Of a stretch of 64,000 nucleotides of DNA, positions 1 to 64,000 are shown in pieces. Below the pieces are notes generated by a model. The model was not told the DNA's origin, ran no database searches, and saw only the letters and a program-made list of their open reading frames with translations. How positions within the stretch are numbered: position 1 is the first letter of the stretch; each line of letters starts with the position of its first letter. The position numbers were made by a program, and so were the translations under genes. Source of the stretch: Candidatus Haliotispira prima (GTDB taxonomy: Bacteria > Spirochaetota > Spirochaetia > SP-2023); NCBI GenBank assembly GCA_029867005.1, contig CP123443.1, forward strand, positions 124,001 to 188,000, in the 5' to 3' direction.

Positions 1-769
1 GGTCCCAGGCGGCTCCTTTCGGTGCCATATCGCGATCTTGCAGGAACCGGAAGGTTTCTTCATCGGGGGCGAACATGGCCACCCGTGCCCCGGCCTCAAT
101 GCCCATGTTGCATACCGTCATGCGTCCGGCAATATTCATGTTTTCAAAGACGCTGCCGGTAAATTCGATGGCGTAGCCGGTCGCGCCTGCCGTGCCAATC
201 CGGCCAATGATGTAGAGGATGACATCTTTGGGCCGGACATAGGGGCTCAGCTGGCCGTCAATGCGGATGCGCATGTTTTTCATTTTGCGTTGAAGGAGGC
301 TCTGTGTGGCCAGTACCTGCTCTACTTCCGAGGTGCCAATGCCAAAGGCAATGGCACCGAAGGCCCCATGAGTGGCTGTGTGGGAGTCTCCGCAGACGAG
401 GGTACAGCCGGGGAGGACAAAGCCGCGCTCCGGCGCGGTGACGTGGCAGACACCGTTGTATTTATGCCCCAAGGGGTAGTATTCAATGCCGCTTTCCCGG
501 GTGTTGCGCTCCAGGGTGTCCAGTTGGATTTTTGCTTCCCGGTCTGTGATATTTTCGATTTGAAAGGTTGGGGTGTTATGGTCGGCAACGGCGAGCAGTT
601 TGTGGTGGTTGCGCACTTTGCGGCCTTTGAGCCGCATGCCTTCAAAGGCCTGTGGAGAAGTAACTTCATGGACAATCATGCGGTCGATGTACACCAAGCT
701 GGTTCCGTCAGCACGCTTTTCGATTTCGTGTTCTTGCCATACTTTATCGTAAAGGGTCTGTCCTGCCAT
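1..769 (-). CDS. leuC: 3-isopropylmalate dehydratase large subunit (partial)
   Basis: This is the N-terminal part of LeuC, the [4Fe-4S] aconitase-family subunit that isomerises 2-isopropylmalate to 3-isopropylmalate in leucine synthesis in the cytoplasm. The reverse-strand translation begins MAGQTLYDKVWQEH and contains YIDRMIVHEVTSPQAF, VADHNTPT and a PGCTLVCGDSHTATHGAFGA block, all typical of LeuC/aconitase proteins. The ATG at 769 is preceded by GAGGAG about 8 bases upstream. About 256 codons are present; the C terminus with the other cluster cysteines lies outside the window. LeuC is favoured over homoaconitase by the DRMIVHEVTSPQAF segment, but close paralogues cannot be fully excluded. 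Confidence 0.92.
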   Translation of the reverse strand, partial: MAGQTLYDKVWQEHEIEKRADGTSLVYIDRMIVHEVTSPQAFEGMRLKGRKVRNHHKLLAVADHNTPTFQIENITDREAKIQLDTLERNTRESGIEYYPLGHKYNGVCHVTAPERGFVLPGCTLVCGDSHTATHGAFGAIAFGIGTSEVEQVLATQSLLQRKMKNMRIRIDGQLSPYVRPKDVILYIIGRIGTAGATGYAIEFTGSVFENMNIAGRMTVCNMGIEAGARVAMFAPDEETFRFLQDRDMAPKGAAWD

Positions 770-1313
770 ATGTTGTACTCCTCGGTGTGACGATGTTGTA
801 GCTATGTCCGGTATCAATGGGTGTGTTTAAATGGATGTATTTTAAAATAGATAAAATGGCTGCCCGTGTCGTGTCATGCCAGTTCTTGATGCAACCCGGG
901 CCTTATTGGGAAGCCTGATATCCTCCGAAAAAGTTATGTACAAGCACGTTATTTCGTTTGTGGCAATTTTGTGGCAATAAACGGTGCTAAACTCCGGACA
1001 CAGGGGAAACAGGATACTGAAATTTGGCTCCGGCTGCAATTAGCCCGGTCTGTTCTGTTTTTTTATTTTGCTTGGGCCTACATTGAGGCAAAGACGAGGC
1101 CCAAAAGCAAAAACAAAGCGTGACGGCTGAGAGTGAACGCCTCCGGCAGGCTGGGCAGCAGGGCCCGATTCCGGTAGAGTCTGCGCTTGAATTGCAAGCC
1201 GTTTGGCAGCAGTGAACACAGAACAAAAAAAATTGTGCTTCGCAAAGATTACGGGCAGGTCGGAAACGGGTCTGTTTTCCCGATTTGGCACAGATGTGAG
1301 AAAGCAGACGAGT
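770..1313. other. intergenic region between leuC and pheS
   Basis: This 540-base spacer separates the divergent leuC and pheS genes. I see no tRNA, T-box or convincing hairpin. Two short plus-strand open stretches run about 971-1123 and 1123-1215 and overlap at GTGA, which could be tiny peptides or a decayed gene, but neither resembles a known family. The longer reading of pheS from 1203 falls inside it and is not favoured. Confidence 0.4.
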
Positions 1314-2363
1314 ATGGATTTGGGACAACTGGAACAAGACTTCTGCCGTGATTTGGCTCAAATAGGGGAAGAGCAGGGCCAGGCGGCTTTGGCCGAATTG
1401 AAGGCGGTCTATCTGGGCAAGAAGGGCCGGCTGCGTTCTCTGACGCAGAACATGAAGGAACTGAGCATTGAGGAAAAACGGGAGTTGGGTCGGGAAAGCA
1501 ACCGGCTCAAAGACCTGTTTGAAGAGCAACTAAAACACAAGCAGCAAAGTTTAGACAAGGCATTGCTGGAGCAGAAACTGAGCCGGGATTGGTTTGATTT
1601 CAGCCTTAGCGAACACTATTTGGAAGACCGTCAGCTCGGCGGTGCGATGCACCCGGTGAGTGCGGTGCAGCAAGAGCTCGAAGATATATTTTTGTCGATG
1701 GGTTTCCAAATCCTGGACGGGCCCCACATTGAAGATGAATATCACAACTTTGAGGCCCTCAATATTCCGGAGAGTCACCCGGCACGGGACATGCAGGATA
1801 CGTTTTGGTTCCGCGACATGCAGCACTTGTTGCGCACCCACACTTCCTGCATTCAGGTCCGTGGCATGGAAGCGCAGGACCGGCCGCCTTTCCGCTTTGT
1901 GGCACCGGGTAAGGTCTTTCGCTGTGAGGCTACCGATGCTTCGCACGAGGCTGTGTTCCACCAGATGGAAGGCATGATGGTGGCCGAAGAGCTGTCCGTT
2001 GCCCACCTGATCTATTTCATGAAGCAGTTGCTGACGGAAATTTTTCAACAGCAGGTTGAAATTCGTTTGCGGCCCGGCTACTTCCCTTTTGTGGAGCCGG
2101 GTTTCGAGCTGGATATTGCCTGTCTGGTCTGTGAGGGGCGGGGTTGCTCTGTGTGCAAGCGTACGGGTTGGCTGGAGCTGTTGCCCTGCGGTATGGTTCA
2201 CCCCCGGGTGCTGGAATACGGCGGCATTGACAGCAGGAACTATCGCGGTTTTGCCTTTGGTCTGGGCTTGGACCGCTTGGTGATGATGCGCTACCGCATC
2301 AATGATATTCGCTACCTGCACAGTGGCAATTTGGCCTTCTTACAACAGTTCCGGAGCTATTAG
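1314..2363 (+). CDS. pheS: phenylalanyl-tRNA synthetase alpha subunit
   Basis: PheS is the catalytic alpha chain of the alpha2-beta2 enzyme that charges tRNA-Phe in the cytoplasm. From the ATG at 1314 the protein is 349 aa. An N-terminal coiled-coil region (about 1-90) precedes the class II catalytic core, with motif 1 around GGAMHPVSAVQQELEDIF, motif 2 around FRFVAPGKVFRCEATDASH and motif 3 GLGLDRLVMMRY. This is the bacterial type, not the archaeal-like PheRS known in some spirochaetes. An in-frame ATG at 1203 would add 37 residues, but MDLGQLEQDF at 1314 fits the usual family start. No pheT follows; the downstream DNA is the lipoprotein array, whose first promoter starts 47 bases after the stop codon. 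Confidence 0.93.
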   Translation: MDLGQLEQDFCRDLAQIGEEQGQAALAELKAVYLGKKGRLRSLTQNMKELSIEEKRELGRESNRLKDLFEEQLKHKQQSLDKALLEQKLSRDWFDFSLSEHYLEDRQLGGAMHPVSAVQQELEDIFLSMGFQILDGPHIEDEYHNFEALNIPESHPARDMQDTFWFRDMQHLLRTHTSCIQVRGMEAQDRPPFRFVAPGKVFRCEATDASHEAVFHQMEGMMVAEELSVAHLIYFMKQLLTEIFQQQVEIRLRPGYFPFVEPGFELDIACLVCEGRGCSVCKRTGWLELLPCGMVHPRVLEYGGIDSRNYRGFAFGLGLDRLVMMRYRINDIRYLHSGNLAFLQQFRSY

Positions 2364-2409
2364 CTTTGTGTGTGAGCCGGAATATCCTTGCGCTCTTGCC
2401 AAAGCACTC

Positions 2410-2438
2410 TTGCCAAAATTCCTAAACGAATATACAAT
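2410..2438 (+). promoter_or_regulatory. promoter of lipoprotein Lp1
   Basis: TTGCCA, a 17-base spacer and TACAAT match sigma-70 elements. The same layout precedes every member of the array, which supports it as the real promoter. Confidence 0.7.
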
Positions 2439-2475
2439 CCGGTCTGAATCTACCCCATTTTACAGGAGCATCCTC

Positions 2476-3488
2476 ATGAAAAATCAGAATAAAGTATTGA
2501 CTGACATCGGTCTAAACAGTAGAATATCCAATATCCAATATCCAATATCCAATATCCAATATCATTAGAGAACAGCTATTTATTTTCGGCTCTATTAGTC
2601 CATTCTAAGTCTTTTTATCCATTATTTTTACGGTATTTTCTCTCCCTTTCCCTGTCTTTTCTTGGCATAATCTTACTCGGCTGCGCCCCGATCTCTGAGA
2701 CCGGCAAGGACCCGGCACCGAATCCCGATATTTCCTTTTCCGTCACCGCCGTAGCTTCCTCTGTGGAGTTTGAGGTGAACAGTATTCTGGCTGTCACGGA
2801 TGTGGGGGCCGTTATCCGCTTAGCTGCGGAAACCGTTCCCACTAAGGCCGAAGCTCAGGCGAGCAAGGGCTATGTGAGCCTGAGTATAGAGGCGGACAGT
2901 ACGCGCAAATTCAGTATCAGCCAACACTATGGCAGTGACTTTACGGATGGCCTTACTCTGGCCGATGTCCTTGTCCCCAATACGAGTTACAAACTATATT
3001 TGTTTATGCCATCGGCGATTGACCTAGCGCAAACAAAAATCAAAGGGGGAGAAATTAAGGAAGACAGGGTCGAAATTTCCTTTACCACGGCGATTTTACC
3101 CGCTGAGGGGGATGCCAAGTGGCTTAGCAGTAATGGCAAATGTGTGGAAGGCGTAGATACATTCTATTTTATGCAAGCACAACAAGGTGTGGCAGTGTGC
3201 TATTTTTATCTAAACTCTGCCCCTGTATTTGTTGACCTAACAGTTAAAAATGGAACTGTGTTCGATAATATGGGTACTTATAATGGTACAACGTCAGTTG
3301 TCAATGCCCATGCCAATTTTAATTTTGTATACGAGTCAATTTCCGGTTATACATCTAACTCCGCCAACCATTATAGCTATTGGATGGGCGCAGATAAAGT
3401 GAGTATTCTGAAAAATACAGTCAGAACATCGATTACGGACCAGTTGGGAGGCTCAATATTAGTCTTTCTTCCTGTGACTCGCTATTAG
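2476..3488 (+). CDS. phase-variable lipoprotein Lp1 (class 1), predicted OFF
   Basis: The ATG at 2476 (MKNQNKVLTDIG) follows AGGAG and runs into a 7-base repeat tract, stopping at 2568 after QYH. The lipobox LLGC (Cys codon at 2682) and the mature protein, open to 3488, lie in another frame. Adding one repeat unit, or removing two, joins the frames into a 339-aa protein with the lipid-anchored Cys at residue 72. The conserved half begins CAPISETGKDPAP and includes TRKFSISQHYGSDF; the variable half carries KWLSSNGKCVEGVD and ends PVTRY. No known family is recognised for the mature part. An outer-membrane or surface location is inferred from the lipobox. Lp2 and Lp3 are the closest relatives. 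Reinitiation at a non-standard codon cannot be excluded. Confidence 0.75.
2523..2563 (+). repeat. AATATCC heptanucleotide tract of Lp1 (5 units plus 6 bases)
   Basis: Five full AATATCC units and a partial AATATC lie inside the 5' coding region of Lp1. The unit is not a multiple of three, so slippage changes the reading frame. One more unit would put the ATG in frame with the lipobox. Confidence 0.95.
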
Positions 3489-3512
3489 GTATCCATTTGT
3501 ATTTTTTACCCT

Positions 3513-3556
3513 AAGGCTAAGGCCATGGCAATGGGAGCCTGTTTTTTAGCCTTTTT
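3513..3556 (+). terminator. probable terminator after Lp1
   Basis: AAGGCTAA pairs with TTAGCCTT, which is followed by a T run. The same element occurs after Lp2 and Lp3. The loop is long with partial internal pairing, so the assignment is moderate. Confidence 0.5.
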
Positions 3557-3689
3557 ATGGTTCTGTTTGTGTAAGCCTTAGACGTTCTTCTCAGCAGAGT
3601 CCCTGCCGGTTGTCGGAACCACGAAAGGCACGAAAGGGACGAAAGAATCAGTAGACGGAACCGGTTGCTACTGTTGTAAAAGGTACCTC

Positions 3690-3718
3690 TTGCTTAATTC
3701 TTTGAATGAACATACAAT
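3690..3718 (+). promoter_or_regulatory. promoter of lipoprotein Lp2
   Basis: TTGCTT, a 17-base spacer and TACAAT, in the conserved array cassette. Confidence 0.65.
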
Positions 3719-3779
3719 AAATTTGCAAACTCACTTTGCCTATCTTGCCATTTGCCCATTTATACGGAGGAGCACTTTT

Positions 3780-4789
3780 ATGAAAAAAAGAAACGAAATA
3801 TTGACCAACATTGGTCTAAACAGTAGAATATCCAATATCCAATATCCAATATCCAATATCCAAAACCATTAGAGAACAGCTATTTATTTTCGGCTCTATT
3901 AGTCCATTCTAAGTCTTTTTATCCATTATTTTTACGGTATTTCCTCTCCCTTTCCCTGTCTTTTCTTGGCATAATCTTACTCAGCTGCGCCCCGATCTCT
4001 GAGACCGGCCAGGACCCGGCACCAAATCCCGATATTTCCTTTTCCGTCACCGCCGTAGCTTCCTCTGTGGAGTTTGAGGTGAACAGTATTCCGGCTGTCA
4101 CGGATGTGGGGGCCGTTATCCGCTTAGCTGCGGAAGCCGTTCCCACTAAGGCCGAAGCTCAGGCGAGCAAGGGCTATGTGAGCCTGAGTATAGAGGCGGA
4201 CAGTACACGTAAATTCAGTATCAGCCAACACTATGGCAGTGACTTTACGGATGGCCTTACTCTGGCCGATGTCCTTGTCCCCAATACGAGTTACAAACTA
4301 TATTTGTTTATGCCATCGGCGATTGACTTAGGGCAAACAAAAATCAAAGGGGGAGAAATTAAGGAAGACCGGGTGGAAATTTCCTTTACCACGGCGATTT
4401 TACCCGCTGAGGGGGATGCCAAATGGCTTAGCAGTAATGGCAAATGTGTGGAAGGCGTAGATACATTCTATTTTATGCAAGCACAACAAGGTGTGGCAGT
4501 GTGCTACTTTTATCTAAATTTTGAGCCGGCATTTGTTGACGTATCAGTTCTCAAAAGTGGAAATGTGTCCAATAATATGGGCACTTATATTGGTACAAAG
4601 TCCATTGCCCATGTCAATTTTAATTTTATATACGGGTCAATTTCCGGCTATACATCCAATGCCACCAACCATTATAGCTATTGGATGGGTTCAGATAAAG
4701 TGAGTATTCTGAAAAATACAGTCAGAACATCGATTACGGACCAGTTTGGAGGCTCAATATTAGTCTTTCTTCCCGTGACTCGCTATTAG
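3780..4789 (+). CDS. phase-variable lipoprotein Lp2 (class 1), predicted OFF
   Basis: This is a near copy of Lp1. GGAGGAG precedes the ATG at 3780 (MKKRNEILTNIG), and this frame stops at 3872 just after the repeat. The mature protein is in another frame, with lipobox LLSC (Cys codon at 3986), open to 4789. One extra repeat unit would give a 338-aa lipoprotein with Cys72. The first half is almost identical to Lp1, including TRKFSISQHYGSDF. The C-terminal half differs at several points, such as VSVLKSGNVSNNMGTY. High identity with Lp1, extending into the intergenic DNA, suggests recent tandem duplication. Function is unknown; a surface-exposed lipoprotein is inferred. Confidence 0.75.
3827..3861 (+). 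repeat. AATATCC tract of Lp2 (5 units)
   Basis: Five perfect AATATCC units in the Lp2 leader, followed by AAAACC. One additional unit restores the lipoprotein frame. Confidence 0.95.
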
Positions 4790-4813
4790 GTATCCATTTG
4801 TATTTTTCACCCT

Positions 4814-4856
4814 AAGGCTAAGACCGTGGCAACGGAAGCCTGTTTTTAGCCTTTTT
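4814..4856 (+). terminator. probable terminator after Lp2
   Basis: AAGGCTAA and TTAGCCTT arms followed by T residues, as after Lp1. Confidence 0.5.
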
Positions 4857-4917
4857 ATGTCCCGTTTGTGTAAGCCTTAGACGTTCTTCTCAGCAGAGTC
4901 TCTGCCGGTTGTCGGAA

Positions 4918-4955
4918 CCAGGAAAGGCACGAAAGGCACGAAAGGGACGAAAGAA
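4918..4955 (+). repeat. short tandem ACGAAAGG-type repeats between Lp2 and Lp3
   Basis: About four degenerate 9-base units of the form (A/C)(C/G)GAAAGG(C/G/A) lie upstream of the Lp3 promoter. Shorter versions occur at about 3620-3650 and 6197-6222. Confidence 0.6.
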
Positions 4956-4997
4956 TCAGTAGACGGAACCGGTTGCTACTGTTGTAAAAGGCCCCCC

Positions 4998-5026
4998 TTG
5001 CCTAATTCTTTGAATGAACATACAAT
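4998..5026 (+). promoter_or_regulatory. promoter of lipoprotein Lp3
   Basis: TTGCCT, a 17-base spacer and TACAAT, in the conserved array cassette. Confidence 0.7.
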
Positions 5027-5087
5027 AAATTTGCAAACTCACTTTGCCTATCTTGCCATTTGCCCATTTACCCGGAGGAGCACTTTT

Positions 5088-6096
5088 ATGAAAAAAAGAA
5101 ACGAAATATTGACAGATATTGGCACAAATAGTACAATATCCAATATCCAATATCCAATATCCAATATCCAATCAACTACTAAAACCTTCATTCATTAATT
5201 TTCTCTTTTTATTCAAATTTTCCCCATTACTTTCTCGATTATTTCCCTCATCCTTCTGCTTTTTTTCCATTCTCTTCATTCATCTGTTTTTGTCTGCCTG
5301 TGCCCCGATCTCTGAGACTGGCAAGGACCCGGCACCGAATCCCGATATTTCTTTTTCCGTCACCGCTGTAGCATCCTCTGTGGAGTTTGAGGTTAGCAGT
5401 ATTCCGGCTGTCACGGATGTGGGGGCCGTTATCCGCTTAGCTGCGGAAGCCGTTCCCACTAAGGCCGAAGCTCAGGAGAGCAAGGGCTATGTGAGCCTGA
5501 GTATAGACGCGGACAGTACGCGTAAATTCAGTATCAGCCAACACTATGGCAGTGACTTTACGGATGGCCTTACTCTGGCCGATGTCCTCTCACCCAATAC
5601 GAGTTACAAACTGTATTTGTTTATGCCATCGGAGATTGACTTAGCGCAAACAAAAATTAAAGGGGGAGAAATTAAGGAAGACAGGATAGAAGTTTCCTTT
5701 ACCACGGTGAGTCTGCCCGCTGAGGGGGATGCCAAGTGGCTTAGCAGTAATGGCAAATGTGTGGAAGGTGTAGATACCTTATATTTTATGCAAGCACAAC
5801 AAGGTGTGGCAGTGTGCTATTTTTATCTAAATTTTGAGCCGGCATTTGTTGACGTATCAGTTAAAAATGGGAACCTGATCCATAACATCGGTATTTACAG
5901 TACTACCTCGGCTTCTGGTGCCAATTTTAATTTTGTATATGGGCCAACTTTTGGATATACATCTAACTCAAAGAACCATTATTTCTATTGGATGGGCGCA
6001 GATAAAGTGAGGATTCTGGAACAGACAGTTGAAAAATCGATTACGACACAGTCCGGAGACTCAATAATCGTTTCTATTCCCGTAACTCGCTATTAA
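5088..6096 (+). CDS. phase-variable lipoprotein Lp3 (class 1), predicted OFF
   Basis: GGAGGAG precedes the ATG at 5088 (MKKRNEILTDIGTNS). The ATG frame ends at 5198 (TKTFIH, stop). The signal segment, with FCFFSILFIHLFLSAC (Cys codon at 5299), and the mature protein are open to 6096 in another frame. Loss of one repeat unit, or gain of two, gives a 333-aa lipoprotein with Cys69. A TTG at 5119 is by chance in the lipoprotein frame but has no ribosome site and is not favoured. The mature part belongs to class 1 with Lp1 and Lp2, but its last 80 residues diverge (IHNIGIYSTTSASGANF). Function is unknown. Confidence 0.75.
5135..5169 (+). repeat. AATATCC tract of Lp3 (5 units)
   Basis: Five perfect units. 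The lipoprotein would be in frame with four or seven units and is out of frame with five or six. Confidence 0.95.
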
Positions 6097-6120
6097 ATAT
6101 CCATTTGTATTTCTCACCCT

Positions 6121-6165
6121 AAGGCTAAGGCCATGGCAACGGGAGCCTGTTTTTTAGCCTTTTTA
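6121..6165 (+). terminator. probable terminator after Lp3
   Basis: AAGGCTAA and TTAGCCTT arms followed by four T residues, as after Lp1 and Lp2. Confidence 0.5.
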
Positions 6166-6230
6166 TGGCTCTGTTTGTGTAAATCTTAGCATGGAATCTC
6201 GGAACCACGAAAGACACGAAAAGGCACCCC

Positions 6231-6259
6231 TTGTCTAATTCTTTGAATGAATATATTGT
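6231..6259 (+). promoter_or_regulatory. promoter of BspA-like lipoprotein
   Basis: TTGTCT, a 17-base spacer and TATTGT: the same cassette as the Lp genes but with a weaker -10 element. Confidence 0.5.
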
Positions 6260-6297
6260 TATGCTGTAAGTCCATCCTATTTTTGGGGAGTATTCCG

Positions 6298-7524
6298 ATG
6301 AAGAATCAAGATAAAATTTCAACGGACATTGGTATAACATATTCGGTATCTAATATCCCCTTGACTAAGACTTATTTAGAAGGCAGTTCTCGGACGGTTG
6401 AGTCGTCGTCTGTTCTACCTCAAAATAAACTCAAATTTTTTCCACTTTTCTGCTTCTTTTCCATTTTTTTCATTTATTTCTTTCTATCCGCCTGTACTGA
6501 CCTGGGCACAAACTCTTCTACTGCCCAATACACTGTCAGCTTTGAAACCAATGGAGGCAGCTCAGTACCTCCGGTGACGGTAACCGGTGGCACGGCACTA
6601 AGCCAAACCATAACGGCCACCAAGGCGGCCGACGGGGACACGACCTACTATTTTGGAGACTGGTACACCACAGCCACAGGGCATACGGGTAAGACCAAGT
6701 ATGATTATACCAAACGGGTAACAGGCAATATGACGCTCTACGCCCGCTGGTACACCGAGCAACCTGCCGACAGGGTCGCTTTGATGACAACCATTGCTGC
6801 TTTGAGTGATAATGAGGACCTCAACCATATTGATGTGCGAAAGGTGACTAATATGGGCCAACTCTTCCAAGGAAAGTCTACCTTTAATGGGGATATTTCG
6901 GGTTGGGATGTCTCCAAAGTTACCATTATTTTGGGTATGTTTGAGAAGGCCGAAACATTCAATCAACCCATAGGAGATTGGGATGTCTCCAATGTTACGA
7001 CTATGTACAATATGTTTCGGGAGGCTAAAAAATTCAATCAAGCTATAGGAGATTGGGATGTTTCCAATGTTACCAGTATGGAGGGTATGTTTCGGGAGGC
7101 TAAAGAATTCAATCAAACTATAGAAAATTGGAATGTCTCCAAAGTTACCATTATGCTGAGTATGTTTCAGGAGGCTGAAAAATTCAATCAACTTATCGGA
7201 GGTTGGAATGTCTCCAAAGTTACTACGATGAAAAGTATGTTCTATAAGGCTTCCGCCTTTAATCAACCGATAGGGAGGTACTGGGATGTCTCCGGTGTGA
7301 CTGATATGGAGAGAATGTTTCAGGAAGCTGAAAAATTCAATCAAGACCTGGAAGAGTGGGATGTCTCCAGCGTTACGAATATGTCTAATATGTTTAATGG
7401 TACCACAGCTTTTGACCAGAATATCTCAACCTGGACTGTGACCCAGGTAACCGATTATGCAGACATTTTTACCGATAGCGGTATTGGCAGAATTTATAAA
7501 CCCGCCAAATTTCGATTGCCTTAA
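6298..7524 (+). CDS. BspA-like (DUF285) leucine-rich-repeat surface lipoprotein
   Basis: From the ATG at 6298 the 408-aa protein begins MKNQDKISTDIG, the same leader as the Lp genes. It continues in one open frame to a lipobox LSAC with Cys66. After the Cys comes a Listeria/Bacteroides-type repeat (about 80-155, FETNGGSSVPPVTVTGG to MTLYARWYTE). Then about eight DUF285/BspA units of roughly 25 residues follow, with the pattern WDVSxVTxMxxMFxxAxxFNQ. Such proteins often act at the cell surface in binding host or matrix, but that role is not shown here. There is no AATATCC tract, and the ATG and lipobox share a frame, so this gene is a natural in-frame control for the array. An ATG or GTG further upstream at 6247 is not supported. 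Confidence 0.88.
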   Translation: MKNQDKISTDIGITYSVSNIPLTKTYLEGSSRTVESSSVLPQNKLKFFPLFCFFSIFFIYFFLSACTDLGTNSSTAQYTVSFETNGGSSVPPVTVTGGTALSQTITATKAADGDTTYYFGDWYTTATGHTGKTKYDYTKRVTGNMTLYARWYTEQPADRVALMTTIAALSDNEDLNHIDVRKVTNMGQLFQGKSTFNGDISGWDVSKVTIILGMFEKAETFNQPIGDWDVSNVTTMYNMFREAKKFNQAIGDWDVSNVTSMEGMFREAKEFNQTIENWNVSKVTIMLSMFQEAEKFNQLIGGWNVSKVTTMKSMFYKASAFNQPIGRYWDVSGVTDMERMFQEAEKFNQDLEEWDVSSVTNMSNMFNGTTAFDQNISTWTVTQVTDYADIFTDSGIGRIYKPAKFRLP

Positions 7525-7568
7525 GGAAGGCTGGCTATCTGTGTTCCACTCTCTTGCAAAGGCCTTCC

Positions 7569-7640
7569 TTGCCTAATTCTTTGAATGAATATACTGCTAT
7601 GCTGTAAGTCCATCCTATTTGGGGAGGAATCCTCTCATAG
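7569..7640 (+). pseudogene. orphan lipoprotein promoter and leader remnant
   Basis: TTGCCT, a 17-base spacer and TACTGC, plus a GGGGAGGA ribosome-site region, match the BspA-like gene upstream sequence almost base for base. The expected ATG is destroyed (it reads ATAG at about 7638), and the DNA then changes to unrelated AT-rich sequence. This looks like the truncated start of a lost array member. Confidence 0.6.
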
Positions 7641-7740
7641 AAAATCAATATGTAGTAGCATTACATGATGAGATACTTGAAATTAGAATGCTTTGGTTGC
7701 TGTCAAGCGGACAAATTAGAGATAAGGGAGATTAACAATT

Positions 7741-7968
7741 ATGTTGGAGACAGAGCGGAATTATTACAAGCAGAACCAGACTGAAATGCTCGAGAAATAT
7801 AGGGGCCAATGGTTTGTTATCTCCGGTGAATCTGTTCGCCCCTATGATAATCGAGGTCAAGCCTATGATAGTGGCGTAAAAGACTACGGCCTCGGCAAGT
7901 TTCTAATCCAACAGGTGGAAGAAGAGGAAAAACTTATTCAGCGATTTTATTCCAGGGCAATTGTTTAA
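7741..7968 (+). CDS. small DUF5678-like protein
   Basis: This 75-aa protein starts at an ATG with AAGGGAG about 10 bases upstream. The pattern YRGQWFVISGESVRPYDN followed by KDYGLGKFLIQQVEEEE resembles DUF5678, small proteins of unknown function often found near toxin-antitoxin-like or mobile genes. It sits in an AT-rich insert inside the lipoprotein array. Family placement is from pattern memory only. It could share a transcript with the orphan promoter at 7569. Confidence 0.55.
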   Translation: MLETERNYYKQNQTEMLEKYRGQWFVISGESVRPYDNRGQAYDSGVKDYGLGKFLIQQVEEEEKLIQRFYSRAIV

Positions 7969-8230
7969 ATATGTCCGGAAAAGATACGTCTTAAAAATAT
8001 GTCCACTATAATTTTAAACCTTTTTTGGGGTATCTATTTTTTATAATTTGCTGAATTTGCAGCCGGTAATTTTTAAAATTAAGGTAATTATACAGTAAAA
8101 TTCTATCCCCGGTTATTTAGGGTCTATCCATATCAGATGGACTCTTTTCCTATGTTGGAGCAAAGTCTTGACATTATTAGCAATCCGTATATGATGCGGC
8201 CATTGCTTTTCTTGAGCGCAGGGGGTACTT
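7969..8230. other. AT-rich intergenic region in the array insert
   Basis: No gene is seen. ATATGTCC occurs twice near 7970-8002, which could be a mobile-element end, but no partner repeat or transposase was found. The strong promoter for the next gene is at 8168. Confidence 0.4.
8168..8195 (+). promoter_or_regulatory. sigma-70-type promoter for the gene at 8231
   Basis: TTGACA, a 16-base spacer and TATGAT: a near-consensus promoter 35 bases upstream of the ATG. It is clearly different from the array promoter cassette. Confidence 0.7.
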
Positions 8231-8674
8231 ATGACAGTTCTTGGAATTGGTAAAATTATGCTGGATAATTACGATGTTTGGAATTATCCACATTTACATG
8301 TTGTACTCTATAAAGAGGATCATACTGATCTTGTTTCTGCCTTTTGTATTGAGGCCGGTGTTGATGCTTATGCAAGGGATGACACTTCTGCGTTTAAGAG
8401 CTTAGTTAGCGATACAATTGGTTTCCTGAAGAGTATGGATAAAGAGGCTTTATTTGATCATTTGGAATTTATAGCAGAAAGTACGGCCAATGATCACTTC
8501 TGGAGAGATTATAGAATTGCAGAGACATCTCTTGCTAAAATTGGTAATGACATAGGGACTAAAACTCTGGAGAGTTTAAAGTCGGAAATTGAAAATTTGA
8601 GAAGAGAGCTATCGAAGGAAACCAACTCGAATATTGCAGAACTGACATTCAATCCTATAGCTTATGCAGCATAA
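8231..8674 (+). CDS. hypothetical protein
   Basis: This 147-aa protein starts at an ATG preceded by AGGGGG. It is acidic overall, with a probable helical or coiled-coil segment near residues 100-135 (DIGTKTLESLKSEIENLRRELSKE). I do not recognise a family. No signal peptide or membrane segment is visible, so a cytoplasmic location is likely. It has a near-consensus promoter of its own and is followed after 12 bases by another small gene, so the two probably form an operon. Base composition is more AT-rich than the flanking core genes, suggesting acquisition by transfer. Confidence 0.6.
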   Translation: MTVLGIGKIMLDNYDVWNYPHLHVVLYKEDHTDLVSAFCIEAGVDAYARDDTSAFKSLVSDTIGFLKSMDKEALFDHLEFIAESTANDHFWRDYRIAETSLAKIGNDIGTKTLESLKSEIENLRRELSKETNSNIAELTFNPIAYAA

Positions 8675-8686
8675 GTAGGATTGAAT

Positions 8687-8968
8687 ATGAAAGAAATGGG
8701 TCTTCAATGTATTATTAATGCGTTTGAAAATGCAGAACATATTTTTGAAGTAGAAAAAGTAGAAAAAAAGGATAATGCACATCGGATCTATCTTATTCTA
8801 AGACATTCTGATAGTAATTCGAGAAGGACACGGTCTCAAATTATTTTTCAAAAATGTGAGGGGAATAGGGGTACCAGTATTATAATAATGGATCCGATAC
8901 TAAAGAGGCATGAGGAAATGTATAGTGTTTCACTATCCGAATGCATTATAGATAGAGTGTCTTCTTAA
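8687..8968 (+). CDS. hypothetical protein
   Basis: This 93-aa protein starts at the ATG at 8687 with AGTAGGA upstream. An in-frame TTG at 8681 would add two residues. It is basic in its centre (HSDSNSRRTRSQIIFQK) and ends CIIDRVSS. No family is recognised. It follows the gene at 8231 closely and is probably co-transcribed. A two-gene cassette such as a toxin-antitoxin or immunity pair is possible but unsupported. Confidence 0.5.
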   Translation: MKEMGLQCIINAFENAEHIFEVEKVEKKDNAHRIYLILRHSDSNSRRTRSQIIFQKCEGNRGTSIIIMDPILKRHEEMYSVSLSECIIDRVSS

Positions 8969-9075
8969 TATTATTAGTAGTAAAGAGATTTTACCATCTT
9001 TATTGTTGTATTTATAATTAGTTTCATTTATCACTGATACATTCCGTCCCTTCGGGCCGGGAGTTCCCCCCCCCC

Positions 9076-9104
9076 TTGCCTAATTTCCTAAATGAACATA
9101 CAAT
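9076..9104 (+). promoter_or_regulatory. promoter of lipoprotein Lp4
   Basis: TTGCCT, a 17-base spacer and TACAAT. A run of about ten C residues lies just upstream at 9066-9075, itself a possible slippage site. Confidence 0.7.
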
Positions 9105-9165
9105 AAAGCCGCAAACGCACTTTGCCCATTTTCTCGTTTGCCCGTTTGCCGGAAGGAGCACTTTT

Positions 9166-10186
9166 ATGAAAAAAAGAGATGAAATATTGACTAATATCAG
9201 TCTAAACAGTACAATATCCAATATCCAATATCCAATATCCAATATCCAATCAATTACTAAAACCTTCATTCATTAATTTTCTCCTTTTATTCAAATTTTC
9301 TCGATTATTTCTCTCATTATTCTGCTTCTTTTCCATTCTCTTCATTCATCTGTTTTTAGCCGCCTGCGCTCCAATCTCTGACACCGACGATGACCCGGCA
9401 ACCGAGTCCACTAATATTTCCTTCTCCGTCACCGCCGTGGCTTCCTCTGTGGAGTTAGAGGTGAGCAGTATTCCGGCTGTTACGGATGTGGGGGCCGTTA
9501 TCCGCTTAGCTGCGGAAGCCGTACCCACTAAGGCCGAAGCCCAGGCGAGCAAGGGCTATGTCAGCCTGAGCATAGAGGCAGACAGTACGCGTAAGTTCAG
9601 TATCAGCCAACACTATGGCAGTAATTTTGAGGATGGCTTTAGTCTTGTGGATGTTCTCTCACCGAATACGAGTTACAAACTGTATTTGTTTATGCCTTCG
9701 GCGATTGACTTAGGGCAAACCAAAATTAAAGGCGGGAAGATTCAGGGAGACAGCGTGGAAATTTCGTTTACCACGGCGAGTTTACCCGCTGAGGGGGATG
9801 TGATATGGGGCGAGAAGTTTGCCGCCAAAGAACATGTTACCAGTCTGGGCCAATATCATTTCATGGAAAACCAAACAGGTGTAATAGTACTGTATTTTCA
9901 AAGCCCCTATAGAGTTTTTAGTCATGAGATCGCCATTGAGGGGGACTCGTTTCCGCCTTTAGGGGTGGGCCGTTATTATGGCAGTCCAATGACGGTAACA
10001 CCGCTCACCAATTTTTATTTTAATACCGGGCTAGTAGCCGGTTATCCCTCTACGACAACGAGCCAAACATTTTATACAATTGCGGCAGACAATGGGACTT
10101 CTATTCTTCGGGGGCGACTAAAAAACTCGACGACTCCTCCCACCGGAGCTTCCTATAACGTTACGAATCCAATATCCCGTTATTAA
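9166..10186 (+). CDS. phase-variable lipoprotein Lp4 (class 2), predicted OFF
   Basis: The ATG at 9166 (MKKRDEILTNISLNS) follows GGAAGGAG. Its frame stops at 9276 after the repeat. The signal segment and lipobox LAAC (Cys codon at 9365) and the mature protein to 10186 are in another frame. Loss of one unit gives a 337-aa lipoprotein with Cys65. In the current state the lipoprotein frame has an upstream TAA and no start codon before residue GTG 9437, inside the mature region. The N-terminal half matches Lp1-Lp3. The C-terminal half is class 2 (WGEKFAAKEHVTSLGQYHFM, ending NPISRY). Function is unknown. Confidence 0.75.
9213..9247 (+). repeat. AATATCC tract of Lp4 (5 units)
   Basis: Five perfect units. 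Removal of one unit restores the lipoprotein frame. Confidence 0.95.
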
Positions 10187-10267
10187 CGCGGAATATTTTG
10201 TATTGGGGTTCTAATAAGATAAGAGTATTGGAGATTCGACAAACGCACCAACTTATCGGATCGGGCA

Positions 10268-10297
10268 TGAAAAGACACGTCATGACGTGTCTTTTCA
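10268..10297. terminator. 30-bp perfect palindrome after Lp4
   Basis: Arms TGAAAAGACACGTCA and TGACGTGTCTTTTCA form a perfect 30-base palindrome. It could be a bidirectional terminator hairpin or a dimer-binding operator between Lp4 and Lp5. A matching element with a compensating base-pair change lies after Lp5. Confidence 0.6.
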
Positions 10298-10326
10298 AAG
10301 GGCCACCTGCCAAAGAACGCTGCCCC

Positions 10327-10355
10327 TTGCCAAAAGCCCTAAATGAACATACAAT
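10327..10355 (+). promoter_or_regulatory. promoter of lipoprotein Lp5
   Basis: TTGCCA, a 17-base spacer and TACAAT, in the conserved array cassette. Confidence 0.7.
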
Positions 10356-10416
10356 AAACCCGCAAACGCACTTTGCCCATTTTGCCATTTAGCCACTTTC
10401 CCGGAGGAGCACTTTT

Positions 10417-11446
10417 ATGAAAAGACGAGACGAAATATTGACAGATATTGGCACAAATAGTACAATATCCAATATCCAATATCCAATATCCAATATCCAA
10501 TCAATTACTAAAACCTTCATTCATTAATTTTCTCCTTTTATTCAAATTTTCTCGATTATTTCCCTCATTATTCTGCTTTTTTTCCATTCTCTTCATTCAT
10601 CTGTTTTTGTCTGCCTGCGCCCCGATCTCTGACACGGGCAAGGACCCGGCACCCGAGTCCACTAATATTTCCTTTTCGGTCACCGCCGTGGCTTCCTCTG
10701 TGGAATTAGAGGTGAGCAGTATTCCGGCCGTTACGGATGTGGGGGCCGTTATCCGCTTAGCTGAAGGAGCCGTTCCCACAAAGGCCGAAGCCCGGGCGAG
10801 CAAGGGCTATGTCAGCTTGGGTATAGAGGCGGACAGTACACGTAAATTCAGTATCAGCCAACACTATGGCAGTAATTTTGAGGATGGCTTTACTCTTGCG
10901 GATGTTCTCTCACCGAATACGAGTTACAAACTGTATTTGTTTATGCCCTCGGTGATTGACTTAGGGCAAATCAAAATTAAAGGCGGGAAGATTGAGGGAG
11001 ACCGGGTGGAAATTTCGTTTACCACGGCGAGTTTACCCGCTGATGGGGATGTGCTATGGGGCGAGAAGTTTGCCGCCAAAGAACATGTTACCAGTCTGGG
11101 CCAATATCATTTCATGGAAAGCCAAACAGGTGTAATAGTACTGTACTTTCAAAGCCCCTATAGACCTTTTAGTCATGATCTCACCATTGAGGTTGAGGGT
11201 GAATCGTCTTCGTCTTTTCAAGCGGTGGGCCGTTATAGTGGTAGTGGAATGACCGTAGCACCGCTCACCAATTTTTATTTTAATACCGGTTTAGTAGCCG
11301 GTTACCCCTCTACGACAACGAGCCAAACATTTTATATGATTGCCGCAGACAACGGGACTTCTATCCTTCGGGGTCTGTTAAAAAGTTCTACCACTCCTCC
11401 CGCCGGAACGTCCTATAACGTTACGAATCCAATATCCCGTTATTAG
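10417..11446 (+). CDS. phase-variable lipoprotein Lp5 (class 2), predicted OFF
   Basis: GGAGGAG precedes the ATG at 10417 (MKRRDEILTDIGTNS), and that frame ends shortly after the repeat at TKTFIH. The lipoprotein frame, with FFSILFIHLFLSAC, is open to 11446. Loss of one unit gives a 340-aa lipoprotein. It is a close paralogue of Lp4 across both halves (FAAKEHVTSLGQYHFMESQ). It carries a small insertion (EVEGESSSSFQAVGRY) where Lp4 has EGDSFPPLGVGRY, so divergence is concentrated in one presumably exposed loop. A TTG at 10448 is in the lipoprotein frame but lacks a ribosome site. Function is unknown. Confidence 0.75.
10464..10498 (+). repeat. AATATCC tract of Lp5 (5 units)
   Basis: Five perfect units. 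Removal of one unit restores the lipoprotein frame. Confidence 0.95.
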
Positions 11447-11524
11447 TTGGATAGTCTGTATTTGGATTCTAATAAGCAGGAGTATTGGAGCTTCGACAAG
11501 CGCACCGACTTATCGGGTCGGGCA

Positions 11525-11554
11525 TGTAAAGACACGTCATGACGTGTCTTTACA
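11525..11554. terminator. 30-bp perfect palindrome after Lp5
   Basis: Arms TGTAAAGACACGTCA and TGACGTGTCTTTACA. Compared with the element at 10268, one base in each arm has changed so that pairing is kept. This implies selection on the palindrome. Confidence 0.6.
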
Positions 11555-11583
11555 AAGGGCCACTAGCCAAAGAACGTTGCCCC

Positions 11584-11612
11584 TTGCCAAAAGCCCTAAA
11601 TGAACATACAAT
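11584..11612 (+). promoter_or_regulatory. promoter of lipoprotein Lp6
   Basis: TTGCCA, a 17-base spacer and TACAAT, in the conserved array cassette. Confidence 0.7.
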
Positions 11613-11673
11613 AAACCAGCAAACGCACTTTGCCCATTTTGCCATTTAGCCACTTTCCCGGAGGAGCACTTTT

Positions 11674-12685
11674 ATGAAAAGACGAGACGAAATATTGACA
11701 GATATTGGCACAAACAGTATAATATCCAATATCCAATATCCAATATCCAATATCCAATCAATTGCTAAAACTATCATCTATTAATTTTAGTCTTTTATTC
11801 AAATTCCCCCCATTATTTTGCTTTTTTTTCATTCTCTTTATTCATCTGTTTCTGGCTGCCTGCGTCCCGATCTCTGACACCGGCGATGACCCACCGGCGG
11901 CGGCCAAACCAAGCATGTCCTTTTCTACAAATGCTGTGGTATCTTCTGTGCAATTGGAAATGAGCAGTAGTTTCGCCATTACCACCATAGGGGCGGTTAT
12001 TCGCTTAGCTACAGAAGCAGCTCCCACCAAGGCAGAAGCCGAAGCCAATGCGGGTCATGTCAGCCTGAGTATAGACGCAAACAGCCCGCGTAAATTCAGC
12101 ATCAGCCAGCACTATGGCAGTGATTTTACGGATGGGCTTACTCTGGCCGATGTCCTTACCGCTAATACTCAATACAAACTGTATCTGTTTTTTGAAACTA
12201 CTGCTATTCCGTCCGAAACGACCATTGAGGGGGCCGCCCTCAATAATGATGTCGTGGTTCTGCCATTTAGCACTGCTACACTGGCTCTTGCAGGGGATGC
12301 CGTATGGGATAGCGCATGGACAAACAATCAGTTTGTCGGAAGCCTTCCGGAGTGGGGATACAGTGAAAATCAAAAAGGCATTTTTGTTGTTTATACAAAA
12401 ATTAATAGTACTTTTGCCAGTGCTCAACTGATTACTCGCACAGCAGATGATATATTGCTACAAATTATAGGAGACATTGCTATAGGTTTTGTCGATCCTA
12501 AGACAGGATTTCTTTTCAATATACTGAAACTGGGTGGTACTTATCCTGCCGGAGATAACTACTATTACGTAATAGGTGCCGGTAATACAAAGAAAATCTC
12601 CGGGAAGCACTTTGTCTTAGACATTACAATTGATTTAGGCTCGGTTGATCTCAAATCACCCCTCATACGTTATGGTAATCCATAA
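11674..12685 (+). CDS. phase-variable lipoprotein Lp6 (class 3), predicted OFF
   Basis: The ATG at 11674 (MKRRDEILTDIGTNS) follows GGAGGAG, and its frame stops soon after the repeat (AKTIIY). The signal segment, ending HLFLAAC, and the mature protein are open to 12685 in another frame. Loss of one unit gives a 334-aa lipoprotein. A TTG at 11762 happens to lie in the lipoprotein frame directly before the hydrophobic segment. It would give a compact signal peptide, so low-level expression from it is conceivable, although no ribosome site is seen. The upstream half keeps RKFSISQHYGSDFTDGLTLADVL. The C-terminal half is class 3 but the most divergent member (WDSAWTNNQFVGSLPEWGY). It ends with the plain stop GNP. 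Confidence 0.72.
11721..11755 (+). repeat. AATATCC tract of Lp6 (5 units)
   Basis: Five perfect units. Removal of one unit restores the lipoprotein frame. Confidence 0.95.
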
Positions 12686-12745
12686 CTGTATTTTATCTTT
12701 ATGTAGCGGGCTTTAGGCAAGTGGGGCCTTTTGCAATGGCCCCCC

Positions 12746-12774
12746 TTGCCTAACTCTCTAAACGAATATACAAT
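12746..12774 (+). promoter_or_regulatory. promoter of lipoprotein Lp7
   Basis: TTGCCT, a 17-base spacer and TACAAT, in the conserved array cassette. Confidence 0.7.
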
Positions 12775-12835
12775 CAACTGGCAAACGCACTTTGCCCATT
12801 TTGCCATTTGCCCACTTTCCCGGAGGAGCACTTTT

Positions 12836-13847
12836 ATGAAAAAACGAGATGAAATATTGACAGATATTGGCACAAACAGTATAATATCCAATATCCAATA
12901 TCCAATATCCAATATCCAATCAATTACTAAAACTATTATCTATTAATTTTAGCCTTTTATTCAAATTCCCCCCATTATTTTCTCGATTATTTCCCCCATT
13001 ATTCTGCTTTTTTTCCATTCTCTTCATTCATCTGTTTCTGGCCGCCTGCGCCCCGATCTCTGACAACAGTGACCCACCGGCCAAACCGAGCGTTTCCCTT
13101 GTCGCAAACGCTGTGGTCTCTTCTGTGCAATTGGAAATGAGCAGTATTGTAACAATCCCCAAGATAGGGGCCGTTATTCGCCTGGCCGGGGAAGCAGCCC
13201 CCACCAAGGCAGAAGCCGAAGCCAATGCGGGTTATGTCAGCTTGAGTATAGACGCGGACAGTACGCGTAAATTCAGCATCAGCCAGCACTATGGCAGTGA
13301 CTTTACAGATGGGCTTACTCTGGCCGATGTCCTTGCCGCCAATACCCAATACAAACTGTATCTGTTTTTTGAAACCAATGCTATTAGTCTGATTGAAGGG
13401 GCCACCCTGACAAATGGTGTGGCAGCCCTTTCATTTACTACCGCTACGCTCCCTCCCGCTGGGGACGGGGTCTGGGGTCGGGCACGTACAGATGAAAAGT
13501 TTGTAGCCGGCCTTCCGGAATGGCACTTTGATTCCGACCAAAAAGGGGTATTCGTGGCCTACGCACAATTCACAGATGATTTTACCTCTGTTGCATTCAC
13601 GACTCGCACGGCAGATGATACCACGAAAAAGCAGGTAGGAACCGCAAGAGTTGGTGCTATCCTGCCCAATGCGGGATTTCTTTTCAATTTTTCCAAATTG
13701 GGAGGCAGCCATCCGGGTAACTACTACTATGTGATAAGTGCTGATGACACAGATAAACAAATCGGAAAGAATTACCGACTGGAATTTGTAGATTTTAGTC
13801 TCGGATTACATGCTCGCGCACCCCTCACACGTTATGGTAATCCATAA
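12836..13847 (+). CDS. phase-variable lipoprotein Lp7 (class 3), predicted OFF
   Basis: GGAGGAG precedes the ATG at 12836 (MKKRDEILTDIGTNS), and its frame ends at 12946. The lipoprotein frame contains HLFLAACAPISDN and is open to 13847. Loss of one repeat unit gives a 334-aa lipoprotein. The mature protein carries the shared block TRKFSISQHYGSDFTDGL and a class 3 end (WGRARTDEKFVAGLPEWHF). It is nearly identical to Lp8, so the two are recent duplicates. Function is unknown; a surface location is inferred from lipidation. Confidence 0.75.
12883..12917 (+). repeat. AATATCC tract of Lp7 (5 units)
   Basis: Five perfect units. Removal of one unit restores the lipoprotein frame. Confidence 0.95.
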
Positions 13848-13905
13848 CTGTATTTTATCTTTATGTAGCGGGCTTTAGGCAAGGGGGCCTCTTGCAATGG
13901 CCCCC

Positions 13906-13934
13906 TTGCCTAACTCTCTAAACGAATATATAAT
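13906..13934 (+). promoter_or_regulatory. promoter of lipoprotein Lp8
   Basis: TTGCCT, a 17-base spacer and a consensus TATAAT: the strongest promoter of the array. Confidence 0.72.
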
Positions 13935-13986
13935 CAACCCGCAAACGCACTTTGCCCATTTTCCGTTTTCCCGGAGGAGTACTTTT

Positions 13987-14965
13987 ATGAAAAAACGAGA
14001 CAAAATATTGACAGATATTAGCACAAACAGTACAATATCCAATATCCAATATCCAATATCCAATATCCAATCAATTACTAAAACTATTATCTATTAATTT
14101 TAGCCTTTTATTCAAATTTCCCCCCTTATTTTGCTTTTTCTCCATTCTCTTCATTCATCTGTTTCTGGCTGCCTGCGCCCCGATCTCTGACAACAGTGCC
14201 CCACCCGCAAAACCGAGTGTTTCCCTTGTCGCAAACGCTGTGGTCTCTTCTGTACAATTGGAAATGAGCAGTATTGTAACAATTGCCAAGATAGGGGCCG
14301 TTATTCGCCTGGCCGGGGAAGCAGCCCCCAGCAAGGCAGAAGCCGAAGCCAATGCGGGTTATGTCAGCCTGAGTATAGATGCGGACAGTACACGTAAATT
14401 CAGCATCAGCCAACACTATGGCAGTGACTTTGCGGACGGGCTTACTCTGGCCGATGTTCTTACCGCCAATACCCAATACAAACTGTATCTGTTTTTTGAA
14501 ACCAATGCTATTAGTCTGATTGAAGGGGCCACCCTGACAAATGGTGTGGCAGTCCTTTTATTTACCACCGCTACGCTCCCTCCCGCCGGGGACGGGGTCT
14601 GGGGTAGGGCACGTACAGATGAAAAGTTTGTAGCCGGCCTTCCGGAATGGCACTTTGATTCCGACCAAAGAGGGGTATTCGTGGCCTACGCACAATTCAC
14701 AGATGATTTTACCTCTGTTGCATTGACGACTCGCACGGCAGATGATACCGAGAAAAAGCAGGCAGGAACCGCAAGAGTTGGTGCTATCCTGCCCAATGCG
14801 GGATTTCTTTTCAATTTTTCCAAATTGGGAGGCAGCCATCCGGGTAACTACTACTATGTGATAAGTGCCGATGAGACAGATAAACAAATCGGAAAGAGTT
14901 ACCGACTGGAATTTGTAGATTTTAGTCTCATATTACATGTTCGCGCACCCCTCACGCGTTATTGA
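13987..14965 (+). CDS. phase-variable lipoprotein Lp8 (class 3), predicted OFF
   Basis: Last array member. GGAGGAG precedes the ATG at 13987 (MKKRDKILTDISTNS), and this frame stops at 14097. The lipoprotein frame contains HLFLAACAPISDN and is open to 14965. Loss of one unit gives a 323-aa lipoprotein. It is almost identical to Lp7 except for a shorter signal region and scattered substitutions. Its stop codon differs from Lp7, and the unit's normal 3' flank is missing. It abuts the flagellar genes on the opposite strand, marking the right edge of the array. Confidence 0.75.
14034..14068 (+). repeat. AATATCC tract of Lp8 (5 units)
   Basis: Five perfect units. Removal of one unit restores the lipoprotein frame. 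Confidence 0.95.
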
Positions 14966-15153
14966 CAGCCAAAGGCGGCAGTACGGGGACAGGCCGGCGG
15001 CTCTGTCTCCGCCTGACGGATTATCGCCAATAGGGCCGCAGACAACAGGTGGACGAAATGGAGGCGAAATGAAACCAAGCCCGCAGTAGCAGGCTTAGGA
15101 ATAGACTTGACAATAGGCTTGGTGACCGTTTGGGGCTTGTTCGTCTCAGTCAT
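14959..15153 (-). CDS. possible small membrane protein downstream of flgD
   Basis: A 64-aa open frame begins MTETNKPQTVTKP and has one hydrophobic stretch (LHFVHLLSAALLAII). It lies 26 bases after flgD on the same strand, but its end overlaps the Lp8 stop codon. No family match is recognised, and the ribosome site is weak. It may be a non-coding remnant at the array junction. Confidence 0.25.
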   Translation of the reverse strand: MTETNKPQTVTKPIVKSIPKPATAGLVSFRLHFVHLLSAALLAIIRQAETEPPACPRTAAFGCQ

Positions 15154-15179
15154 CCGGATAAAGACGATTGGCAGAGGCC

Positions 15180-15668
15180 CTATTGTTGTGTTTGCTCGTC
15201 CGTAGCTTCGGCCACCTTTATAACTAAGTCCGAATTGTACTTGTGGTCATCTACGGTCAGTTTGGCCGGGCCGGAAGGGTTGTGCTCAATAGCAGAAACG
15301 AGGCCGGAAACCAAAATTGGGTGGCCCTCGTGGTCCAAGCCGGAATTGATGGTCACCTCACGGCCCAGAAGACCCAAGGCCTGCCCCTGGCCAAAACGTC
15401 GGCTCAGCTCGGTAAAGCCCTTGTTTAGCTCCATCATCTGCTCTAAACTATTGAACTGGGCCATTTGGGCGATAAATTCTTTGTCGTCCTGAGGTTTGAG
15501 TGGATCCTGATTCTTGAGTTGTTCCGTCAGGATACGCAGGAAGGAATCTTTGCCGAGAGTCTGCTGCAAACTCCTGCCTTGGTTTAGGCTGCGGTTAAAA
15601 TTCTTGATATTGATGTCGTGTTGCTGCTTTTGCAACGGACTCATTTCGGTTGGTGTGATTTCCGCCAT
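15180..15668 (-). CDS. flgD: flagellar hook assembly protein FlgD
   Basis: FlgD is the hook-cap scaffold needed to polymerise hook protein FlgE; in spirochaetes it acts in the periplasm. The 162-aa protein has the conserved N-terminal block FLRILTEQLKNQDPLKPQDDKEFIAQMAQFNSLEQM (residues about 44-80, quoted in part here) and LLGREVTI. It lacks the longer C-terminal FlgD Ig-like domain of enterobacteria, which is usual for spirochaete FlgD. GGAAGGT precedes the ATG. It lies 59 bases after fliK, so the two are probably co-transcribed. The usual next gene, flgE, is absent; the lipoprotein array begins instead. Confidence 0.88.
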   Translation of the reverse strand: MAEITPTEMSPLQKQQHDINIKNFNRSLNQGRSLQQTLGKDSFLRILTEQLKNQDPLKPQDDKEFIAQMAQFNSLEQMMELNKGFTELSRRFGQGQALGLLGREVTINSGLDHEGHPILVSGLVSAIEHNPSGPAKLTVDDHKYNSDLVIKVAEATDEQTQQ

Positions 15669-15727
15669 ATTTTTACCTTCCTGCTTTGCTTCCAGTATCG
15701 AATAGTCTGCTAAAATCTTTAGCCGGT

Positions 15728-17977
15728 TCAGGCACTATAGTTGATTTGGCTTTGTTCCAACTGAAAAGTCGGACCGGACGGATTCAGTTCTTCCCAAGCC
15801 TCTTCCCGACCAACCGGCAGCCGGTTGGAATCGAAGTTTCCACTCGGATTCCAGTCCTCTTGGGATTTGTCCTGCGCATCACCGGCCTGCCCGCCTCCGA
15901 CAGAGACATTCAGCTCCTGATTGTCAAAGCCGCCTTCGCGCAGGCTGGCCTCGATGTGCTGCATGTTGTCCCGCAGAATACGGGCCGCTTCGGGGCTGTC
16001 GGCCACAATGTGCCCACTGAGCTGGCTGCCGTCAATGTTGAGGTGAATGCGAATTTGACCCAGGTTTTCCGGGTTCAGGCTCATGCGGATTTCGCCGCGA
16101 TTCCTGTCCAGCAGACGGAACCGGAGCTGGCTCAGATTTTGGGCCAAAGGCCCTTCCTGCAAACGCTGGGCCATCTGTTGGGCGAAGCTGCGGAGCAGAG
16201 GGCCCTGACCGTTATTGCCCATATTGCCTGCGCCCGGAGTGCGGATGCCCGCGCTGTCACTCAGGCCACTGCTTTCCATGGTCTGGTTTAGGTTGCGGCC
16301 AAATTCAAAATCGGCCTTGAGCTGTTGCTTGTCCGCGCTCTCTGCGCTGCCGTTTACCGAAGCGGCATTTTGTCTGTCGCCGGAAGCATACTGCATACCT
16401 TGGTTCTGCTGCCTGCGCAGCTCGGCAACCCGGCCCGGCCGCGTTGCCTGAAGCTGTGCAGGCTCCGGGCCTCCGTCCTTGGCCTTAAGGTTGCCCCCAA
16501 CCGAAGCAACTTCTCCGGGCTTTAATTCCCGGGAGTCCTCATTGGCCGCGTTGTGGGACTTGCTGTTTTTCTTCGATAGGGCATTCTGCGCACCCTGTAT
16601 TCCCTGCAATCCCAAGTTCCGGGCTGCCGAATCCCGGCCGGAGCCTGATTGCTTTAACTGCTCCGCAGCCCGCTCGCTCTGGTCGTTTGCCCCTGCGTGA
16701 TCACGGTTTCGGGCGGCGATTTCAGATTCCGCTAATGCCTGCTTGATTCCCGACTTTGCGGCCTCGGCACCCTCGGTATCCAATAGTTGGGCCTTATTTT
16801 GAGCCTGATTTGGAGTACGCACAGCCGGTTTGGCACTACGTTCGTCCATCACCTGAATTTTTACTTTGTGATCGGTCCGGCCATCCTGTTCGGATTTTGG
16901 CCCATTTCCTTTTGTTACAAGGTCTTTTGAGTCTTCCACGGCTTCGTTTGAGTTCGCGGCTTTGGAGTTCGGGGCCTTATCCCGAATATTTCCTTGGGAC
17001 ATTCCGGAAGCAAGCTTTTGAGACCGGGCCAAAGCTATTTTGGCATCCTTGTCCCCATCCTTGACGGTTTGGCCTTTTTCGGCTGAAGCGAGGGTTCCGT
17101 CTTTCGCCTTTCCCCCATTCGTTTCATCCCCGTTTATCCCCAGTGCTACCGGTGCCGTCAAGCTTTTGTCATCATCAGCGGATGAACTTCCGTGGACTTT
17201 CCCCAAACCGAGCTTACCGCCTGTTCGGGCATCATCCGCACCCGGAGCACCTGAAGCACCTGAAGATAGGGTAGAGCCCCTGTCTGCCTTGGAAGCTGAG
17301 GCCGCATCTGTCGGAGTCCGCTCCTTATTCCGATGTCGGGCTTCGGCTTGCTGTTCGGCCCGCGCCTTTTCGGCCCGTTCTGCTTCCTGTTGCCTGATCT
17401 GTTGTCGTTCTTGGTCTTGTTTTTGGGTTTCCGCGTTCCGGTCGGCTAATTGTTGCTCGATTTCACGCTGCTGACGCTCCCGCATCTCGGCACGGCGGTC
17501 CGGCACCGTTCTTTCCACTGTATTTTCACGGCTTATCACGTCGTATTGATTGCCACGGTCCAGCCGGTATTCCATATTCTGAGAGCTTTGCTCCAAGTCC
17601 TGACGCAGCCGGTCCAAAGGCTGGCCTCCGGGCCGGAAGTCCGCATCCCGCAAGTTGACCCGGTATGGTTCCGGGCTTTGTTGGGAGATATAGGCCGCAA
17701 AATTCCCTGTAAAATTTCCTGTGTGAGTCCCCGTATGAGTCTCCGTATGAATCCCCGTTGCATTCGCAGGAGTTCCCGCCGGGCTATATTGCCACGGTTC
17801 CTGTCCTTGTTCTCTGGCCCTGTTTCCTGTTTGATTTTTGGCCTGATCCTCAGCCATTTGGCGATAGAAGTCTTGGAAGGACTCCTCACCGGCCAAATTC
17901 AAATTATGGGGGCTCCGCTTGGCGAAATAGCCGTTTGCATCAGGCCTTTGGACCGAGAAGACAAATGGGTCTGTCAT
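15728..17977 (-). CDS. fliK: flagellar hook-length control protein FliK
   Basis: FliK sets hook length and switches the flagellar export apparatus from hook to filament substrates. The 749-aa protein has a long, hydrophilic, low-complexity middle rich in Ala, Gln, Lys and Asp, as in other FliK rulers. The C-terminal Flg_hook domain lies at about residues 600-690, with the signature MSLNPENLGQIRIHL. The start ATG at 17977 follows AGGAG. At about 750 residues it is longer than the typical 400-500, and the extra length is in the disordered ruler region. It is the first gene of the fliK-flgD unit on the minus strand. Confidence 0.88.
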   Translation of the reverse strand: MTDPFVFSVQRPDANGYFAKRSPHNLNLAGEESFQDFYRQMAEDQAKNQTGNRAREQGQEPWQYSPAGTPANATGIHTETHTGTHTGNFTGNFAAYISQQSPEPYRVNLRDADFRPGGQPLDRLRQDLEQSSQNMEYRLDRGNQYDVISRENTVERTVPDRRAEMRERQQREIEQQLADRNAETQKQDQERQQIRQQEAERAEKARAEQQAEARHRNKERTPTDAASASKADRGSTLSSGASGAPGADDARTGGKLGLGKVHGSSSADDDKSLTAPVALGINGDETNGGKAKDGTLASAEKGQTVKDGDKDAKIALARSQKLASGMSQGNIRDKAPNSKAANSNEAVEDSKDLVTKGNGPKSEQDGRTDHKVKIQVMDERSAKPAVRTPNQAQNKAQLLDTEGAEAAKSGIKQALAESEIAARNRDHAGANDQSERAAEQLKQSGSGRDSAARNLGLQGIQGAQNALSKKNSKSHNAANEDSRELKPGEVASVGGNLKAKDGGPEPAQLQATRPGRVAELRRQQNQGMQYASGDRQNAASVNGSAESADKQQLKADFEFGRNLNQTMESSGLSDSAGIRTPGAGNMGNNGQGPLLRSFAQQMAQRLQEGPLAQNLSQLRFRLLDRNRGEIRMSLNPENLGQIRIHLNIDGSQLSGHIVADSPEAARILRDNMQHIEASLREGGFDNQELNVSVGGGQAGDAQDKSQEDWNPSGNFDSNRLPVGREEAWEELNPSGPTFQLEQSQINYSA

Positions 17978-18445
17978 TTAAGGATGCTCCTGGTAAAGAT
18001 TGGGACTGGACTCCACGCAACTATCGTAAGAAATCCGGCTATTCTTGAATGAATCAACATGTCTCGCCCGTAAAAAGCTTCATTTTGCTACTTTTGTGAT
18101 ATTTTCGATCAAAAATTGTGCTCGATTGAGAAAAAAACTATTGCCTTCATTCCTTCCGATGACTACATTAGCCGCAACTTTGCTTCTGCGCACCTGAGCG
18201 TAGCTCGGTCCATGGAAAACATGGGAAACACAGGGAATTTATTTAAATCCTTGCAGTTTCGGTGCAGTAATAAAAGTTCTAAACAAATTTTAAGACTGTA
18301 TTTATGTACCTTTCCATCTGGTGACAGATGGAAATTATTGTGAGTTGGCGGCGGCTCGCCGCCCCTCTGCTCCGGCCGGAAACTCGGGTTTAGATCCGGA
18401 GTGCACGGCACAAAATTTCAGAGAAGTTTCTTCAGAGGAGTTTCT
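17978..18445. other. divergent intergenic region fliK / ABC operon
   Basis: This 470-base spacer must hold promoters for both the fliK-flgD unit and the ABC operon. An imperfect inverted repeat CCATCTG...CAGATGG lies at about 18313-18330. No clear sigma-28 or sigma-54 element and no extra gene were seen. Confidence 0.4.
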
Positions 18446-19405
18446 ATGGTAGAAATCAAGAATTTGTACAAAAACTACGGGGAACTGCAAGCCGTGTGCA
18501 ACATTTCCCTGAGTGTGCCCAAGGGCCAGGTTCTGGGTCTTTTGGGACCCAACGGTGCCGGGAAATCGACCACGTTGCGCATTTTGACCGGTTTTCTGGA
18601 GGCCAGTTCGGGTGAGGTCCACATCGGTGGTCATTCGGTAAGTGAAGAGCCTCTGGAGACTCGCCGGCTGATTGGTTATCTGCCCGAATCGACACCGCTT
18701 TACGAGAATATGTTGGTTTACGATTATTTGCATTTCGTGGCCCAATCGCGAAACACCCCCCAAGCCGATTGTCTGGACAAGATCCGTCGGGCCGCCAAGC
18801 GTTGCGACATTATCGAATTTATTCATCGGCCCATCGGCGAACTGTCCAAGGGACAGCGGCAGCGTGTCGGTTTGGCCATGGCCATTCTGGACGACCCGGA
18901 GGTATTAATTCTGGACGAACCGACCAGTGGCCTCGACCCCAACCAAATCATCGGTATCCGTGACATCATCCGCGAACTGGGCAAAGAGAAGACCATTATT
19001 TTTTCGACTCATATCCTCAGTGAGGCCGAAGCAACCTGTGATCGGGTGGTCATCATCAACAAAGGGCAAATTGCCGCAGAAGGCAGCATAGCCGAGTTAA
19101 AACAGAGTCAGGGTGCCCAGTCGAGCCTGAACTTGCGCATTGAAGGCAGCGATGAGGCTGCTGTTCAGTCTGCCTTTATGGTCCTGTGCGAAAATGAGGC
19201 AGTCTTGGGTGAGGGTGCCAAGGTGGAAAGCCGGTTGCAGAGCGGGGGTAATGAAATCTTGGTGACGCTGTCCGGCGACAGAAATGACAGCGATGAAGTG
19301 AGACAAAGCATCAAGGCCATCATTCGCGACAACGACTGGTTTATGCTGGGCATGGAAAGCAAGAGTCACAGCCTTGAAGATATCTTTCGTGAGTTGACCA
19401 ATTAG
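18446..19405 (+). CDS. Gld-type ABC transporter ATP-binding protein
   Basis: This 319-aa cytoplasmic ATPase powers the adjacent ABC-2 permease. It has Walker A GPNGAGKS (about residue 37), the signature LSKGQRQRVGLA, Walker B VLILDEPTSGLD and the switch His in IIFSTHILSEA. The organisation resembles the gldA-gldF-gldG cluster of gliding bacteria, which also occurs in non-gliding spirochaetes; the substrate is unknown. The ATG at 18446 follows AGAGGAG; the open frame upstream to 18401 lacks a site. It forms an operon with the three following genes. Confidence 0.88.
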   Translation: MVEIKNLYKNYGELQAVCNISLSVPKGQVLGLLGPNGAGKSTTLRILTGFLEASSGEVHIGGHSVSEEPLETRRLIGYLPESTPLYENMLVYDYLHFVAQSRNTPQADCLDKIRRAAKRCDIIEFIHRPIGELSKGQRQRVGLAMAILDDPEVLILDEPTSGLDPNQIIGIRDIIRELGKEKTIIFSTHILSEAEATCDRVVIINKGQIAAEGSIAELKQSQGAQSSLNLRIEGSDEAAVQSAFMVLCENEAVLGEGAKVESRLQSGGNEILVTLSGDRNDSDEVRQSIKAIIRDNDWFMLGMESKSHSLEDIFRELTN

Positions 19406-19469
19406 GACACAGGCAGGACATGAGCAAGTGTCGGCCAATTTTCAGACCAATCCAAAAAGGGAAATTTCT

Positions 19470-20228
19470 ATGATTGACGCAAACAACACAGTACAGGCGC
19501 AGTCTGTGCTGCCCTCCAAACGCCGCATTGGTGCGGTGGTGCGCAAAGAATGGCAGGAGTTGCTGTATTCTCCGGTAGCCTATATCGTAATTGCCATTTA
19601 TTTGGTTATTACCGGAATTTTTATCTTCTTTATCAACAACTTCTTCCTCTCCGGTATTCTGGATCTTCGTACGTACTTTGGCATCACGCCCTACATTTTG
19701 GCCTTTTCGGTCTCGGCCCTGACTATGCGTCTGCTCTCTGAAGAGCGGCGCAGCGGCTCCATCGAAGTGCTCGGCACTCTGCCAATTTCGACCATAGAGG
19801 TCGTTTTGGGTAAGTTTTTGGCCCTTTGGCTGTTTTCCGGCCTGACGTTGCTGTTCACCTTGGGCTACCCCGTTTCGTTCAGCTTCCTGGGCGAGCTGGA
19901 TTCCGGAGCCATACTGAGCGGCTATGTCGGCCAAATATTGCTCTGTGGGGCTTTCGTGGCCATCGGCCTGTTCGCTTCGTCCGTCAGCAGAAACCCGATC
20001 AGCTCTTTTTTCATCGCCTTTCTCATTACTCTTATCCTGCTGTTTCTCGAATTCATGCTGCGGGCTGTGCCCGGTCAGTTTTCTTTGTTCCTGCGCAACC
20101 TTAGTGCGGGTTACCACTTGCAGAATTTTACCAACGGTATCATTGATCTTCGCGACATCCTCTACTTTTTCTCGATTATGTTCTTGGGTGTCTACGCTTC
20201 CTGGCTCAAGTTGCAAACTCTGCGCTGA
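19470..20228 (+). CDS. ABC-2 type permease (GldF-like)
   Basis: The 252-aa inner-membrane permease partners the ATPase at 18446. It has six predicted membrane segments, starting with VAYIVIAIYLVITGIFIFFI. It also has the GldF-like motif LTMRLLSEERRSGSIEVLGTLPI and ends with FSIMFLGVYASWLKLQ. The ATG at 19470 is preceded by AGGGAAA; the GTG at 19428 would add a polar extension and is not favoured. The gene lies 64 bases downstream of the ATPase gene. Confidence 0.85.
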   Translation: MIDANNTVQAQSVLPSKRRIGAVVRKEWQELLYSPVAYIVIAIYLVITGIFIFFINNFFLSGILDLRTYFGITPYILAFSVSALTMRLLSEERRSGSIEVLGTLPISTIEVVLGKFLALWLFSGLTLLFTLGYPVSFSFLGELDSGAILSGYVGQILLCGAFVAIGLFASSVSRNPISSFFIAFLITLILLFLEFMLRAVPGQFSLFLRNLSAGYHLQNFTNGIIDLRDILYFFSIMFLGVYASWLKLQTLR

Positions 20229-20285
20229 GAACTTGCCTGAGAAGGAAGAACCATACAAAACTCTGGTACAGAGAAGGAATTAACT

Positions 20286-22601
20286 ATGAATTCAACCGCT
20301 ACAAGTGACCAATCTTCCAATGAGCTTGGTAGGGCCGATAAACTTGGCAGCTCCGGTCCACTCGGTCTGTTGGGTAAGTTACAACTCAGTAAAAAGAGCT
20401 ATCAGGGCACCCGCTTCTGTCTCTATATTTTGGTGATCGTGCTGCTCAACGCCGTTGCCTCCTTTCTTTCGGTACGTGCCGATCTCACAGAACAGAAGAT
20501 CTATAGCCTGGCTCCGGTGTCTAAGGCTACCGTGGCTCAGTTGGAAGAGCCGGTCACCATCCGTGTGTATCTTTCCGGCAATCTTCCATCACATTACAAC
20601 ATCCTGTCCTCCCTGTTGCGGGATCTGCTGCAAACATACCGCAAGAATGCCAAGCGCGGTATGTTCAGCTACTCGATCAATATGATTCGCAGCGATGACG
20701 AGAGCGAGAAGACGCGCAAATTGCAGGAAGAAGCCCGGAAGTATGGGATTGAACCCATTCAATTGCAGGGCTCGGACGGCAATGAAATTAAGGCCGTTTT
20801 GGCCTATCTCGGCTTGGTCATTTCCCAAGGCGAAAACCTGGAAGTCATTTCTCCGCTGAGTCCGGACAACAATATTCAATATACGATTACGGCCGCGTTG
20901 CAGAAAATGTCGCGCAAAGGCAGTGCTTTGCTTTCAATGAAGGAGAATGTGAAGGTTTACTACTATTTTTCTCCCTTGGTGGGGGAGCTTGATGGTGGTA
21001 AATATGCCGGTTTTCCCGCTAATTTTGAGCGGGTTATGAAAGCCGCTGGTGAACAGCTCTACGGCCGAGTGGAAAGCCGGGTGGCAGACCCGGCCAAGCT
21101 GCCGCCCGGTTTGCCTAATCCCGGTGAACTTCGCGATTTACCCGATACGGAAATCACCGGGCCGGACGGGAAGGTGGAGAAAGTCTACAGTGCCATCGTC
21201 ATTGAAAACGAAGGCCGTTATAGCTCTTTCTCTCTGTTGCGGATGGAGCCGACTCTGGAGTTGGGTCCCGAAGGCCTACAACAGCGTAACACCGTGAATG
21301 TCATTGACCCTTCGCGCCTTGAAGGCCAGCTTTCCGAAATTGTCGTTGGCAGTTTAGGTATTGCGCAAAATGTGGGTTACATTGCGGACCGTGAGACCGC
21401 CGGTTTTAACCCGCCGAATCCGCAGGTTCCCGCCCAAGGGGCCAACCTGTATCAGTTCTCCCAGGCTGCCAGGGATTTGTACAAGTTTCAGCCGGTCAAT
21501 TTGGACGAAGGCATTGGTAAAGACATTAATGTCCTGATGTTGGTTGACCCGAAGCGGCAACTCAGTGACTGGGATCTGTATCGGATCGATCAGTTTGTTA
21601 TGCGTGGGGGTCGCCTGGTCGTGGCCATGGAACCGTATCAGATTATGCAGAGTCCTTACGGTTACGGGGCCCAGTTCATTCCGAATCCCAATATTGGGGG
21701 CATTGAGAGTAACGGCGAGAAGAAGGAAAACCATACATTGATCGACGTACTCCGGCATTATGGGATTGAATATCAGGATGCCATGGTCTTTGACAAAAAT
21801 AGTTTTATTCAACGCGGTGCGGACCAGAGGACCGGTGGCTATCAGGAAACTCCGGTCTATTACATCCCCGAAATCAATGCCAAGTTGGCCTCAGACCTGC
21901 CTTTTATCCGGAATCTGAAAAAGCTGTATTCTTACAATTCTGCCCCGTTAAAGGCCGTAACCGGCGAAGAGGGTACCAATGAGGAAGCCGGTGAGAAACA
22001 GCATTCTCCGGTGTTGGTGCTCCTGAGGAGCAGTCCGGAATCCTGGACCGAAAAGATGGATGAAGGGAGTAAGGATCTGAACAACATTCTGCCTCCGGAA
22101 GCAGATAAATTGAGCCGGCAAAATCTGATTATGGCAACGGATGGCCCTCTGGAGAGTTTCTTCCGGAATAAGGATATTCCGGAACCGCCGAAAAAAGAGC
22201 AAAATCAGAGTGAAGATGCCGACAATGCAGGCTTCCCTGAGGGTGATCTGAGTCTCGCCGGCATTCAGGATGCCTTCATTGAGCGGGCTGAACGTGGCCG
22301 GGTTCTGGTCAGCGGTACTTCGTTAATTTTTGATGCTCAGTTGTTAAGTGTGCCAACCAATAAGGCCTTAGCTCTAAATCTGCTGGACTATCTGGCCGGC
22401 AATCAGGATATGGCCGATCTCCGGGCCCGCAGCGGTGTGCCCAATTTCATAGGGAATGAGATCGGCAAGGGCGGGAAGGATCTGATTAAGTGGTTCAACA
22501 TTCTGGGTCTGCCCTTTCTGGCAGGTCTATTTGGTCTGTTGATGTTACTCAATTGGCGCCGGCGTCAGTTACAGTTGCGGGCTGTGTTTTCTGCCCCTTA
22601 A
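20286..22601 (+). CDS. GldG-like ABC transporter auxiliary protein
   Basis: This 771-aa protein has a membrane segment near residues 42-60 (FCLYILVIVLLNAVASFL), a large extracytoplasmic domain and a C-terminal membrane segment (FNILGLPFLAGLFGLLMLLNW). The pattern matches GldG/ABC_transp_aux proteins, including SVRADLTEQKIYSLAPVSKA after the first segment and the MLVDPKRQLSDWDLYRIDQFVMRGG-type block. It probably couples the Gld-like ABC complex to an envelope substrate. GAAGGAA precedes the ATG. The spacing of 57 bases from the permease suggests one operon. Confidence 0.85.
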   Translation: MNSTATSDQSSNELGRADKLGSSGPLGLLGKLQLSKKSYQGTRFCLYILVIVLLNAVASFLSVRADLTEQKIYSLAPVSKATVAQLEEPVTIRVYLSGNLPSHYNILSSLLRDLLQTYRKNAKRGMFSYSINMIRSDDESEKTRKLQEEARKYGIEPIQLQGSDGNEIKAVLAYLGLVISQGENLEVISPLSPDNNIQYTITAALQKMSRKGSALLSMKENVKVYYYFSPLVGELDGGKYAGFPANFERVMKAAGEQLYGRVESRVADPAKLPPGLPNPGELRDLPDTEITGPDGKVEKVYSAIVIENEGRYSSFSLLRMEPTLELGPEGLQQRNTVNVIDPSRLEGQLSEIVVGSLGIAQNVGYIADRETAGFNPPNPQVPAQGANLYQFSQAARDLYKFQPVNLDEGIGKDINVLMLVDPKRQLSDWDLYRIDQFVMRGGRLVVAMEPYQIMQSPYGYGAQFIPNPNIGGIESNGEKKENHTLIDVLRHYGIEYQDAMVFDKNSFIQRGADQRTGGYQETPVYYIPEINAKLASDLPFIRNLKKLYSYNSAPLKAVTGEEGTNEEAGEKQHSPVLVLLRSSPESWTEKMDEGSKDLNNILPPEADKLSRQNLIMATDGPLESFFRNKDIPEPPKKEQNQSEDADNAGFPEGDLSLAGIQDAFIERAERGRVLVSGTSLIFDAQLLSVPTNKALALNLLDYLAGNQDMADLRARSGVPNFIGNEIGKGGKDLIKWFNILGLPFLAGLFGLLMLLNWRRRQLQLRAVFSAP

Positions 22602-22704
22602 TTTTACCAACCTCTAATTTTACCAATCTGTCTCAATATTCTGAGAAAGGCCGGGAAAGCCAAAAAAGTTAAGGGCGTGTGCCGGGAAGTTAGGAGAACA
22701 ATTC

Positions 22705-23715
22705 ATGAGTAAACATACCAACACACAGGAATTATTTGTCGGGAAACGGATCACCCTGAAGGGTCCTCAGGTTCTTGAATTGCTGATTTTGGCCGGGATC
22801 ATCGTACTGCTGCTGCTGAATCTGCTGTTGCGTTCGGCAGCCGGTTTCAGCTACAAATTGCCGAAGTTTGAGCCCGTGTCGAGTGTCGATATTCAGAATA
22901 TTCGCTGGAGCCAGGCCGAAGGCAGCGAGCGCAATTTGCGCAAAGATGGCGAGAAGTGGTACATCGACGAAGAAAAGTACCCGGCCAAGCAAAGCTACGT
23001 TGATACGCTGCTGGAACAGTTGAGCCGGCCGGCCTTGCAGGACTTGGTTTCTAAGTCCGGCAATCTGCTGACCTTTGGGTTGGACAGTGAGCGGGCCTAC
23101 AAGCTGGAGGCCTTCGGTGCCTCGGATGAAGAAGATCAGCGCCGGCTGTATGTGGGCAAGAGTTCCGGGTCGGGCCGCTACTCTTTTGTGCGTTTGGGCG
23201 AAGATGACGGGAGAGTATTCACTCTGTCGGAGAATGTGACTTCGATCCTGGAAAAAAGTACGGATGATTTGCGTGATCGTTTGGTCGTCAGTTTTGCCGG
23301 CGAGGACATTGGAAAGTTGGAAATTCGCGAAACGGCTGGCGAGAAATCGGTTCTCGTCGAGAAGAAGGATGACAAGTGGCAGATTCCGGAGGATGTGGTT
23401 TGGACAGAGGAACAGGTGAATCGCTTGGTGAATCGCTTTGCCGGCATGAACGCCCAGTCCTTTATTCGCAATTATCCGGAAAGCGATCCGGAAAGCGATA
23501 ATGAGTACGAGTTACAGTTTACAGCCAAAGGTGGGGTCAACTATACCATAACAATTGGAGCCAAGATGCCCGGAGGAGAGGACGATGACAAAGGTTATGC
23601 AGCCAAATCCTCGTCTTATGGTTTCCCTTTTACGCTTAATAATTACACGGTGGAGAGTATGCTGAAAGATTTTGGCTTTGTTGAAGAGGAAGAGCCAGGA
23701 GACGAGCGCAGTTGA
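22705..23715 (+). CDS. DUF4340 membrane-anchored protein
   Basis: This 336-aa protein has one membrane segment (LELLILAGIIVLLLLNLLL, residues about 27-45) followed by a periplasmic region with a DUF4340 pattern (W.I.....PA....V..LL..L and LTFGLDSE.AYKLEA). DUF4340 proteins regularly follow GldG-type genes and are presumed accessory parts of the same envelope complex; the molecular role is unknown. A clear AGGAGAA site precedes the ATG. It closes the operon and is followed by a strong terminator at 23778. Confidence 0.82.
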   Translation: MSKHTNTQELFVGKRITLKGPQVLELLILAGIIVLLLLNLLLRSAAGFSYKLPKFEPVSSVDIQNIRWSQAEGSERNLRKDGEKWYIDEEKYPAKQSYVDTLLEQLSRPALQDLVSKSGNLLTFGLDSERAYKLEAFGASDEEDQRRLYVGKSSGSGRYSFVRLGEDDGRVFTLSENVTSILEKSTDDLRDRLVVSFAGEDIGKLEIRETAGEKSVLVEKKDDKWQIPEDVVWTEEQVNRLVNRFAGMNAQSFIRNYPESDPESDNEYELQFTAKGGVNYTITIGAKMPGGEDDDKGYAAKSSSYGFPFTLNNYTVESMLKDFGFVEEEEPGDERS

Positions 23716-23777
23716 ACGACTGACTGAGGGGAGGTAAGCCTCTCATCTGTTTTTTTTCGCGGGTGCTTTTTCTCCGC

Positions 23778-23819
23778 AGCGGGCAGCCCAATCAAGAAGG
23801 GCTGCCCGCTCTATTTTTA
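23778..23819 (+). terminator. intrinsic terminator of the Gld-like operon
   Basis: AGCGGGCAGCCC and GGGCTGCCCGCT form a perfect 12-bp stem with a 9-base loop, followed by CTATTTTT. Confidence 0.9.
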
Positions 23820-24252
23820 GGCAGGATTTGTTTCTCGGGTTAGCCGGCCGGATTGCGAAAAAACCGCTGCTTAAAATTCTTTTATCTTTCTGATCTTTTT
23901 TTGATAATTCTTCTGAAAATTTCTTTTTAACGGATGGCAGTTCCCGATATTCTGTTATTATGACCTTGAAATTCGTATTTACGATGATAATTCTGAAACC
24001 CGTATCTGTTGGATTCTGATATAAACGCAATATTCTATTCTATTTTATTTTGTTAAAATAATTTATGATTACATCCCCTCTTTCTGTCTCTCCGGGTTGT
24101 GTGGAAAATTTTGTTCCTGCCGGATCAGAAGATTGTTGGGGAATTTCATTGTGGGCTTGATTTTGGATGTTGTCAAACAGGTAAGTCTGCGCTAGTCTGT
24201 GAAAGAATTGTGCGAATGTCTTTCGTGTATTAGATTTTTAAGGAGATATGAA
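23820..24252. other. AT-rich intergenic region before the sugar ABC operon
   Basis: About 430 bases separate the Gld-like terminator from the sugar transporter. No gene is supported. A promoter candidate is listed at 24170. Confidence 0.5.
24170..24198 (+). promoter_or_regulatory. candidate promoter of sugar ABC operon
   Basis: TTGTCA, a 17-base spacer and TAGTCT lie 54 bases before the ATG of the binding-protein gene. It was chosen by pattern only. Confidence 0.4.
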
Positions 24253-25545
24253 ATGAAGAAGAGATTTCATTCTATGAAGTATAAAGTGGCTTTGAGTATG
24301 CTCATGCTACTTCTTGCCTTCGGTTGCAGCAAAAAAGCTGCCTCGGAAGGGGCCGAAGCTGAGGCTTCCGAGGGCGAAATCAGCGGTAATCTGAGTTTTG
24401 CAACTTGGGATTCCAACCAGTCCCCGGGCATGCTGGCCAATATTGACTTATTTGTTCAGGCCAATCCCGATGTTTCTGTGGCACTTGAGGTGACCCCGTG
24501 GACAGAGTATTGGCAAAAATTGCGGACTGCTGCCAGTTCGAATAATTTACCTGATCTGTTCTGGATGCACGTCATTCAATTTGATTTGTTCGCCTCCAGC
24601 GATGCCCTGATGGACCTGACCGACCGGATTGATTCGGACCCGGATGTTTCTTTGAGCAATTACCCGGCAGACTTGTCCAAACTCTTTCAGTATCAGGATC
24701 GCCAGTATGCTATCCCGAAAGACTTTGACACTATCGGACTTTGGTACAACAAGACCCTGTTTGACGAAGCCGGCGTAGAATACCCTAACGAAAATTGGAC
24801 TTGGGATGACTTGGTCACCGCCGGTAAGGCCCTTACGAATGAAGCGGAAGGCATTTACGGTTTCCTTGCCAACAACAACGAGCAAGAAGGCTGGTGGAAT
24901 TACATCTATCAAAATGGTGGTGCTGTGGTACGTCCTGATGGTCGCAGTGGTTTTGACATGCCGGAAACGATAGAAGCTGTACAACGTTATGTCGATTTCA
25001 TTCTGAAAGATGGCATAGCTCCTCCGATCGCGGAAGCGGATGACCAGCAGTTCTTTTCAGGCAAGATTGCCATGCGTCAAATGGGCTCTTGGATGGTCAG
25101 TTCTATGAACAGTAATGAGTATGCCAATGCAAATTTGGATCTGGCTATGCTCCCCACCGGACCGAAGACTCGGGCAACTATTTACAATGGCTTGGGTTAT
25201 GCTATTTCTGCCGAAAGCAAAAACCCGGAAGCGGCTTGGGCCTTTGAAAAAGTTCTGGCCAGCGAAGCAGGGCATCGTCTGCAAGCGGAAAAAGGTGCGG
25301 CAATCCCCGCATTCAACAATACTCTGGCTCCTTGGGCAAATTCTTTTGGCAGTGGCTTTAACTTGAAGGCCTATCCCGATCAATTGCAGTATGCCATAGG
25401 TTATCCTCAGGCTCCCGGTGGGGCGGAATGGTCGCCTTTGATGGTAGAAACTATGGGTCGTCTGCTCTCCGGAGAAATCGGGGTAGAAGAGGGCTTGACA
25501 GAATTGGCCGCAAAGATGAATGAAATCATTGACGAGAACAAGTAG
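24253..25545 (+). CDS. sugar ABC transporter substrate-binding lipoprotein
   Basis: The 430-aa extracytoplasmic binding protein belongs to the family-1 (MalE-like) solute-binding group. It starts MKKRFHSMKYK and has a lipobox LAFGC near residue 24. It shows the typical family features: NPDVSVALEVTPWTEYWQKL, LPDLFWMH, GLWYNKTLFDEAG, WTWDDLVTAGKAL and GSWMVSSM. AAGGAG precedes the ATG by about 7 bases. With the two permeases and the GH4 enzyme downstream it probably imports an alpha-galactoside such as melibiose or raffinose. No ATPase gene is present, so a shared MsmK/MalK-type ATPase is likely encoded elsewhere. Confidence 0.88.
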   Translation: MKKRFHSMKYKVALSMLMLLLAFGCSKKAASEGAEAEASEGEISGNLSFATWDSNQSPGMLANIDLFVQANPDVSVALEVTPWTEYWQKLRTAASSNNLPDLFWMHVIQFDLFASSDALMDLTDRIDSDPDVSLSNYPADLSKLFQYQDRQYAIPKDFDTIGLWYNKTLFDEAGVEYPNENWTWDDLVTAGKALTNEAEGIYGFLANNNEQEGWWNYIYQNGGAVVRPDGRSGFDMPETIEAVQRYVDFILKDGIAPPIAEADDQQFFSGKIAMRQMGSWMVSSMNSNEYANANLDLAMLPTGPKTRATIYNGLGYAISAESKNPEAAWAFEKVLASEAGHRLQAEKGAAIPAFNNTLAPWANSFGSGFNLKAYPDQLQYAIGYPQAPGGAEWSPLMVETMGRLLSGEIGVEEGLTELAAKMNEIIDENK

Positions 25546-25586
25546 TTGTCGGTTGCTGTATTGGTCTCTGTAAGAAAGGTGTTGTT

Positions 25587-26462
25587 GTGCTGCGTCTAAA
25601 AGGTGATCGTTTTTGGGGTTACCTGTTCATTGCGCCCACTATGTTAGGTATTGCGGTACTGAACATGTACCCGATTATTAATGTCATTTTTATGACCCTT
25701 TTTAAAACGAAGGGTCTGCGCAGAGATCAGCTTACTTTTGTCGGTATGGACAATTTTACCCGCCTGTTGCAGGACGATACGTTCTGGCAGGCCATGGGTA
25801 ATACCATTGTCTATACCGTTATTTCAGTGCCGTTGTCCGTTTTTTTTGCTTTGGTGACGGCGGCACTGTTGAACTCTCAGGTGCGTGGCAAGAGCCTGTT
25901 CCGCACCATATTTTTCACCCCGGTTGTCGTTCCCGGTGTGGCCTTAGGGGTGATTTGGCTTTTCCTGCTGCAAGCTAAGTATGGCATTGTCAACAATATC
26001 TTGGGCACGCAGATTCCGTTTTTGAGAGACTCAAGTTACGCATTAAGTACAATCTCCATGATTGGCGTGTGGTCGGCTGTGGGCTACTACTGTATTTTGT
26101 TTATTGCGGGAATGCAGAGTATCTCACCGACTTTTTATGAAGCAGCCCGTATTGACGGTGCCGGTCCGATCAGGTGTTTTTTTATCATCACGCTGCCATT
26201 GCTTTCGCCTACCATATTTATGGTGTTGATTTTGTCTATTATTAGCGGCCTGCAAATATTCGATCTGCCCGTGGTCATGGTTGGGCCGATTAATCCTGCC
26301 TATGCGTCGGTGCGGCCGGTGCTGGAATTTTTCTTCCGCTACACCTTCAATGCGGGTAAACCCGGTATCGGTTCGGTGGTGATTGTGATCCTGCTGGCCT
26401 TAATTATGCTGATTACAGCAGTGCAATTCCGAATGCAGCGCAAGTGGGTCCATTATGAATAG
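25587..26462 (+). CDS. sugar ABC transporter permease (MalF-type)
   Basis: The 291-aa inner-membrane permease has six predicted membrane segments. The cytoplasmic EAA loop (YEAARIDGAGPIRCFFIITLP, shown in part) docks the ATPase. It starts at a GTG with AAAGGT upstream. It lies 41 bases after the binding-protein gene, in the order binding protein-MalF-MalG common in CUT1 carbohydrate transporters. Substrate specificity is inferred from the downstream GH4 gene only. Confidence 0.88.
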   Translation: MLRLKGDRFWGYLFIAPTMLGIAVLNMYPIINVIFMTLFKTKGLRRDQLTFVGMDNFTRLLQDDTFWQAMGNTIVYTVISVPLSVFFALVTAALLNSQVRGKSLFRTIFFTPVVVPGVALGVIWLFLLQAKYGIVNNILGTQIPFLRDSSYALSTISMIGVWSAVGYYCILFIAGMQSISPTFYEAARIDGAGPIRCFFIITLPLLSPTIFMVLILSIISGLQIFDLPVVMVGPINPAYASVRPVLEFFFRYTFNAGKPGIGSVVIVILLALIMLITAVQFRMQRKWVHYE

Positions 26463-26504
26463 TGTGTTGTGGGAACTCCCGGTTAGAGAACGCAGGGTCA
26501 GATT

Positions 26505-27332
26505 ATGAAAAAAGGTTCAGTCACATCAATTTTGGCCTATGTAACTCTGATAACAGGTGGACTAATATTTATTTTCCCCTTTATTTGGACCTTGCTGAGT
26601 TCCTTTAAGAGTGCCAATGAGGCCATTGCTGTACCGCTGGTCTGGTTTCCCGCCGTGTGGAGTTGGGCCAATTATGCGGAATTATTTACCTTGTTGCCCT
26701 TCGGTTATTTCTATTGGAATACAGCACTGTTGGTGTTTTTCCGCATAGTCTGTGCCATATTATTTAGTACCATGGCAGCGTATGGCTTTGCCAGAATTCC
26801 GTTTCCCGGCAGTAAATTCTTCTTTGCGTTAATTGTCCTGCAATTTATGATTCCCCCGGCGGTATTCATTTACCCCCAGTACCGTATATTATTTCATTTG
26901 AATGCTTTAAATACCGTGTTTGCCTTGGTCTTTCCCGGTTTGGTTAGTGCCTTTGGCACTTTTTTGATGCGTCAGGCATTCCTGAGTTTGCCCGGTGCCT
27001 TGGAAGAGGCCTCCGTGATAGACGGTTGCAGTCGCTGGCAAATCTATACCTTGGTTTATTTACCTTTACTCAAGTCTTTTATGGTCGCCCTGAGCATCTT
27101 TACCATGATCTTTGCCTGGAAGGATTTGATGTGGCCGCTGATCGTTAATACAGACATCAAAAAGATGACCCTGACAGCGGGAATTATGTATTTGCAAACA
27201 GGTTCGGACTATATTGCCAATTATGCTGTGATGATGGCGGGTGTGGCAATGGCGACCATACCGCTGGTCACATTATATTTCTTCTTTCAAAAATCTTTTC
27301 AAACAGGCATTGCCATGACTGGTATCAAGTAG
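26505..27332 (+). CDS. sugar ABC transporter permease (MalG-type)
   Basis: The 275-aa second permease subunit has six predicted membrane segments and an EAA-loop variant, LEEASVIDGCSRWQIYTLVY, near residues 165-185. CUT1-family features include GGLIFIFPFIWTLLSSFKS at the N terminus. It lies 42 bases after the MalF-type gene in the same operon. Together they would form the membrane channel for the imported glycoside. Confidence 0.88.
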   Translation: MKKGSVTSILAYVTLITGGLIFIFPFIWTLLSSFKSANEAIAVPLVWFPAVWSWANYAELFTLLPFGYFYWNTALLVFFRIVCAILFSTMAAYGFARIPFPGSKFFFALIVLQFMIPPAVFIYPQYRILFHLNALNTVFALVFPGLVSAFGTFLMRQAFLSLPGALEEASVIDGCSRWQIYTLVYLPLLKSFMVALSIFTMIFAWKDLMWPLIVNTDIKKMTLTAGIMYLQTGSDYIANYAVMMAGVAMATIPLVTLYFFFQKSFQTGIAMTGIK

Positions 27333-27405
27333 TTTCTGTTTGATATATAGATAATATAGACAGTTCAAAATTTCGGAAACAAAATCTGATTATAGAGGTC
27401 GTTAT

Positions 27406-28767
27406 ATGCCTAAAATTACTATTATTGGTGCCGGAAGCACTGTGTTTGCCCGAAATATTATCGGTGATATTTTATTCTTGCCCGCGTTTCGGGAAGCGGA
27501 ATTCGCGCTTTATGATGTTGACGAAAAACGTTTGGACGATTCGATGATGGTTTGCGGGAAGATGAATGCCAAGATCGGAGCCAAGGCCAAATTTGAGAAA
27601 TTCTGTGGCCCAACCAAGCGCAGAGAATCCCTGAAAGACAGCGATTTTGTTATCAGCATGTTCCAGGTCGGCGGCTACGAGCCGGCTACCGTAATTGACT
27701 TTGAAGTCTCCAAGAAGCATGGTTTGCGTCACACCATTGCCGATACTTTGGGTGCTGCGGGGATTATGCGGGGGCTGCGTTCCGTGCCGGTGTTTCTCGA
27801 CATCTGTGATGAGATACTGGAAGTTTGCCCTGAGGCTTGGCTACTCAACTACGTCAATCCTATGGCCATGATCTCTTGGGCGGTGACGGCCCTGCGCCCA
27901 CAGGTGAAGTACGTTGGGCTGTGTCACTCCGTTCAGGGCACCGCCCATGAACTGGCCCGCGACTTGGAAATACCGGACGGCAGTCTTTCCTATCTCGCCG
28001 CAGGCATCAATCACATGGCCTTTTATTTGCATTTTGAGCAGGTATTGGCCGATGGCAGCCACAAAAATCTGTACCCGGAAATGTTAGAGGGCTACAAGGC
28101 GGGTCGTATTCCCAAAGAGAATACCGATCTGCCTCGTTGCCCTAATCTGGTACGCTATGAGATGTTTAAATACTTGGGCTATTTTGTCACGGAAAGCTCA
28201 GAGCATTTTGCCGAATACACACCGTACTTTATCAAAGCCGGTAAACCGGAATTGATTGAGCAGTTCCGCATTCCGCTGGACGAGTACCCGCAGCGTTGTA
28301 TTGAGCAGGTCGCAGGCTGGAAGAAGGGGCTGGCCGAGATTACGGCCGGTCTGGATAAGGAAATCGAACCGAGCAAAGAATACGCTTCTAAGATCGTCAA
28401 CGCGATCTGGACCGGGAAGCCGGAAGTCATCAACGGTAATGTGGCGAATTGTGGCCTGATCGACAATGTATTACAGGAGGCTGCTGTTGAAGTTCCCTGT
28501 TTTATTGATTCTCAGGGTATCCATCCGGTCAAAGTCGGCAAGCTCCCGCCACATCTGGCGGCCCTGATTGCTACGAATGTCAATGTTCAGAGTTTGTTTG
28601 TGGAAGCCTTCGTGCAGGAGGATGTGCAGTGGCTCTATCATGCGGCGATGATGGACCCTCATACTGCCGCCGAGTTGTCGATGGCTGAAATCTATGCTCT
28701 GATGGATGAGCTGTTAACCGAACACAAGAAGCAAAGTGCCTTGTATCGGTTACCCGGATGGGTGTAG
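27406..28767 (+). CDS. GH4 family glycosidase, alpha-galactosidase-like
   Basis: This 453-aa cytoplasmic enzyme belongs to glycoside hydrolase family 4, which uses NAD and a divalent metal in a redox-assisted mechanism. The N-terminal Rossmann motif is GAGSTVFARN. The block GGYEPATVIDFEVSKKHG followed by TIADTLGAAGIMRGLR is close to MelA-type alpha-galactosidases. GLCHSVQGT and GINHMAF supply the metal-binding Cys and His. It most likely cleaves the alpha-galactoside imported by the adjacent ABC system. An alpha-glucosidase or galacturonidase cannot be excluded by sequence reading alone. GAGGT precedes the ATG; the gene is the last of the operon. Confidence 0.85.
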   Translation: MPKITIIGAGSTVFARNIIGDILFLPAFREAEFALYDVDEKRLDDSMMVCGKMNAKIGAKAKFEKFCGPTKRRESLKDSDFVISMFQVGGYEPATVIDFEVSKKHGLRHTIADTLGAAGIMRGLRSVPVFLDICDEILEVCPEAWLLNYVNPMAMISWAVTALRPQVKYVGLCHSVQGTAHELARDLEIPDGSLSYLAAGINHMAFYLHFEQVLADGSHKNLYPEMLEGYKAGRIPKENTDLPRCPNLVRYEMFKYLGYFVTESSEHFAEYTPYFIKAGKPELIEQFRIPLDEYPQRCIEQVAGWKKGLAEITAGLDKEIEPSKEYASKIVNAIWTGKPEVINGNVANCGLIDNVLQEAAVEVPCFIDSQGIHPVKVGKLPPHLAALIATNVNVQSLFVEAFVQEDVQWLYHAAMMDPHTAAELSMAEIYALMDELLTEHKKQSALYRLPGWV

Positions 28768-28847
28768 TGGCTGTAATGTCTCGTGTAATGTCAATGGATA
28801 GCCTGAAAAACGGATAGCCTGGAATTAGGCAACTTTTCCGGGCAACG

Positions 28848-30107
28848 TTACGGACCCGGCGTCAGGTAGAGCCGGGCCACACTGGCTTCACGCTTCCACT
28901 CTAACCGTCCGATAAAGACATTCTGAAAGGCTTCCGGCATCAAATCCTGACCGTTGATTTTAATTTTGGTGGCATCAACATCGCTGAGCCATAAGGTCAG
29001 AGGTGCTTCTCCCTGTAACAAAAGCTGTTTGTTTTGCAGTACCGGGAATTCCCGGGCTTTTTGACCAAACCATTGATAGCGGATGTAGCTATCTTGTTGA
29101 AAGGTCAGCCGGAGCTGCAATGTCACGGGCTTGCCGACCTGTAGTATGGCATGTGGTACGGCATCCCGGTACTGCTGCCGGAACGCTTCAAATTTCGCGC
29201 GGAGCTCGTCCTGAGGGAAGCTATCCGGCAGAACGGTTTGGGTCTCGGTGGCAGTGCGGTCATTCCGACTTAGATTGATGAGGACGGCAGGGCCCTCATC
29301 TCTTTGGAAAGCGAAGTCGAGCCGATAAGAATTTGTATCTGTGTCCGGGGTTTTCGTGTCGGACTGAGAGGGCAGAATGAGGTCGGCCGAATAGAGGGAC
29401 AGGCTATTGGTTTTGCCGCCGGCTAAAGTCAGCTCATAGTCTCGGTCCAGATTCAGGCTGACCAGTTGAAAGCCTTGTGCTGTATGGACCACACGGAGTT
29501 TCGGTTTCCGCAGGTCATTGCGTTCCGGGTCCAAGACAAAATGGAGGATGAGACCATCTTCTAAGTCCTGCATCCAAGGATAGCGGTTGACAATTATTGG
29601 CCCCGGGTACTTCCGGACTGTTCCGGGGCCTTCCGAGATTTTCTGTCGGACATTTTCAGCACTCGGGGAAGAATCTGCGGTGCCGACATTGTTTTCCCTG
29701 TTTTCGGCTGATCCGGAGTCGGATTCTTGTGGGCCGGGTTCTTTTGCTTTGTAGTAGATAAAGTAGCCTAATCCTCCTATTGCGAATAGCAGGAGGATGG
29801 AGCCGATAACCAGAGGGGGCAGCTTCCGGTTGCGAGTATTGCCCGTGAGCTGTTCCATGGGCAGGGGACTTTCTATGATTTTGACATTTTGGTAGGCATT
29901 GAGCAAAATTCCGGGATCCAGTTTCAAGCTTTCCGCATAGTTTTTTAAGAAACCATAGTAGTAAGATTCAGCAGCAAAAAATTCGTATTGGTCACCTTCC
30001 AATGCTTCCAGGTTGCGGCGGGGGATGTTGGAATTGCTCTCCAGTTCTTGCAGAGTCAGGCCCAGTTCTTGCCTGCGTTTTTTTAGAATGTCACCTGGCC
30101 TCTTCAT
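28848..30107 (-). CDS. RodZ-like helix-turn-helix membrane protein
   Basis: This 419-aa protein has an N-terminal HTH domain (about residues 1-75, GDILKKRRQELGLTLQELE). A single membrane segment follows (LVIGSILLLFAIGGLGYFIY, about 98-118), then a long extracytoplasmic region ending in a DUF4115-like domain (LRLTFQQDSYIRYQ, APLTLWLSDVDATKIKINGQ, shown in part). The architecture is that of RodZ, which links MreB to the envelope and helps set rod or helical cell shape. The extracytoplasmic part is larger than in E. coli RodZ. It is the last gene of a minus-strand run with the lolA-like gene. Confidence 0.75.
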   Translation of the reverse strand: MKRPGDILKKRRQELGLTLQELESNSNIPRRNLEALEGDQYEFFAAESYYYGFLKNYAESLKLDPGILLNAYQNVKIIESPLPMEQLTGNTRNRKLPPLVIGSILLLFAIGGLGYFIYYKAKEPGPQESDSGSAENRENNVGTADSSPSAENVRQKISEGPGTVRKYPGPIIVNRYPWMQDLEDGLILHFVLDPERNDLRKPKLRVVHTAQGFQLVSLNLDRDYELTLAGGKTNSLSLYSADLILPSQSDTKTPDTDTNSYRLDFAFQRDEGPAVLINLSRNDRTATETQTVLPDSFPQDELRAKFEAFRQQYRDAVPHAILQVGKPVTLQLRLTFQQDSYIRYQWFGQKAREFPVLQNKQLLLQGEAPLTLWLSDVDATKIKINGQDLMPEAFQNVFIGRLEWKREASVARLYLTPGP

Positions 30108-30244
30108 TGTAATCCAACCTTTTGGATGGTTTTCTTTGCTGTGTTACACGGGATAGTTTTGCACGGGGCCGTTTGGCACGGGACCGCATGGCACCGGGCC
30201 ATATTTGCCGGCGTGCCGCAAACGAGAAATGTATGCATCAAATG

Positions 30245-30955
30245 TCAGTCCTGTAGGAACTTCGCCCACTCTTTGGCACCGGGAGGGTTCTTGGGATCGA
30301 AAATAGTATCTTCAAGGCCAATATTGGTTTGAATATCCAGAAAATTATATTCGACCTTGCTGCCGTACCAACTGCCCTTGACCTGACGCATCAGTAAACT
30401 GGTGGGATAGAAACTGACTTGCAGTTCTTCGATGCGAGCCGAAGAATTGATTGGGTTGAGCAATAGTACGATTACCGGACTTCCTATGCCTTCTTCTTTG
30501 ACGGGTTGGGAACCTGTTGGGTATTTGTAGCGCATGGAATACAGCCTGCGCATCACACGCAGGCTGGGTGGGCCCGCCTGTGCGCCTTCCAAGGGTTGGG
30601 TCATCAGTATTTTGTTCTGATGATTGTAAATAACCAATTGAGTATTGGTAATTAGGATGAAACGTTTACTGGGAGTGTTATATTTGAGAAGGACATTGCC
30701 GGGGGTTTTATAGTACGCGGTGGCAACAGAGTTCTGTTCATTGATATTCATGCGCCACAATGCCTTGTAATCCTGTATTTTCTGGTGGGCTGTCTCGGCA
30801 CGGGTAAAAAACTGAGAGACCGTCTCTTGAGCCGCCAGAGGCGATAGTTGGATTAATTGCACTCCCGAGAGGAGAAGCAATAGCAAGCCGATCTTCACGC
30901 CTTGTCTGTAGCCGTGAGTGGTGTTGCGGAGAAAAAGAACCTTGATTTTAAGCAT
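30245..30955 (-). CDS. LolA-like outer-membrane lipoprotein carrier
   Basis: This 236-aa protein has a signal peptide (GVKIGLLLLLLSGVQLIQLSPLAAQ). The mature part resembles LolA, which shuttles lipoproteins across the periplasm: FTRAETAHQKIQDYKALWRM, KTPGNVLLKYNTPSKRFILI and NQKILMTQP-type strands. The start MLKIKV at 30955 is preferred; a longer in-frame reading to 31147 has no support. It lies 137 bases before the rodZ-like gene on the same strand. A LolA partner fits the many lipoproteins of this window. The intergenic DNA toward rodZ contains degenerate repeats of GGCACGGG(A/C)CCG type. Confidence 0.75.
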   Translation of the reverse strand: MLKIKVLFLRNTTHGYRQGVKIGLLLLLLSGVQLIQLSPLAAQETVSQFFTRAETAHQKIQDYKALWRMNINEQNSVATAYYKTPGNVLLKYNTPSKRFILITNTQLVIYNHQNKILMTQPLEGAQAGPPSLRVMRRLYSMRYKYPTGSQPVKEEGIGSPVIVLLLNPINSSARIEELQVSFYPTSLLMRQVKGSWYGSKVEYNFLDIQTNIGLEDTIFDPKNPPGAKEWAKFLQD

Positions 30956-31344
30956 TGAAAAACCTGAAAAAAGAGCTGTGTCAAACGGGCACGAGATTAC
31001 CCGAATTACCTGATGATTTTGCGTGATCCTGCGTGATTCTGCCCTCGTGGGCATGATATGAGGAGATTTTCGGCACCCTCCAACATGGGCCGGGAAAGGA
31101 GGCCCATTCAAAGTCATCTGTGGAGAATGATCTGTGCCAAGTGTCACAGTCTAACGGTTTTTGCCGCACTTAGACAAGATATTGAAATAAGGTCCGGAAG
31201 CAGATCCTGAGCTCGGATTTTGAAATAAGATCTTACTCCGAAATCTTGACCCGTATTCTGAGTCCGGCATCCCAAAAAGATGTTTTGGCCAAAATCCTGC
31301 TTTGCCGGCAAGACGAAAATTATAGGTGGATTATTCGCTGAAAA

Positions 31345-33072
31345 TTATTTGCCCACGCAAAACTGTTGGAAAATATCGCGCAGCATTTCAGCATTGAAGG
31401 TCTGACCATTTACTTCGCCGAGCCGGCCACAAATCTGGCGCAGCAGTTCGCTGCCCCAGTCCATGTCGAAGAGTTGCTGTTCCCTGTTTTGGAGACCGTC
31501 ACAATATTCCTGAAGCAGTTCAGCTGTCTGGTGTATCAATTCAGCTTGGCGTTCGCTGAGCGGGGCTTCCGTCTCTGCTTTGAGCTGGACAGGCAAGCTG
31601 CGTTGCAGCTCATCAATCAATTGGGGCAGGCCTTGGCCCGTCTTGGCTGAGCAAAGAAATAAACAGCACTCTGTTCCCGCTTCGTTTTCTGCGGCCCGTT
31701 GTTTCTGCCATTCGTCTTGCAGCTGCTCTGAAATAGCTTTTGTGTCTGTCTGGTCTTTATTGTCGGAGGTTTGGTTGACGTGGGTTTGGTTGGGAAGGGG
31801 AGGAAGGTTGGGAGAGGAAAGCAGATCACTTTTGTTCCAGATTTCGAGCAGTGGCAGTTTCCGTTTAGCGGCAATTTGCCGCATTTCGCTGCGGTAGCGT
31901 TGCAGCTCAGCTACGGCCGCGTCCATGGTTATCTCTGTTTCCGTTTCCGTGACTGTCAGGTCGGCAGTCGGATTGTCCGCCTCGGCATAACCGTCCTGCC
32001 ATTCCTTTGCCGAGTGTTCGTGTGCGGCCCGTATGTCTGGCCACCGCCGGGTCAAGTCGACCAGAGCGACCCGAATATCGCTGAGTAAAAGTACAAAGTC
32101 GGCCTGTTCCAGCAGTTGCCGACTGCGCAGCATCCCCTGCTGTTCAATGGGGTCATCGCTGTCGCGGCGCAGCCCGGCAGTGTCGTAGAGCAAAATACTC
32201 TGTCCGGCCAGTTCAAAGTGGGCTTCCAGGTAGTCTCGGGTGGTGCCGGCCTGCTCAGAGACAATGGAACGCTCTTGGGCCAGCAGACGGTTGAATAGAG
32301 ATGATTTACCGCTGTTGACGGCCCCGATCAAAACGATCTTACAGGTTTTCCAACAGTTTTTTTGTAGCCGGTAGGAAGAGAGACAGTCACGCAAATATTG
32401 TAGGTGGCTTCGGGCCGAAGGCAGACTGTCGGGCAATTGGTAATGAAATTCCAGCTCCGTTTCATCGTAGTCCAATTGCAGTTCGCTACGGGCCAGTATT
32501 TGCAGCAGGTCAGAGCGCATTTGCTGCAACCTTTGGGTAAAGGGATTGTGGGGTTGATCCAAGTGATAGAGGGCACTGCGACGTTGGTTCTGGCTCCGGC
32601 TTTCGGCCAGGAGGGCGATGGCCTCGGCTTGGTGAAGGTTGCGCTTGCCGTATTTGATGCTGCGATAGGTGAATTCACCGCGCCGGGCCTCGCGGAGGCC
32701 CAGTTTTCGGAGTAATTTGCGCACGGCATCCAGGACAGCCAAGCTGCCGTGACAGTGGATTTCAAGCATATCCTCGCCGCTGTAGCTGCGCGGGGCGCAG
32801 AATTTCAGCAGCAGAACCTCGTCCACTAACGCGTCTTTTTCGGAGGAATCCGGATACAGAAGAAAGCCATAGACCGCGCTGTGGCTCTCAGCCCGCTCTA
32901 GAGCACCGTAACGTGAAAAGGCATTGGCAAATAGCTGCCAAACGGTTGGGCCACTGCAACGAAACACGGCCACGGCACTTTTTCCCGGCACCGTTGCCAA
33001 GGCAAAAATGGCATCGCCATTGCGAAAGTGGCCTTCTCCCGAGGCTTGTTCGTTGCGCAGTTCTGTGGACAT
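31345..33072 (-). CDS. mnmE: tRNA modification GTPase MnmE
   Basis: MnmE, with MnmG, installs the 5-carboxymethylaminomethyl group on wobble uridine 34 of some tRNAs. The 575-aa protein has the N-terminal folate-binding domain (DAIFALATVPGKSAVAVFR; GEDMLEIHCHGS) and a G domain with GAVNSGKSSLFN (about residue 247), DTAG and NKSD. It ends with the conserved CVGK motif. The region between DTAG and NKSD carries a low-complexity insertion (ADNPTADLTVTETETEITMD), and another lies before CLFLCSAKTG; both are unusual for the family. It starts 46 bases after the MBL/cNMP gene and is probably co-transcribed with it. Confidence 0.93.
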   Translation of the reverse strand: MSTELRNEQASGEGHFRNGDAIFALATVPGKSAVAVFRCSGPTVWQLFANAFSRYGALERAESHSAVYGFLLYPDSSEKDALVDEVLLLKFCAPRSYSGEDMLEIHCHGSLAVLDAVRKLLRKLGLREARRGEFTYRSIKYGKRNLHQAEAIALLAESRSQNQRRSALYHLDQPHNPFTQRLQQMRSDLLQILARSELQLDYDETELEFHYQLPDSLPSARSHLQYLRDCLSSYRLQKNCWKTCKIVLIGAVNSGKSSLFNRLLAQERSIVSEQAGTTRDYLEAHFELAGQSILLYDTAGLRRDSDDPIEQQGMLRSRQLLEQADFVLLLSDIRVALVDLTRRWPDIRAAHEHSAKEWQDGYAEADNPTADLTVTETETEITMDAAVAELQRYRSEMRQIAAKRKLPLLEIWNKSDLLSSPNLPPLPNQTHVNQTSDNKDQTDTKAISEQLQDEWQKQRAAENEAGTECCLFLCSAKTGQGLPQLIDELQRSLPVQLKAETEAPLSERQAELIHQTAELLQEYCDGLQNREQQLFDMDWGSELLRQICGRLGEVNGQTFNAEMLRDIFQQFCVGK

Positions 33073-33118
33073 CTTTTGTCTTTAATGCTTTGTGCTTGAG
33101 GCTTGGCCGCCTGTAAAC

Positions 33119-35401
33119 CTATGTCTTTCTGTTTCCCGTTTGCTGTAGCTGCCGGAAAAATTCGGAGAATTCTTCATCGAGGTCCACATCCATGATTGAT
33201 TCACGCTGGGTAAACAGGATGCGGCTGGTCTTGAGATTGTGCAGCTCCATCAGTTTCCACTGCACTACCGGTATGCGGTGAATGACTTTGGTAGGGATAT
33301 GATAAATAATCGTTTTCTGGACGGTCTCGTAGGAATACTGAATGCGAACACCGGGCAAAACAGTTTCCTCTCCGAAGATATCACCGCCGACGAAGAGATC
33401 CTTCATTTCGTTGTCTTCAAAGATGCCGATGGAGCCTTGGAAAACAATATAGAGCCCCGGCAAGTCACGGCAGTCAATCAGCTCGCCCGGTTCGCTTTCA
33501 TAGATACCGATGTTTTGCGAAATATAGCGCAGGGCACTTTCGCCAACACTGTCGGAAAACAGGCTTAACGATTGTAGGTAATCAATGCGATACTGAGTGT
33601 CCGTAAACTGTTTGGTGACCCCGTGGCTGTTGAGGATATGGAGGTAAATACTCTTGGGGATTTCCAGCAGAGTTACATAGCTTTCGGCGCGAAAGGTCAG
33701 GTTGGAAGGAGTATTGAAAAGTACAAACGAAGAGCCAACCAGGGAGCCGGTATTCAAAGTGATGGAGATGTCATCTTCGACGTTGATTCCACCGATGACA
33801 CCGGTCAGTAACAAATAAATGTTTTCAGGATTTTCCCCTTTTTTAATCAGGATAGTACCAATGTTAAGGTACAGAATTTCGCCGTTGAGCAGCATATTCA
33901 TGTCGCGTTCAGAAGTCAGGGGCAAAGTTTCTTTCAGCCAGAATTCGGCACGCTTCATGTAGAAATTGACCTTGGAAGGGATCAAAACATCGGTCAGGGC
34001 AAAGGTGGCATTGGTGCCAATTTCCTTTTCGTTACCGTCCAGTGGTCGTTCTATATGGCACAACACAATCTTTTTGGAAACGTCGTCTTTAAAGTCAATG
34101 GCATCACCGTGAATCAGGCCTCCTCCGATGTCAACTTTTTTTAGGTCGGTGGGCACCATGTAGGACTGCTTGATACGGGTATAGTATTCCATGCTGATGC
34201 CATAGGCTGTCGGGTCATCGGTGATAAAGCTTTCCAGAATGCGGTCGGAGCAGGTATCCGCCAAGTGGCCATAGCAGCGGTAGCCTTCGTGCCACAGGGT
34301 GCGGAAGTAGAAAATGGAGGTTTCCACCGGGTGGGGAGAAATCAGGGGCATGACTTCTAATCCATCAATTTCATTCCACCGGTCGAATTCCAGGTCAAAG
34401 CATTTGAACATGCGGAAAAACATCCGCTCGTCCACAGACAAAACGGCGGAGAGTTTTTTGGTCACCGAATGGCGTACGGCCTTGGTGGCAAAATACTTCA
34501 ATCGGCGGTCAGAGCGAATCAGAGAAGTCAGGCCGCCAAAGTGGTCGTCATGGCTGTGCGTGTGGAAAATACCTTCCAGTTCGTTGATCGAAATGCCGGC
34601 GGCATTGAGCAGTCGGTCGACACCTGGCGGGGCATCCACCAGGAAATAACGTCCCTGGTAGCAGATTAGGGATGACATACTGGCCCGGTCGGCATCCCAA
34701 CCGTTGCCCTCTCCGAGGTGGGTCACCGAGAAATATTCCGCGTTGGGCTTGTGATAGTCCAAATTGTAGGGAATCTCGTAGTTTTCCTGAGAGAATAAAT
34801 TGAGGTCGACCTGTACGGTATCATCGCCAAAAGTGAATTCATAGACGTTGTGGGCTATGCGCCGAATAAAGAGCCCCTTGTGGATCTCCATGCGCCGGGA
34901 ACCTTCAACGAAGAACAAGTCAAGCTGTTCTTCGACTTTCTCCAGGCGGCCAAAGTTAAAGCGCATTTTCATGCGCATCAGGTCGATGGCCTGTTGCTGG
35001 TCGAAACCGGCCTCCATTAGTTCTTTGACCGAAATTAAGCCATATTTGCCTCGGATGAAGTAATTGCATTGGGCATTGATTTGGTGGGGCAGACCGATCA
35101 GCAAGGGGCGTACCCCGGTGTTATTGGGATGATTGGGCAGGGACATGCCCTGTTTGTACTGCATGTGCAGAATCGGAAATTCTATTAGGTTGCAGAACTG
35201 ACCGTTTTGCGTAGCGACATCGGAAAGCAAAATAGCGTTGGGTCCGGTTGCAAATCCGATGCCGTCCTTTTCTATGTCGCGGATGATTCCTTTGCGACTC
35301 AGCAGTTTGACGATGTCCATTGGGCAGCCACAGAGGATACGCAGATCAATTTGATGGATATTGACCATGTACACGCCTGGGCAGACATTGAGTTTGTGCA
35401 T
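33119..35401 (-). CDS. metallo-beta-lactamase fold protein with cyclic-nucleotide-binding domains
   Basis: This 760-aa protein has an N-terminal region of about 230 residues without clear similarity. A metallo-beta-lactamase-fold domain follows, with the metal motif HTHSHDDHFGG near residue 290. The C-terminal half has two cyclic-NMP-binding-like jelly rolls, at about 520-620 (GTILIKKGENPENIYLLLTG) and 630-730 (GLYIVFQGSIGIFE, VGGDIFGEET). A nucleotide-regulated hydrolase in the cytoplasm is inferred; the substrate is unknown. The ATG at 35401 follows GAAGGAAG; a TTG six codons upstream is less likely. A 13-bp minisatellite lies 156 bases upstream. Confidence 0.8.
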   Translation of the reverse strand: MHKLNVCPGVYMVNIHQIDLRILCGCPMDIVKLLSRKGIIRDIEKDGIGFATGPNAILLSDVATQNGQFCNLIEFPILHMQYKQGMSLPNHPNNTGVRPLLIGLPHQINAQCNYFIRGKYGLISVKELMEAGFDQQQAIDLMRMKMRFNFGRLEKVEEQLDLFFVEGSRRMEIHKGLFIRRIAHNVYEFTFGDDTVQVDLNLFSQENYEIPYNLDYHKPNAEYFSVTHLGEGNGWDADRASMSSLICYQGRYFLVDAPPGVDRLLNAAGISINELEGIFHTHSHDDHFGGLTSLIRSDRRLKYFATKAVRHSVTKKLSAVLSVDERMFFRMFKCFDLEFDRWNEIDGLEVMPLISPHPVETSIFYFRTLWHEGYRCYGHLADTCSDRILESFITDDPTAYGISMEYYTRIKQSYMVPTDLKKVDIGGGLIHGDAIDFKDDVSKKIVLCHIERPLDGNEKEIGTNATFALTDVLIPSKVNFYMKRAEFWLKETLPLTSERDMNMLLNGEILYLNIGTILIKKGENPENIYLLLTGVIGGINVEDDISITLNTGSLVGSSFVLFNTPSNLTFRAESYVTLLEIPKSIYLHILNSHGVTKQFTDTQYRIDYLQSLSLFSDSVGESALRYISQNIGIYESEPGELIDCRDLPGLYIVFQGSIGIFEDNEMKDLFVGGDIFGEETVLPGVRIQYSYETVQKTIIYHIPTKVIHRIPVVQWKLMELHNLKTSRILFTQRESIMDVDLDEEFSEFFRQLQQTGNRKT

Positions 35402-35556
35402 CCGGAGGTCTTCCTTCAATTATTCATGTTAGAACATTTAGTTGTGTATGGATATGTACAGGCAGCCTGCAAACTATGGGCCACACTATTCTATAGAAAA
35501 AACTTTGTATTGAAAAGTCTCTAATGTTCGGAAGGACGTTTTTGGTTTGCAACGCG

Positions 35557-35620
35557 AGGGGAGACAGCAGGGGGAGACAGCAGGGGGAGACAGCAGGGGG
35601 AGACAGCAGGGGGAGACAGG
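35557..35620. repeat. 13-bp minisatellite (5 units)
   Basis: Five near-perfect units of AGGGGGAGACAGC; the first lacks one G and the last ends in G. It lies between rsgA and the promoter side of the MBL/cNMP gene. Copy number may vary between strains. Confidence 0.9.
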
Positions 35621-35639
35621 AGAGAATACGGACAGGCCG

Positions 35640-37118
35640 TTAAAAATCCTCGCAGTCAAATTGGCCTTGTTCGTCTTTGTGTAACTGCAACTTGCTGCGT
35701 TTTTGCTTGCGTTCTTTCATACGTGTTTGGCTGTGGTCACCGCGCCGGCCTTTGCCTTTGTCGTTACTTTTGTCACTGTGGTCGGGTGTTGTCCCGATTT
35801 CCCGGGCGGTTGTCCCACTTTTTCTTCTGTTGGAATGTTTCCCCTGAGTCCGATAATCCGGTTTTTCGGCAAAACTCTTCTCCAGATCATCGTACAAATT
35901 TAGGTAGGAGAGATAACGCTGTTCGGAGATCATGCCGTATTCAGCCGCATCACGTACGGCGCAGTCGGGTTCCCGGCGGTGCCGGCAGCTACTGTAAGCA
36001 CAAATTTTGCGTGGGCCGGAAAATTCCGGGTAGTAATCTTGCAAGCCGGTCAGCTCGTCTTGCGCAATTTCAGGCAGGAAATTGCGCATACCCGGGGTAT
36101 CGATCAGTCGATAGCAATCGGGACCTTGGTCGTGTCGCAGGGTCCGGGCCAATGTGGTGGTGTGCACGCCGCGCTGCCACTTTGCCGAAATGGCACGGAT
36201 TTCCTGAGACTGGTGCGGAAAGAAATAGTTGCACAGGCTGGACTTCCCGACTCCGGACGCTCCGATTATGGCGTAGAGTTGGCCGTTGAGAACTTGGTAG
36301 AGCCGTTGCAGGTGGTTTCGGCCTTGGGGTACAGAGACGTAGCGAATCCAGGTGCGTACTAACAGACGGAGCAAACGGGCCGGGCCGGAGCCCTGTCCCG
36401 GCTTGTTCGTTTCATCCGTGCTGTCCGCTGTTTTGCCCTCTGTTATTGGTCTCTTTGCTGCCTGGGTTTGCCGATTTTTCAGGCCTGTTATAGAGACGGG
36501 CCGGATTTCCAAGCCCAATTTGCGGTACTGGCGCAGAAATTTACCGAGCCGGCTCAGCTCCCTGAAACTCTCGATATAGTCGATTTTGTTCAGCAATATT
36601 ACGATCCGGCTGTCACTGCGGTGGGCGGCGATGAGCAGGCGGTCCAGAAAAGCACTTCGCAGGGGAGGGGACTCCCAGGACAGCAGCAGGATGACTCCGT
36701 CAATATTGGCGGCGAAGGCCTGCGGTTCCCCGCGCTTCAGGTTGCGCCGCTGTAAAACGTTGCGCCGTTCGATGCGGCGGTAAATTCGGCCTTCGTCTTC
36801 GCTGAGACTGCGGCCTTCGAGCAGGACAAAGTCACCGCAGATCAGGGGGTTGTGTTCTTGGGCTACACCCTGATGATTCAGGGTTTTGCCGCGCAGGCGG
36901 CATTTGCGCTCGCGTCCGTCCGGGCAGGCCACCATAAAGATATTGTTGGCCCCCCAGAGTATTTGGCCACACAGGTCTTTTGATGTTTCCGGGAGCCCCT
37001 GTTCTTCGCACAGGCGGGCCATTTGACGGAGCGGAACGGTGCTTCTGTCCGTTTCGCTGTCGGTGCCTGAGTGCTTTGAGTGATGCCGGGATTTGGAGGA
37101 GGCGAAATTAGGGGTCAC
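35640..37118 (-). CDS. rsgA: ribosome small-subunit-dependent GTPase A
   Basis: RsgA (YjeQ) is a circularly permuted GTPase that checks late 30S subunit assembly. An OB-fold-like region precedes the G4 motif NKIDYI, G1 GASGVGKSSL and G3 DTPGMRNF. The zinc-binding motif CAYSSCRHRREPDC is near the end, followed by an unusually long basic tail (MKERKQKRSKLQLHK). The GTG at 37118 overlaps the murI stop codon as GTGA, suggesting translational coupling and giving 492 aa. That is longer than the usual 300-350 residues because of an N-terminal extension and the tail. A later start near MARLCEEQG is possible. Confidence 0.88.
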   Translation of the reverse strand: MTPNFASSKSRHHSKHSGTDSETDRSTVPLRQMARLCEEQGLPETSKDLCGQILWGANNIFMVACPDGRERKCRLRGKTLNHQGVAQEHNPLICGDFVLLEGRSLSEDEGRIYRRIERRNVLQRRNLKRGEPQAFAANIDGVILLLSWESPPLRSAFLDRLLIAAHRSDSRIVILLNKIDYIESFRELSRLGKFLRQYRKLGLEIRPVSITGLKNRQTQAAKRPITEGKTADSTDETNKPGQGSGPARLLRLLVRTWIRYVSVPQGRNHLQRLYQVLNGQLYAIIGASGVGKSSLCNYFFPHQSQEIRAISAKWQRGVHTTTLARTLRHDQGPDCYRLIDTPGMRNFLPEIAQDELTGLQDYYPEFSGPRKICAYSSCRHRREPDCAVRDAAEYGMISEQRYLSYLNLYDDLEKSFAEKPDYRTQGKHSNRRKSGTTAREIGTTPDHSDKSNDKGKGRRGDHSQTRMKERKQKRSKLQLHKDEQGQFDCEDF

Positions 37119-38134
37119 GGCCGAGTCTGATGGATAGTTTGGGCTGTTTGGCAAGTAGGTGGGGTTTTCGATGGCAGCAGTGGCGATAGTGGCATGAGAG
37201 GAAGGGGTTCGTCCCAACCTTCCAATATTTGCAGTTGCAGGCCAAAGCGTTGGGCCCAAAACGGCCAGTGGGACCCTTCGGTCCGGCGGGTCAGCAGCAA
37301 TAGGTCGGAGCTTGCCGCAGAATCCGGGCCGGATTTGAATTTTTGAGGAGCCTGCCGAGGCAGCAAGTCCCAGAGCCTGCGGCGTATGCCTGTGAGTGAA
37401 TCGCACAGTTGAAGGTCGGGTTCTGCGGCCTGTAGTTGGCTTTGTAATTCGTCTTTCAGGTGGAGGAAATGGGTGCAGCCCAGCACCAGCCGATCGGCTC
37501 CTGTTTCCAATATCGGCCGGACAAAAGGTTGTATGGCTGCCCGTATCGCGGCGGCGGTCCCTGTCGAGTCAGCTTGTCGGGCCAATGCGGGCCAATCTTC
37601 TTCGATAAATTGTATCAGACTGGCCGCGTTGATGGCATCGAGTCGGCAGTCGGGGGCACAGCGGTGTAGCAGCCCTTCTATATACTGTGCATGGCTGGTG
37701 CTTCGCGAGGCGAGCATGGCAATTTTGCGCCGCCGTGAGGTGGTGGCAGCAGGTTTAATGGCCGGCACCGTGCCGATGAACTGTTGCTGCGGCAGCCTGC
37801 GCCGCAGCTCATCCAAGGCCAGCACCGTAGCGGTGTTACACAACAGAATGACAAATTTGGCCGGGTGCCGGGCCAGAGTCGAAGTGAGAAGCCGACAAAT
37901 GCGTTCACGCAACTCGTTCTGTTCTTTTTCGCCAAAGGGGAAGTAGGCGTTGTCGGCCAAGTAGACCCAGTTGATTTTGGGGTGCCCGGACAATTCGGGG
38001 AGTTTGGGCGGATTGCGCAGTGCGTCCAAATAGGCCAAGCCTCCGATGCCGGAGTCGAAGCAGAGAATGCCGGTGGCAGAAGCCGGGTCTTCTAAGGTTG
38101 GGTGTTGCATCGGAAGGGCATTTTCAGAGGGCAT
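37115..38134 (-). CDS. murI: glutamate racemase
   Basis: MurI converts L- to D-glutamate for peptidoglycan synthesis in the cytoplasm. The protein is 339 aa. FDSGIGGL is the conserved N-terminal glycine motif. The two catalytic cysteines are in LLCNTATVLA and LGCTHFLHL. VYLADNAYFPFGEK replaces the usual Y.GD..R.PYG block. Start candidates are MPSENALP at 38134 and MQHPTLED 24 bases later; the first has no clear ribosome site. Its end overlaps rsgA by four bases. A C-terminal Pro/Thr-rich tail (PPTCQTAQTIHQTRP) is extra to the family. Confidence 0.88.
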   Translation of the reverse strand: MPSENALPMQHPTLEDPASATGILCFDSGIGGLAYLDALRNPPKLPELSGHPKINWVYLADNAYFPFGEKEQNELRERICRLLTSTLARHPAKFVILLCNTATVLALDELRRRLPQQQFIGTVPAIKPAATTSRRRKIAMLASRSTSHAQYIEGLLHRCAPDCRLDAINAASLIQFIEEDWPALARQADSTGTAAAIRAAIQPFVRPILETGADRLVLGCTHFLHLKDELQSQLQAAEPDLQLCDSLTGIRRRLWDLLPRQAPQKFKSGPDSAASSDLLLLTRRTEGSHWPFWAQRFGLQLQILEGWDEPLPLMPLSPLLPSKTPPTCQTAQTIHQTRP

Positions 38135-38294
38135 TGTGGGGTATTCCGTTGTCAGTAGCTATCCTGGGTATGGGCTTCAAGGCCTAAGCCTCCTCTTGAG
38201 TCTTTTTTTAGGTCTCTTCTCTCTTCTTTGGCATTCCCTTTATTGACGGGGGCGACCGGGCCGGTACTTGAGGCTCGGGGTTTGACCTTTAGCA

Positions 38295-39713
38295 TTAGCG
38301 CATTGTGACAAACTCTTCCGATCCGGTGGGGTGGATGGCCACGACACTGTCGAAGTCGGCCTTTGTGGCCCCCATCTTCATGGCCACGCTGAAGCCTTGG
38401 ATCATTTCGTCAACGCCGTGGCCGATACCGTGGAGGCCGACTACCCTTTGCTCCGGTCCGGCGCAAACCAATTTCATGCGGCAGGGCTGCCGGTGTTGGG
38501 TAATGGCCGTATACATTGCCGTGAAGTTACCCGTATAGACCTTTATACCGTCTTTTGCATCGTCCCCGTACTCAGTGCGTGCCTGCACTTCCGTGAGGCC
38601 CACAGTGCCGATTGGCGGGTGGCTGAAGACCACGGTGGGCACCATGGTATAGTCCATTTTGGGAGGTTCGGTGTAGGCCCCCGCATTGAAAAGCCGCTCG
38701 GAAAGCAGTCGGCCGGACTTGACCGCCACCGGGGTTAGTTCTATACCATTTTGCATTACGTCACCCAAGGCATAAATGCCTTGGACATTGGTGTTTTGGT
38801 ATTCATCAACCGGGACAAACCCCCGCTCATCACACTGTACTCCGCCGGCTGCCGGCTCCAACCGGGCTGTGTTGGGGCTGCGCCCGATGGCCCAGATTAC
38901 CTGCCGGGCATTATGGCTGCTGCCGTTTTCAAAGTGCAGAGTCAGGCTGCCGTCGGTTTCTTTTACCAGCTCTTTCGGCACGGAATGGCGGTGGATACCA
39001 ATGCCCGAAGCTTCCATTTCTTCCTGTAGGGTATCGCGCAACATCGGATCGAAGCTGCGAAGGGGCGATTCCCTGCGTACAAAGAGGTCTGTTTTGACCC
39101 CGAGAGAATGCAAAACTCCGGCCAATTCCACGGCGATGTAACCGGCTCCGACGACAGCCACGCTCCGAGGCCGTTCTTTCAGGGCGAAGAAACCGTCCGA
39201 ATCTATGCCGTGTTCGGCCCCGGGAAGTTTCGGAATATTGGGCCGTCCCCCGGTGGCGAGCAGGATATGTTTGGCGCGTAATTGTCTTGGTCCTTCTGCC
39301 GTTTCTGCTGTCAGTTGCCCGGGACCGGTAAACTTGGCGTAGCCGCGAATAAGCTCCACTTTGTTGTGGTCCAGGGCCTTCTCGTAAGATTGGTGAATGC
39401 GTCCAATGTAGGCCGAGCGGTTGTTTACCAGCCGACTCCAGTCCAGGTCGGTCACGGCCCGCTTTGTGGCAGTCGCATCCAAGGCGAAGCCGTAGTCCCC
39501 GGCATAGTGCAGGGCCTCTGCGATCTGCGCACCGTACCACATCACCTTTTTGGGCACACAGCCGACATTGACACAGGTGCCGCCCAGCTCTTTGCCTTCG
39601 ATCAGGGCTACTTTGGCTCCGTACATGGCGGCGCGATTGGCCGAGGCGATGCCTCCGCTGCCACCTCCGATGCAGATGTAGTCATATTCTGTCGGGTTTT
39701 TCATATTTGCCAT
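38295..39713 (-). CDS. gor: glutathione-disulfide reductase
   Basis: This 472-aa FAD- and NAD(P)H-dependent disulfide reductase starts at an ATG with GAGGGAG upstream. [16 protein letters not shown] binds FAD. The redox-active site is [14 protein letters not shown]. The second dinucleotide motif is [15 protein letters not shown], and the C-terminal active-site His lies in [12 protein letters not shown]. The overall match is to glutathione reductase rather than mycothiol or mercuric reductase. Trypanothione-like or CoA-disulfide specificity is not excluded. It reduces oxidised low-molecular-weight thiols in the cytoplasm and probably forms its own transcription unit. Confidence 0.88.
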
Positions 39714-40083
39714 ATCATCACTCTCCCTCGGGTGTGTTTATCGGTTGTGTTTAGAAGCTTACTGTCACCCACACAAGAAAACGGAGTTTTGACCATAGAA
39801 CATGGCTCTTGTGCAGATTTTTCTGTTCCGGTATTTGTCCGTGATTGGTTTGACACCACAGTTCATGCAATGTAGGCCATTTCGGACAGAATTTCCGCCG
39901 AGTATATCGGAAAAGACATTCCGGGCCAATCGTTTGGGACTGTACAACGGAACAAGAGAAAAGGATACAGAAAATTGCGCCGTAATTGTCCGATTCCCGG
40001 TATGCAAGAATTTCAGTTCTTCCTAATATTAGCGGCAATCTGTCATTTGATTTTTAGAGAATAGAATAGGAGAGAGAGTTCAC
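39714..40083. other. divergent intergenic region gor / pfk
   Basis: This 370-base spacer presumably holds promoters for gor (minus) and pfk (plus). No gene, RNA or strong hairpin was recognised. Confidence 0.5.
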
Positions 40084-41436
40084 ATGGCGAAACAGGAACA
40101 GAAAAAAGAACGGGAGCAGGGTGCGGCCCGAACACAGACAGCTGACCGACAGTCCCCTTCGGACAGGAAGTACCGGGTAGGCATTATTTTTAGCGGCGGC
40201 CCCGCCCCCGCCGCCAACAGCGTGATAGGGGCCTGTGTCGCCGCTTTGTTGGGACACGGGCACGAATGTTTGGGCTTCTACCACGGCTACTCCAATTTGC
40301 AGGATTATCACCCGGTCACCGGGCGATTGCTGCCCGATAAGCATTACCGGACCTTCGATGAAACGGATCTGGAGGGCTACCGCAACCGCCAAGGTATCAT
40401 CATCGGTACTGCGCGGAGCAATCCCGGTAAGGGGATCGAGGGTCTGGAGGATTTGAAAGACTCACAGAAAACTGAGAAGTTGAGGAATGTCTACTCTGCT
40501 TTGGTCGATCTGGGGATTGATGCCTTGATTTCTATCGGTGGCGATGACACCCTGCGGACGGCTAATTTGATTGTGGAATACCAGAAGAATCTGGGTGCCG
40601 ATCATCGGCATGTGAATGTGATCCACCTGCCCAAGACGATAGACAACGACTACCCGGGCATTGATTTCACTTTTGGCTTTTTTACGGCGGTGGATATCAT
40701 GGCCAAGGAAGCTTTGAATCTGCGTGCCGATGCTCAGGCTACTTCGGCCTATTATATCGTTGAGACAATGGGTCGCAAGGCTGGTTGGTTGGCTTACGGT
40801 ACGGCGATAGCCGGTGAGGCTAACATGGTGATTGGAGTGGAGGACCTCCTCTGTGATGGTTTGCTGAACAAAGAGGGTTATCTGGATGTCGACAGGTTGG
40901 CGGAGCGTATGCTGGAATTGATTGTCACCAGGGAGAAGCGTTACGACAAAGACTACGGCACGGTAGTCTTGGCCGAGGGGCTGGCCGAGAGGCTGCCGCC
41001 TGAAAAGATGCCCGAGCTGAGCTGTGATGATCACGGCCACGTTTCGTTGGGCAATGTGGACTTGAGCAAGATGTTAGCCGCCGAGGTATCGGCTCGCTAT
41101 AAAAAGCTTTGTGGCCGGAATAAGAAAGTGACGGCGGTGCAGTTGGGCTATGAGTCGCGCTGCGCTGCGCCTCATGCTTTTGATGTAATGCTGGGCAGCC
41201 AATTGGGCGTGGGCGGTTTCCGCGCTGTGGTCGAGGGCCGGGATGCTCACATGGTCAGCACCAATGGTCAGTTTGATATCACCTTCGTCCCGTTTGGGGA
41301 GATCATCGCCGGGGAGAACCTGCGGGCCGATGTGCGTTTCGTTCAGTCCGGCTCGGACTTCCATCGATTAGCACGCTTTTTGGAAACTCGGGTGGAGTCG
41401 GGGTACTCTGTCGGTGGGGCGTGCACGGGAAATTGA
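40084..41436 (+). CDS. PPi-type 6-phosphofructokinase
   Basis: This 450-aa PfkA-superfamily enzyme phosphorylates fructose 6-phosphate in glycolysis. It has GIIFSGGPAPAANSVI, the motif GGDDTLRTA (Asp where ATP-dependent enzymes have Gly) and PKTIDNDYPG, all indicating a pyrophosphate-dependent enzyme. YYIVETMGRKAGWLA and VQLGYESRCAAP fit the family. PPi-dependent Pfk of this size is common in spirochaetes. The first 30 residues are polar and variable. AGGAGAG precedes the ATG. It appears monocistronic. Confidence 0.88.
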   Translation: MAKQEQKKEREQGAARTQTADRQSPSDRKYRVGIIFSGGPAPAANSVIGACVAALLGHGHECLGFYHGYSNLQDYHPVTGRLLPDKHYRTFDETDLEGYRNRQGIIIGTARSNPGKGIEGLEDLKDSQKTEKLRNVYSALVDLGIDALISIGGDDTLRTANLIVEYQKNLGADHRHVNVIHLPKTIDNDYPGIDFTFGFFTAVDIMAKEALNLRADAQATSAYYIVETMGRKAGWLAYGTAIAGEANMVIGVEDLLCDGLLNKEGYLDVDRLAERMLELIVTREKRYDKDYGTVVLAEGLAERLPPEKMPELSCDDHGHVSLGNVDLSKMLAAEVSARYKKLCGRNKKVTAVQLGYESRCAAPHAFDVMLGSQLGVGGFRAVVEGRDAHMVSTNGQFDITFVPFGEIIAGENLRADVRFVQSGSDFHRLARFLETRVESGYSVGGACTGN

Positions 41437-41628
41437 GCAGGACCTGTGTTGTCGGAAGGGTCTGTGTTGTCAGAAGGGCCTTGTAACCGAGAGGGCCCGG
41501 GTAGCAGGAATAACATGGGTAGCAGGCAGAGAGAGTGGGGCCGGGCTCCGTTCTCAACGCCGTCTGCTGCGCTTGCAGTCAAAAGATCACTGACTCTGTT
41601 CTAAAGCGGACTTTCTGCCGGCCGTATT

Positions 41629-42990
41629 TTAGGCCAAAGAAGCTGCCGCTATAGCTTGGCCATGTAAGATTTCTTCATCGGTGAGGGTGCAGAGCGAAAG
41701 CTCCAATGCCGGGAACTCATCCGCAAGTATCTTCTCGGCCTCCGCAATGAGGATTCTGCCACCTTCGCCTTTGAGTACACGGCCCAGCAGCAGCACGTTT
41801 TCCATGCCGTAGAAGCGATGGTACCAGGGAATGGCGTAGCCCAAATAGCAGCCGATGGTGCGGAAAATGGCCTCGGCTCCGGCGTGTGCCTGCCGGAGTT
41901 GCTCTTGGATCAAAGCCAGTTTCCCGGGCTTGTCCAATTCGGGCGGCAGGAGAATACCCGCTTTGGGGGCCAGGCGAATGATGGCTTGCTGAGAAAAGTA
42001 TTCCGCCCCCGTACCCCGGTCCTGAGACCACTCATCCAAGGCCCGATTTGGCCCCAAGTCGACCGGGACAAAGGCCAGTTCATTGAACCAGGAGTTGACG
42101 GCACCCTTGGCATTGGCGTAGCCTGCCGCTTGGCTGGTACCCATAGCGATGCCCAATAAGTTGTTTCTGCCCAAGGTCATGGCCCCGGCTAAGGCCGTGA
42201 CATCGCCATCATTGGCCAGACAGTAGGGGATGTCGCCAAAGATACCTTTGGACTCGGCCCAAAAAACTCCGCGCGATTCTTCCCGTCCAATTTCGTCCAT
42301 GATGCCGCGAAACAGGGAACTGATTTTGATCTCGTTGTTCATGACAATGCCGGGGACACTGCCGCCGATGGCCTCTGCCGGGCCGGGCAGCTTGCGGGCT
42401 CCCAGCTCGTACAACTCTCTGATTTCGCGCCTGTGCCAGTCCAAATCAGTTTGCGGGTAGGGGTCCCAGATGATGGAATCGGCAAACAACACTTTGCCAT
42501 CGGCAATGGCAGCAATTTTCTTGTCCGATCCGCCCAGGTCAAAACCCAAGCGCAGACCGCCGGACTTTCTGCCAATCTCGGAAGACTCAATAGACGGCGC
42601 AGGCATATGCTCCGGTTCACAACGGATGATTTCCAAATGCCGGTCGAAAATACCCTCCACGATAAATTCGACATCAAACTTCTGTTTGCCCGTGCCGGAA
42701 AAGTCTTTTTGCAACCTGTCAATCCAGGCAACGGGCAAGTTGGCATAGAGCCGATAGCCGCCGTAGAGCCACAGCATAGTCTTGATGAAGCGGTTGAGGT
42801 AGAGCAGACTTTGTTGTTCCGTCCCCGTGGCCAAGGAAAGCAAAACTTCTTGACGGGCTACCTGATGGGGACTCCTGACCAGAGTTAAGGTGTACCGGAC
42901 AGGTCCGGCGGCTCGTGCCATTTCCTGATACCGGCGTTCAAACTCAATCATCGGCAGATAGTCGGGGTCTAAGATGGGTTTATATTTCAC
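41629..42990 (-). CDS. ROK-family sugar kinase-like protein
   Basis: This 453-aa protein has an N-terminal extension of about 145 residues of unknown function, followed by a ROK domain. The domain has LRLGFDLGGSDKKIAAI (phosphate-binding motif), AIGGSVPGIVMNNEI and CLANDGDVTALAGAM. LLGIAMGTSQAAGY replaces the usual GTGIG. The Cys-rich zinc motif of classical ROK proteins is not evident. It may phosphorylate a sugar or act in sugar sensing. It starts at a GTG with TAGGAAG upstream and is divergent from the AraC-type regulator at 43297, which may control it. Confidence 0.75.
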   Translation of the reverse strand: MKYKPILDPDYLPMIEFERRYQEMARAAGPVRYTLTLVRSPHQVARQEVLLSLATGTEQQSLLYLNRFIKTMLWLYGGYRLYANLPVAWIDRLQKDFSGTGKQKFDVEFIVEGIFDRHLEIIRCEPEHMPAPSIESSEIGRKSGGLRLGFDLGGSDKKIAAIADGKVLFADSIIWDPYPQTDLDWHRREIRELYELGARKLPGPAEAIGGSVPGIVMNNEIKISSLFRGIMDEIGREESRGVFWAESKGIFGDIPYCLANDGDVTALAGAMTLGRNNLLGIAMGTSQAAGYANAKGAVNSWFNELAFVPVDLGPNRALDEWSQDRGTGAEYFSQQAIIRLAPKAGILLPPELDKPGKLALIQEQLRQAHAGAEAIFRTIGCYLGYAIPWYHRFYGMENVLLLGRVLKGEGGRILIAEAEKILADEFPALELSLCTLTDEEILHGQAIAAASLA

Positions 42991-43296
42991 AGTGTCTTCC
43001 TACCCTGAAACGAATTTGTAAGGTACCGCTGACAATCCGGGTAAAATAAAGTTTCCTGCCAATCCTGACGCAGATTAGGCTGCCAAGCCAGCCGACAAAC
43101 CAGATCGCAAAGCCGGAAAAAAACCGAAACTCTAAACCGACTGTCGTTGCTCTGCCTGTGTCGATTCGGGGTCTGGACACGACAGATGTTTGCGTATATA
43201 TCGTTGATTCACACCCAAGTCTACGCTCCATGGAAACTCCCATGAATATTTTGGGGCGACCTGTCTTTACTATTCATTTTTGCGTAAAATATCTGC
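42991..43296. other. divergent intergenic region ROK / AraC regulator
   Basis: This 306-base spacer probably holds operators for the AraC-type regulator and both promoters. No clear inverted or direct operator repeat was identified by eye. Confidence 0.4.
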
Positions 43297-44499
43297 ATGA
43301 ACAATCGGAAAATAAACGAAAAAGAAGTCCGGCCCGGAGTTGATCCCGAAATCCATTTGTTTGACGAACAGGATTTTGAGACCGGCAGTGACCGCGAGCG
43401 TTGTATCCGGACCGCAGCGCAGCTGCGGAATTTGGCGGGTAAGCCGGACCAAGTTGCAGCCCGTGACCCAGCTTTTGACTCGGCCCTTGATTTGCAGTCG
43501 GACCCGGACTTTGATCCGGAAGCCTGGTTCTGCGGTCTTTCTCTGATAGGACAGGCTCACTACCAAAGTCCCTGTCATGTGGTGGCCCCGGAAGTCTTTG
43601 CTCGCCACTACGAACTTATTTTTGTCGAGAAGGGTTGCCAGACGCACTGGCTGGACGGTCAGAGCTATGAACTGCAAAGCGGTGATTGTTTTCTGATCCG
43701 GCCGATGCAGCAGCATTCCACGGCCCGAAAAGCCGAAGAGCGGGGCCGGTTCTACTGGTGGATTTTCGATCCCGGTGCCGGCCTGCTCGGTTTGGATGTA
43801 CAGCGCAGCAACTTGCTCCTCAAGGCTGTCATCCGTGGTTTTGTCGGGCAAGGTGACAGACCGGGCGCAGTGTGCCGCCTGAGTCCCAAAAATGCTTTGC
43901 AAATGCGCAATATTTTGGCCGCATTATTCCACAGTTGGAGAAGGCATGAGCTGGCTAATCAGGTTAATAGCAAGGGTGCCGGGACGCAAGACGGAATATG
44001 TAAGGAGCACAATTTATTGGATTGGGAACACAGCTTGTTGGATTTGTTTTTTGTGCTCCTGCGCGAGCAGGAGGATGACCGACAGAAGAAGCCGGAGCCT
44101 AATCTTTCCGCCTCTGCTTTTTACACTGGCGAAACAGAGAGCAGAGACGCGAACAGAACCTGTCTCCAATCCGTTTGTCGCTATATTTCCGGCCATATTT
44201 ACGAGAATGTCACTTTGGAAGAGCTGCGCGGTCTGACATCGTATTCTGAGCCACATTTGCTGCGTTTGTTCCGCGATGAATATGGTTTACCGCTGCGCGA
44301 CTACATCAACCGGGAGAAAATTGATACGGCGCGGGAACTGTTGCTTCAGGGGCTGCCGGTCGCCGAAGTGGCCGCAAAACTGAGCTTTTCCAGTTCGCAG
44401 TATTTTGCCGTGGTGTTTCGTCGTTACGCCGGAACCAGCCCCGGCAGTTGGCGCAGGCAGAATCGTCCGGGAATTGCGGAAACCGGAGTATCTGCCTGA
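43297..44499 (+). CDS. AraC-family transcriptional regulator
   Basis: This 400-aa protein has an unusual N-terminal segment of about 90 residues. A cupin-like sensor domain follows (ARHYELIFVEKGCQTHW; LQSGDCFLIRPMQQHSTA, about 100-150). The C-terminal AraC double HTH domain is at about 290-385 (ISGHIYENVTLEELRGLTSYSE, shown in part; LPVAEVAAKLSFSSSQYFA; FRRYAGTSPGSWRR). It probably binds a carbohydrate and regulates the divergent ROK gene or the downstream PHP gene. The ATG at 43297 has only a weak ribosome site. Confidence 0.82.
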   Translation: MNNRKINEKEVRPGVDPEIHLFDEQDFETGSDRERCIRTAAQLRNLAGKPDQVAARDPAFDSALDLQSDPDFDPEAWFCGLSLIGQAHYQSPCHVVAPEVFARHYELIFVEKGCQTHWLDGQSYELQSGDCFLIRPMQQHSTARKAEERGRFYWWIFDPGAGLLGLDVQRSNLLLKAVIRGFVGQGDRPGAVCRLSPKNALQMRNILAALFHSWRRHELANQVNSKGAGTQDGICKEHNLLDWEHSLLDLFFVLLREQEDDRQKKPEPNLSASAFYTGETESRDANRTCLQSVCRYISGHIYENVTLEELRGLTSYSEPHLLRLFRDEYGLPLRDYINREKIDTARELLLQGLPVAEVAAKLSFSSSQYFAVVFRRYAGTSPGSWRRQNRPGIAETGVSA

Positions 44500-44522
44500 G
44501 TTTGCCGTTCCGTTCCGTGGTG

Positions 44523-44592
44523 AGGGTCTGCATGGTAGGGTCTGCATGGTAGGGTCTGAATGGTAGGGTCTGAATGGTACGGTCTGCATGGT
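44523..44592. repeat. 14-bp minisatellite (5 units)
   Basis: Five units of AGGGTCTG(C/A)ATGGT lie between the AraC gene and the PHP gene: two with C, two with A, and a final unit with one more change. Its copy number may vary. Confidence 0.9.
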
Positions 44593-44682
44593 GCGGGCTG
44601 GGTAGTTTGGGCTGTGCGGTGTGAGCTTTTCCGAGGGGGAATCTATTCCCCCCGATCGTCCATTGGCTTATAGTGTAGGGAT

Positions 44683-46317
44683 ATGAATCAAAAGCAATGT
44701 TTGCAGTTTTCCCGTGAATTTCCGCCGGGAGAGGGCAAAAGCTATAGCCGCGTTCCGTTTGAAGTTCCTCCCAATACGGAATACATCGTCATTCGGGGCC
44801 GTTACAAAATAGAGGGCGGGAGTGGCGGCACAATAGACATAGGCCTGGCCGATGCTGAAGATCGGACCCGGGGTTGGAGCGGAAACCTGAACCGCTTGCA
44901 GCAAATATTTCTGGGGGAAGAACAGGCCAGCCTGGGCTATCTGGCCGGGCCCCTACAGCCGGGTACTTGGAACATCCTGCTCGGCGAGAGCCGGAAGCAC
45001 AGCTGCCCGATTGCGGTGAAGTTGGAGTTGGAGCTGTTGCCCTGCAAACCCCGGATCGTCCGGGGAGATGTACACGGCCACTCCCTTTACAGCGATGGGG
45101 CCCACAGCATCGAAACCAAATTGCAGATGGCCAGGGAAAATGGCTTGGACTTTCTGGGCTTTACTGACCACAATTCCGTAGCCCAGAATTTTTGTCTGCC
45201 GGTCAATCCCGATGTGCTGTTGCTGCCTTCCTGCGAAATTACGACTTACAACGGTCATCTCAACATTTTTGGTTATCGGGAGAGGCGCATTCCCAACTTT
45301 ATGTGCCGGAGTTCCGAGGATGTGCGACAAGTTCTGACCGACTTGAAGGATCAGGCGGCTTCCGGCACGAACCAAGGACTTTGGATCCAGCTAAATCATC
45401 CTATACGTAACAATGATGTAGCAGGCTGTCAGTGGAATTGGGATTACGACATGCCCTTCGACTGGATTGAGGTATGGAATGGCTCGTGGAATCAGAACAG
45501 CATCGCCAATGTCCGAAAGTGGCAGGATTTTCTGGAACAGGGCCGTTTTCTGCCCGCCGTGGCCAACAGTGATTTCCATTGTGTGGAGATTAAGCGGCAG
45601 GGCTATCCCTGCAATAACGTCTGGGTCGCAAAGAAAACGGAGAGAGAAATCCTGCTGGCGTTGGCCAATGGCCATAACTATGTCACGGCAGAGCCATTGC
45701 CGAAGAGAAGTTTTGGGGCCTTTTGCCGACTTGGCGGCAAAACAGAAGAAGTGCTATTTGGCAGCACAGTCCGCCTTGCAGCAGGGAGCACAAAGGTTGC
45801 GGGAGATTTGAAAGAAGGGGAGGCCTCAGAAGACTTCCTGGTTCTGGAGTTAACCGTGGCAAAATCCTACTTGGCCGAACTGGAAATATTGCTACTGCGG
45901 GTTTGGAATGAGTTTGGCCTGTGTTTGGAGCTGGAGCCGGACCCGGCGAGCTTCCGTGCCTGTGAAGAATCAGACTCGCACGACCACAAATTCTGCTTGG
46001 AACTGGACGCGAAAGGCCGACCACAGAATCTGCCTTACCCATGTTTCCAACGCGATTTTCAAGGTCAACAACACGGTGAAACAGGTGTGCGGGCCGCCCG
46101 GGCCGATCAAGCCGACTTTAGAGCCGGGAATGCCGCCCGGCCCTTTCTTCGTTTTGAGTTATTTGAGCTTGATTCGGCAGGGTTGTGTTCGACTAAAGAG
46201 TCGCATGCAGAGAGACATAAAGAGGCACACGGAGAGTCGCAGGAAAAGGCTCTGCTGCTGACCAATCCGATCTTTCTCGAGTCCGTCCGTCCGGACGTAT
46301 CCGTATCCGGGAAATGA
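44683..46317 (+). CDS. PHP-domain (CehA/McbA-type) metal-dependent hydrolase
   Basis: This 544-aa protein has an N-terminal beta-rich region of about 125 residues and a PHP domain. The metal ligands are in GDVHGHSLYSDG (near 130), GFTDHNSV, LPSCEITTYNGHLNIFG and NSDFHC. The C-terminal 200 residues are unlike the family and rich in charged residues. CehA/McbA proteins hydrolyse esters or phosphoesters, but the substrate here is unknown. No signal peptide is visible. It follows the AraC gene by 183 bases. Its stop codon is inside a strong 18-bp hairpin. Confidence 0.78.
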   Translation: MNQKQCLQFSREFPPGEGKSYSRVPFEVPPNTEYIVIRGRYKIEGGSGGTIDIGLADAEDRTRGWSGNLNRLQQIFLGEEQASLGYLAGPLQPGTWNILLGESRKHSCPIAVKLELELLPCKPRIVRGDVHGHSLYSDGAHSIETKLQMARENGLDFLGFTDHNSVAQNFCLPVNPDVLLLPSCEITTYNGHLNIFGYRERRIPNFMCRSSEDVRQVLTDLKDQAASGTNQGLWIQLNHPIRNNDVAGCQWNWDYDMPFDWIEVWNGSWNQNSIANVRKWQDFLEQGRFLPAVANSDFHCVEIKRQGYPCNNVWVAKKTEREILLALANGHNYVTAEPLPKRSFGAFCRLGGKTEEVLFGSTVRLAAGSTKVAGDLKEGEASEDFLVLELTVAKSYLAELEILLLRVWNEFGLCLELEPDPASFRACEESDSHDHKFCLELDAKGRPQNLPYPCFQRDFQGQQHGETGVRAARADQADFRAGNAARPFLRFELFELDSAGLCSTKESHAERHKEAHGESQEKALLLTNPIFLESVRPDVSVSGK

Positions 46318-46358
46318 ATGCGGGGTTTGGAGAGACAGAACCAAACCCCGCATTCATT
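46313..46358. terminator. bidirectional terminator between PHP gene and trxA
   Basis: Perfect 18-bp inverted repeat (left arm 46313-46330, loop AGAGACAGAA, right arm 46341-46358) between convergent genes. The TGA of the plus-strand gene is inside the left arm. Confidence 0.85.
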
Positions 46359-46405
46359 CTGAAGAGCGGAGTGTTTTTCGCTTAGAACTTTCAGGCCCGG
46401 AATTT

Positions 46406-46723
46406 TCAGGCATTAGCGAGAAGTTTGTCCACAATCTGATCTTTCGGGGCAAAACCCATGTGTCGGTTGACCTCTTCACCGGCGCGAAACAAAATCAAAG
46501 TTGGCACAGCCATAATGTCCAATGCACCGGCCGTTTGGGGTGCTTCGCTGACGTTGGCCTTGACAATCTTGACTTTGCCTTGGTATTCCCGGCCCAATTC
46601 TTCGATAATCGGGGCAATCATCACACAGGGAGGGCAATTTTCGCCCCAGAAGTCTACCAGGACGGGGATTGTGGATTGCCTTACTTCAGTGTCAAAAGTG
46701 CTGTCATTCACAGTGGATGGCAT
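46406..46723 (-). CDS. trxA: thioredoxin with CPPC active site
   Basis: This 105-aa cytoplasmic thioredoxin-fold protein has the active site WGENCPPCVMIAP at about residue 27-39 and the cis-proline motif MAVPTLILF. The classical site is WCGPC; here it is CPPC, which should alter redox potential. AAGGAG precedes the ATG at 46723; an upstream in-frame TTG is not favoured. It may be reduced by a thioredoxin reductase not in this window or may cooperate with the nearby disulfide reductase. Confidence 0.88.
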   Translation of the reverse strand: MPSTVNDSTFDTEVRQSTIPVLVDFWGENCPPCVMIAPIIEELGREYQGKVKIVKANVSEAPQTAGALDIMAVPTLILFRAGEEVNRHMGFAPKDQIVDKLLANA

Positions 46724-47132
46724 ATTCAATTCTCCTTCATAATTGGGGATGTACAGGTTCTACAGGACCGCCGGCCCGTTAGCTTGCCGGAGCTTGCCAG
46801 AGTCTGCCGGCAGCACGATGAGCCGAAATGGGCCGCAAGGTGCTTGCAGACAGAAAAAAACGGAACTTGGGGTCACCCTATTCAGATACCGAAAGGTTGG
46901 CAAGGCCTTCGATGCCGGACGAAAAAACCGGCGGCCTTACATCCGGAGTCGGTGACAGGGGGTTAGCCTCTCCTCTCTAATTTGGTACAGAATCACGGAA
47001 ATTTCAAACAAAACTACATTTATTTTTCTTGTCGTGCCGTGTCCGGATTTGGATATTCGGTCCATTTGTTGCAGTCAATTGAAGGAAAAACAGGTAAAAT
47101 TATCACCATCAGAACGTTCAGACAGGTGAAAT
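46724..47132. other. intergenic region between trxA and hypothetical gene
   Basis: About 410 bases with a short imperfect repeat of AGCTTGCC(G/A)GAG near 46780-46805. No supported gene was found; open frames here are shadows of trxA or lack ribosome sites. Confidence 0.4.
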
Positions 47133-47771
47133 ATGGAACCCGATATGTGTTACCAAGTGTGGCTTGACGGCAGTAGCATTCTCCGTCTCGGTATCGCTTT
47201 AGACTACCGGAAGCTGGGGATAGTGCTGGAGACTTCACTCGGCAGCCCCTCGGTCCGGCCCGGTGGCTATTATGATCATGTGGTTCCGGAAGGTGGGAAC
47301 AGCAAGGTTGGAGACCGGGAACAATTGGTGTGGCAGCAGAAAGAACAGCAACGGGCAGGGGCCGCAGGCTTCGATTTGCGACTCAGCCCGATTTGGAGTG
47401 AGCGAGTGCGCTGTCTTTTTTGTTCCTGTCTCAACGCTGTTCAGTTCCCGGCTCCGGCCCTGCTCGATTTGCAGGGTGATCTGGCGGCTCTGTCCGCCTC
47501 CGGTGATGGCTGTACTCAGACAAATTTGCTGCTCAGTGACAGCCCTGCATTGCTGTGCAGCCTGAGCAAGACACGTTTTGACGGCAGTAACCTGTTGCAA
47601 AGGGCCGGCATTCGGCTGCTTTTGTTTGCGGACAGTGCGGATTCTCTTCTCCTGCACGGCAGATCATGGCCCGAACCGCAGCAGGATGTATTGCAGGCAG
47701 CTTGTCGACAGGCTCTCAGAATTGATATGGAAGATGTCGAGTGGCCGGAAGATGGAACGGAACTGGGTTAA
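47133..47771 (+). CDS. hypothetical protein
   Basis: This 212-aa protein starts at an ATG preceded by CAGGTGAA. The sequence is rich in Leu and Cys (RCLFCSCLNAVQFPAPALLDL) without clear membrane segments. I recognise no family. It lies between trxA and the TPR gene on the plus strand and is open throughout. The codon content resembles neighbouring core genes, so it is probably real. Role unknown. Confidence 0.5.
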   Translation: MEPDMCYQVWLDGSSILRLGIALDYRKLGIVLETSLGSPSVRPGGYYDHVVPEGGNSKVGDREQLVWQQKEQQRAGAAGFDLRLSPIWSERVRCLFCSCLNAVQFPAPALLDLQGDLAALSASGDGCTQTNLLLSDSPALLCSLSKTRFDGSNLLQRAGIRLLLFADSADSLLLHGRSWPEPQQDVLQAACRQALRIDMEDVEWPEDGTELG

Positions 47772-48033
47772 GACTGGTAGAAGCATAGTCCCGAAGGTTG
47801 TGTTTAAGATTACGTCTAATGAATATCATGTGGGAAAATAAGGTGATGGATAGGGTGCAAGTCCTGTTGTGGCCTGAAGATCTCGTCGGTGGGAGTTTGC
47901 CGGTCAGAGTCAGTTGGTGAAAATTAGTTGAACAGAACCGGTTGTGCGTGACATGTCGCATTTCCCGGTTCGTTTGGTAAAAGTTGTCTTTCGGTAAAAA
48001 TTGGAAGTTTTTCATGGAGCATTATTGATAAAC

Positions 48034-51000
48034 ATGTGCAACAAGACGGGTCGTCAGCCGAAGCCAAGTGAGGCGAGGCCGGGTCAGCCATCGGCAATAC
48101 AAGCACGAGATTGCGCAGTATTGTTGAGCCGGAACCGTGGCAGAGGGTATTTTGTCTTTTTATTCTGTGCACGGTTTATCCTCTGGCTTGGTCTGGTTTG
48201 GGGAATTGGGAGGTTGGCGGCCCAACTCCCCGGCCCGGGTCCGGTTCAGCCCCAAAATACAGGCCGGGGCAGTGGCTCCGGCGTCCTTTCGGGTACAGAG
48301 TTGCAGAGTGCGGCCGCATTGTTGCAGGAAGCGACGTTACGTTTGCAGCAGCGTCAGTATGAGGCGGTGTTGGAATCCGTGGGCAATTATCGGCTTTTGT
48401 ATCCGGAACACCATCGGATGTCGGAGGCCGATTTTTACCGTTTGATTGCCGTTTACCACTTGGGACGGACTGAGGAGGCCCGATCCGGATTTAACAGCCT
48501 GTTGACCTCTGTCCCGCAGGATGCCCGACGTTTTGGGGTGTTTTATTGGCTGGGACTCTGCTCCTACAAGTTGGGGGAATTGGACACGGGATACGATATT
48601 TGGTTGCGCCAGTTGACCGTGCGCGGGGCCGATACGGCAGACTACTCACAACAGAGTTATTTCGGCTTGGCCCAAATATTGACAGAACGCGGGGATGAGC
48701 TTAATGCCCTGCGCTATTTTCGTTTGCTGCAAGGCAGCACAAGACGCCGCGCCGGTTTTGCCTACGGTGCTTTGGCACTGAAGCGGGGCTTGTATCGAGA
48801 ATCATATAATGCCTTCAGTGCGTATTTGATCCGGAAAGAAACAGAAACGGGCCCTTCTCGGGCACAGGCGTTGTTTTATCAGGGTCAGACCGCATTTTTT
48901 GCCGGACTGCTTCCTCAGGCCAAGCAGAGTTTGGATTCCGTTTTGAGGCTCTACAGTCGCGATGAACGCTTGTTTCTGGCCGCTCTGGTTATGCGTCTGC
49001 GGATTGCTCTGGAAGAAAAAGACAGCGATACCGCCCGGCGTTTTTACGATCAGGCATTGGCACTGGAGCAGCGTTATCGCCACGGTATGAAAGATTGGCT
49101 CAATGCGACGGAACTGTCTTTATTCGTACAGGAGGGCTACTATCCTCTGGTTCTAAAATACATGCGGGGCACTCTGGCCCGCAGTCGCAGCCGGACAGAG
49201 CGCGAAATTGCTCGTTTTAATGTGGCTCTGGCCTTGGCTTTTCTGGATGTTCGTCAGGCCGTGCGCAGCCTGAAAAAACTGGAAAAATCTTTTATCCCCG
49301 ACATCCGTGAGCGAGCCCTGTTTCATGCCGCACGTCTTCAGGTTTCTTTTCCCCTGACCAGATCCGAAGGCTTGGTGTACACGGAAAAATATTTGCGGGA
49401 GTATCCGGAGGGTTTGTATGTCAAGGAAGCTGTACGGATTTTGCTGCGAATCTACCGCAGCGATCCGGAGCGTTTTTGGTTGCAGGCTTCTGTTTTACTG
49501 GAAGAGCGGCTGGAGGACCCGGAGCTCCCGCAGGAAGAGCGTGCCCGCTTTTTTCTGTACCGGGCGGAAATGGCACGGCAGTTAGGCAACGAGAATGCTG
49601 CGCTCGCGTATTTGTACCGGAGTTGGAAACTGACACCCCAAACTCTGGTAGGTCTCCAATCATACTACCGCAGCGGGGCGATTTATTTTGCGCAGAAAAA
49701 ATATATCCGGGCCTTGGGCTATTTTCGGGAAGTGCAGTTACAGCTTGGCGGGTTGGATTTCTCTTCTGTCAAAGTGCAGGGAGAAGCGGAGGAATTGGCC
49801 TTTTATGCGGCATTGGCCGTTGCTCAATCGTATGCCGGAGCGGGGCAGGCCGCCGAAGCCTTGCGTCGGTTTGGACAGTTGATTGAAGAAAGCCGAGAGA
49901 CTCAGCAGGGCCGCAATGTACAGCAGGTAAGACTCCAGCAGGGCTTGGTATATTTTTATCGGAAGGCTTACGGCCAGGCTGTGGATATTTTTGATTTGAT
50001 TATTTCACAGGGTGTTTTCCCGGCCAATCAGCCTGAAGCCCTTCCCGACCGGTATACTCCGGGCCTGATGGCCCTGTATTGGAAGGGCGAAGCCCTGTTC
50101 CGTCAGGGGTTGTTTTCTGCGGCCCGGCAGAGTTTCCGCCGGGTCAATGAGATTTACCCGGAGGCATTGGGAGCTAACGCCTATTTGCGTGCGGCTTTGG
50201 CGTCTAAGGCCGCCGAAGATTACGAGAGTGTCATCGAAGACTTGGAGCAGGCCCTGCCGTTTGTCGGCACCAACCTGTCACAATTGCTGAATATTGATTT
50301 CAATCTGGTTAAGTATAATCTGTTGTTGGGACGGGATACGGCCGCCATTCGAGCCGCAAAGGATATGCTGGAAGCCGTGCCCCCGGCCTATGACTTTCTG
50401 GGAGAGGCTTTTATGGAGGTTGCCGAACTGTATTTTAATCGGGGTGACTTGGCCCGCAGTCAGGAAGTACTGTCCATGCTGGAAAAGGAGTTCATTCGTG
50501 GTCTGCCGTCCCGTGAAAGCCGTGCCGGTTTTCGTCTGGAGCTGTATTTGGAGGAGGAGAAGCCGGATGCGCCGTACTCGGGTGGTCTGATCGTGGATCA
50601 GGCTTTGAATGCCAATCTCAAAGAGGATCTGTTTTCGTTCGATGCAGAGCAGTTCTTGTTGCGTTACGGGGCTACCCGTTCAAACCCACTGCCCGGGGCC
50701 GGGAATTATGTGGGAGCAGGAGGGACAAATGCAGCAGCCTTGGGTGGCAACATCGATTTTTACGTGCAGAGTGACGGGGCCAATACCGAGGAGAATGCGG
50801 TGTTGAGCAGCTCAATTTTTTCGGCATTGTATTTGCAGGGCCTCATCCATGCCGAAGAGAAAAACTACTTGGAAGCCTGTAAATACTTCCTGCAATATCT
50901 AAAAAAAGATCGGTTAGGGCCCTATGCGGTTTCGGCGGTGAGCGGGGTGCTGCGCCTGATTCCGGAACTGAATGTGGCCCGAAATACCCGACTTTTTGCC

Positions 51001-51510
51001 TTGTTGCGGGGGGCAAACCTGGGGGATGCACTGAGTTCTGTATTGTTTGTGCGCTACTGGTCTCTGCAAAATGACAAGGCTGCCAAGAAGCGGGCATTGG
51101 AAAAGATTATCAGGCAGACCTTATCGATCAATGCCCGCAAAGAGGCTATGTACCATTTGGCAGTGTACTATCGCAAACGGAATGATCCTGAAAGGGTGGA
51201 GCAACTCTTACTCCGCCTGCGCAATGTCAAAGGCGGCAGTCCGGCGTTGGATTCGGAAAATTATTGGGTTGGGTTGGCCAATCTGGAACTGGGACGCACA
51301 GCCTACCAAGGGGGCAATTTCGGGGATGCGAAGGTCTTTTTACAGGCAATCACCGGGCAGGCCCAGGTCGAGCGCGAAACTCTGGCTGAAGCCCTGTATT
51401 GGCTCTCCGGCATCGCGCACTTTGAGGGCAACGCGAAAGAGGAAGAACACTACCGACAGAGCTTGCAGAATTTGGCACCGGGCAGTGAATGGTTGCGTAA
51501 ATTGAATTAG
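48034..51510 (+). CDS. large tetratricopeptide-repeat protein
   Basis: This protein of about 1158 aa has a hydrophobic signal or anchor segment (FVFLFCARFILWLGLVWGIG) near residues 40-60. The rest is almost entirely helical repeats of TPR or BamD-like type, for example LLQEATLRLQQRQYEAVLESV, GSTRRRAGFAYGALALKRGLY and LAEALYWLSGIAHFEGNAKEEE (each shown in part). It is likely periplasmic, and similar long TPR proteins of spirochaetes are thought to support envelope or flagellar assembly. The start is uncertain: ATG at 48034 or TTG at 48001. It lies upstream of flaB, but flaB has its own promoter. Confidence 0.78.
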   Translation: MCNKTGRQPKPSEARPGQPSAIQARDCAVLLSRNRGRGYFVFLFCARFILWLGLVWGIGRLAAQLPGPGPVQPQNTGRGSGSGVLSGTELQSAAALLQEATLRLQQRQYEAVLESVGNYRLLYPEHHRMSEADFYRLIAVYHLGRTEEARSGFNSLLTSVPQDARRFGVFYWLGLCSYKLGELDTGYDIWLRQLTVRGADTADYSQQSYFGLAQILTERGDELNALRYFRLLQGSTRRRAGFAYGALALKRGLYRESYNAFSAYLIRKETETGPSRAQALFYQGQTAFFAGLLPQAKQSLDSVLRLYSRDERLFLAALVMRLRIALEEKDSDTARRFYDQALALEQRYRHGMKDWLNATELSLFVQEGYYPLVLKYMRGTLARSRSRTEREIARFNVALALAFLDVRQAVRSLKKLEKSFIPDIRERALFHAARLQVSFPLTRSEGLVYTEKYLREYPEGLYVKEAVRILLRIYRSDPERFWLQASVLLEERLEDPELPQEERARFFLYRAEMARQLGNENAALAYLYRSWKLTPQTLVGLQSYYRSGAIYFAQKKYIRALGYFREVQLQLGGLDFSSVKVQGEAEELAFYAALAVAQSYAGAGQAAEALRRFGQLIEESRETQQGRNVQQVRLQQGLVYFYRKAYGQAVDIFDLIISQGVFPANQPEALPDRYTPGLMALYWKGEALFRQGLFSAARQSFRRVNEIYPEALGANAYLRAALASKAAEDYESVIEDLEQALPFVGTNLSQLLNIDFNLVKYNLLLGRDTAAIRAAKDMLEAVPPAYDFLGEAFMEVAELYFNRGDLARSQEVLSMLEKEFIRGLPSRESRAGFRLELYLEEEKPDAPYSGGLIVDQALNANLKEDLFSFDAEQFLLRYGATRSNPLPGAGNYVGAGGTNAAALGGNIDFYVQSDGANTEENAVLSSSIFSALYLQGLIHAEEKNYLEACKYFLQYLKKDRLGPYAVSAVSGVLRLIPELNVARNTRLFALLRGANLGDALSSVLFVRYWSLQNDKAAKKRALEKIIRQTLSINARKEAMYHLAVYYRKRNDPERVEQLLLRLRNVKGGSPALDSENYWVGLANLELGRTAYQGGNFGDAKVFLQAITGQAQVERETLAEALYWLSGIAHFEGNAKEEEHYRQSLQNLAPGSEWLRKLN

Positions 51511-51672
51511 AATCCCGGCTTGGAGAACACTTTGGAGAACACTTTGAGGAGGTCTTGCCGGACGAAGCCGGCAGACATGAAGAATTTGCATTTCGTTAAT
51601 GCAGTATTCATGTATTTTCTCTGTACCTGAGTTGAAATGTGGGCACAAAATTCTCCAAACAAGATTTTTTCT

Positions 51673-51699
51673 TAAAGAAAACCCTCTGCATCCCGAGAC
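51673..51699 (+). promoter_or_regulatory. sigma-28-type promoter of flaB
   Basis: TAAA, 15 bases and CCCGAGAC match the FliA consensus (TAAA-N15-GCCGATAA) at the core CCGA, about 50 bases before the ATG. Confidence 0.6.
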
Positions 51700-51751
51700 T
51701 TTCCTTATGGAGCACGGATGCTCCTAAATAAATTCCACGGAGGATAATATT

Positions 51752-52606
51752 ATGATTATCAATCACAATCTGTCTGCGATGAATGCACGTCGTCGCAACA
51801 ACCTTGCCGATGTTTCTGCCGGTAAGTCCATGGGCAAGCTCTCTTCCGGTTTGCGTATCAATCAGGCCAGCGATGATGCGGCCGGTTTGGCTATTTCCGA
51901 GAAGATGCGTTCTCAGATTCAAGGTCTGAATCAAGCTTCCCGCAATGCTCTGGATGGCATTTCTTTCATTCAGACAACGGAAGGCTACCTGACCGAAACA
52001 TCTGCGGTTCTTCAGCGTCTGCGCGTGCTGTCTGTACAGGCTGCCAACGGTATCAACACGGCCGAAGATCGTCAGCAAATCCAGGTTGAGGTTTCTCAGC
52101 TTGTCGATGAAGTTGACCGTATTGCTTCCCAAGCTCAGTTTAACAACATGTCTATCTTGGACGGTACCTTTGCGGCTGATCCGAATGTGATGGAAAATTC
52201 CATGTGGATTCACATCGGTGCCAACGCCGATCAGCGTGAGCGCATCACCATCGGTGCCATGACCGCTGTAGCGTTGGGCATTCGTGATGCCGGTACCCAG
52301 AACCCGATGAATCTGGAGACCCAGGATTCTGCCAACAATACAATTGCTGTTCTGGATGAGGCTTTGCGGGCTGTAAACAAGCAGCGTGCAGACCTCGGTG
52401 CTTATCAGAATCGCTTTGAGAAGGCTATTGAAGGTTTGGACACAGCTTCTGAAAACTTGCAGGCAGCCGAGTCCCGCATTCGGGACTTGGATATGGCTCG
52501 CGAAACGGTTCAGTTTACTCGTGATCAGATTCTCAGCCAGTCCAGTATCGCTATGTTGGCTCAGGCAAACCAGCGTCCTCAGATGGTTCTCCAGCTCCTT
52601 CAGTAG
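51752..52606 (+). CDS. flaB: periplasmic flagellin FlaB
   Basis: FlaB forms the core of the periplasmic flagellar filament. The 284-aa protein has the conserved N-terminal D0/D1 domain ([36 protein letters not shown], shown in part) and a C-terminal domain ending [20 protein letters not shown]. It lacks a variable central domain, as is typical of spirochaete FlaB. The ribosome site is CGGAGGA. A strong hairpin at 52696 follows. No other flagellin gene is in the window. Confidence 0.95.
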
Positions 52607-52695
52607 AGGCTCTTTTTCCGGCTGAAAAGTTATAGCCGTTTGAGTCGGTTTTCCGATCGAAAGGTTGCGTCAGCTTTGGAGAGCCCTTTGCGGCA

Positions 52696-52730
52696 CTTAA
52701 AGAAGCGGCCGTACAGGTCGCTTCTTTAAG
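52696..52730 (+). terminator. hairpin after flaB
   Basis: CTTAAAGAAGCG and CGCTTCTTTAAG form a perfect 12-bp stem with an 11-base loop. There is no T run, so it may stabilise mRNA rather than terminate transcription. Confidence 0.6.
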
Positions 52731-52772
52731 CTTCACGAGAGTGTAGTCTTTGCGTAGTCTCTGCGTATTTGG

Positions 52773-53285
52773 ATGGGTTTCGTTTACGACAGAGGTCGTG
52801 CGGGAGAAGATACGGCTTTGCGGTATTTTCTGGATTCGGGATATTGCCTGCTGAAGCGCAATTTTCGCGCTCGGGCAGACCAACCCCTCAGCGAAATTGA
52901 TTTGATTTTTCTGGCCTTGCAGGCAAATGCTCCTGAGTCTTTCCGTCAGGATTTTTTGGCAACCGTCTCCGATTTTCGGAGTCGGGAGGGCATGGAGCAA
53001 AGACCGGAACAGGCAAAAGATTTCATCCAAGTGGTTGGCAATTTTGTGACTGAAGGTGAGTCTTGCCTGAGCATAGTCTTTGTCGAGGTGAAAAGTTGGC
53101 ACGCCTATCCCACGGCAGATTTGTGTTATAATCTTAACATTGGCAGGCAAAAGCGGATGTTTCAGACAGCCGAATGTTTCTTGCAGCGCAATCCCACGTA
53201 CGCATTGCTGTCAAGACGTTTTGATTTGGTTGTTTTTCGAGGTCTCGGCTCAGAGCCGCACCATATTGAAGCGGCCTTTCCTTGA
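52773..53285 (+). CDS. YraN/UPF0102-like endonuclease-fold protein
   Basis: This 170-aa protein resembles the UPF0102 (YraN) family of restriction-endonuclease-like fold. GRAGEDTALRYFLDSGYCLLKRNFRARAD (shown in part) and SEIDLI match the family start. VFVEVK follows after an insertion of about 50 residues (FRQDFLATVSDFRSREGMEQ and on), which is longer than usual. KRMFQTAECFL fits the C-terminal part. UPF0102 proteins are presumed nucleases, but the role is unproven. It may be co-transcribed with the small gene at 53327. Confidence 0.75.
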   Translation: MGFVYDRGRAGEDTALRYFLDSGYCLLKRNFRARADQPLSEIDLIFLALQANAPESFRQDFLATVSDFRSREGMEQRPEQAKDFIQVVGNFVTEGESCLSIVFVEVKSWHAYPTADLCYNLNIGRQKRMFQTAECFLQRNPTYALLSRRFDLVVFRGLGSEPHHIEAAFP

Positions 53286-53326
53286 TAGTGCCATATGCTT
53301 GGGTTCTGATTGTTTAGGTTTTAGCA

Positions 53327-53476
53327 GTGAAAATAGCGAGAAAAATAGATCCGCGGCGTATTGAGCATCTTCGCAAAGAGATTTGCAGGCCGGAGTATCA
53401 GAATCGGGCGATTCAGGTGATTGCGTCTAATTTGGCAGAGGTCATGGCCCGAAACAAGAAACATAATGATGTCTGA
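53327..53476 (+). CDS. small conserved-looking hypothetical protein
   Basis: This 49-aa basic protein starts at a GTG (VKIARKIDPRRIEHLRKEIC) and ends MARNKKHNDV. It lies 41 bases after the YraN-like gene. The sequence is charged and probably helical. No family is certain. Confidence 0.5.
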   Translation: MKIARKIDPRRIEHLRKEICRPEYQNRAIQVIASNLAEVMARNKKHNDV

Positions 53477-53716
53477 GGCTGATATGGTCTGAGTGACCTG
53501 CTGTTTTTGCTGTGGATATTCAGCCGGATCCGGGTTTCGTTGGGCAATTTGCCTTAATATATTATCCCTTCAAAGATTTCGACAATTCTTAGTTTGTAGT
53601 CATTTTTTTGTATAAAAATAATAATATAAATAGTTTAGATTAAAGACTGTTCCGAATAATTATTTACAATATTATAATTGTAATTTCAGTCGCAGTTTGT
53701 TAAAATAGATTTCCTT
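53477..53716. other. AT-rich intergenic region
   Basis: 240 bases of AT-rich DNA mark the start of the accessory region with the lysis-type genes. No gene was seen. Confidence 0.4.
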
Positions 53717-53965
53717 ATGAAGGTTCATCCCGTTATATCCGTGTTTCATGACCGAAGAGGCAAGCTGAGTTCCAAGAGAATACTTGGGGCGGTTGTGCTT
53801 GTATTTGCGATGGGCCTCCATCTTTATATCGTTATTACGGAGAAGACCGGGAGCGCAGATGGGCTGATTTGGCCGTATAGTGTTGGTGCAGGATTATTGG
53901 GTATCGGTACTTTTGAACCTGTCCGGCCGAGTTCTGGTCCGGAAACAGCGGGTATTCAAACATAG
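53717..53965 (+). CDS. small membrane protein, holin-like
   Basis: This 82-aa protein has a short polar N terminus (VFHDRRGKLSSKR) and two hydrophobic segments (ILGAVVLVFAMGLHLYIVI and LIWPYSVGAGLLGIGTF). Its size, topology and position 33 bases before an endolysin-type gene fit a phage holin. No other phage genes are present, so this is inferred from context. It may be a domesticated lysis gene. Confidence 0.5.
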   Translation: MKVHPVISVFHDRRGKLSSKRILGAVVLVFAMGLHLYIVITEKTGSADGLIWPYSVGAGLLGIGTFEPVRPSSGPETAGIQT

Positions 53966-53998
53966 AAATAATTGGAATAATTCGGAGGAGAATGTATT

Positions 53999-54559
53999 GT
54001 GAGTGATATCGTTAGTGGACTCGTGCCGGATCTTGGCACCAAGGTTGTAGAATTATTAGCACATTGCAAGGCTCGTGGCTATGAATTTAAGGCGATAGCC
54101 GGTGTGAGGGATCCGCTCACTCAGGCGAAATACTGGGTGCAGTCTAGAACTCCCGAAGCAAAACAGGCGCAAATAGATTCTTTCAAAAAAGAGGGTGCGC
54201 CTTTTTTGGCAAAACTGTTAGAGATGGTTTCCCCTCCTCACGGAGACCATATTACGAATACGCCTCCCGGATTCTCGTGGCACCAATGGGGTGAGGCGTG
54301 TGACTGTGCCTGGATGGTAAACGGAAAAATAGATTACTCTACTACGGAAAAAATCAACGGTCTAAACGGGTATGCCGTGTACGCCGAAGAAGCAAAGAAA
54401 ATTGGTCTTACTGCCGGTGCCTACTGGACGGATTTTAAAGATTGGGATCATGTGCAGCTTAGAGCTACGGATAATCCCGGAGATATTTATTCGGCCAAAG
54501 AAATCAACGACCAAATGCTGAAACAGTTTGGTAAACTCTATCCGGATGCTATAACATAA
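53999..54559 (+). CDS. M15-family endolysin / D-Ala peptidase-like protein
   Basis: This 186-aa protein starts at a GTG with GGAGGAG 8 bases upstream. FSWHQWGEACDCAW (SxHxxGxAxD) and FKDWDHVQL give the zinc-binding His-Asp-His set of M15C peptidases, which cut peptidoglycan stem peptides. KAIAGVRDPLTQAKYWVQS matches the family N-terminal block. There is no signal peptide, as in phage endolysins that need a holin. Together with the preceding gene it forms a lysis-type pair. Its last codons and 3' flank are duplicated after both broken acyltransferase copies. Confidence 0.8.
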   Translation: MSDIVSGLVPDLGTKVVELLAHCKARGYEFKAIAGVRDPLTQAKYWVQSRTPEAKQAQIDSFKKEGAPFLAKLLEMVSPPHGDHITNTPPGFSWHQWGEACDCAWMVNGKIDYSTTEKINGLNGYAVYAEEAKKIGLTAGAYWTDFKDWDHVQLRATDNPGDIYSAKEINDQMLKQFGKLYPDAIT

Positions 54560-54644
54560 TAAAAAACTGATGCCCTAATTATTGCCAACTTTCTGTTTTG
54601 GGGGGTCGGCTTTATTATTCTGTTGATCATTAAGGTGTGTCTAA

Positions 54645-55816
54645 ATGATAGACAAGAAGAATTATGTATACGCTTTAAGAGGTCCTGCTATTTTTGGTGT
54701 GATAGCAATCCATACGATATTGGTGTGATAGCAATCCATACGATAAATGACTTTGATAAACACGATCCGATTGTTCGGCAATTTGTCGGGGCGGGGGCAA
54801 GGGGTGTTCAGCTTTTTTTTATACTAAGTGCCTTTACGTTATTTCTGTCGTACCATAACCGAAAAAATCGGGAAATAAATCCTGACAGAAACTTCCTGCT
54901 CCGCAGATTTTTTAGGATAGCCCCGCTATATTATCTAGGTATTGTTTACTATCTTTTCCAAGACGGACTGGGACAAAGATATTGGTTGGGTGATGCGGAA
55001 TCTATTACAATGGCAAATATCATCTCAAATGTATTTTTTGTTCACGGAGCCAACCCATACTGGATTAATAGCTTGGTTCCCGGCGGCTGGTCTATAACGG
55101 TGGAGATGGCCTTCTACCTGATGATTCCGCTCTTAGTCAGAAAGATCAAGTGTGCGAGTCACGCAGTTAGTTTTACAATCCTGAGTTTAATGATTTCATC
55201 CGGATTAACAACCATACTGAAACGTTATCCGTTAATAGCGTATGAACGATTACATAACGAATATTTGTATTTATATTTTCCAAATCAGTTAGCCTTATTT
55301 GGTTTGGGTATAATTGCTTACTTTGTAATTATACAAAAAGATAAAAAGATATTTTCCGGTTTCAATTATCTATTACTGAGTGTCTGGTGTATCTTTTATC
55401 TGATCGTCGGATTGTCTCTTCCTCACAATTTTAAGTTTGGCATTGCGTTTCTCCTTTTGATAATTTCTTTGTCAAAGTATGAGAACATAATATTGGTAAA
55501 TAAAGCCACAATTTTTTTGGGAAAAGTAAGCTACAGTGCCTATATTATTCATTTTGGAGTATTACACTGGTTGAATTATAAATTTCATCTTTTAGATTTT
55601 ATCAATATTGAGGGTGAGTGGGATCGTCTTTTGAATTATCTGCTGGGGCTAGTCTTGATTATAGTAGTAACATCAGCTATTTCATGGGTTTCGTTTAAGG
55701 TCGTTGAAGAGCCTTTCCAAAAGATGGGGAAGAATATCATTCTGAAATTGGAACAAAAGGGTAGGAAAAGTGTATTGCAAACTCTACCCGGATGCGATAG
55801 CATAATAAAAGACTGA
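54645..55816 (+). pseudogene. acyltransferase copy 1, out of frame by a 26-bp tandem duplication
   Basis: This acyltransferase-3-type membrane protein starts at the ATG at 54645 (MIDKKNYVYALRG). An exact 26-base tandem duplication at 54694-54745 shifts the frame so that translation stops at TGA within the second unit. Removing one unit restores the frame, and the rest (VRQFVGAGARGVQLFFILSAFTLFLSY) is open to 55816. It has several membrane segments. Intact members O-acylate surface glycans or lipids, with the substrate unknown. The end diverges (KSVLQTLPGCDSIIKD) because its 3' end runs into a copy of the endolysin tail. It could be a phase-off gene rather than dead. Confidence 0.75.
54694..54745 (+). 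repeat. 26-bp tandem duplication in acyltransferase copy 1
   Basis: Two identical 26-base units (54694-54719 and 54720-54745) are found inside the coding sequence. Since 26 is 2 mod 3, it causes a frameshift that is reversible by loss of one unit. Confidence 0.92.
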
Positions 55817-55891
55817 TAGCTCGAACTATTGTCGACCTTCTGTTTTGGGGGGTCGGCTTTATTATTCTGTTGATCATTAAGGTCTGTCTAA

Positions 55892-57031
55892 ATGATAGAT
55901 AAGAAGAATTATGTCTACGCTTTAAGAGGTTTTGCTATTTTCGGTGTGATCGCAATCCATACGGGACAAATAGCGGCCCCTGTGATGGCGGATTTGGCTA
56001 AGGCTGCTCCAATCATTCGAGATTTCGTTAATCAAGGAGCAATGGGTGTCCAGTTATTTTATGTATTGAGTGCCTTTACGTTATTTTTGTCGTACCATAA
56101 CCGAAAAGATCGAGAAATAAATCCTGACAGAAACTTCCTGCTCCGCAGATTTTTTAGGATAGCCCCGCTATATTATTTGGGTCTTGTCTTCTATCTTTTT
56201 CAACGCGGACTGGGGCCCAGATATGCATTGGGTGATGCCGAATCCATTACAATGGCAAACATCATCGCAAATGTATTTTTTGTCCATGGGGTCAATCCGT
56301 ACTGGATTAACAGTGTAGTTCCGGGTGGCTGGTCTATAACGGTGGAAATGACCTTTTACCTAATGATTCCGCTCTTGGTCAGAAAAATTAGGTGTACGAG
56401 TCACGCCGTTAGTTTCACAATCCTGAGTTTAATGATTTAATCCGGATTAACAGCCATACTGAAACGTTATCCGTTAATAGCCTATGAACGATTGCATAAC
56501 GAATATCTGTATTTATATTTTCCAAACCATTTATCTATATTTGGTTTGGGCATAATTGCCTATTTTGTGATTATTCAAAAAGACAGAAAGGTATTTTCCG
56601 GTTTCAATTATTTATTACTGAGTGTCTGGTCTATCTTTTACCTGATTGTCGAGTTGTCTCTTCCCGGTCATTTTAAGTTTGGCATTGTGTTCCTCCTTTT
56701 GATAATTTCTCTGGCAAAATATGAGAACGTAATCTTGGTAAATAAAGCCACAATTTTTTTGGGAAAAATAAGTTACAGTGCCTATATTTCTCATTTCGTA
56801 ATATTAGATTGGTTGAAAAGATTTGAGCCTTTCAATTTTATTGACGTTCTTCCGGGTAACTGGGATCGCCTTTTGGATTTCCTGCTTATATTGGCCTTGG
56901 TTTTAGTAGTGACATCTGCCGTTTCATGGGTTTCGTTTAAGATCGTTGAAGAGCCTTTCCAAAAGATGGGGAAGAATATCATTCTGAAATTGGAACAAAA
57001 GGGTAGGAAACAGGAGCTTAAAGTTGGATAA
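55892..57031 (+). pseudogene. acyltransferase copy 2, interrupted by a nonsense codon
   Basis: Paralogue of the flanking acyltransferases. From the ATG at 55892 it reads 182 residues (ILSLMI, stop). A TAA at 56438-56440 stands where the other copies have TCA. The same frame then continues openly to 57031 with the usual C-terminal sequence (VVEEPFQKMGKNIILKLEQ). A single C-to-A change is enough to explain it. The N-terminal half differs most from the others (APVMADLAKAAPII). Its 3' flank again carries part of the endolysin tail. Confidence 0.8.
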
Positions 57032-57096
57032 AAAAGTGTATTGCAAGCTCTATCCGGACGCGATAACATGACAGAAGACTGGTAGCTCGAACTATT

Positions 57097-57129
57097 GCCG
57101 ACCTCCTGTTTGGGGGGTCGGCATTTTTT
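57097..57129 (+). terminator. intrinsic terminator after acyltransferase copy 2
   Basis: GCCGACCTCC pairs with GGGGGTCGGC (one wobble) and is followed by ATTTTTT. Weaker relatives occur after the endolysin (about 54585) and after copy 1 (about 55834). Confidence 0.75.
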
Positions 57130-57185
57130 GCGCAAGATCGAGGGGACGTTTACCATGTGTCACAAACACGGCAGAAATTTCCCCT

Positions 57186-57214
57186 TTGCCAAATACCCCA
57201 AATAAATATACAAT
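57186..57214 (+). promoter_or_regulatory. distant copy of the lipoprotein-array promoter
   Basis: TTGCCA, a 17-base spacer and TACAAT: the same element as in the array more than 40 kb away. Confidence 0.6.
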
Positions 57215-57250
57215 AGACCGAAATTTCAGAACTTTAGCGGAGTTTTCTTA

Positions 57251-57798
57251 TGAAATGTCAAAATACGCTATTGACCGGTGACTGTCCAAACAGTATAATG
57301 TCCGTTATCCATTCCTAGCTCAGAATATATATACAGTCAGTTTATTTTCTCTTATTTCTCAATAAACCTCAGTTTTCCAAAACCTTTCTGTTTCCATTCT
57401 TTTGCTTTTTTCCATTCTTCTTATTCATTTGGTTCTGTCCGGCTGTGTGCCGCTGTCCAAGACTGGTGATCCGCCTGCGGCATCCAACGATTGCAGGCGG
57501 TACATTGACGGTGGCTATCTTTGCCCTGACTTTGGCCCTCGGATTCCGGAATATTGGCACCACAACCAATACCAACAACGATAATAACAACAATAACAAT
57601 ATCAAAGTGTGGCGGGGAGTGACCGCAGATGAAGGGTTTACACCTCGAGATGGTCATGCTGCGGTCGGGCTAAACAATGATCTAATTATTATAGCAGGAC
57701 ATTTTGGGGCAGTTGAGACAAATGAAGTGCTGAGGTCTTCAGACAATGGCCGGACCTGGACAAGCATGGCATTCGGCATAGCAAGCTCAAGGTTTTTG
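57251..57798 (+). pseudogene. lipoprotein leader plus kelch-like remnant
   Basis: After the promoter an ATG at 57251 (MKCQNTLLTGDCPNS) copies the array leader, but the AATATCC tract is replaced by degenerate sequence and stops at TAG near 57316. A lipobox LSGC lies in another frame (57402-57584). A third open stretch (57445-57804) contains an Asn-rich tract and a kelch-like repeat (GFTPRDGHAAVGLNNDLIIIAG, shown in part; SSDNGRTWTSMAFG). It ends where acyltransferase copy 3 begins. This is a decayed or truncated lipoprotein, probably cut by the copy 3 insertion or duplication. Confidence 0.55.
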
Positions 57799-57800
57799 GC

Positions 57801-58934
57801 ATGATAGTCAAAAAGAACTACATATACGCCTTAAGAGGTCTAGCTACTCTGAGTGTGTTAGCAATCCATGTGATGTTTTATCTTCAAAATAACGAGGCTC
57901 TGTTTAAATACCCTCTAATTGTCCGGCAATTTGTCTCGGAAGGAGTAAGGGGTGTTCAGCTATTTTATGTATTAAGTGCCTTTACCTTATTTTTGTCGTA
58001 CCATAACCGAAAAGATCGGGAAATAAATCCTGACAGGAACTTCCTGCTCCGCAGATTTTTTAGGATAGCCCCGCTATATTATCTAGGTATTGTCTACTAT
58101 CTTTTTCAAGACGGACTGGGGCCAAGACTGTGGCTGGGTGATGCCGAATCCATTACAATGGCAAACATCGTCGCAAATGTATTCTTTGTTCACGGAGTCT
58201 ACCCGTATTGGATTACCAGCTTGGTTCCGGGCGGCTGGTCTATAACGGTTGAAATGGCCTTCTATCTGATGATTCCGCTTTTAGTCAGAAAAATTAAATG
58301 TACGAGTCATGCGGTTAGTTTCACAATCCTAAGTTTAATGATTTCATCCGGATTAACAGCCATACTGAAACGTTATCCGTTAATAGCGTATGAACCATTA
58401 CATAATATGTATCTATATTTTTATTTTCCCAATCAGTTAGCCCTATTTGGTTTGGGAATCATTGCTTATTTTGTTATTATACAAAAAGATATAAAAGTAT
58501 TTTCCAGTTTTAATTATCTATTGCTGAGTGCCTGGTGTATTTTTTACCTGATTGTAGGATTGTCTCTTCCCTCCCATTTTATATTTGGCATTGCATTTTT
58601 TCTTCTAATAATTTCTCTGGCGAAGTATGAGAATGTAATCTTGGTAAATAAGGCCACAATTTTTTTGGGAAAAATAAGTTACAGTGTCTACCTATCTCAT
58701 ATCGCAATATTATACTGGCTGCGTAAATTTCATCTGTTAGATTTTATCGATATTCAGGGAGATTGGGATCGCATTTTAAATTATTTGCTGGGACTAGCCT
58801 TGACTATTGTATTATCAGTTACTGTTTCATGGGTTTTATTTAAGGTTGTTGAAGAGCCTTTCCAAAAGATGGGGAAGAATATCATCTTAAAATTGGAACA
58901 AAAGGATAGGAAACAGGAGATTAAAGCTGGATAA
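57801..58934 (+). CDS. acyltransferase family 3 protein (intact copy)
   Basis: This 377-aa integral membrane O-acyltransferase has about ten predicted membrane segments. The start MIVKKNYIYALRG includes the RG of the conserved N-terminal motif. LSAIHVMF-type His (LAIHVMFYLQ), RRFFRIAPLYYLG and the GGWSITVEM motif match acyltransferase-3 proteins that modify surface polysaccharides or peptidoglycan. It is the only one of three tandem copies that is complete. It has no clear ribosome site and begins at the end of a kelch-like fragment, so its expression signal is uncertain. Confidence 0.82.
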   Translation: MIVKKNYIYALRGLATLSVLAIHVMFYLQNNEALFKYPLIVRQFVSEGVRGVQLFYVLSAFTLFLSYHNRKDREINPDRNFLLRRFFRIAPLYYLGIVYYLFQDGLGPRLWLGDAESITMANIVANVFFVHGVYPYWITSLVPGGWSITVEMAFYLMIPLLVRKIKCTSHAVSFTILSLMISSGLTAILKRYPLIAYEPLHNMYLYFYFPNQLALFGLGIIAYFVIIQKDIKVFSSFNYLLLSAWCIFYLIVGLSLPSHFIFGIAFFLLIISLAKYENVILVNKATIFLGKISYSVYLSHIAILYWLRKFHLLDFIDIQGDWDRILNYLLGLALTIVLSVTVSWVLFKVVEEPFQKMGKNIILKLEQKDRKQEIKAG

Positions 58935-59532
58935 AAAGTGTATTGCAAATTTTGACTTGGTGTTTGGGGACACGTTAGAAGAAATTAGAGCAATACCTGG
59001 TGTATGGAATATGGGAAAGATGGCCGAGTGGGTTGATTGGGAATACATATATTGAACCATCCAATAAGTTTCGGATAGTTCTTTGATGAAAGATAACTGT
59101 TGTAGAGAGAACTCTATTTCAAAGCAAAGATTTCGATAAATTTTATTCTGTTCTGCCTATAAATAAAACCACCTTCATTATTACAATCTAATACTACAAA
59201 TCTGTTTTCCCTAAAATCGGACAGAAAACTGTCCGATTAAATGCCACTTAGCTAAATTTTGATGAGCTGAGTGATTAAATTGCTCATCTGCATTTAGAAG
59301 AGTGGGAATTCAGGTCGAACCACGAAAATAAAGATCTATATCAAATTATTCTAAAGATTTTGAGGAAAAGCCCTCTTTAATCTTGTTTGTACCGAAGGTT
59401 TTGTATTTTTGCCACCGGTAAATCTTTCCGGCCTATCGCAAAGACGAAGTTCTTCCGGTAGAGTACAGGGCAAATTTCTGTGCGTATTAAAATTGTCAGA
59501 CGTGTGCACATGCCTGTGTGAGGAGTATAACT
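58935..59532. other. AT-rich intergenic region before the carboxylase gene
   Basis: About 600 bases of low-GC DNA without a supported gene. A perfect 10-bp hairpin with an AAAA loop lies at 59215-59238 (AATCGGACAG and CTGTCCGATT). Confidence 0.5.
59215..59238. terminator. 10-bp perfect hairpin
   Basis: AATCGGACAG, loop AAAA, CTGTCCGATT. It may end transcripts from the acyltransferase region. No T run follows, so the function is unsure. Confidence 0.4.
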
Positions 59533-62500
59533 GTGGTTCAGAGGAGAAATTTCCGGGAATTGTTACAAATAACGAAGGGAATGCCGATTCTGGTGGCCAA
59601 TCGGGGCATCCCGGCCAGGCGCATTTGCCGCTCTGTTCGCGAACGTTTGAAGGCCCATGCCATTATCACGGCCACGAACACGGACCGCGGCTCACCGGCC
59701 ATTTCGGCCGCAGATGAGGTGATGCTGCTGGGTGCTGACCCGACGGCGTACCTGGACATTGAAGATATTGTGACCCGGGCCAAGGAAGCCGGTGTAGAGG
59801 CCATTCATCCCGGTTGGGGTTTTGCCTCCGAAGACTCCAATTTTTCGCGCCTGTGCCGGGAAGCCGGCATTACTTTCATCGGGCCGGACCCCGAAGGAAT
59901 GGAGCTACTGGGCTCTAAGCTGAAAGCCCGTGCTTTGGCCAAGGAGCTGGGGATTCCCACCGTGCCCGGTTCTGATGGTGCGGTCTCGCTGGAAGAGGCT
60001 CGCACTTTGGTAGAAAGCATGGAGCTGCCGATATTGCTTAAAGCCGAAGGCGGGGGCGGGGGCCGGGGCATCGTGATCATCCGCGAGCGGAGTGAGTTGG
60101 ATACGGCCTTTGAAAAGGCACAGGTGATGGCCGCGGCCTCCTTTGGCAACCCGACATTGTACGTGGAGAAATTCCTTTCGGAAGTCCATCACATCGAGAT
60201 CCAAGTGCTGGCGGATCGCTATGGTAATGTACTGGTCTTTGACGAGCGCGATTGCAGTTTGCAACGGAACCACCAGAAACTGCTGGAAATCACTCCTTCG
60301 CCGTGGGTCGGGATGAGCGAAGAACTGCGTGGGCAACTGAAAGAGTACTCACGGCGTATCGTCCAAGCGGCAAATTACCACACTCTGGCCACCGTAGAAT
60401 TTCTGGTCACGGAGCAGAGTGGCCAAGCAGAAGCCTACCTAATTGAAGTCAACACTCGCTTGCAGGTCGAACACGGTATCACGGAAAGCCGATACGGCAT
60501 TGATCTGGTTGAGCAGCAGATTGCCGTGGCTTTGGGAGTGGAACTGGACTTGAAACAAGAGGATCTCAAGCCTTTTTTTTGGTCTTTGCAGTGCCGCATC
60601 AATTTGGAAGACCCGCAGAACAACTTCAGCCCCAATTCGGGGCTGATTAAACGCTACCATTCGCCGGGCGGGCCGGGTGTGCGCCTCGACTCTAATCTCT
60701 CCGGTTTTTATGAATTTCCTTCCAACTATGACTCTGCGGGCTCGCTGTTGATTTGCTACGCCAACAGTTGGGATAAATTGATTGCCTTGGCCGTCCGTGC
60801 CCTGAACGAGTATCAGATTTCCGGACTGAAGACGACTTTGCCGTTTTACCGCAAGATTGTCGCTTCGGAATACTTTGCCGGCGGGGACTTTTCGACCCGC
60901 TTTATCGAAGAGCACCCGGAGCTGCTGGATTATCATCATTTGGAACCGGAGGCTTTACGTCTGGGGCGGTTGATCGCCCAGATCAGTGCGCGGGGCTACA
61001 ATCCCTACATTAAGCTGGATGAGTACCGCAGCTTCAGCCAACCTCGTTTGGGTTTGCCTCGCTACAACAGTGGTCATTACAGTGAGCTGCTTCTTTCGAC
61101 TGAAGATACAAGGACCAAAGCCAAAAACAGGCTGCATTATCCGCAGCGCGACCGCAAGGCGTTGCTGGCTATGTTGCGCAGCAGTAAGGATATCCACTTT
61201 ACCGACACGACTTGTCGTGATATTACCCAGTCCAACAGTGGCAACCGCATGCGGTTGGCAGAAGACCGGGTGATCGGCCCATACCTTGATCAGTGTGGAT
61301 TCTTGTCGTTGGAAACCGGTGGCGGGGCCCACTTCCACATGAATATCCGGGCCAATATGACTTCGCCGATAAAGGAAGCGCGCGAGTGGCGCAAGTTGGC
61401 ACCGCGCACCCTGCAACAGGTGCTGGTACGTTCGACGAACTTGTTGGGCTACAAGCCGCAGGGGCGGCTGATGATGCAAAAGATGGGTTCCCGACTCTGT
61501 GAGCTCTACGACATTATCCGCTGCTTCGATTTCCTCAACTATGCTGAGAACATGGCTCCGCTGGCCGAAGTTGTGTTGAATCGTGAAGATGTCGTTTTCG
61601 AGCCGGCCCTTTCGCTGTCGGTGGTCGGGCAACACTACAGTGTGGCCCATTACCTGGATGCTGCCAAACAGATTTTGGAGATGTGTGCCAAGACCGCCGC
61701 TTGCAGTGTAGAACAGGTGGCGGAGCGTATCATACTGGGTTTGAAGGATATGGCCGGGGTTTGTTCGCCTGCCTTCATTGCCGAACTGGCCGCCGGCCTG
61801 AAGCAGCGTTGGCCCAATTTGCTGCTGCACTACCATCGGCACGCTACAGACGGTCTGTTTGTGCCGGCTTTGGTGGCGGCTGCGAAGGCCGGGGTCGAGA
61901 TTTTGGATGTGGGTATGGATGCGGCTTGCCGCTGGTACGGCCAAGGCGATGTTGGCTCTGTCCGCGCCGCTCTGAACGCAGAAGGCTTTAGCGATCGGCT
62001 CAATGGACGAGCCTTGGATGCCGGTAACTCTGTTCTGAAAGAGATTATGCCCTTTTTTGATCGTTACTGTGCGCCGCATTTTCAGGGTTACGACTACAAC
62101 GTCATCCACCACGGTATGCCGGGGGGAGCCATTTCGTCCTCGCAGGAGGGGGCCATGCAGCAGGGCTATATCTTCCTGCTGCCGCAAATCCTGGAATATT
62201 TGGCTATTGTTCGCCGGATGGTGCTGTACCATGATGTCACACCGGGTGCCCAAATCACTTGGAACAATGCGTTTCTGGCGATCCGCAACGCCCACAAGCG
62301 GGGCGGGCGGGATGAAATCCAACGGGTGATTGACTTGGCCCGGCGTTGCCTGGCGGAGTCCCCCGATGAGGTTGAGACTGATCGGGAAGACCGCCTGCTG
62401 TTATTTCAGGAAGCCAATGATTCGTTTAAGGCCCTGTTGGCCGGAGACTTTGGTCCTCTGCCCTTGGGCTTTCCTCCAGAGTGGGTATATCACAGTACCT

Positions 62501-63303
62501 TTGGCCGGGAACAGGGCGAGAAGATCTACCACAAGGTGCAACAGGGTGTGGGTTCGCCGTTGGACAGGTTGAAGGACTGTAACGTGGAGGAAGAACGTGT
62601 CTGCCTGGAAACGGAGTTGGGCCGCAGAACCAGCGAAGATGAGCTACTGCTCTACCTCAACCATCCTGCGGATACCATTGCCTTGCTACAGTTTCAGGAC
62701 CGTTTTGGCGACCCGAACTGCCTGCCTTTGTCGGTTTGGTTTGAGGGTCTGGTGCCGGGCGAAAGTTTTTCTTTTAGCGATTCAAAGGGCAAGCAGCACC
62801 GTTTGAAGTTGATCGAAATCGGGCCGATAAACGAAAGTAACATGATTCTGGTGGGCTTCCAGTTAAATCACGAGCTGGTGCGCTGTGAGGTGCAGGTGGA
62901 GCAGAACCGCTCTGTGAGCGGCGGGGAGGAGCGTAGGTCGGCGGACCCCAATGATCCGAACCATGTTGGGGCCCTGTCCAACGGGGACTTGTGGGTGGTA
63001 CATGTCGCTGAAGGTGATGTGGTCAGAAAGGGCCAGGAACTGTGTAATATCTCGATTATGAAGCAGGAAAAAGGCATATTTGCCAAGCGTGACGGCGTGG
63101 TCAAAAAAGTGCATATTTCGGCCAACTTCAAGAAAACAAGTAAAATGGTCAGCGTTCGGGAAGGTGATTTGATTTTGGAGCTGGGCGATATTTCGCAGCA
63201 GTGCCCGTCCTGTGTTAAACCACTGCCGGAGGACCTGCGGCACGGGAGCTTTTGCCCCTATTGTGGCGTGGCTTTGCAGCAAAATTTTGGGAGTCAGCTT
63301 TAG
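59533..63303 (+). CDS. pyruvate carboxylase-like biotin enzyme with C-terminal zinc ribbon
   Basis: This 1256-aa protein starts at a GTG with GAGGAG upstream. It has an N-terminal biotin carboxylase domain (about 15-470; ANRGIPARRICRS, KAEGGGGGRGI, EVNTRLQVEHG), a carboxyltransferase domain (about 555-850; FTDTTCRDITQS, LGLKDMAGV) and a biotinyl domain near 1140-1220. The order is that of pyruvate carboxylase. The biotin site reads IMKQE (Lys about 1177) instead of the usual AMKM. After it comes CPSC...CPYC (Cys 1224, 1227, 1241, 1244), a zinc-ribbon-like tail not typical of the enzyme. DTTCRD also differs from the usual DTTFRD. It could carboxylate pyruvate or another 2-oxo acid. The Mrp gene follows after 13 bases. 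Confidence 0.82.
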   Translation: MVQRRNFRELLQITKGMPILVANRGIPARRICRSVRERLKAHAIITATNTDRGSPAISAADEVMLLGADPTAYLDIEDIVTRAKEAGVEAIHPGWGFASEDSNFSRLCREAGITFIGPDPEGMELLGSKLKARALAKELGIPTVPGSDGAVSLEEARTLVESMELPILLKAEGGGGGRGIVIIRERSELDTAFEKAQVMAAASFGNPTLYVEKFLSEVHHIEIQVLADRYGNVLVFDERDCSLQRNHQKLLEITPSPWVGMSEELRGQLKEYSRRIVQAANYHTLATVEFLVTEQSGQAEAYLIEVNTRLQVEHGITESRYGIDLVEQQIAVALGVELDLKQEDLKPFFWSLQCRINLEDPQNNFSPNSGLIKRYHSPGGPGVRLDSNLSGFYEFPSNYDSAGSLLICYANSWDKLIALAVRALNEYQISGLKTTLPFYRKIVASEYFAGGDFSTRFIEEHPELLDYHHLEPEALRLGRLIAQISARGYNPYIKLDEYRSFSQPRLGLPRYNSGHYSELLLSTEDTRTKAKNRLHYPQRDRKALLAMLRSSKDIHFTDTTCRDITQSNSGNRMRLAEDRVIGPYLDQCGFLSLETGGGAHFHMNIRANMTSPIKEAREWRKLAPRTLQQVLVRSTNLLGYKPQGRLMMQKMGSRLCELYDIIRCFDFLNYAENMAPLAEVVLNREDVVFEPALSLSVVGQHYSVAHYLDAAKQILEMCAKTAACSVEQVAERIILGLKDMAGVCSPAFIAELAAGLKQRWPNLLLHYHRHATDGLFVPALVAAAKAGVEILDVGMDAACRWYGQGDVGSVRAALNAEGFSDRLNGRALDAGNSVLKEIMPFFDRYCAPHFQGYDYNVIHHGMPGGAISSSQEGAMQQGYIFLLPQILEYLAIVRRMVLYHDVTPGAQITWNNAFLAIRNAHKRGGRDEIQRVIDLARRCLAESPDEVETDREDRLLLFQEANDSFKALLAGDFGPLPLGFPPEWVYHSTFGREQGEKIYHKVQQGVGSPLDRLKDCNVEEERVCLETELGRRTSEDELLLYLNHPADTIALLQFQDRFGDPNCLPLSVWFEGLVPGESFSFSDSKGKQHRLKLIEIGPINESNMILVGFQLNHELVRCEVQVEQNRSVSGGEERRSADPNDPNHVGALSNGDLWVVHVAEGDVVRKGQELCNISIMKQEKGIFAKRDGVVKKVHISANFKKTSKMVSVREGDLILELGDISQQCPSCVKPLPEDLRHGSFCPYCGVALQQNFGSQL

Positions 63304-63316
63304 GAAGGATGAGATA

Positions 63317-64000
63317 ATGGCAACTTGGACAAAAGAATTGGTATTGGAAGCCCTGAAGGAAGTCAATGATCCGGACTTAGGCAAGGACTTGGTGACTTTG
63401 GGGATGATTGACAAAGTGGAGGTCTCGGAAGCGGGGGTGGAGTTTACCATTGTCCTGACGACTCCGGCCTGTCCGCTTAAGGGAGTGATGGAGCGCGATG
63501 CGCGACAGGCGTTGCAACGGCATTTTCCGGACTTGGGTGACGGACAGATTCGAGTCTGTTTTGATGCGCAAACACGTTCCGATAACCGAATTTCGGAGCA
63601 ACTTTCGTTGCCAATCAAGAACATTTTGGCTGTTTCGAGTGGCAAGGGCGGAGTGGGTAAAAGTAGCGTTACGGTCAATTTGGCCTTGGCGCTGGCCCAA
63701 AGCGGGGCCAAAGTCGGCATCCTGGATGCGGATATCTATGGGCCGAATGTCAACATTATGCTGGGTAATAGCTCCATGCCGACTGTAGCAGTTGAGCGCA
63801 AGGACGAACAGGGTGACGAAAACCCAATTTTGGCTCCTGCTTTTCTGCATGGCATTCATGCCATGAGCATCGGCTATCTGGTGGAATCGGGACAGGCACT
63901 GGCTTGGCGCGGCCCTATGCTGCATGGCATCCTGCGTCAATTGCTGCTCGATACAGAGTGGCCGGATCTCGACTACTTGCTGATTGATATGCCTCCGGGA
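63317..64000 (+). CDS. Mrp/ApbC-type P-loop ATPase (partial)
   Basis: The first 228 residues of an iron-sulfur cluster carrier of the Mrp/NBP35 type. An N-terminal MIP18-like domain (EALKEVNDPDLGKDLVTLGM, TTPACPLKGVMERDA) is followed by the P-loop SSGKGGVGKSS and DADIYGPN. GGATGA precedes the ATG at 63317. It is cut by the window end at LIDMPPG. It lies 13 bases after the carboxylase gene and is probably co-transcribed, consistent with assembling cofactors for metal enzymes. Confidence 0.9.
   Translation, partial: MATWTKELVLEALKEVNDPDLGKDLVTLGMIDKVEVSEAGVEFTIVLTTPACPLKGVMERDARQALQRHFPDLGDGQIRVCFDAQTRSDNRISEQLSLPIKNILAVSSGKGGVGKSSVTVNLALALAQSGAKVGILDADIYGPNVNIMLGNSSMPTVAVERKDEQGDENPILAPAFLHGIHAMSIGYLVESGQALAWRGPMLHGILRQLLLDTEWPDLDYLLIDMPPG

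What the first reader, a model, noticed from the sequence alone, without database searches (positions are those of the whole stretch)
2400..14965. Array of eight lipoprotein genes controlled by an intragenic 7-bp repeat
Each gene Lp1-Lp8 has a strong ribosome site, an ATG, about 15 codons, five AATATCC units and then a signal segment with lipobox. Seven is not a multiple of three, so each slippage event changes the frame. With one unit lost (Lp3-Lp8) or gained (Lp1, Lp2), all eight give complete 323-340 aa lipoproteins; the nucleotide counts divide exactly by three in every case. Slipped-strand contingency loci are known in other bacteria, but an array of this kind with a heptamer inside an extended lipoprotein leader seems unusual for a spirochaete.
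Basis: partly seen in the sequence, partly recalled or inferred. Interest (0 to 1): 0.95.

Follow-up and report, generated by a model that had tools for sequence, protein, structure and literature searches.

The report
Silent repeat-switched lipoprotein gene reservoir
In this bacterium nearly 400 genes, most of them for predicted lipoproteins, carry a seven-letter DNA repeat between the start codon and a predicted export signal, and in 363 of the 378 examined the repeat leaves the gene out of reading frame, so gaining or losing repeats would likely switch single genes on from a very large silent stock.

Summary
In detail: all eight window genes have five perfect AATATCC units between an ATG with a ribosome site and a lipobox segment lying in another frame. 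But eight is a small sample. The 3.25 Mb genome holds 375 exact copies of the motif (a few counted twice at overlapping contig ends). I held 378 tracts, whose gene spans sum to 13% of the genome. Most have an upstream sigma70-like promoter (P1), a ribosome site, an ATG and an open leader before the tract. A second promoter-like motif, TTGAC-N17-TANAAT (P2), lies inside the leader; the first repeat unit supplies its AAT. Only 15 of 378 tracts are in frame, against one third expected by chance. OFF bodies stay open and constrained (pooled dN/dS 0.38). Several ON genes differ from close OFF paralogs by whole units, and variant units have spread through tracts. Unit number is nevertheless nearly fixed within sub-classes, so hypermutation is not shown. 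Best reading: an opa-like translational switch scaled to nearly 400 genes, mostly OFF; P2's role unknown. No relative was found elsewhere.

The parts
2410..2438 (+). P1 of Lp1, TTGCCA-17-TACAAT
   Evidence: genome-wide
2476..2568 (+). Lp1 ATG leader ORF, 30 codons
2497..2525 (+). Lp1 internal promoter-like motif P2
2523..2557 (+). Lp1 tract, 5 units
2558..3488 (+). Lp1 signal segment, lipobox and body (other frame)
3690..3718 (+). P1 of Lp2, TTGCTT-17-TACAAT (weaker)
3780..3872 (+). Lp2 leader ORF, 30 codons
3801..3829 (+). Lp2 P2
3827..3861 (+). Lp2 tract, 5 units
3862..4789 (+). Lp2 signal segment and body
4998..5026 (+). P1 of Lp3
5088..5198 (+). Lp3 leader ORF, 36 codons
5109..5137 (+). 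Lp3 P2
5135..5169 (+). Lp3 tract, 5 units
5170..6096 (+). Lp3 signal segment and body
6298..7524 (+). tractless in-frame DUF285/Flg_new lipoprotein with a like leader, P2 hexamers absent
9076..9104 (+). P1 of Lp4, TTGCCT-17-TACAAT (ranked another, more distant match higher)
9166..9276 (+). Lp4 leader ORF, 36 codons
9187..9215 (+). Lp4 P2
9213..9247 (+). Lp4 tract, 5 units
9248..10186 (+). Lp4 signal segment and body
10327..10355 (+). P1 of Lp5
10417..10527 (+). Lp5 leader ORF, 36 codons
10438..10466 (+). Lp5 P2
10464..10498 (+). Lp5 tract, 5 units
10499..11446 (+). Lp5 signal segment and body
11584..11612 (+). P1 of Lp6
11674..11784 (+). Lp6 leader ORF, 36 codons
11695..11723 (+). Lp6 P2, TTGACA-17-TATAAT (12/12)
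11721..11755 (+). Lp6 tract, 5 units
11756..12685 (+). Lp6 signal segment and body
12746..12774 (+). P1 of Lp7
12836..12946 (+). Lp7 leader ORF, 36 codons
12857..12885 (+). Lp7 P2, TTGACA-17-TATAAT (12/12)
12883..12917 (+). Lp7 tract, 5 units
12918..13847 (+). Lp7 signal segment and body
13906..13934 (+). P1 of Lp8
13987..14097 (+). Lp8 leader ORF, 36 codons
14008..14036 (+). Lp8 P2
14034..14068 (+). Lp8 tract, 5 units
14069..14965 (+). Lp8 signal segment and body
57250..57804 (+). decayed relic of the same unit: P1, ATG and P2 present, tract eroded, body broken

Best explanation
Nearly 400 genes, most of them for predicted lipoproteins, share a start-codon leader followed by a short heptamer tract whose unit number decides whether leader and export signal share a frame; 15 of 378 are in frame, and whole-unit gain or loss would likely turn single genes on or off. 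Shown by sequence: the anatomy, the frames, the excess of OFF states, open and selectively constrained OFF bodies, natural in-frame members, and tracts in which a variant unit has spread to the later units. Inferred: that slipped-strand mispairing makes the unit changes, that in-frame genes are expressed, that the products reach the surface, and that most genes are kept OFF by selection as a reserve of alternative coat proteins. P2, a sigma70-type motif inside the leader completed by the first repeat unit, is shown as a conserved sequence; that it starts transcription, within the tract, is predicted, and its role is unknown.
For: 375 exact TTGAC-N18-TANAAT-ATCCAATATCC matches in the genome, control 0. 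ATG or GTG at -47 in 360 of 378 tracts. None of 206 distinct leaders has a stop in the ATG frame, while 204 and 166 have one in the other two (the TGA inside TTGAC accounts for much of the 204). Body frame open from tract to Cys in 317 of 318, third frame in 67 of 318. 359 of 360 bodies are open for 150 aa or more. OFF-OFF pooled dN/dS 0.38, below 1 in 120 of 120 pairs used. Between tract and Cys the ratio is 0.48 in the body frame against 0.77 and 0.84 in the others (353 pairs). 15 of 378 ON, P = 4e-45 against 1/3 if loci are taken as independent. Of 14 ON genes with the start at -47, 8 have an OFF paralog matching at 48 or more of 60 nt after the tract, differing in whole-unit number, e.g. 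6 versus 5 units with 45/47 and 57/60 identical flanks. Spread of CATATCC (12 loci) or TATATCC (1 locus) through the units after the first, which stays AATATCC.
Against: Unit number is nearly fixed by sub-class (176 of 183; 70 of 71) and equal in 252 of 266 paralog pairs (80-98% identical bodies, same 12 nt after the tract), so tract change is not visibly fast in this lineage; four to six units is short for a hypermutable tract (recalled). Loci are related by descent, so the P value above overstates. No second strain or clone was available; in the 11.6 kb held twice at the contig ends there is no gap difference. The leader residues show no amino-acid constraint (ratio 0.79, as in the other frames). 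8 of the 15 ON genes belong to one body type. Five of the 14 ON genes match no OFF paralog at more than 30 of 60 nt after the tract. A generic promoter scan of the region is only modestly above shuffles (38 against 26.8 +/- 5.4). No expression data.
Confidence: 0.74

Rival explanations
1. Programmed ribosomal frameshifting: the genes are expressed at low level in the present register, because ribosomes shift within or after the tract, where every frame reads the same NIQYPIS peptide cycle.
For: Nearly fixed unit number, purifying selection on OFF bodies, conserved ribosome site and P1.
Against: The needed shift differs between sub-classes: n=4, 176 of 177 at offset 2; n=6, 76 of 80 at offset 1; n=5, 56 at offset 2, 28 at offset 1 and 8 in frame, of 92. 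I saw no shared slippery site when reading the sequences (no systematic scan). Natural in-frame versions and tractless in-frame genes exist.
Confidence: 0.1
2. Translation of the body starts downstream of the tract on transcripts from P2, so the ATG leader is only an upstream ORF.
For: P2 is conserved beyond coding need: codon 8 is TTG in 360 of 360, while TTG is 19% of Leu codons in the bodies. Its start point would fall in the tract.
Against: 126 of 318 genes have no ATG, GTG or TTG in the body frame between tract and Cys; I saw no ribosome-site-like purine run there on reading; the same region is constrained in the body frame.
Confidence: 0.06
3. A silent archive used by gene conversion into a few in-frame expression sites, as with Borrelia vls (recalled) or Mycoplasma synoviae vlhA, rather than by switching in place.
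For: Most copies are OFF; copies are tandem and similar; 13 of 14 groups that hold an in-frame gene hold just one.
Against: Most copies keep their own P1, ribosome site, ATG and open leader, whereas the M. synoviae vlhA pseudogenes are promoterless (abstract start of PMC4206340 in the listing); leaders diverge in step with bodies. Mosaic structure was not tested.
Confidence: 0.1

Closest known systems
Neisseria opa genes (CTCTT pentamers in the leader-peptide coding sequence)
   Same: Unit not divisible by three, inside the export-signal coding part, restoring or disrupting the frame (passages of PMC3745409).
   Different: About 11 opa genes in a typical gonococcal isolate (abstract start, listing) against nearly 400 here; opa products are outer-membrane proteins, not lipobox proteins (recalled); reported switching about 1e-3 per cell per generation against no sign of frequent change here; I know of no opa counterpart of P2 (recalled).
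Mycoplasma gallisepticum vlhA family ((GAA)n)
   Same: Many lipoprotein genes in which unit number is thought to decide expression, considered active only at exactly 12 units (abstract of PMC6258824).
   Different: There the repeat lies about 40 nt upstream of the transcription start; here it lies between ATG and lipobox and shifts the frame.
TAACTGA heptamer repeats of Beggiatoaceae
   Same: Short heptamer direct repeats at 169 places in one genome, most just upstream of putative start codons (abstract of PMC4679880).
   Different: There ahead of genes with no common function and proposed as regulator binding sites; here between start codon and export signal of one kind of gene.

Membership tests
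Translational repeat-tract phase-variable genes (opa type) | Repeat of non-triplet unit inside the coding sequence, after the start codon | tested here: met
   ATG or GTG 47 nt before the tract in 360 of 378, with an open leader frame
Translational repeat-tract phase-variable genes (opa type) | In-frame and out-of-frame versions of otherwise intact genes | tested here: met
   15 of 378 in frame; 359 of 360 bodies open. These are paralogs, not alleles of one locus
Translational repeat-tract phase-variable genes (opa type) | Unit number varies between clones at a high rate | tested here: inconclusive
   No second strain; near-fixed n in sub-classes against unit spread through tracts
Translational repeat-tract phase-variable genes (opa type) | Protein appears and disappears with unit number | not testable with these tools
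   No expression data
vlhA-type promoter-repeat switch | Repeat upstream of the gene's transcription start | tested here: not met
   The tract lies downstream of P1, ribosome site and ATG; it is also downstream of the P2 -10 box. Transcription starts themselves were not mapped
Bacterial lipoproteins | Hydrophobic segment ending in a lipobox Cys | tested here: met
   Lipobox pattern found in 318 of 360, in 304 of these 35-49 residues after the tract; 42 not found; processing not tested
DUF285 / Flg_new (List_Bact_rpt) proteins | Pfam match above the curated cut-off | tested here: met
   For the tractless gene at 6298-7524 only (DUF285 270.7 bits, Flg_new 35.3 bits). The five Lp fragments given (Lp1, Lp3, Lp5, Lp6, Lp8) passed no cut-off

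The most novel reading that the evidence does not exclude
A composite switch in which one repeat tract both sets the reading frame and completes the -10 box of a promoter inside the leader, used at nearly 400 loci. P2 would keep the tract at an active transcription start and promote unit turnover there, and selection would return most loci to a class-specific OFF number, so that a genome-wide stock of coat proteins stays one unit from expression.
Probability: 0.2. Interest if true: 0.92.

Novelty: new variant of a known kind. Interest (0 to 1): 0.85.

Why it matters
If switching is real, this would be, to my knowledge (recalled, not surveyed), the largest repeat-switched gene family in one bacterium: about 13% of the genome held almost entirely OFF. 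It makes two questions testable in one organism: what keeps hundreds of similar switches in the OFF register, and why a promoter motif is built into the repeat. It also offers hundreds of natural replicates for measuring tract change by long reads.
Full report
Observation. The pattern is far above chance.

Scale. Searching the whole genome in which the window lies (3,251,735 bases, one contig) gave 1107 three-unit matches and 375 exact matches of TTGAC-N18-TANAAT-ATCCAATATCC, control 0. A protein search with Lp3 had 816 first-look candidates; the 150 scored all matched. The contig ends overlap by 11,608 bases at 99.98%, so tracts in the overlap are counted twice in those figures. I fetched about 1.0 Mb around the tracts. 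It holds 366 of the 375 matches (before the stretch) and, after dropping two duplicates, 378 tracts of two or more perfect units. They lie in 82 same-strand groups of 1 to 11, and their gene spans sum to 431 kb, 13.3% of the non-redundant length. Thirteen further loci carry a variant unit.

Anatomy. Upstream of the ATG, 341 of 360 genes have a promoter-like match scoring at least 9.5, against 39 of 360 in one mononucleotide shuffle each. The commonest form is TTGCCA-17-TACAAT, and in 347 of 359 the best match starts 61-100 nt before the ATG. A generic scan of the window region is less striking (38 against 26.8 +/- 5.4 in shuffles); the case rests on position and conservation. A GGAGG-like ribosome site is conserved (242 tracts). 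None of 206 distinct leaders has a stop in the ATG frame; the other frames carry stops in 204 and 166, the 204 largely through the TGA inside TTGAC. Within the leader, TTGAC sits exactly 26 nt before the tract in 235 of the 243 tracts first held, and codon 8 is TTG in 360 of 360 although TTG is 19% of Leu codons in the bodies. With TAN just before the tract and AAT as its first three bases, this makes TTGAC-N17-TANAAT, while most spacer positions vary widely. Of 364 leaders with these hexamers, 344 have four perfect repeat units next. Twelve genes in the held stretches have a like leader but no tract (selected for being open 200 aa or more): the TANAAT hexamer is absent at its place in all 12, and TTGAC is kept in 9.

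Frames. Of the 378 tracts, 15 put leader and body in one frame: 14 of the 360 with a start at -47 and 1 of the 18 others. Of the 346 other leaders with a start at -47, 313 close at 30, 33 or 36 codons. Of the 13 variant-unit loci, 12 close the leader frame at 33 codons and one at 39; one has ATA where the ATG should be. Bodies typed by a script pattern as DUF285 are ON in 8 of 26, with 2 to 8 units. The others are ON in 7 of 351 (116 Lp-like, 220 unassigned, 15 Flg_new-like), Fisher 7.8e-7; one tract near a stretch end was not typed. This suggests two regimes: DUF285 genes with about one third ON, and the rest held OFF.

Are OFF genes alive? 359 of 360 bodies are open for at least 150 aa. For 120 OFF-OFF pairs (closest first, each gene used at most twice, pairs with more than 0.6 synonymous difference dropped, from 418 pairs of 80-98% identity), pooled dN/dS is 0.38 and each pair is below 1. 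Between tract and lipobox the ratio is 0.48 in the body frame against 0.77 and 0.84 in the others (353 pairs). In 126 of 318 genes no ATG, GTG or TTG occurs in the body frame between tract and Cys, so for those, translation from the leader through the tract is the only usual route.

Does the tract move? For: 8 of 14 ON genes have an OFF paralog with 48 or more of 60 nt identical after the tract and a different whole number of units, for example 6 versus 5 units (45/47 and 57/60 identical flanks) and 7 versus 6 units (44/47 and 58/60). Variant units CATATCC (12 loci) and TATATCC (1 locus) fill the units after the first, which forms part of the -10 box and stays AATATCC; several parallel point mutations are much less likely than unit turnover, although the 12 loci may share one ancestor. 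Against: unit number is nearly fixed within sub-classes and equal in 252 of 266 paralog pairs; leaders diverge in step with bodies; five of 14 ON genes have no close OFF match downstream. So either change is slow, or a particular OFF number is selected; the data do not decide.

Product. The Lp5 body model (50-sequence alignment) has two beta-rich parts after the signal segment; the second resembles Ig-V domains, a common arrangement. Of the five Lp fragments given to Pfam none reached a curated cut-off.

Distribution. No relative was found outside this genome, and neither motif nor heptamer in 393 other genomes of the class. The ORF that I read as PheS is nearest to Spirochaetales MAGs, the best at 64% identity, with Bacteriovoracaceae close behind.

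Conclusion. The window shows one array of a genome-wide family of nearly 400 genes built as an opa-like translational switch, mostly out of frame, with a promoter-like motif fused to the repeat. Anatomy and frames are shown; switching, expression and P2 activity are inferred.

Noticed in passing
window 6298-7524: Tractless, in-frame DUF285/Flg_new lipoprotein inside the array; 11 more in the held stretches have a like leader, no tract and no P2 -10 hexamer (mostly of MQNRNKILTD type).
   Followed up: partly
window 57250-57804: Decayed relic of the unit with P1 and P2 kept, tract eroded and body broken, beside ORFs that look like acyltransferases (by eye, not tested).
   Followed up: partly
G000:C1 at 260356, 428310, 429627 and ten others: Whole tracts rewritten to CATATCC or TATATCC after the first unit: concerted evolution of the repeat.
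   Followed up: partly
G000:C1 674-12281 and 3240128-3251735: Contig ends overlap by 11,608 bases with 2 mismatches, so the chromosome is probably circular and the record slightly redundant.
   Followed up: yes
window 1311-2363: PheS-like ORF matches Spirochaetales and Bacteriovoracaceae almost equally well, which hints at old transfer of this gene.
   Followed up: no
window 35558-35619 and 44518-44592: Other tandem repeats: 13 bp x 4.8 (perfect) and 14 bp x 5.3, neither a multiple of three.
   Followed up: no
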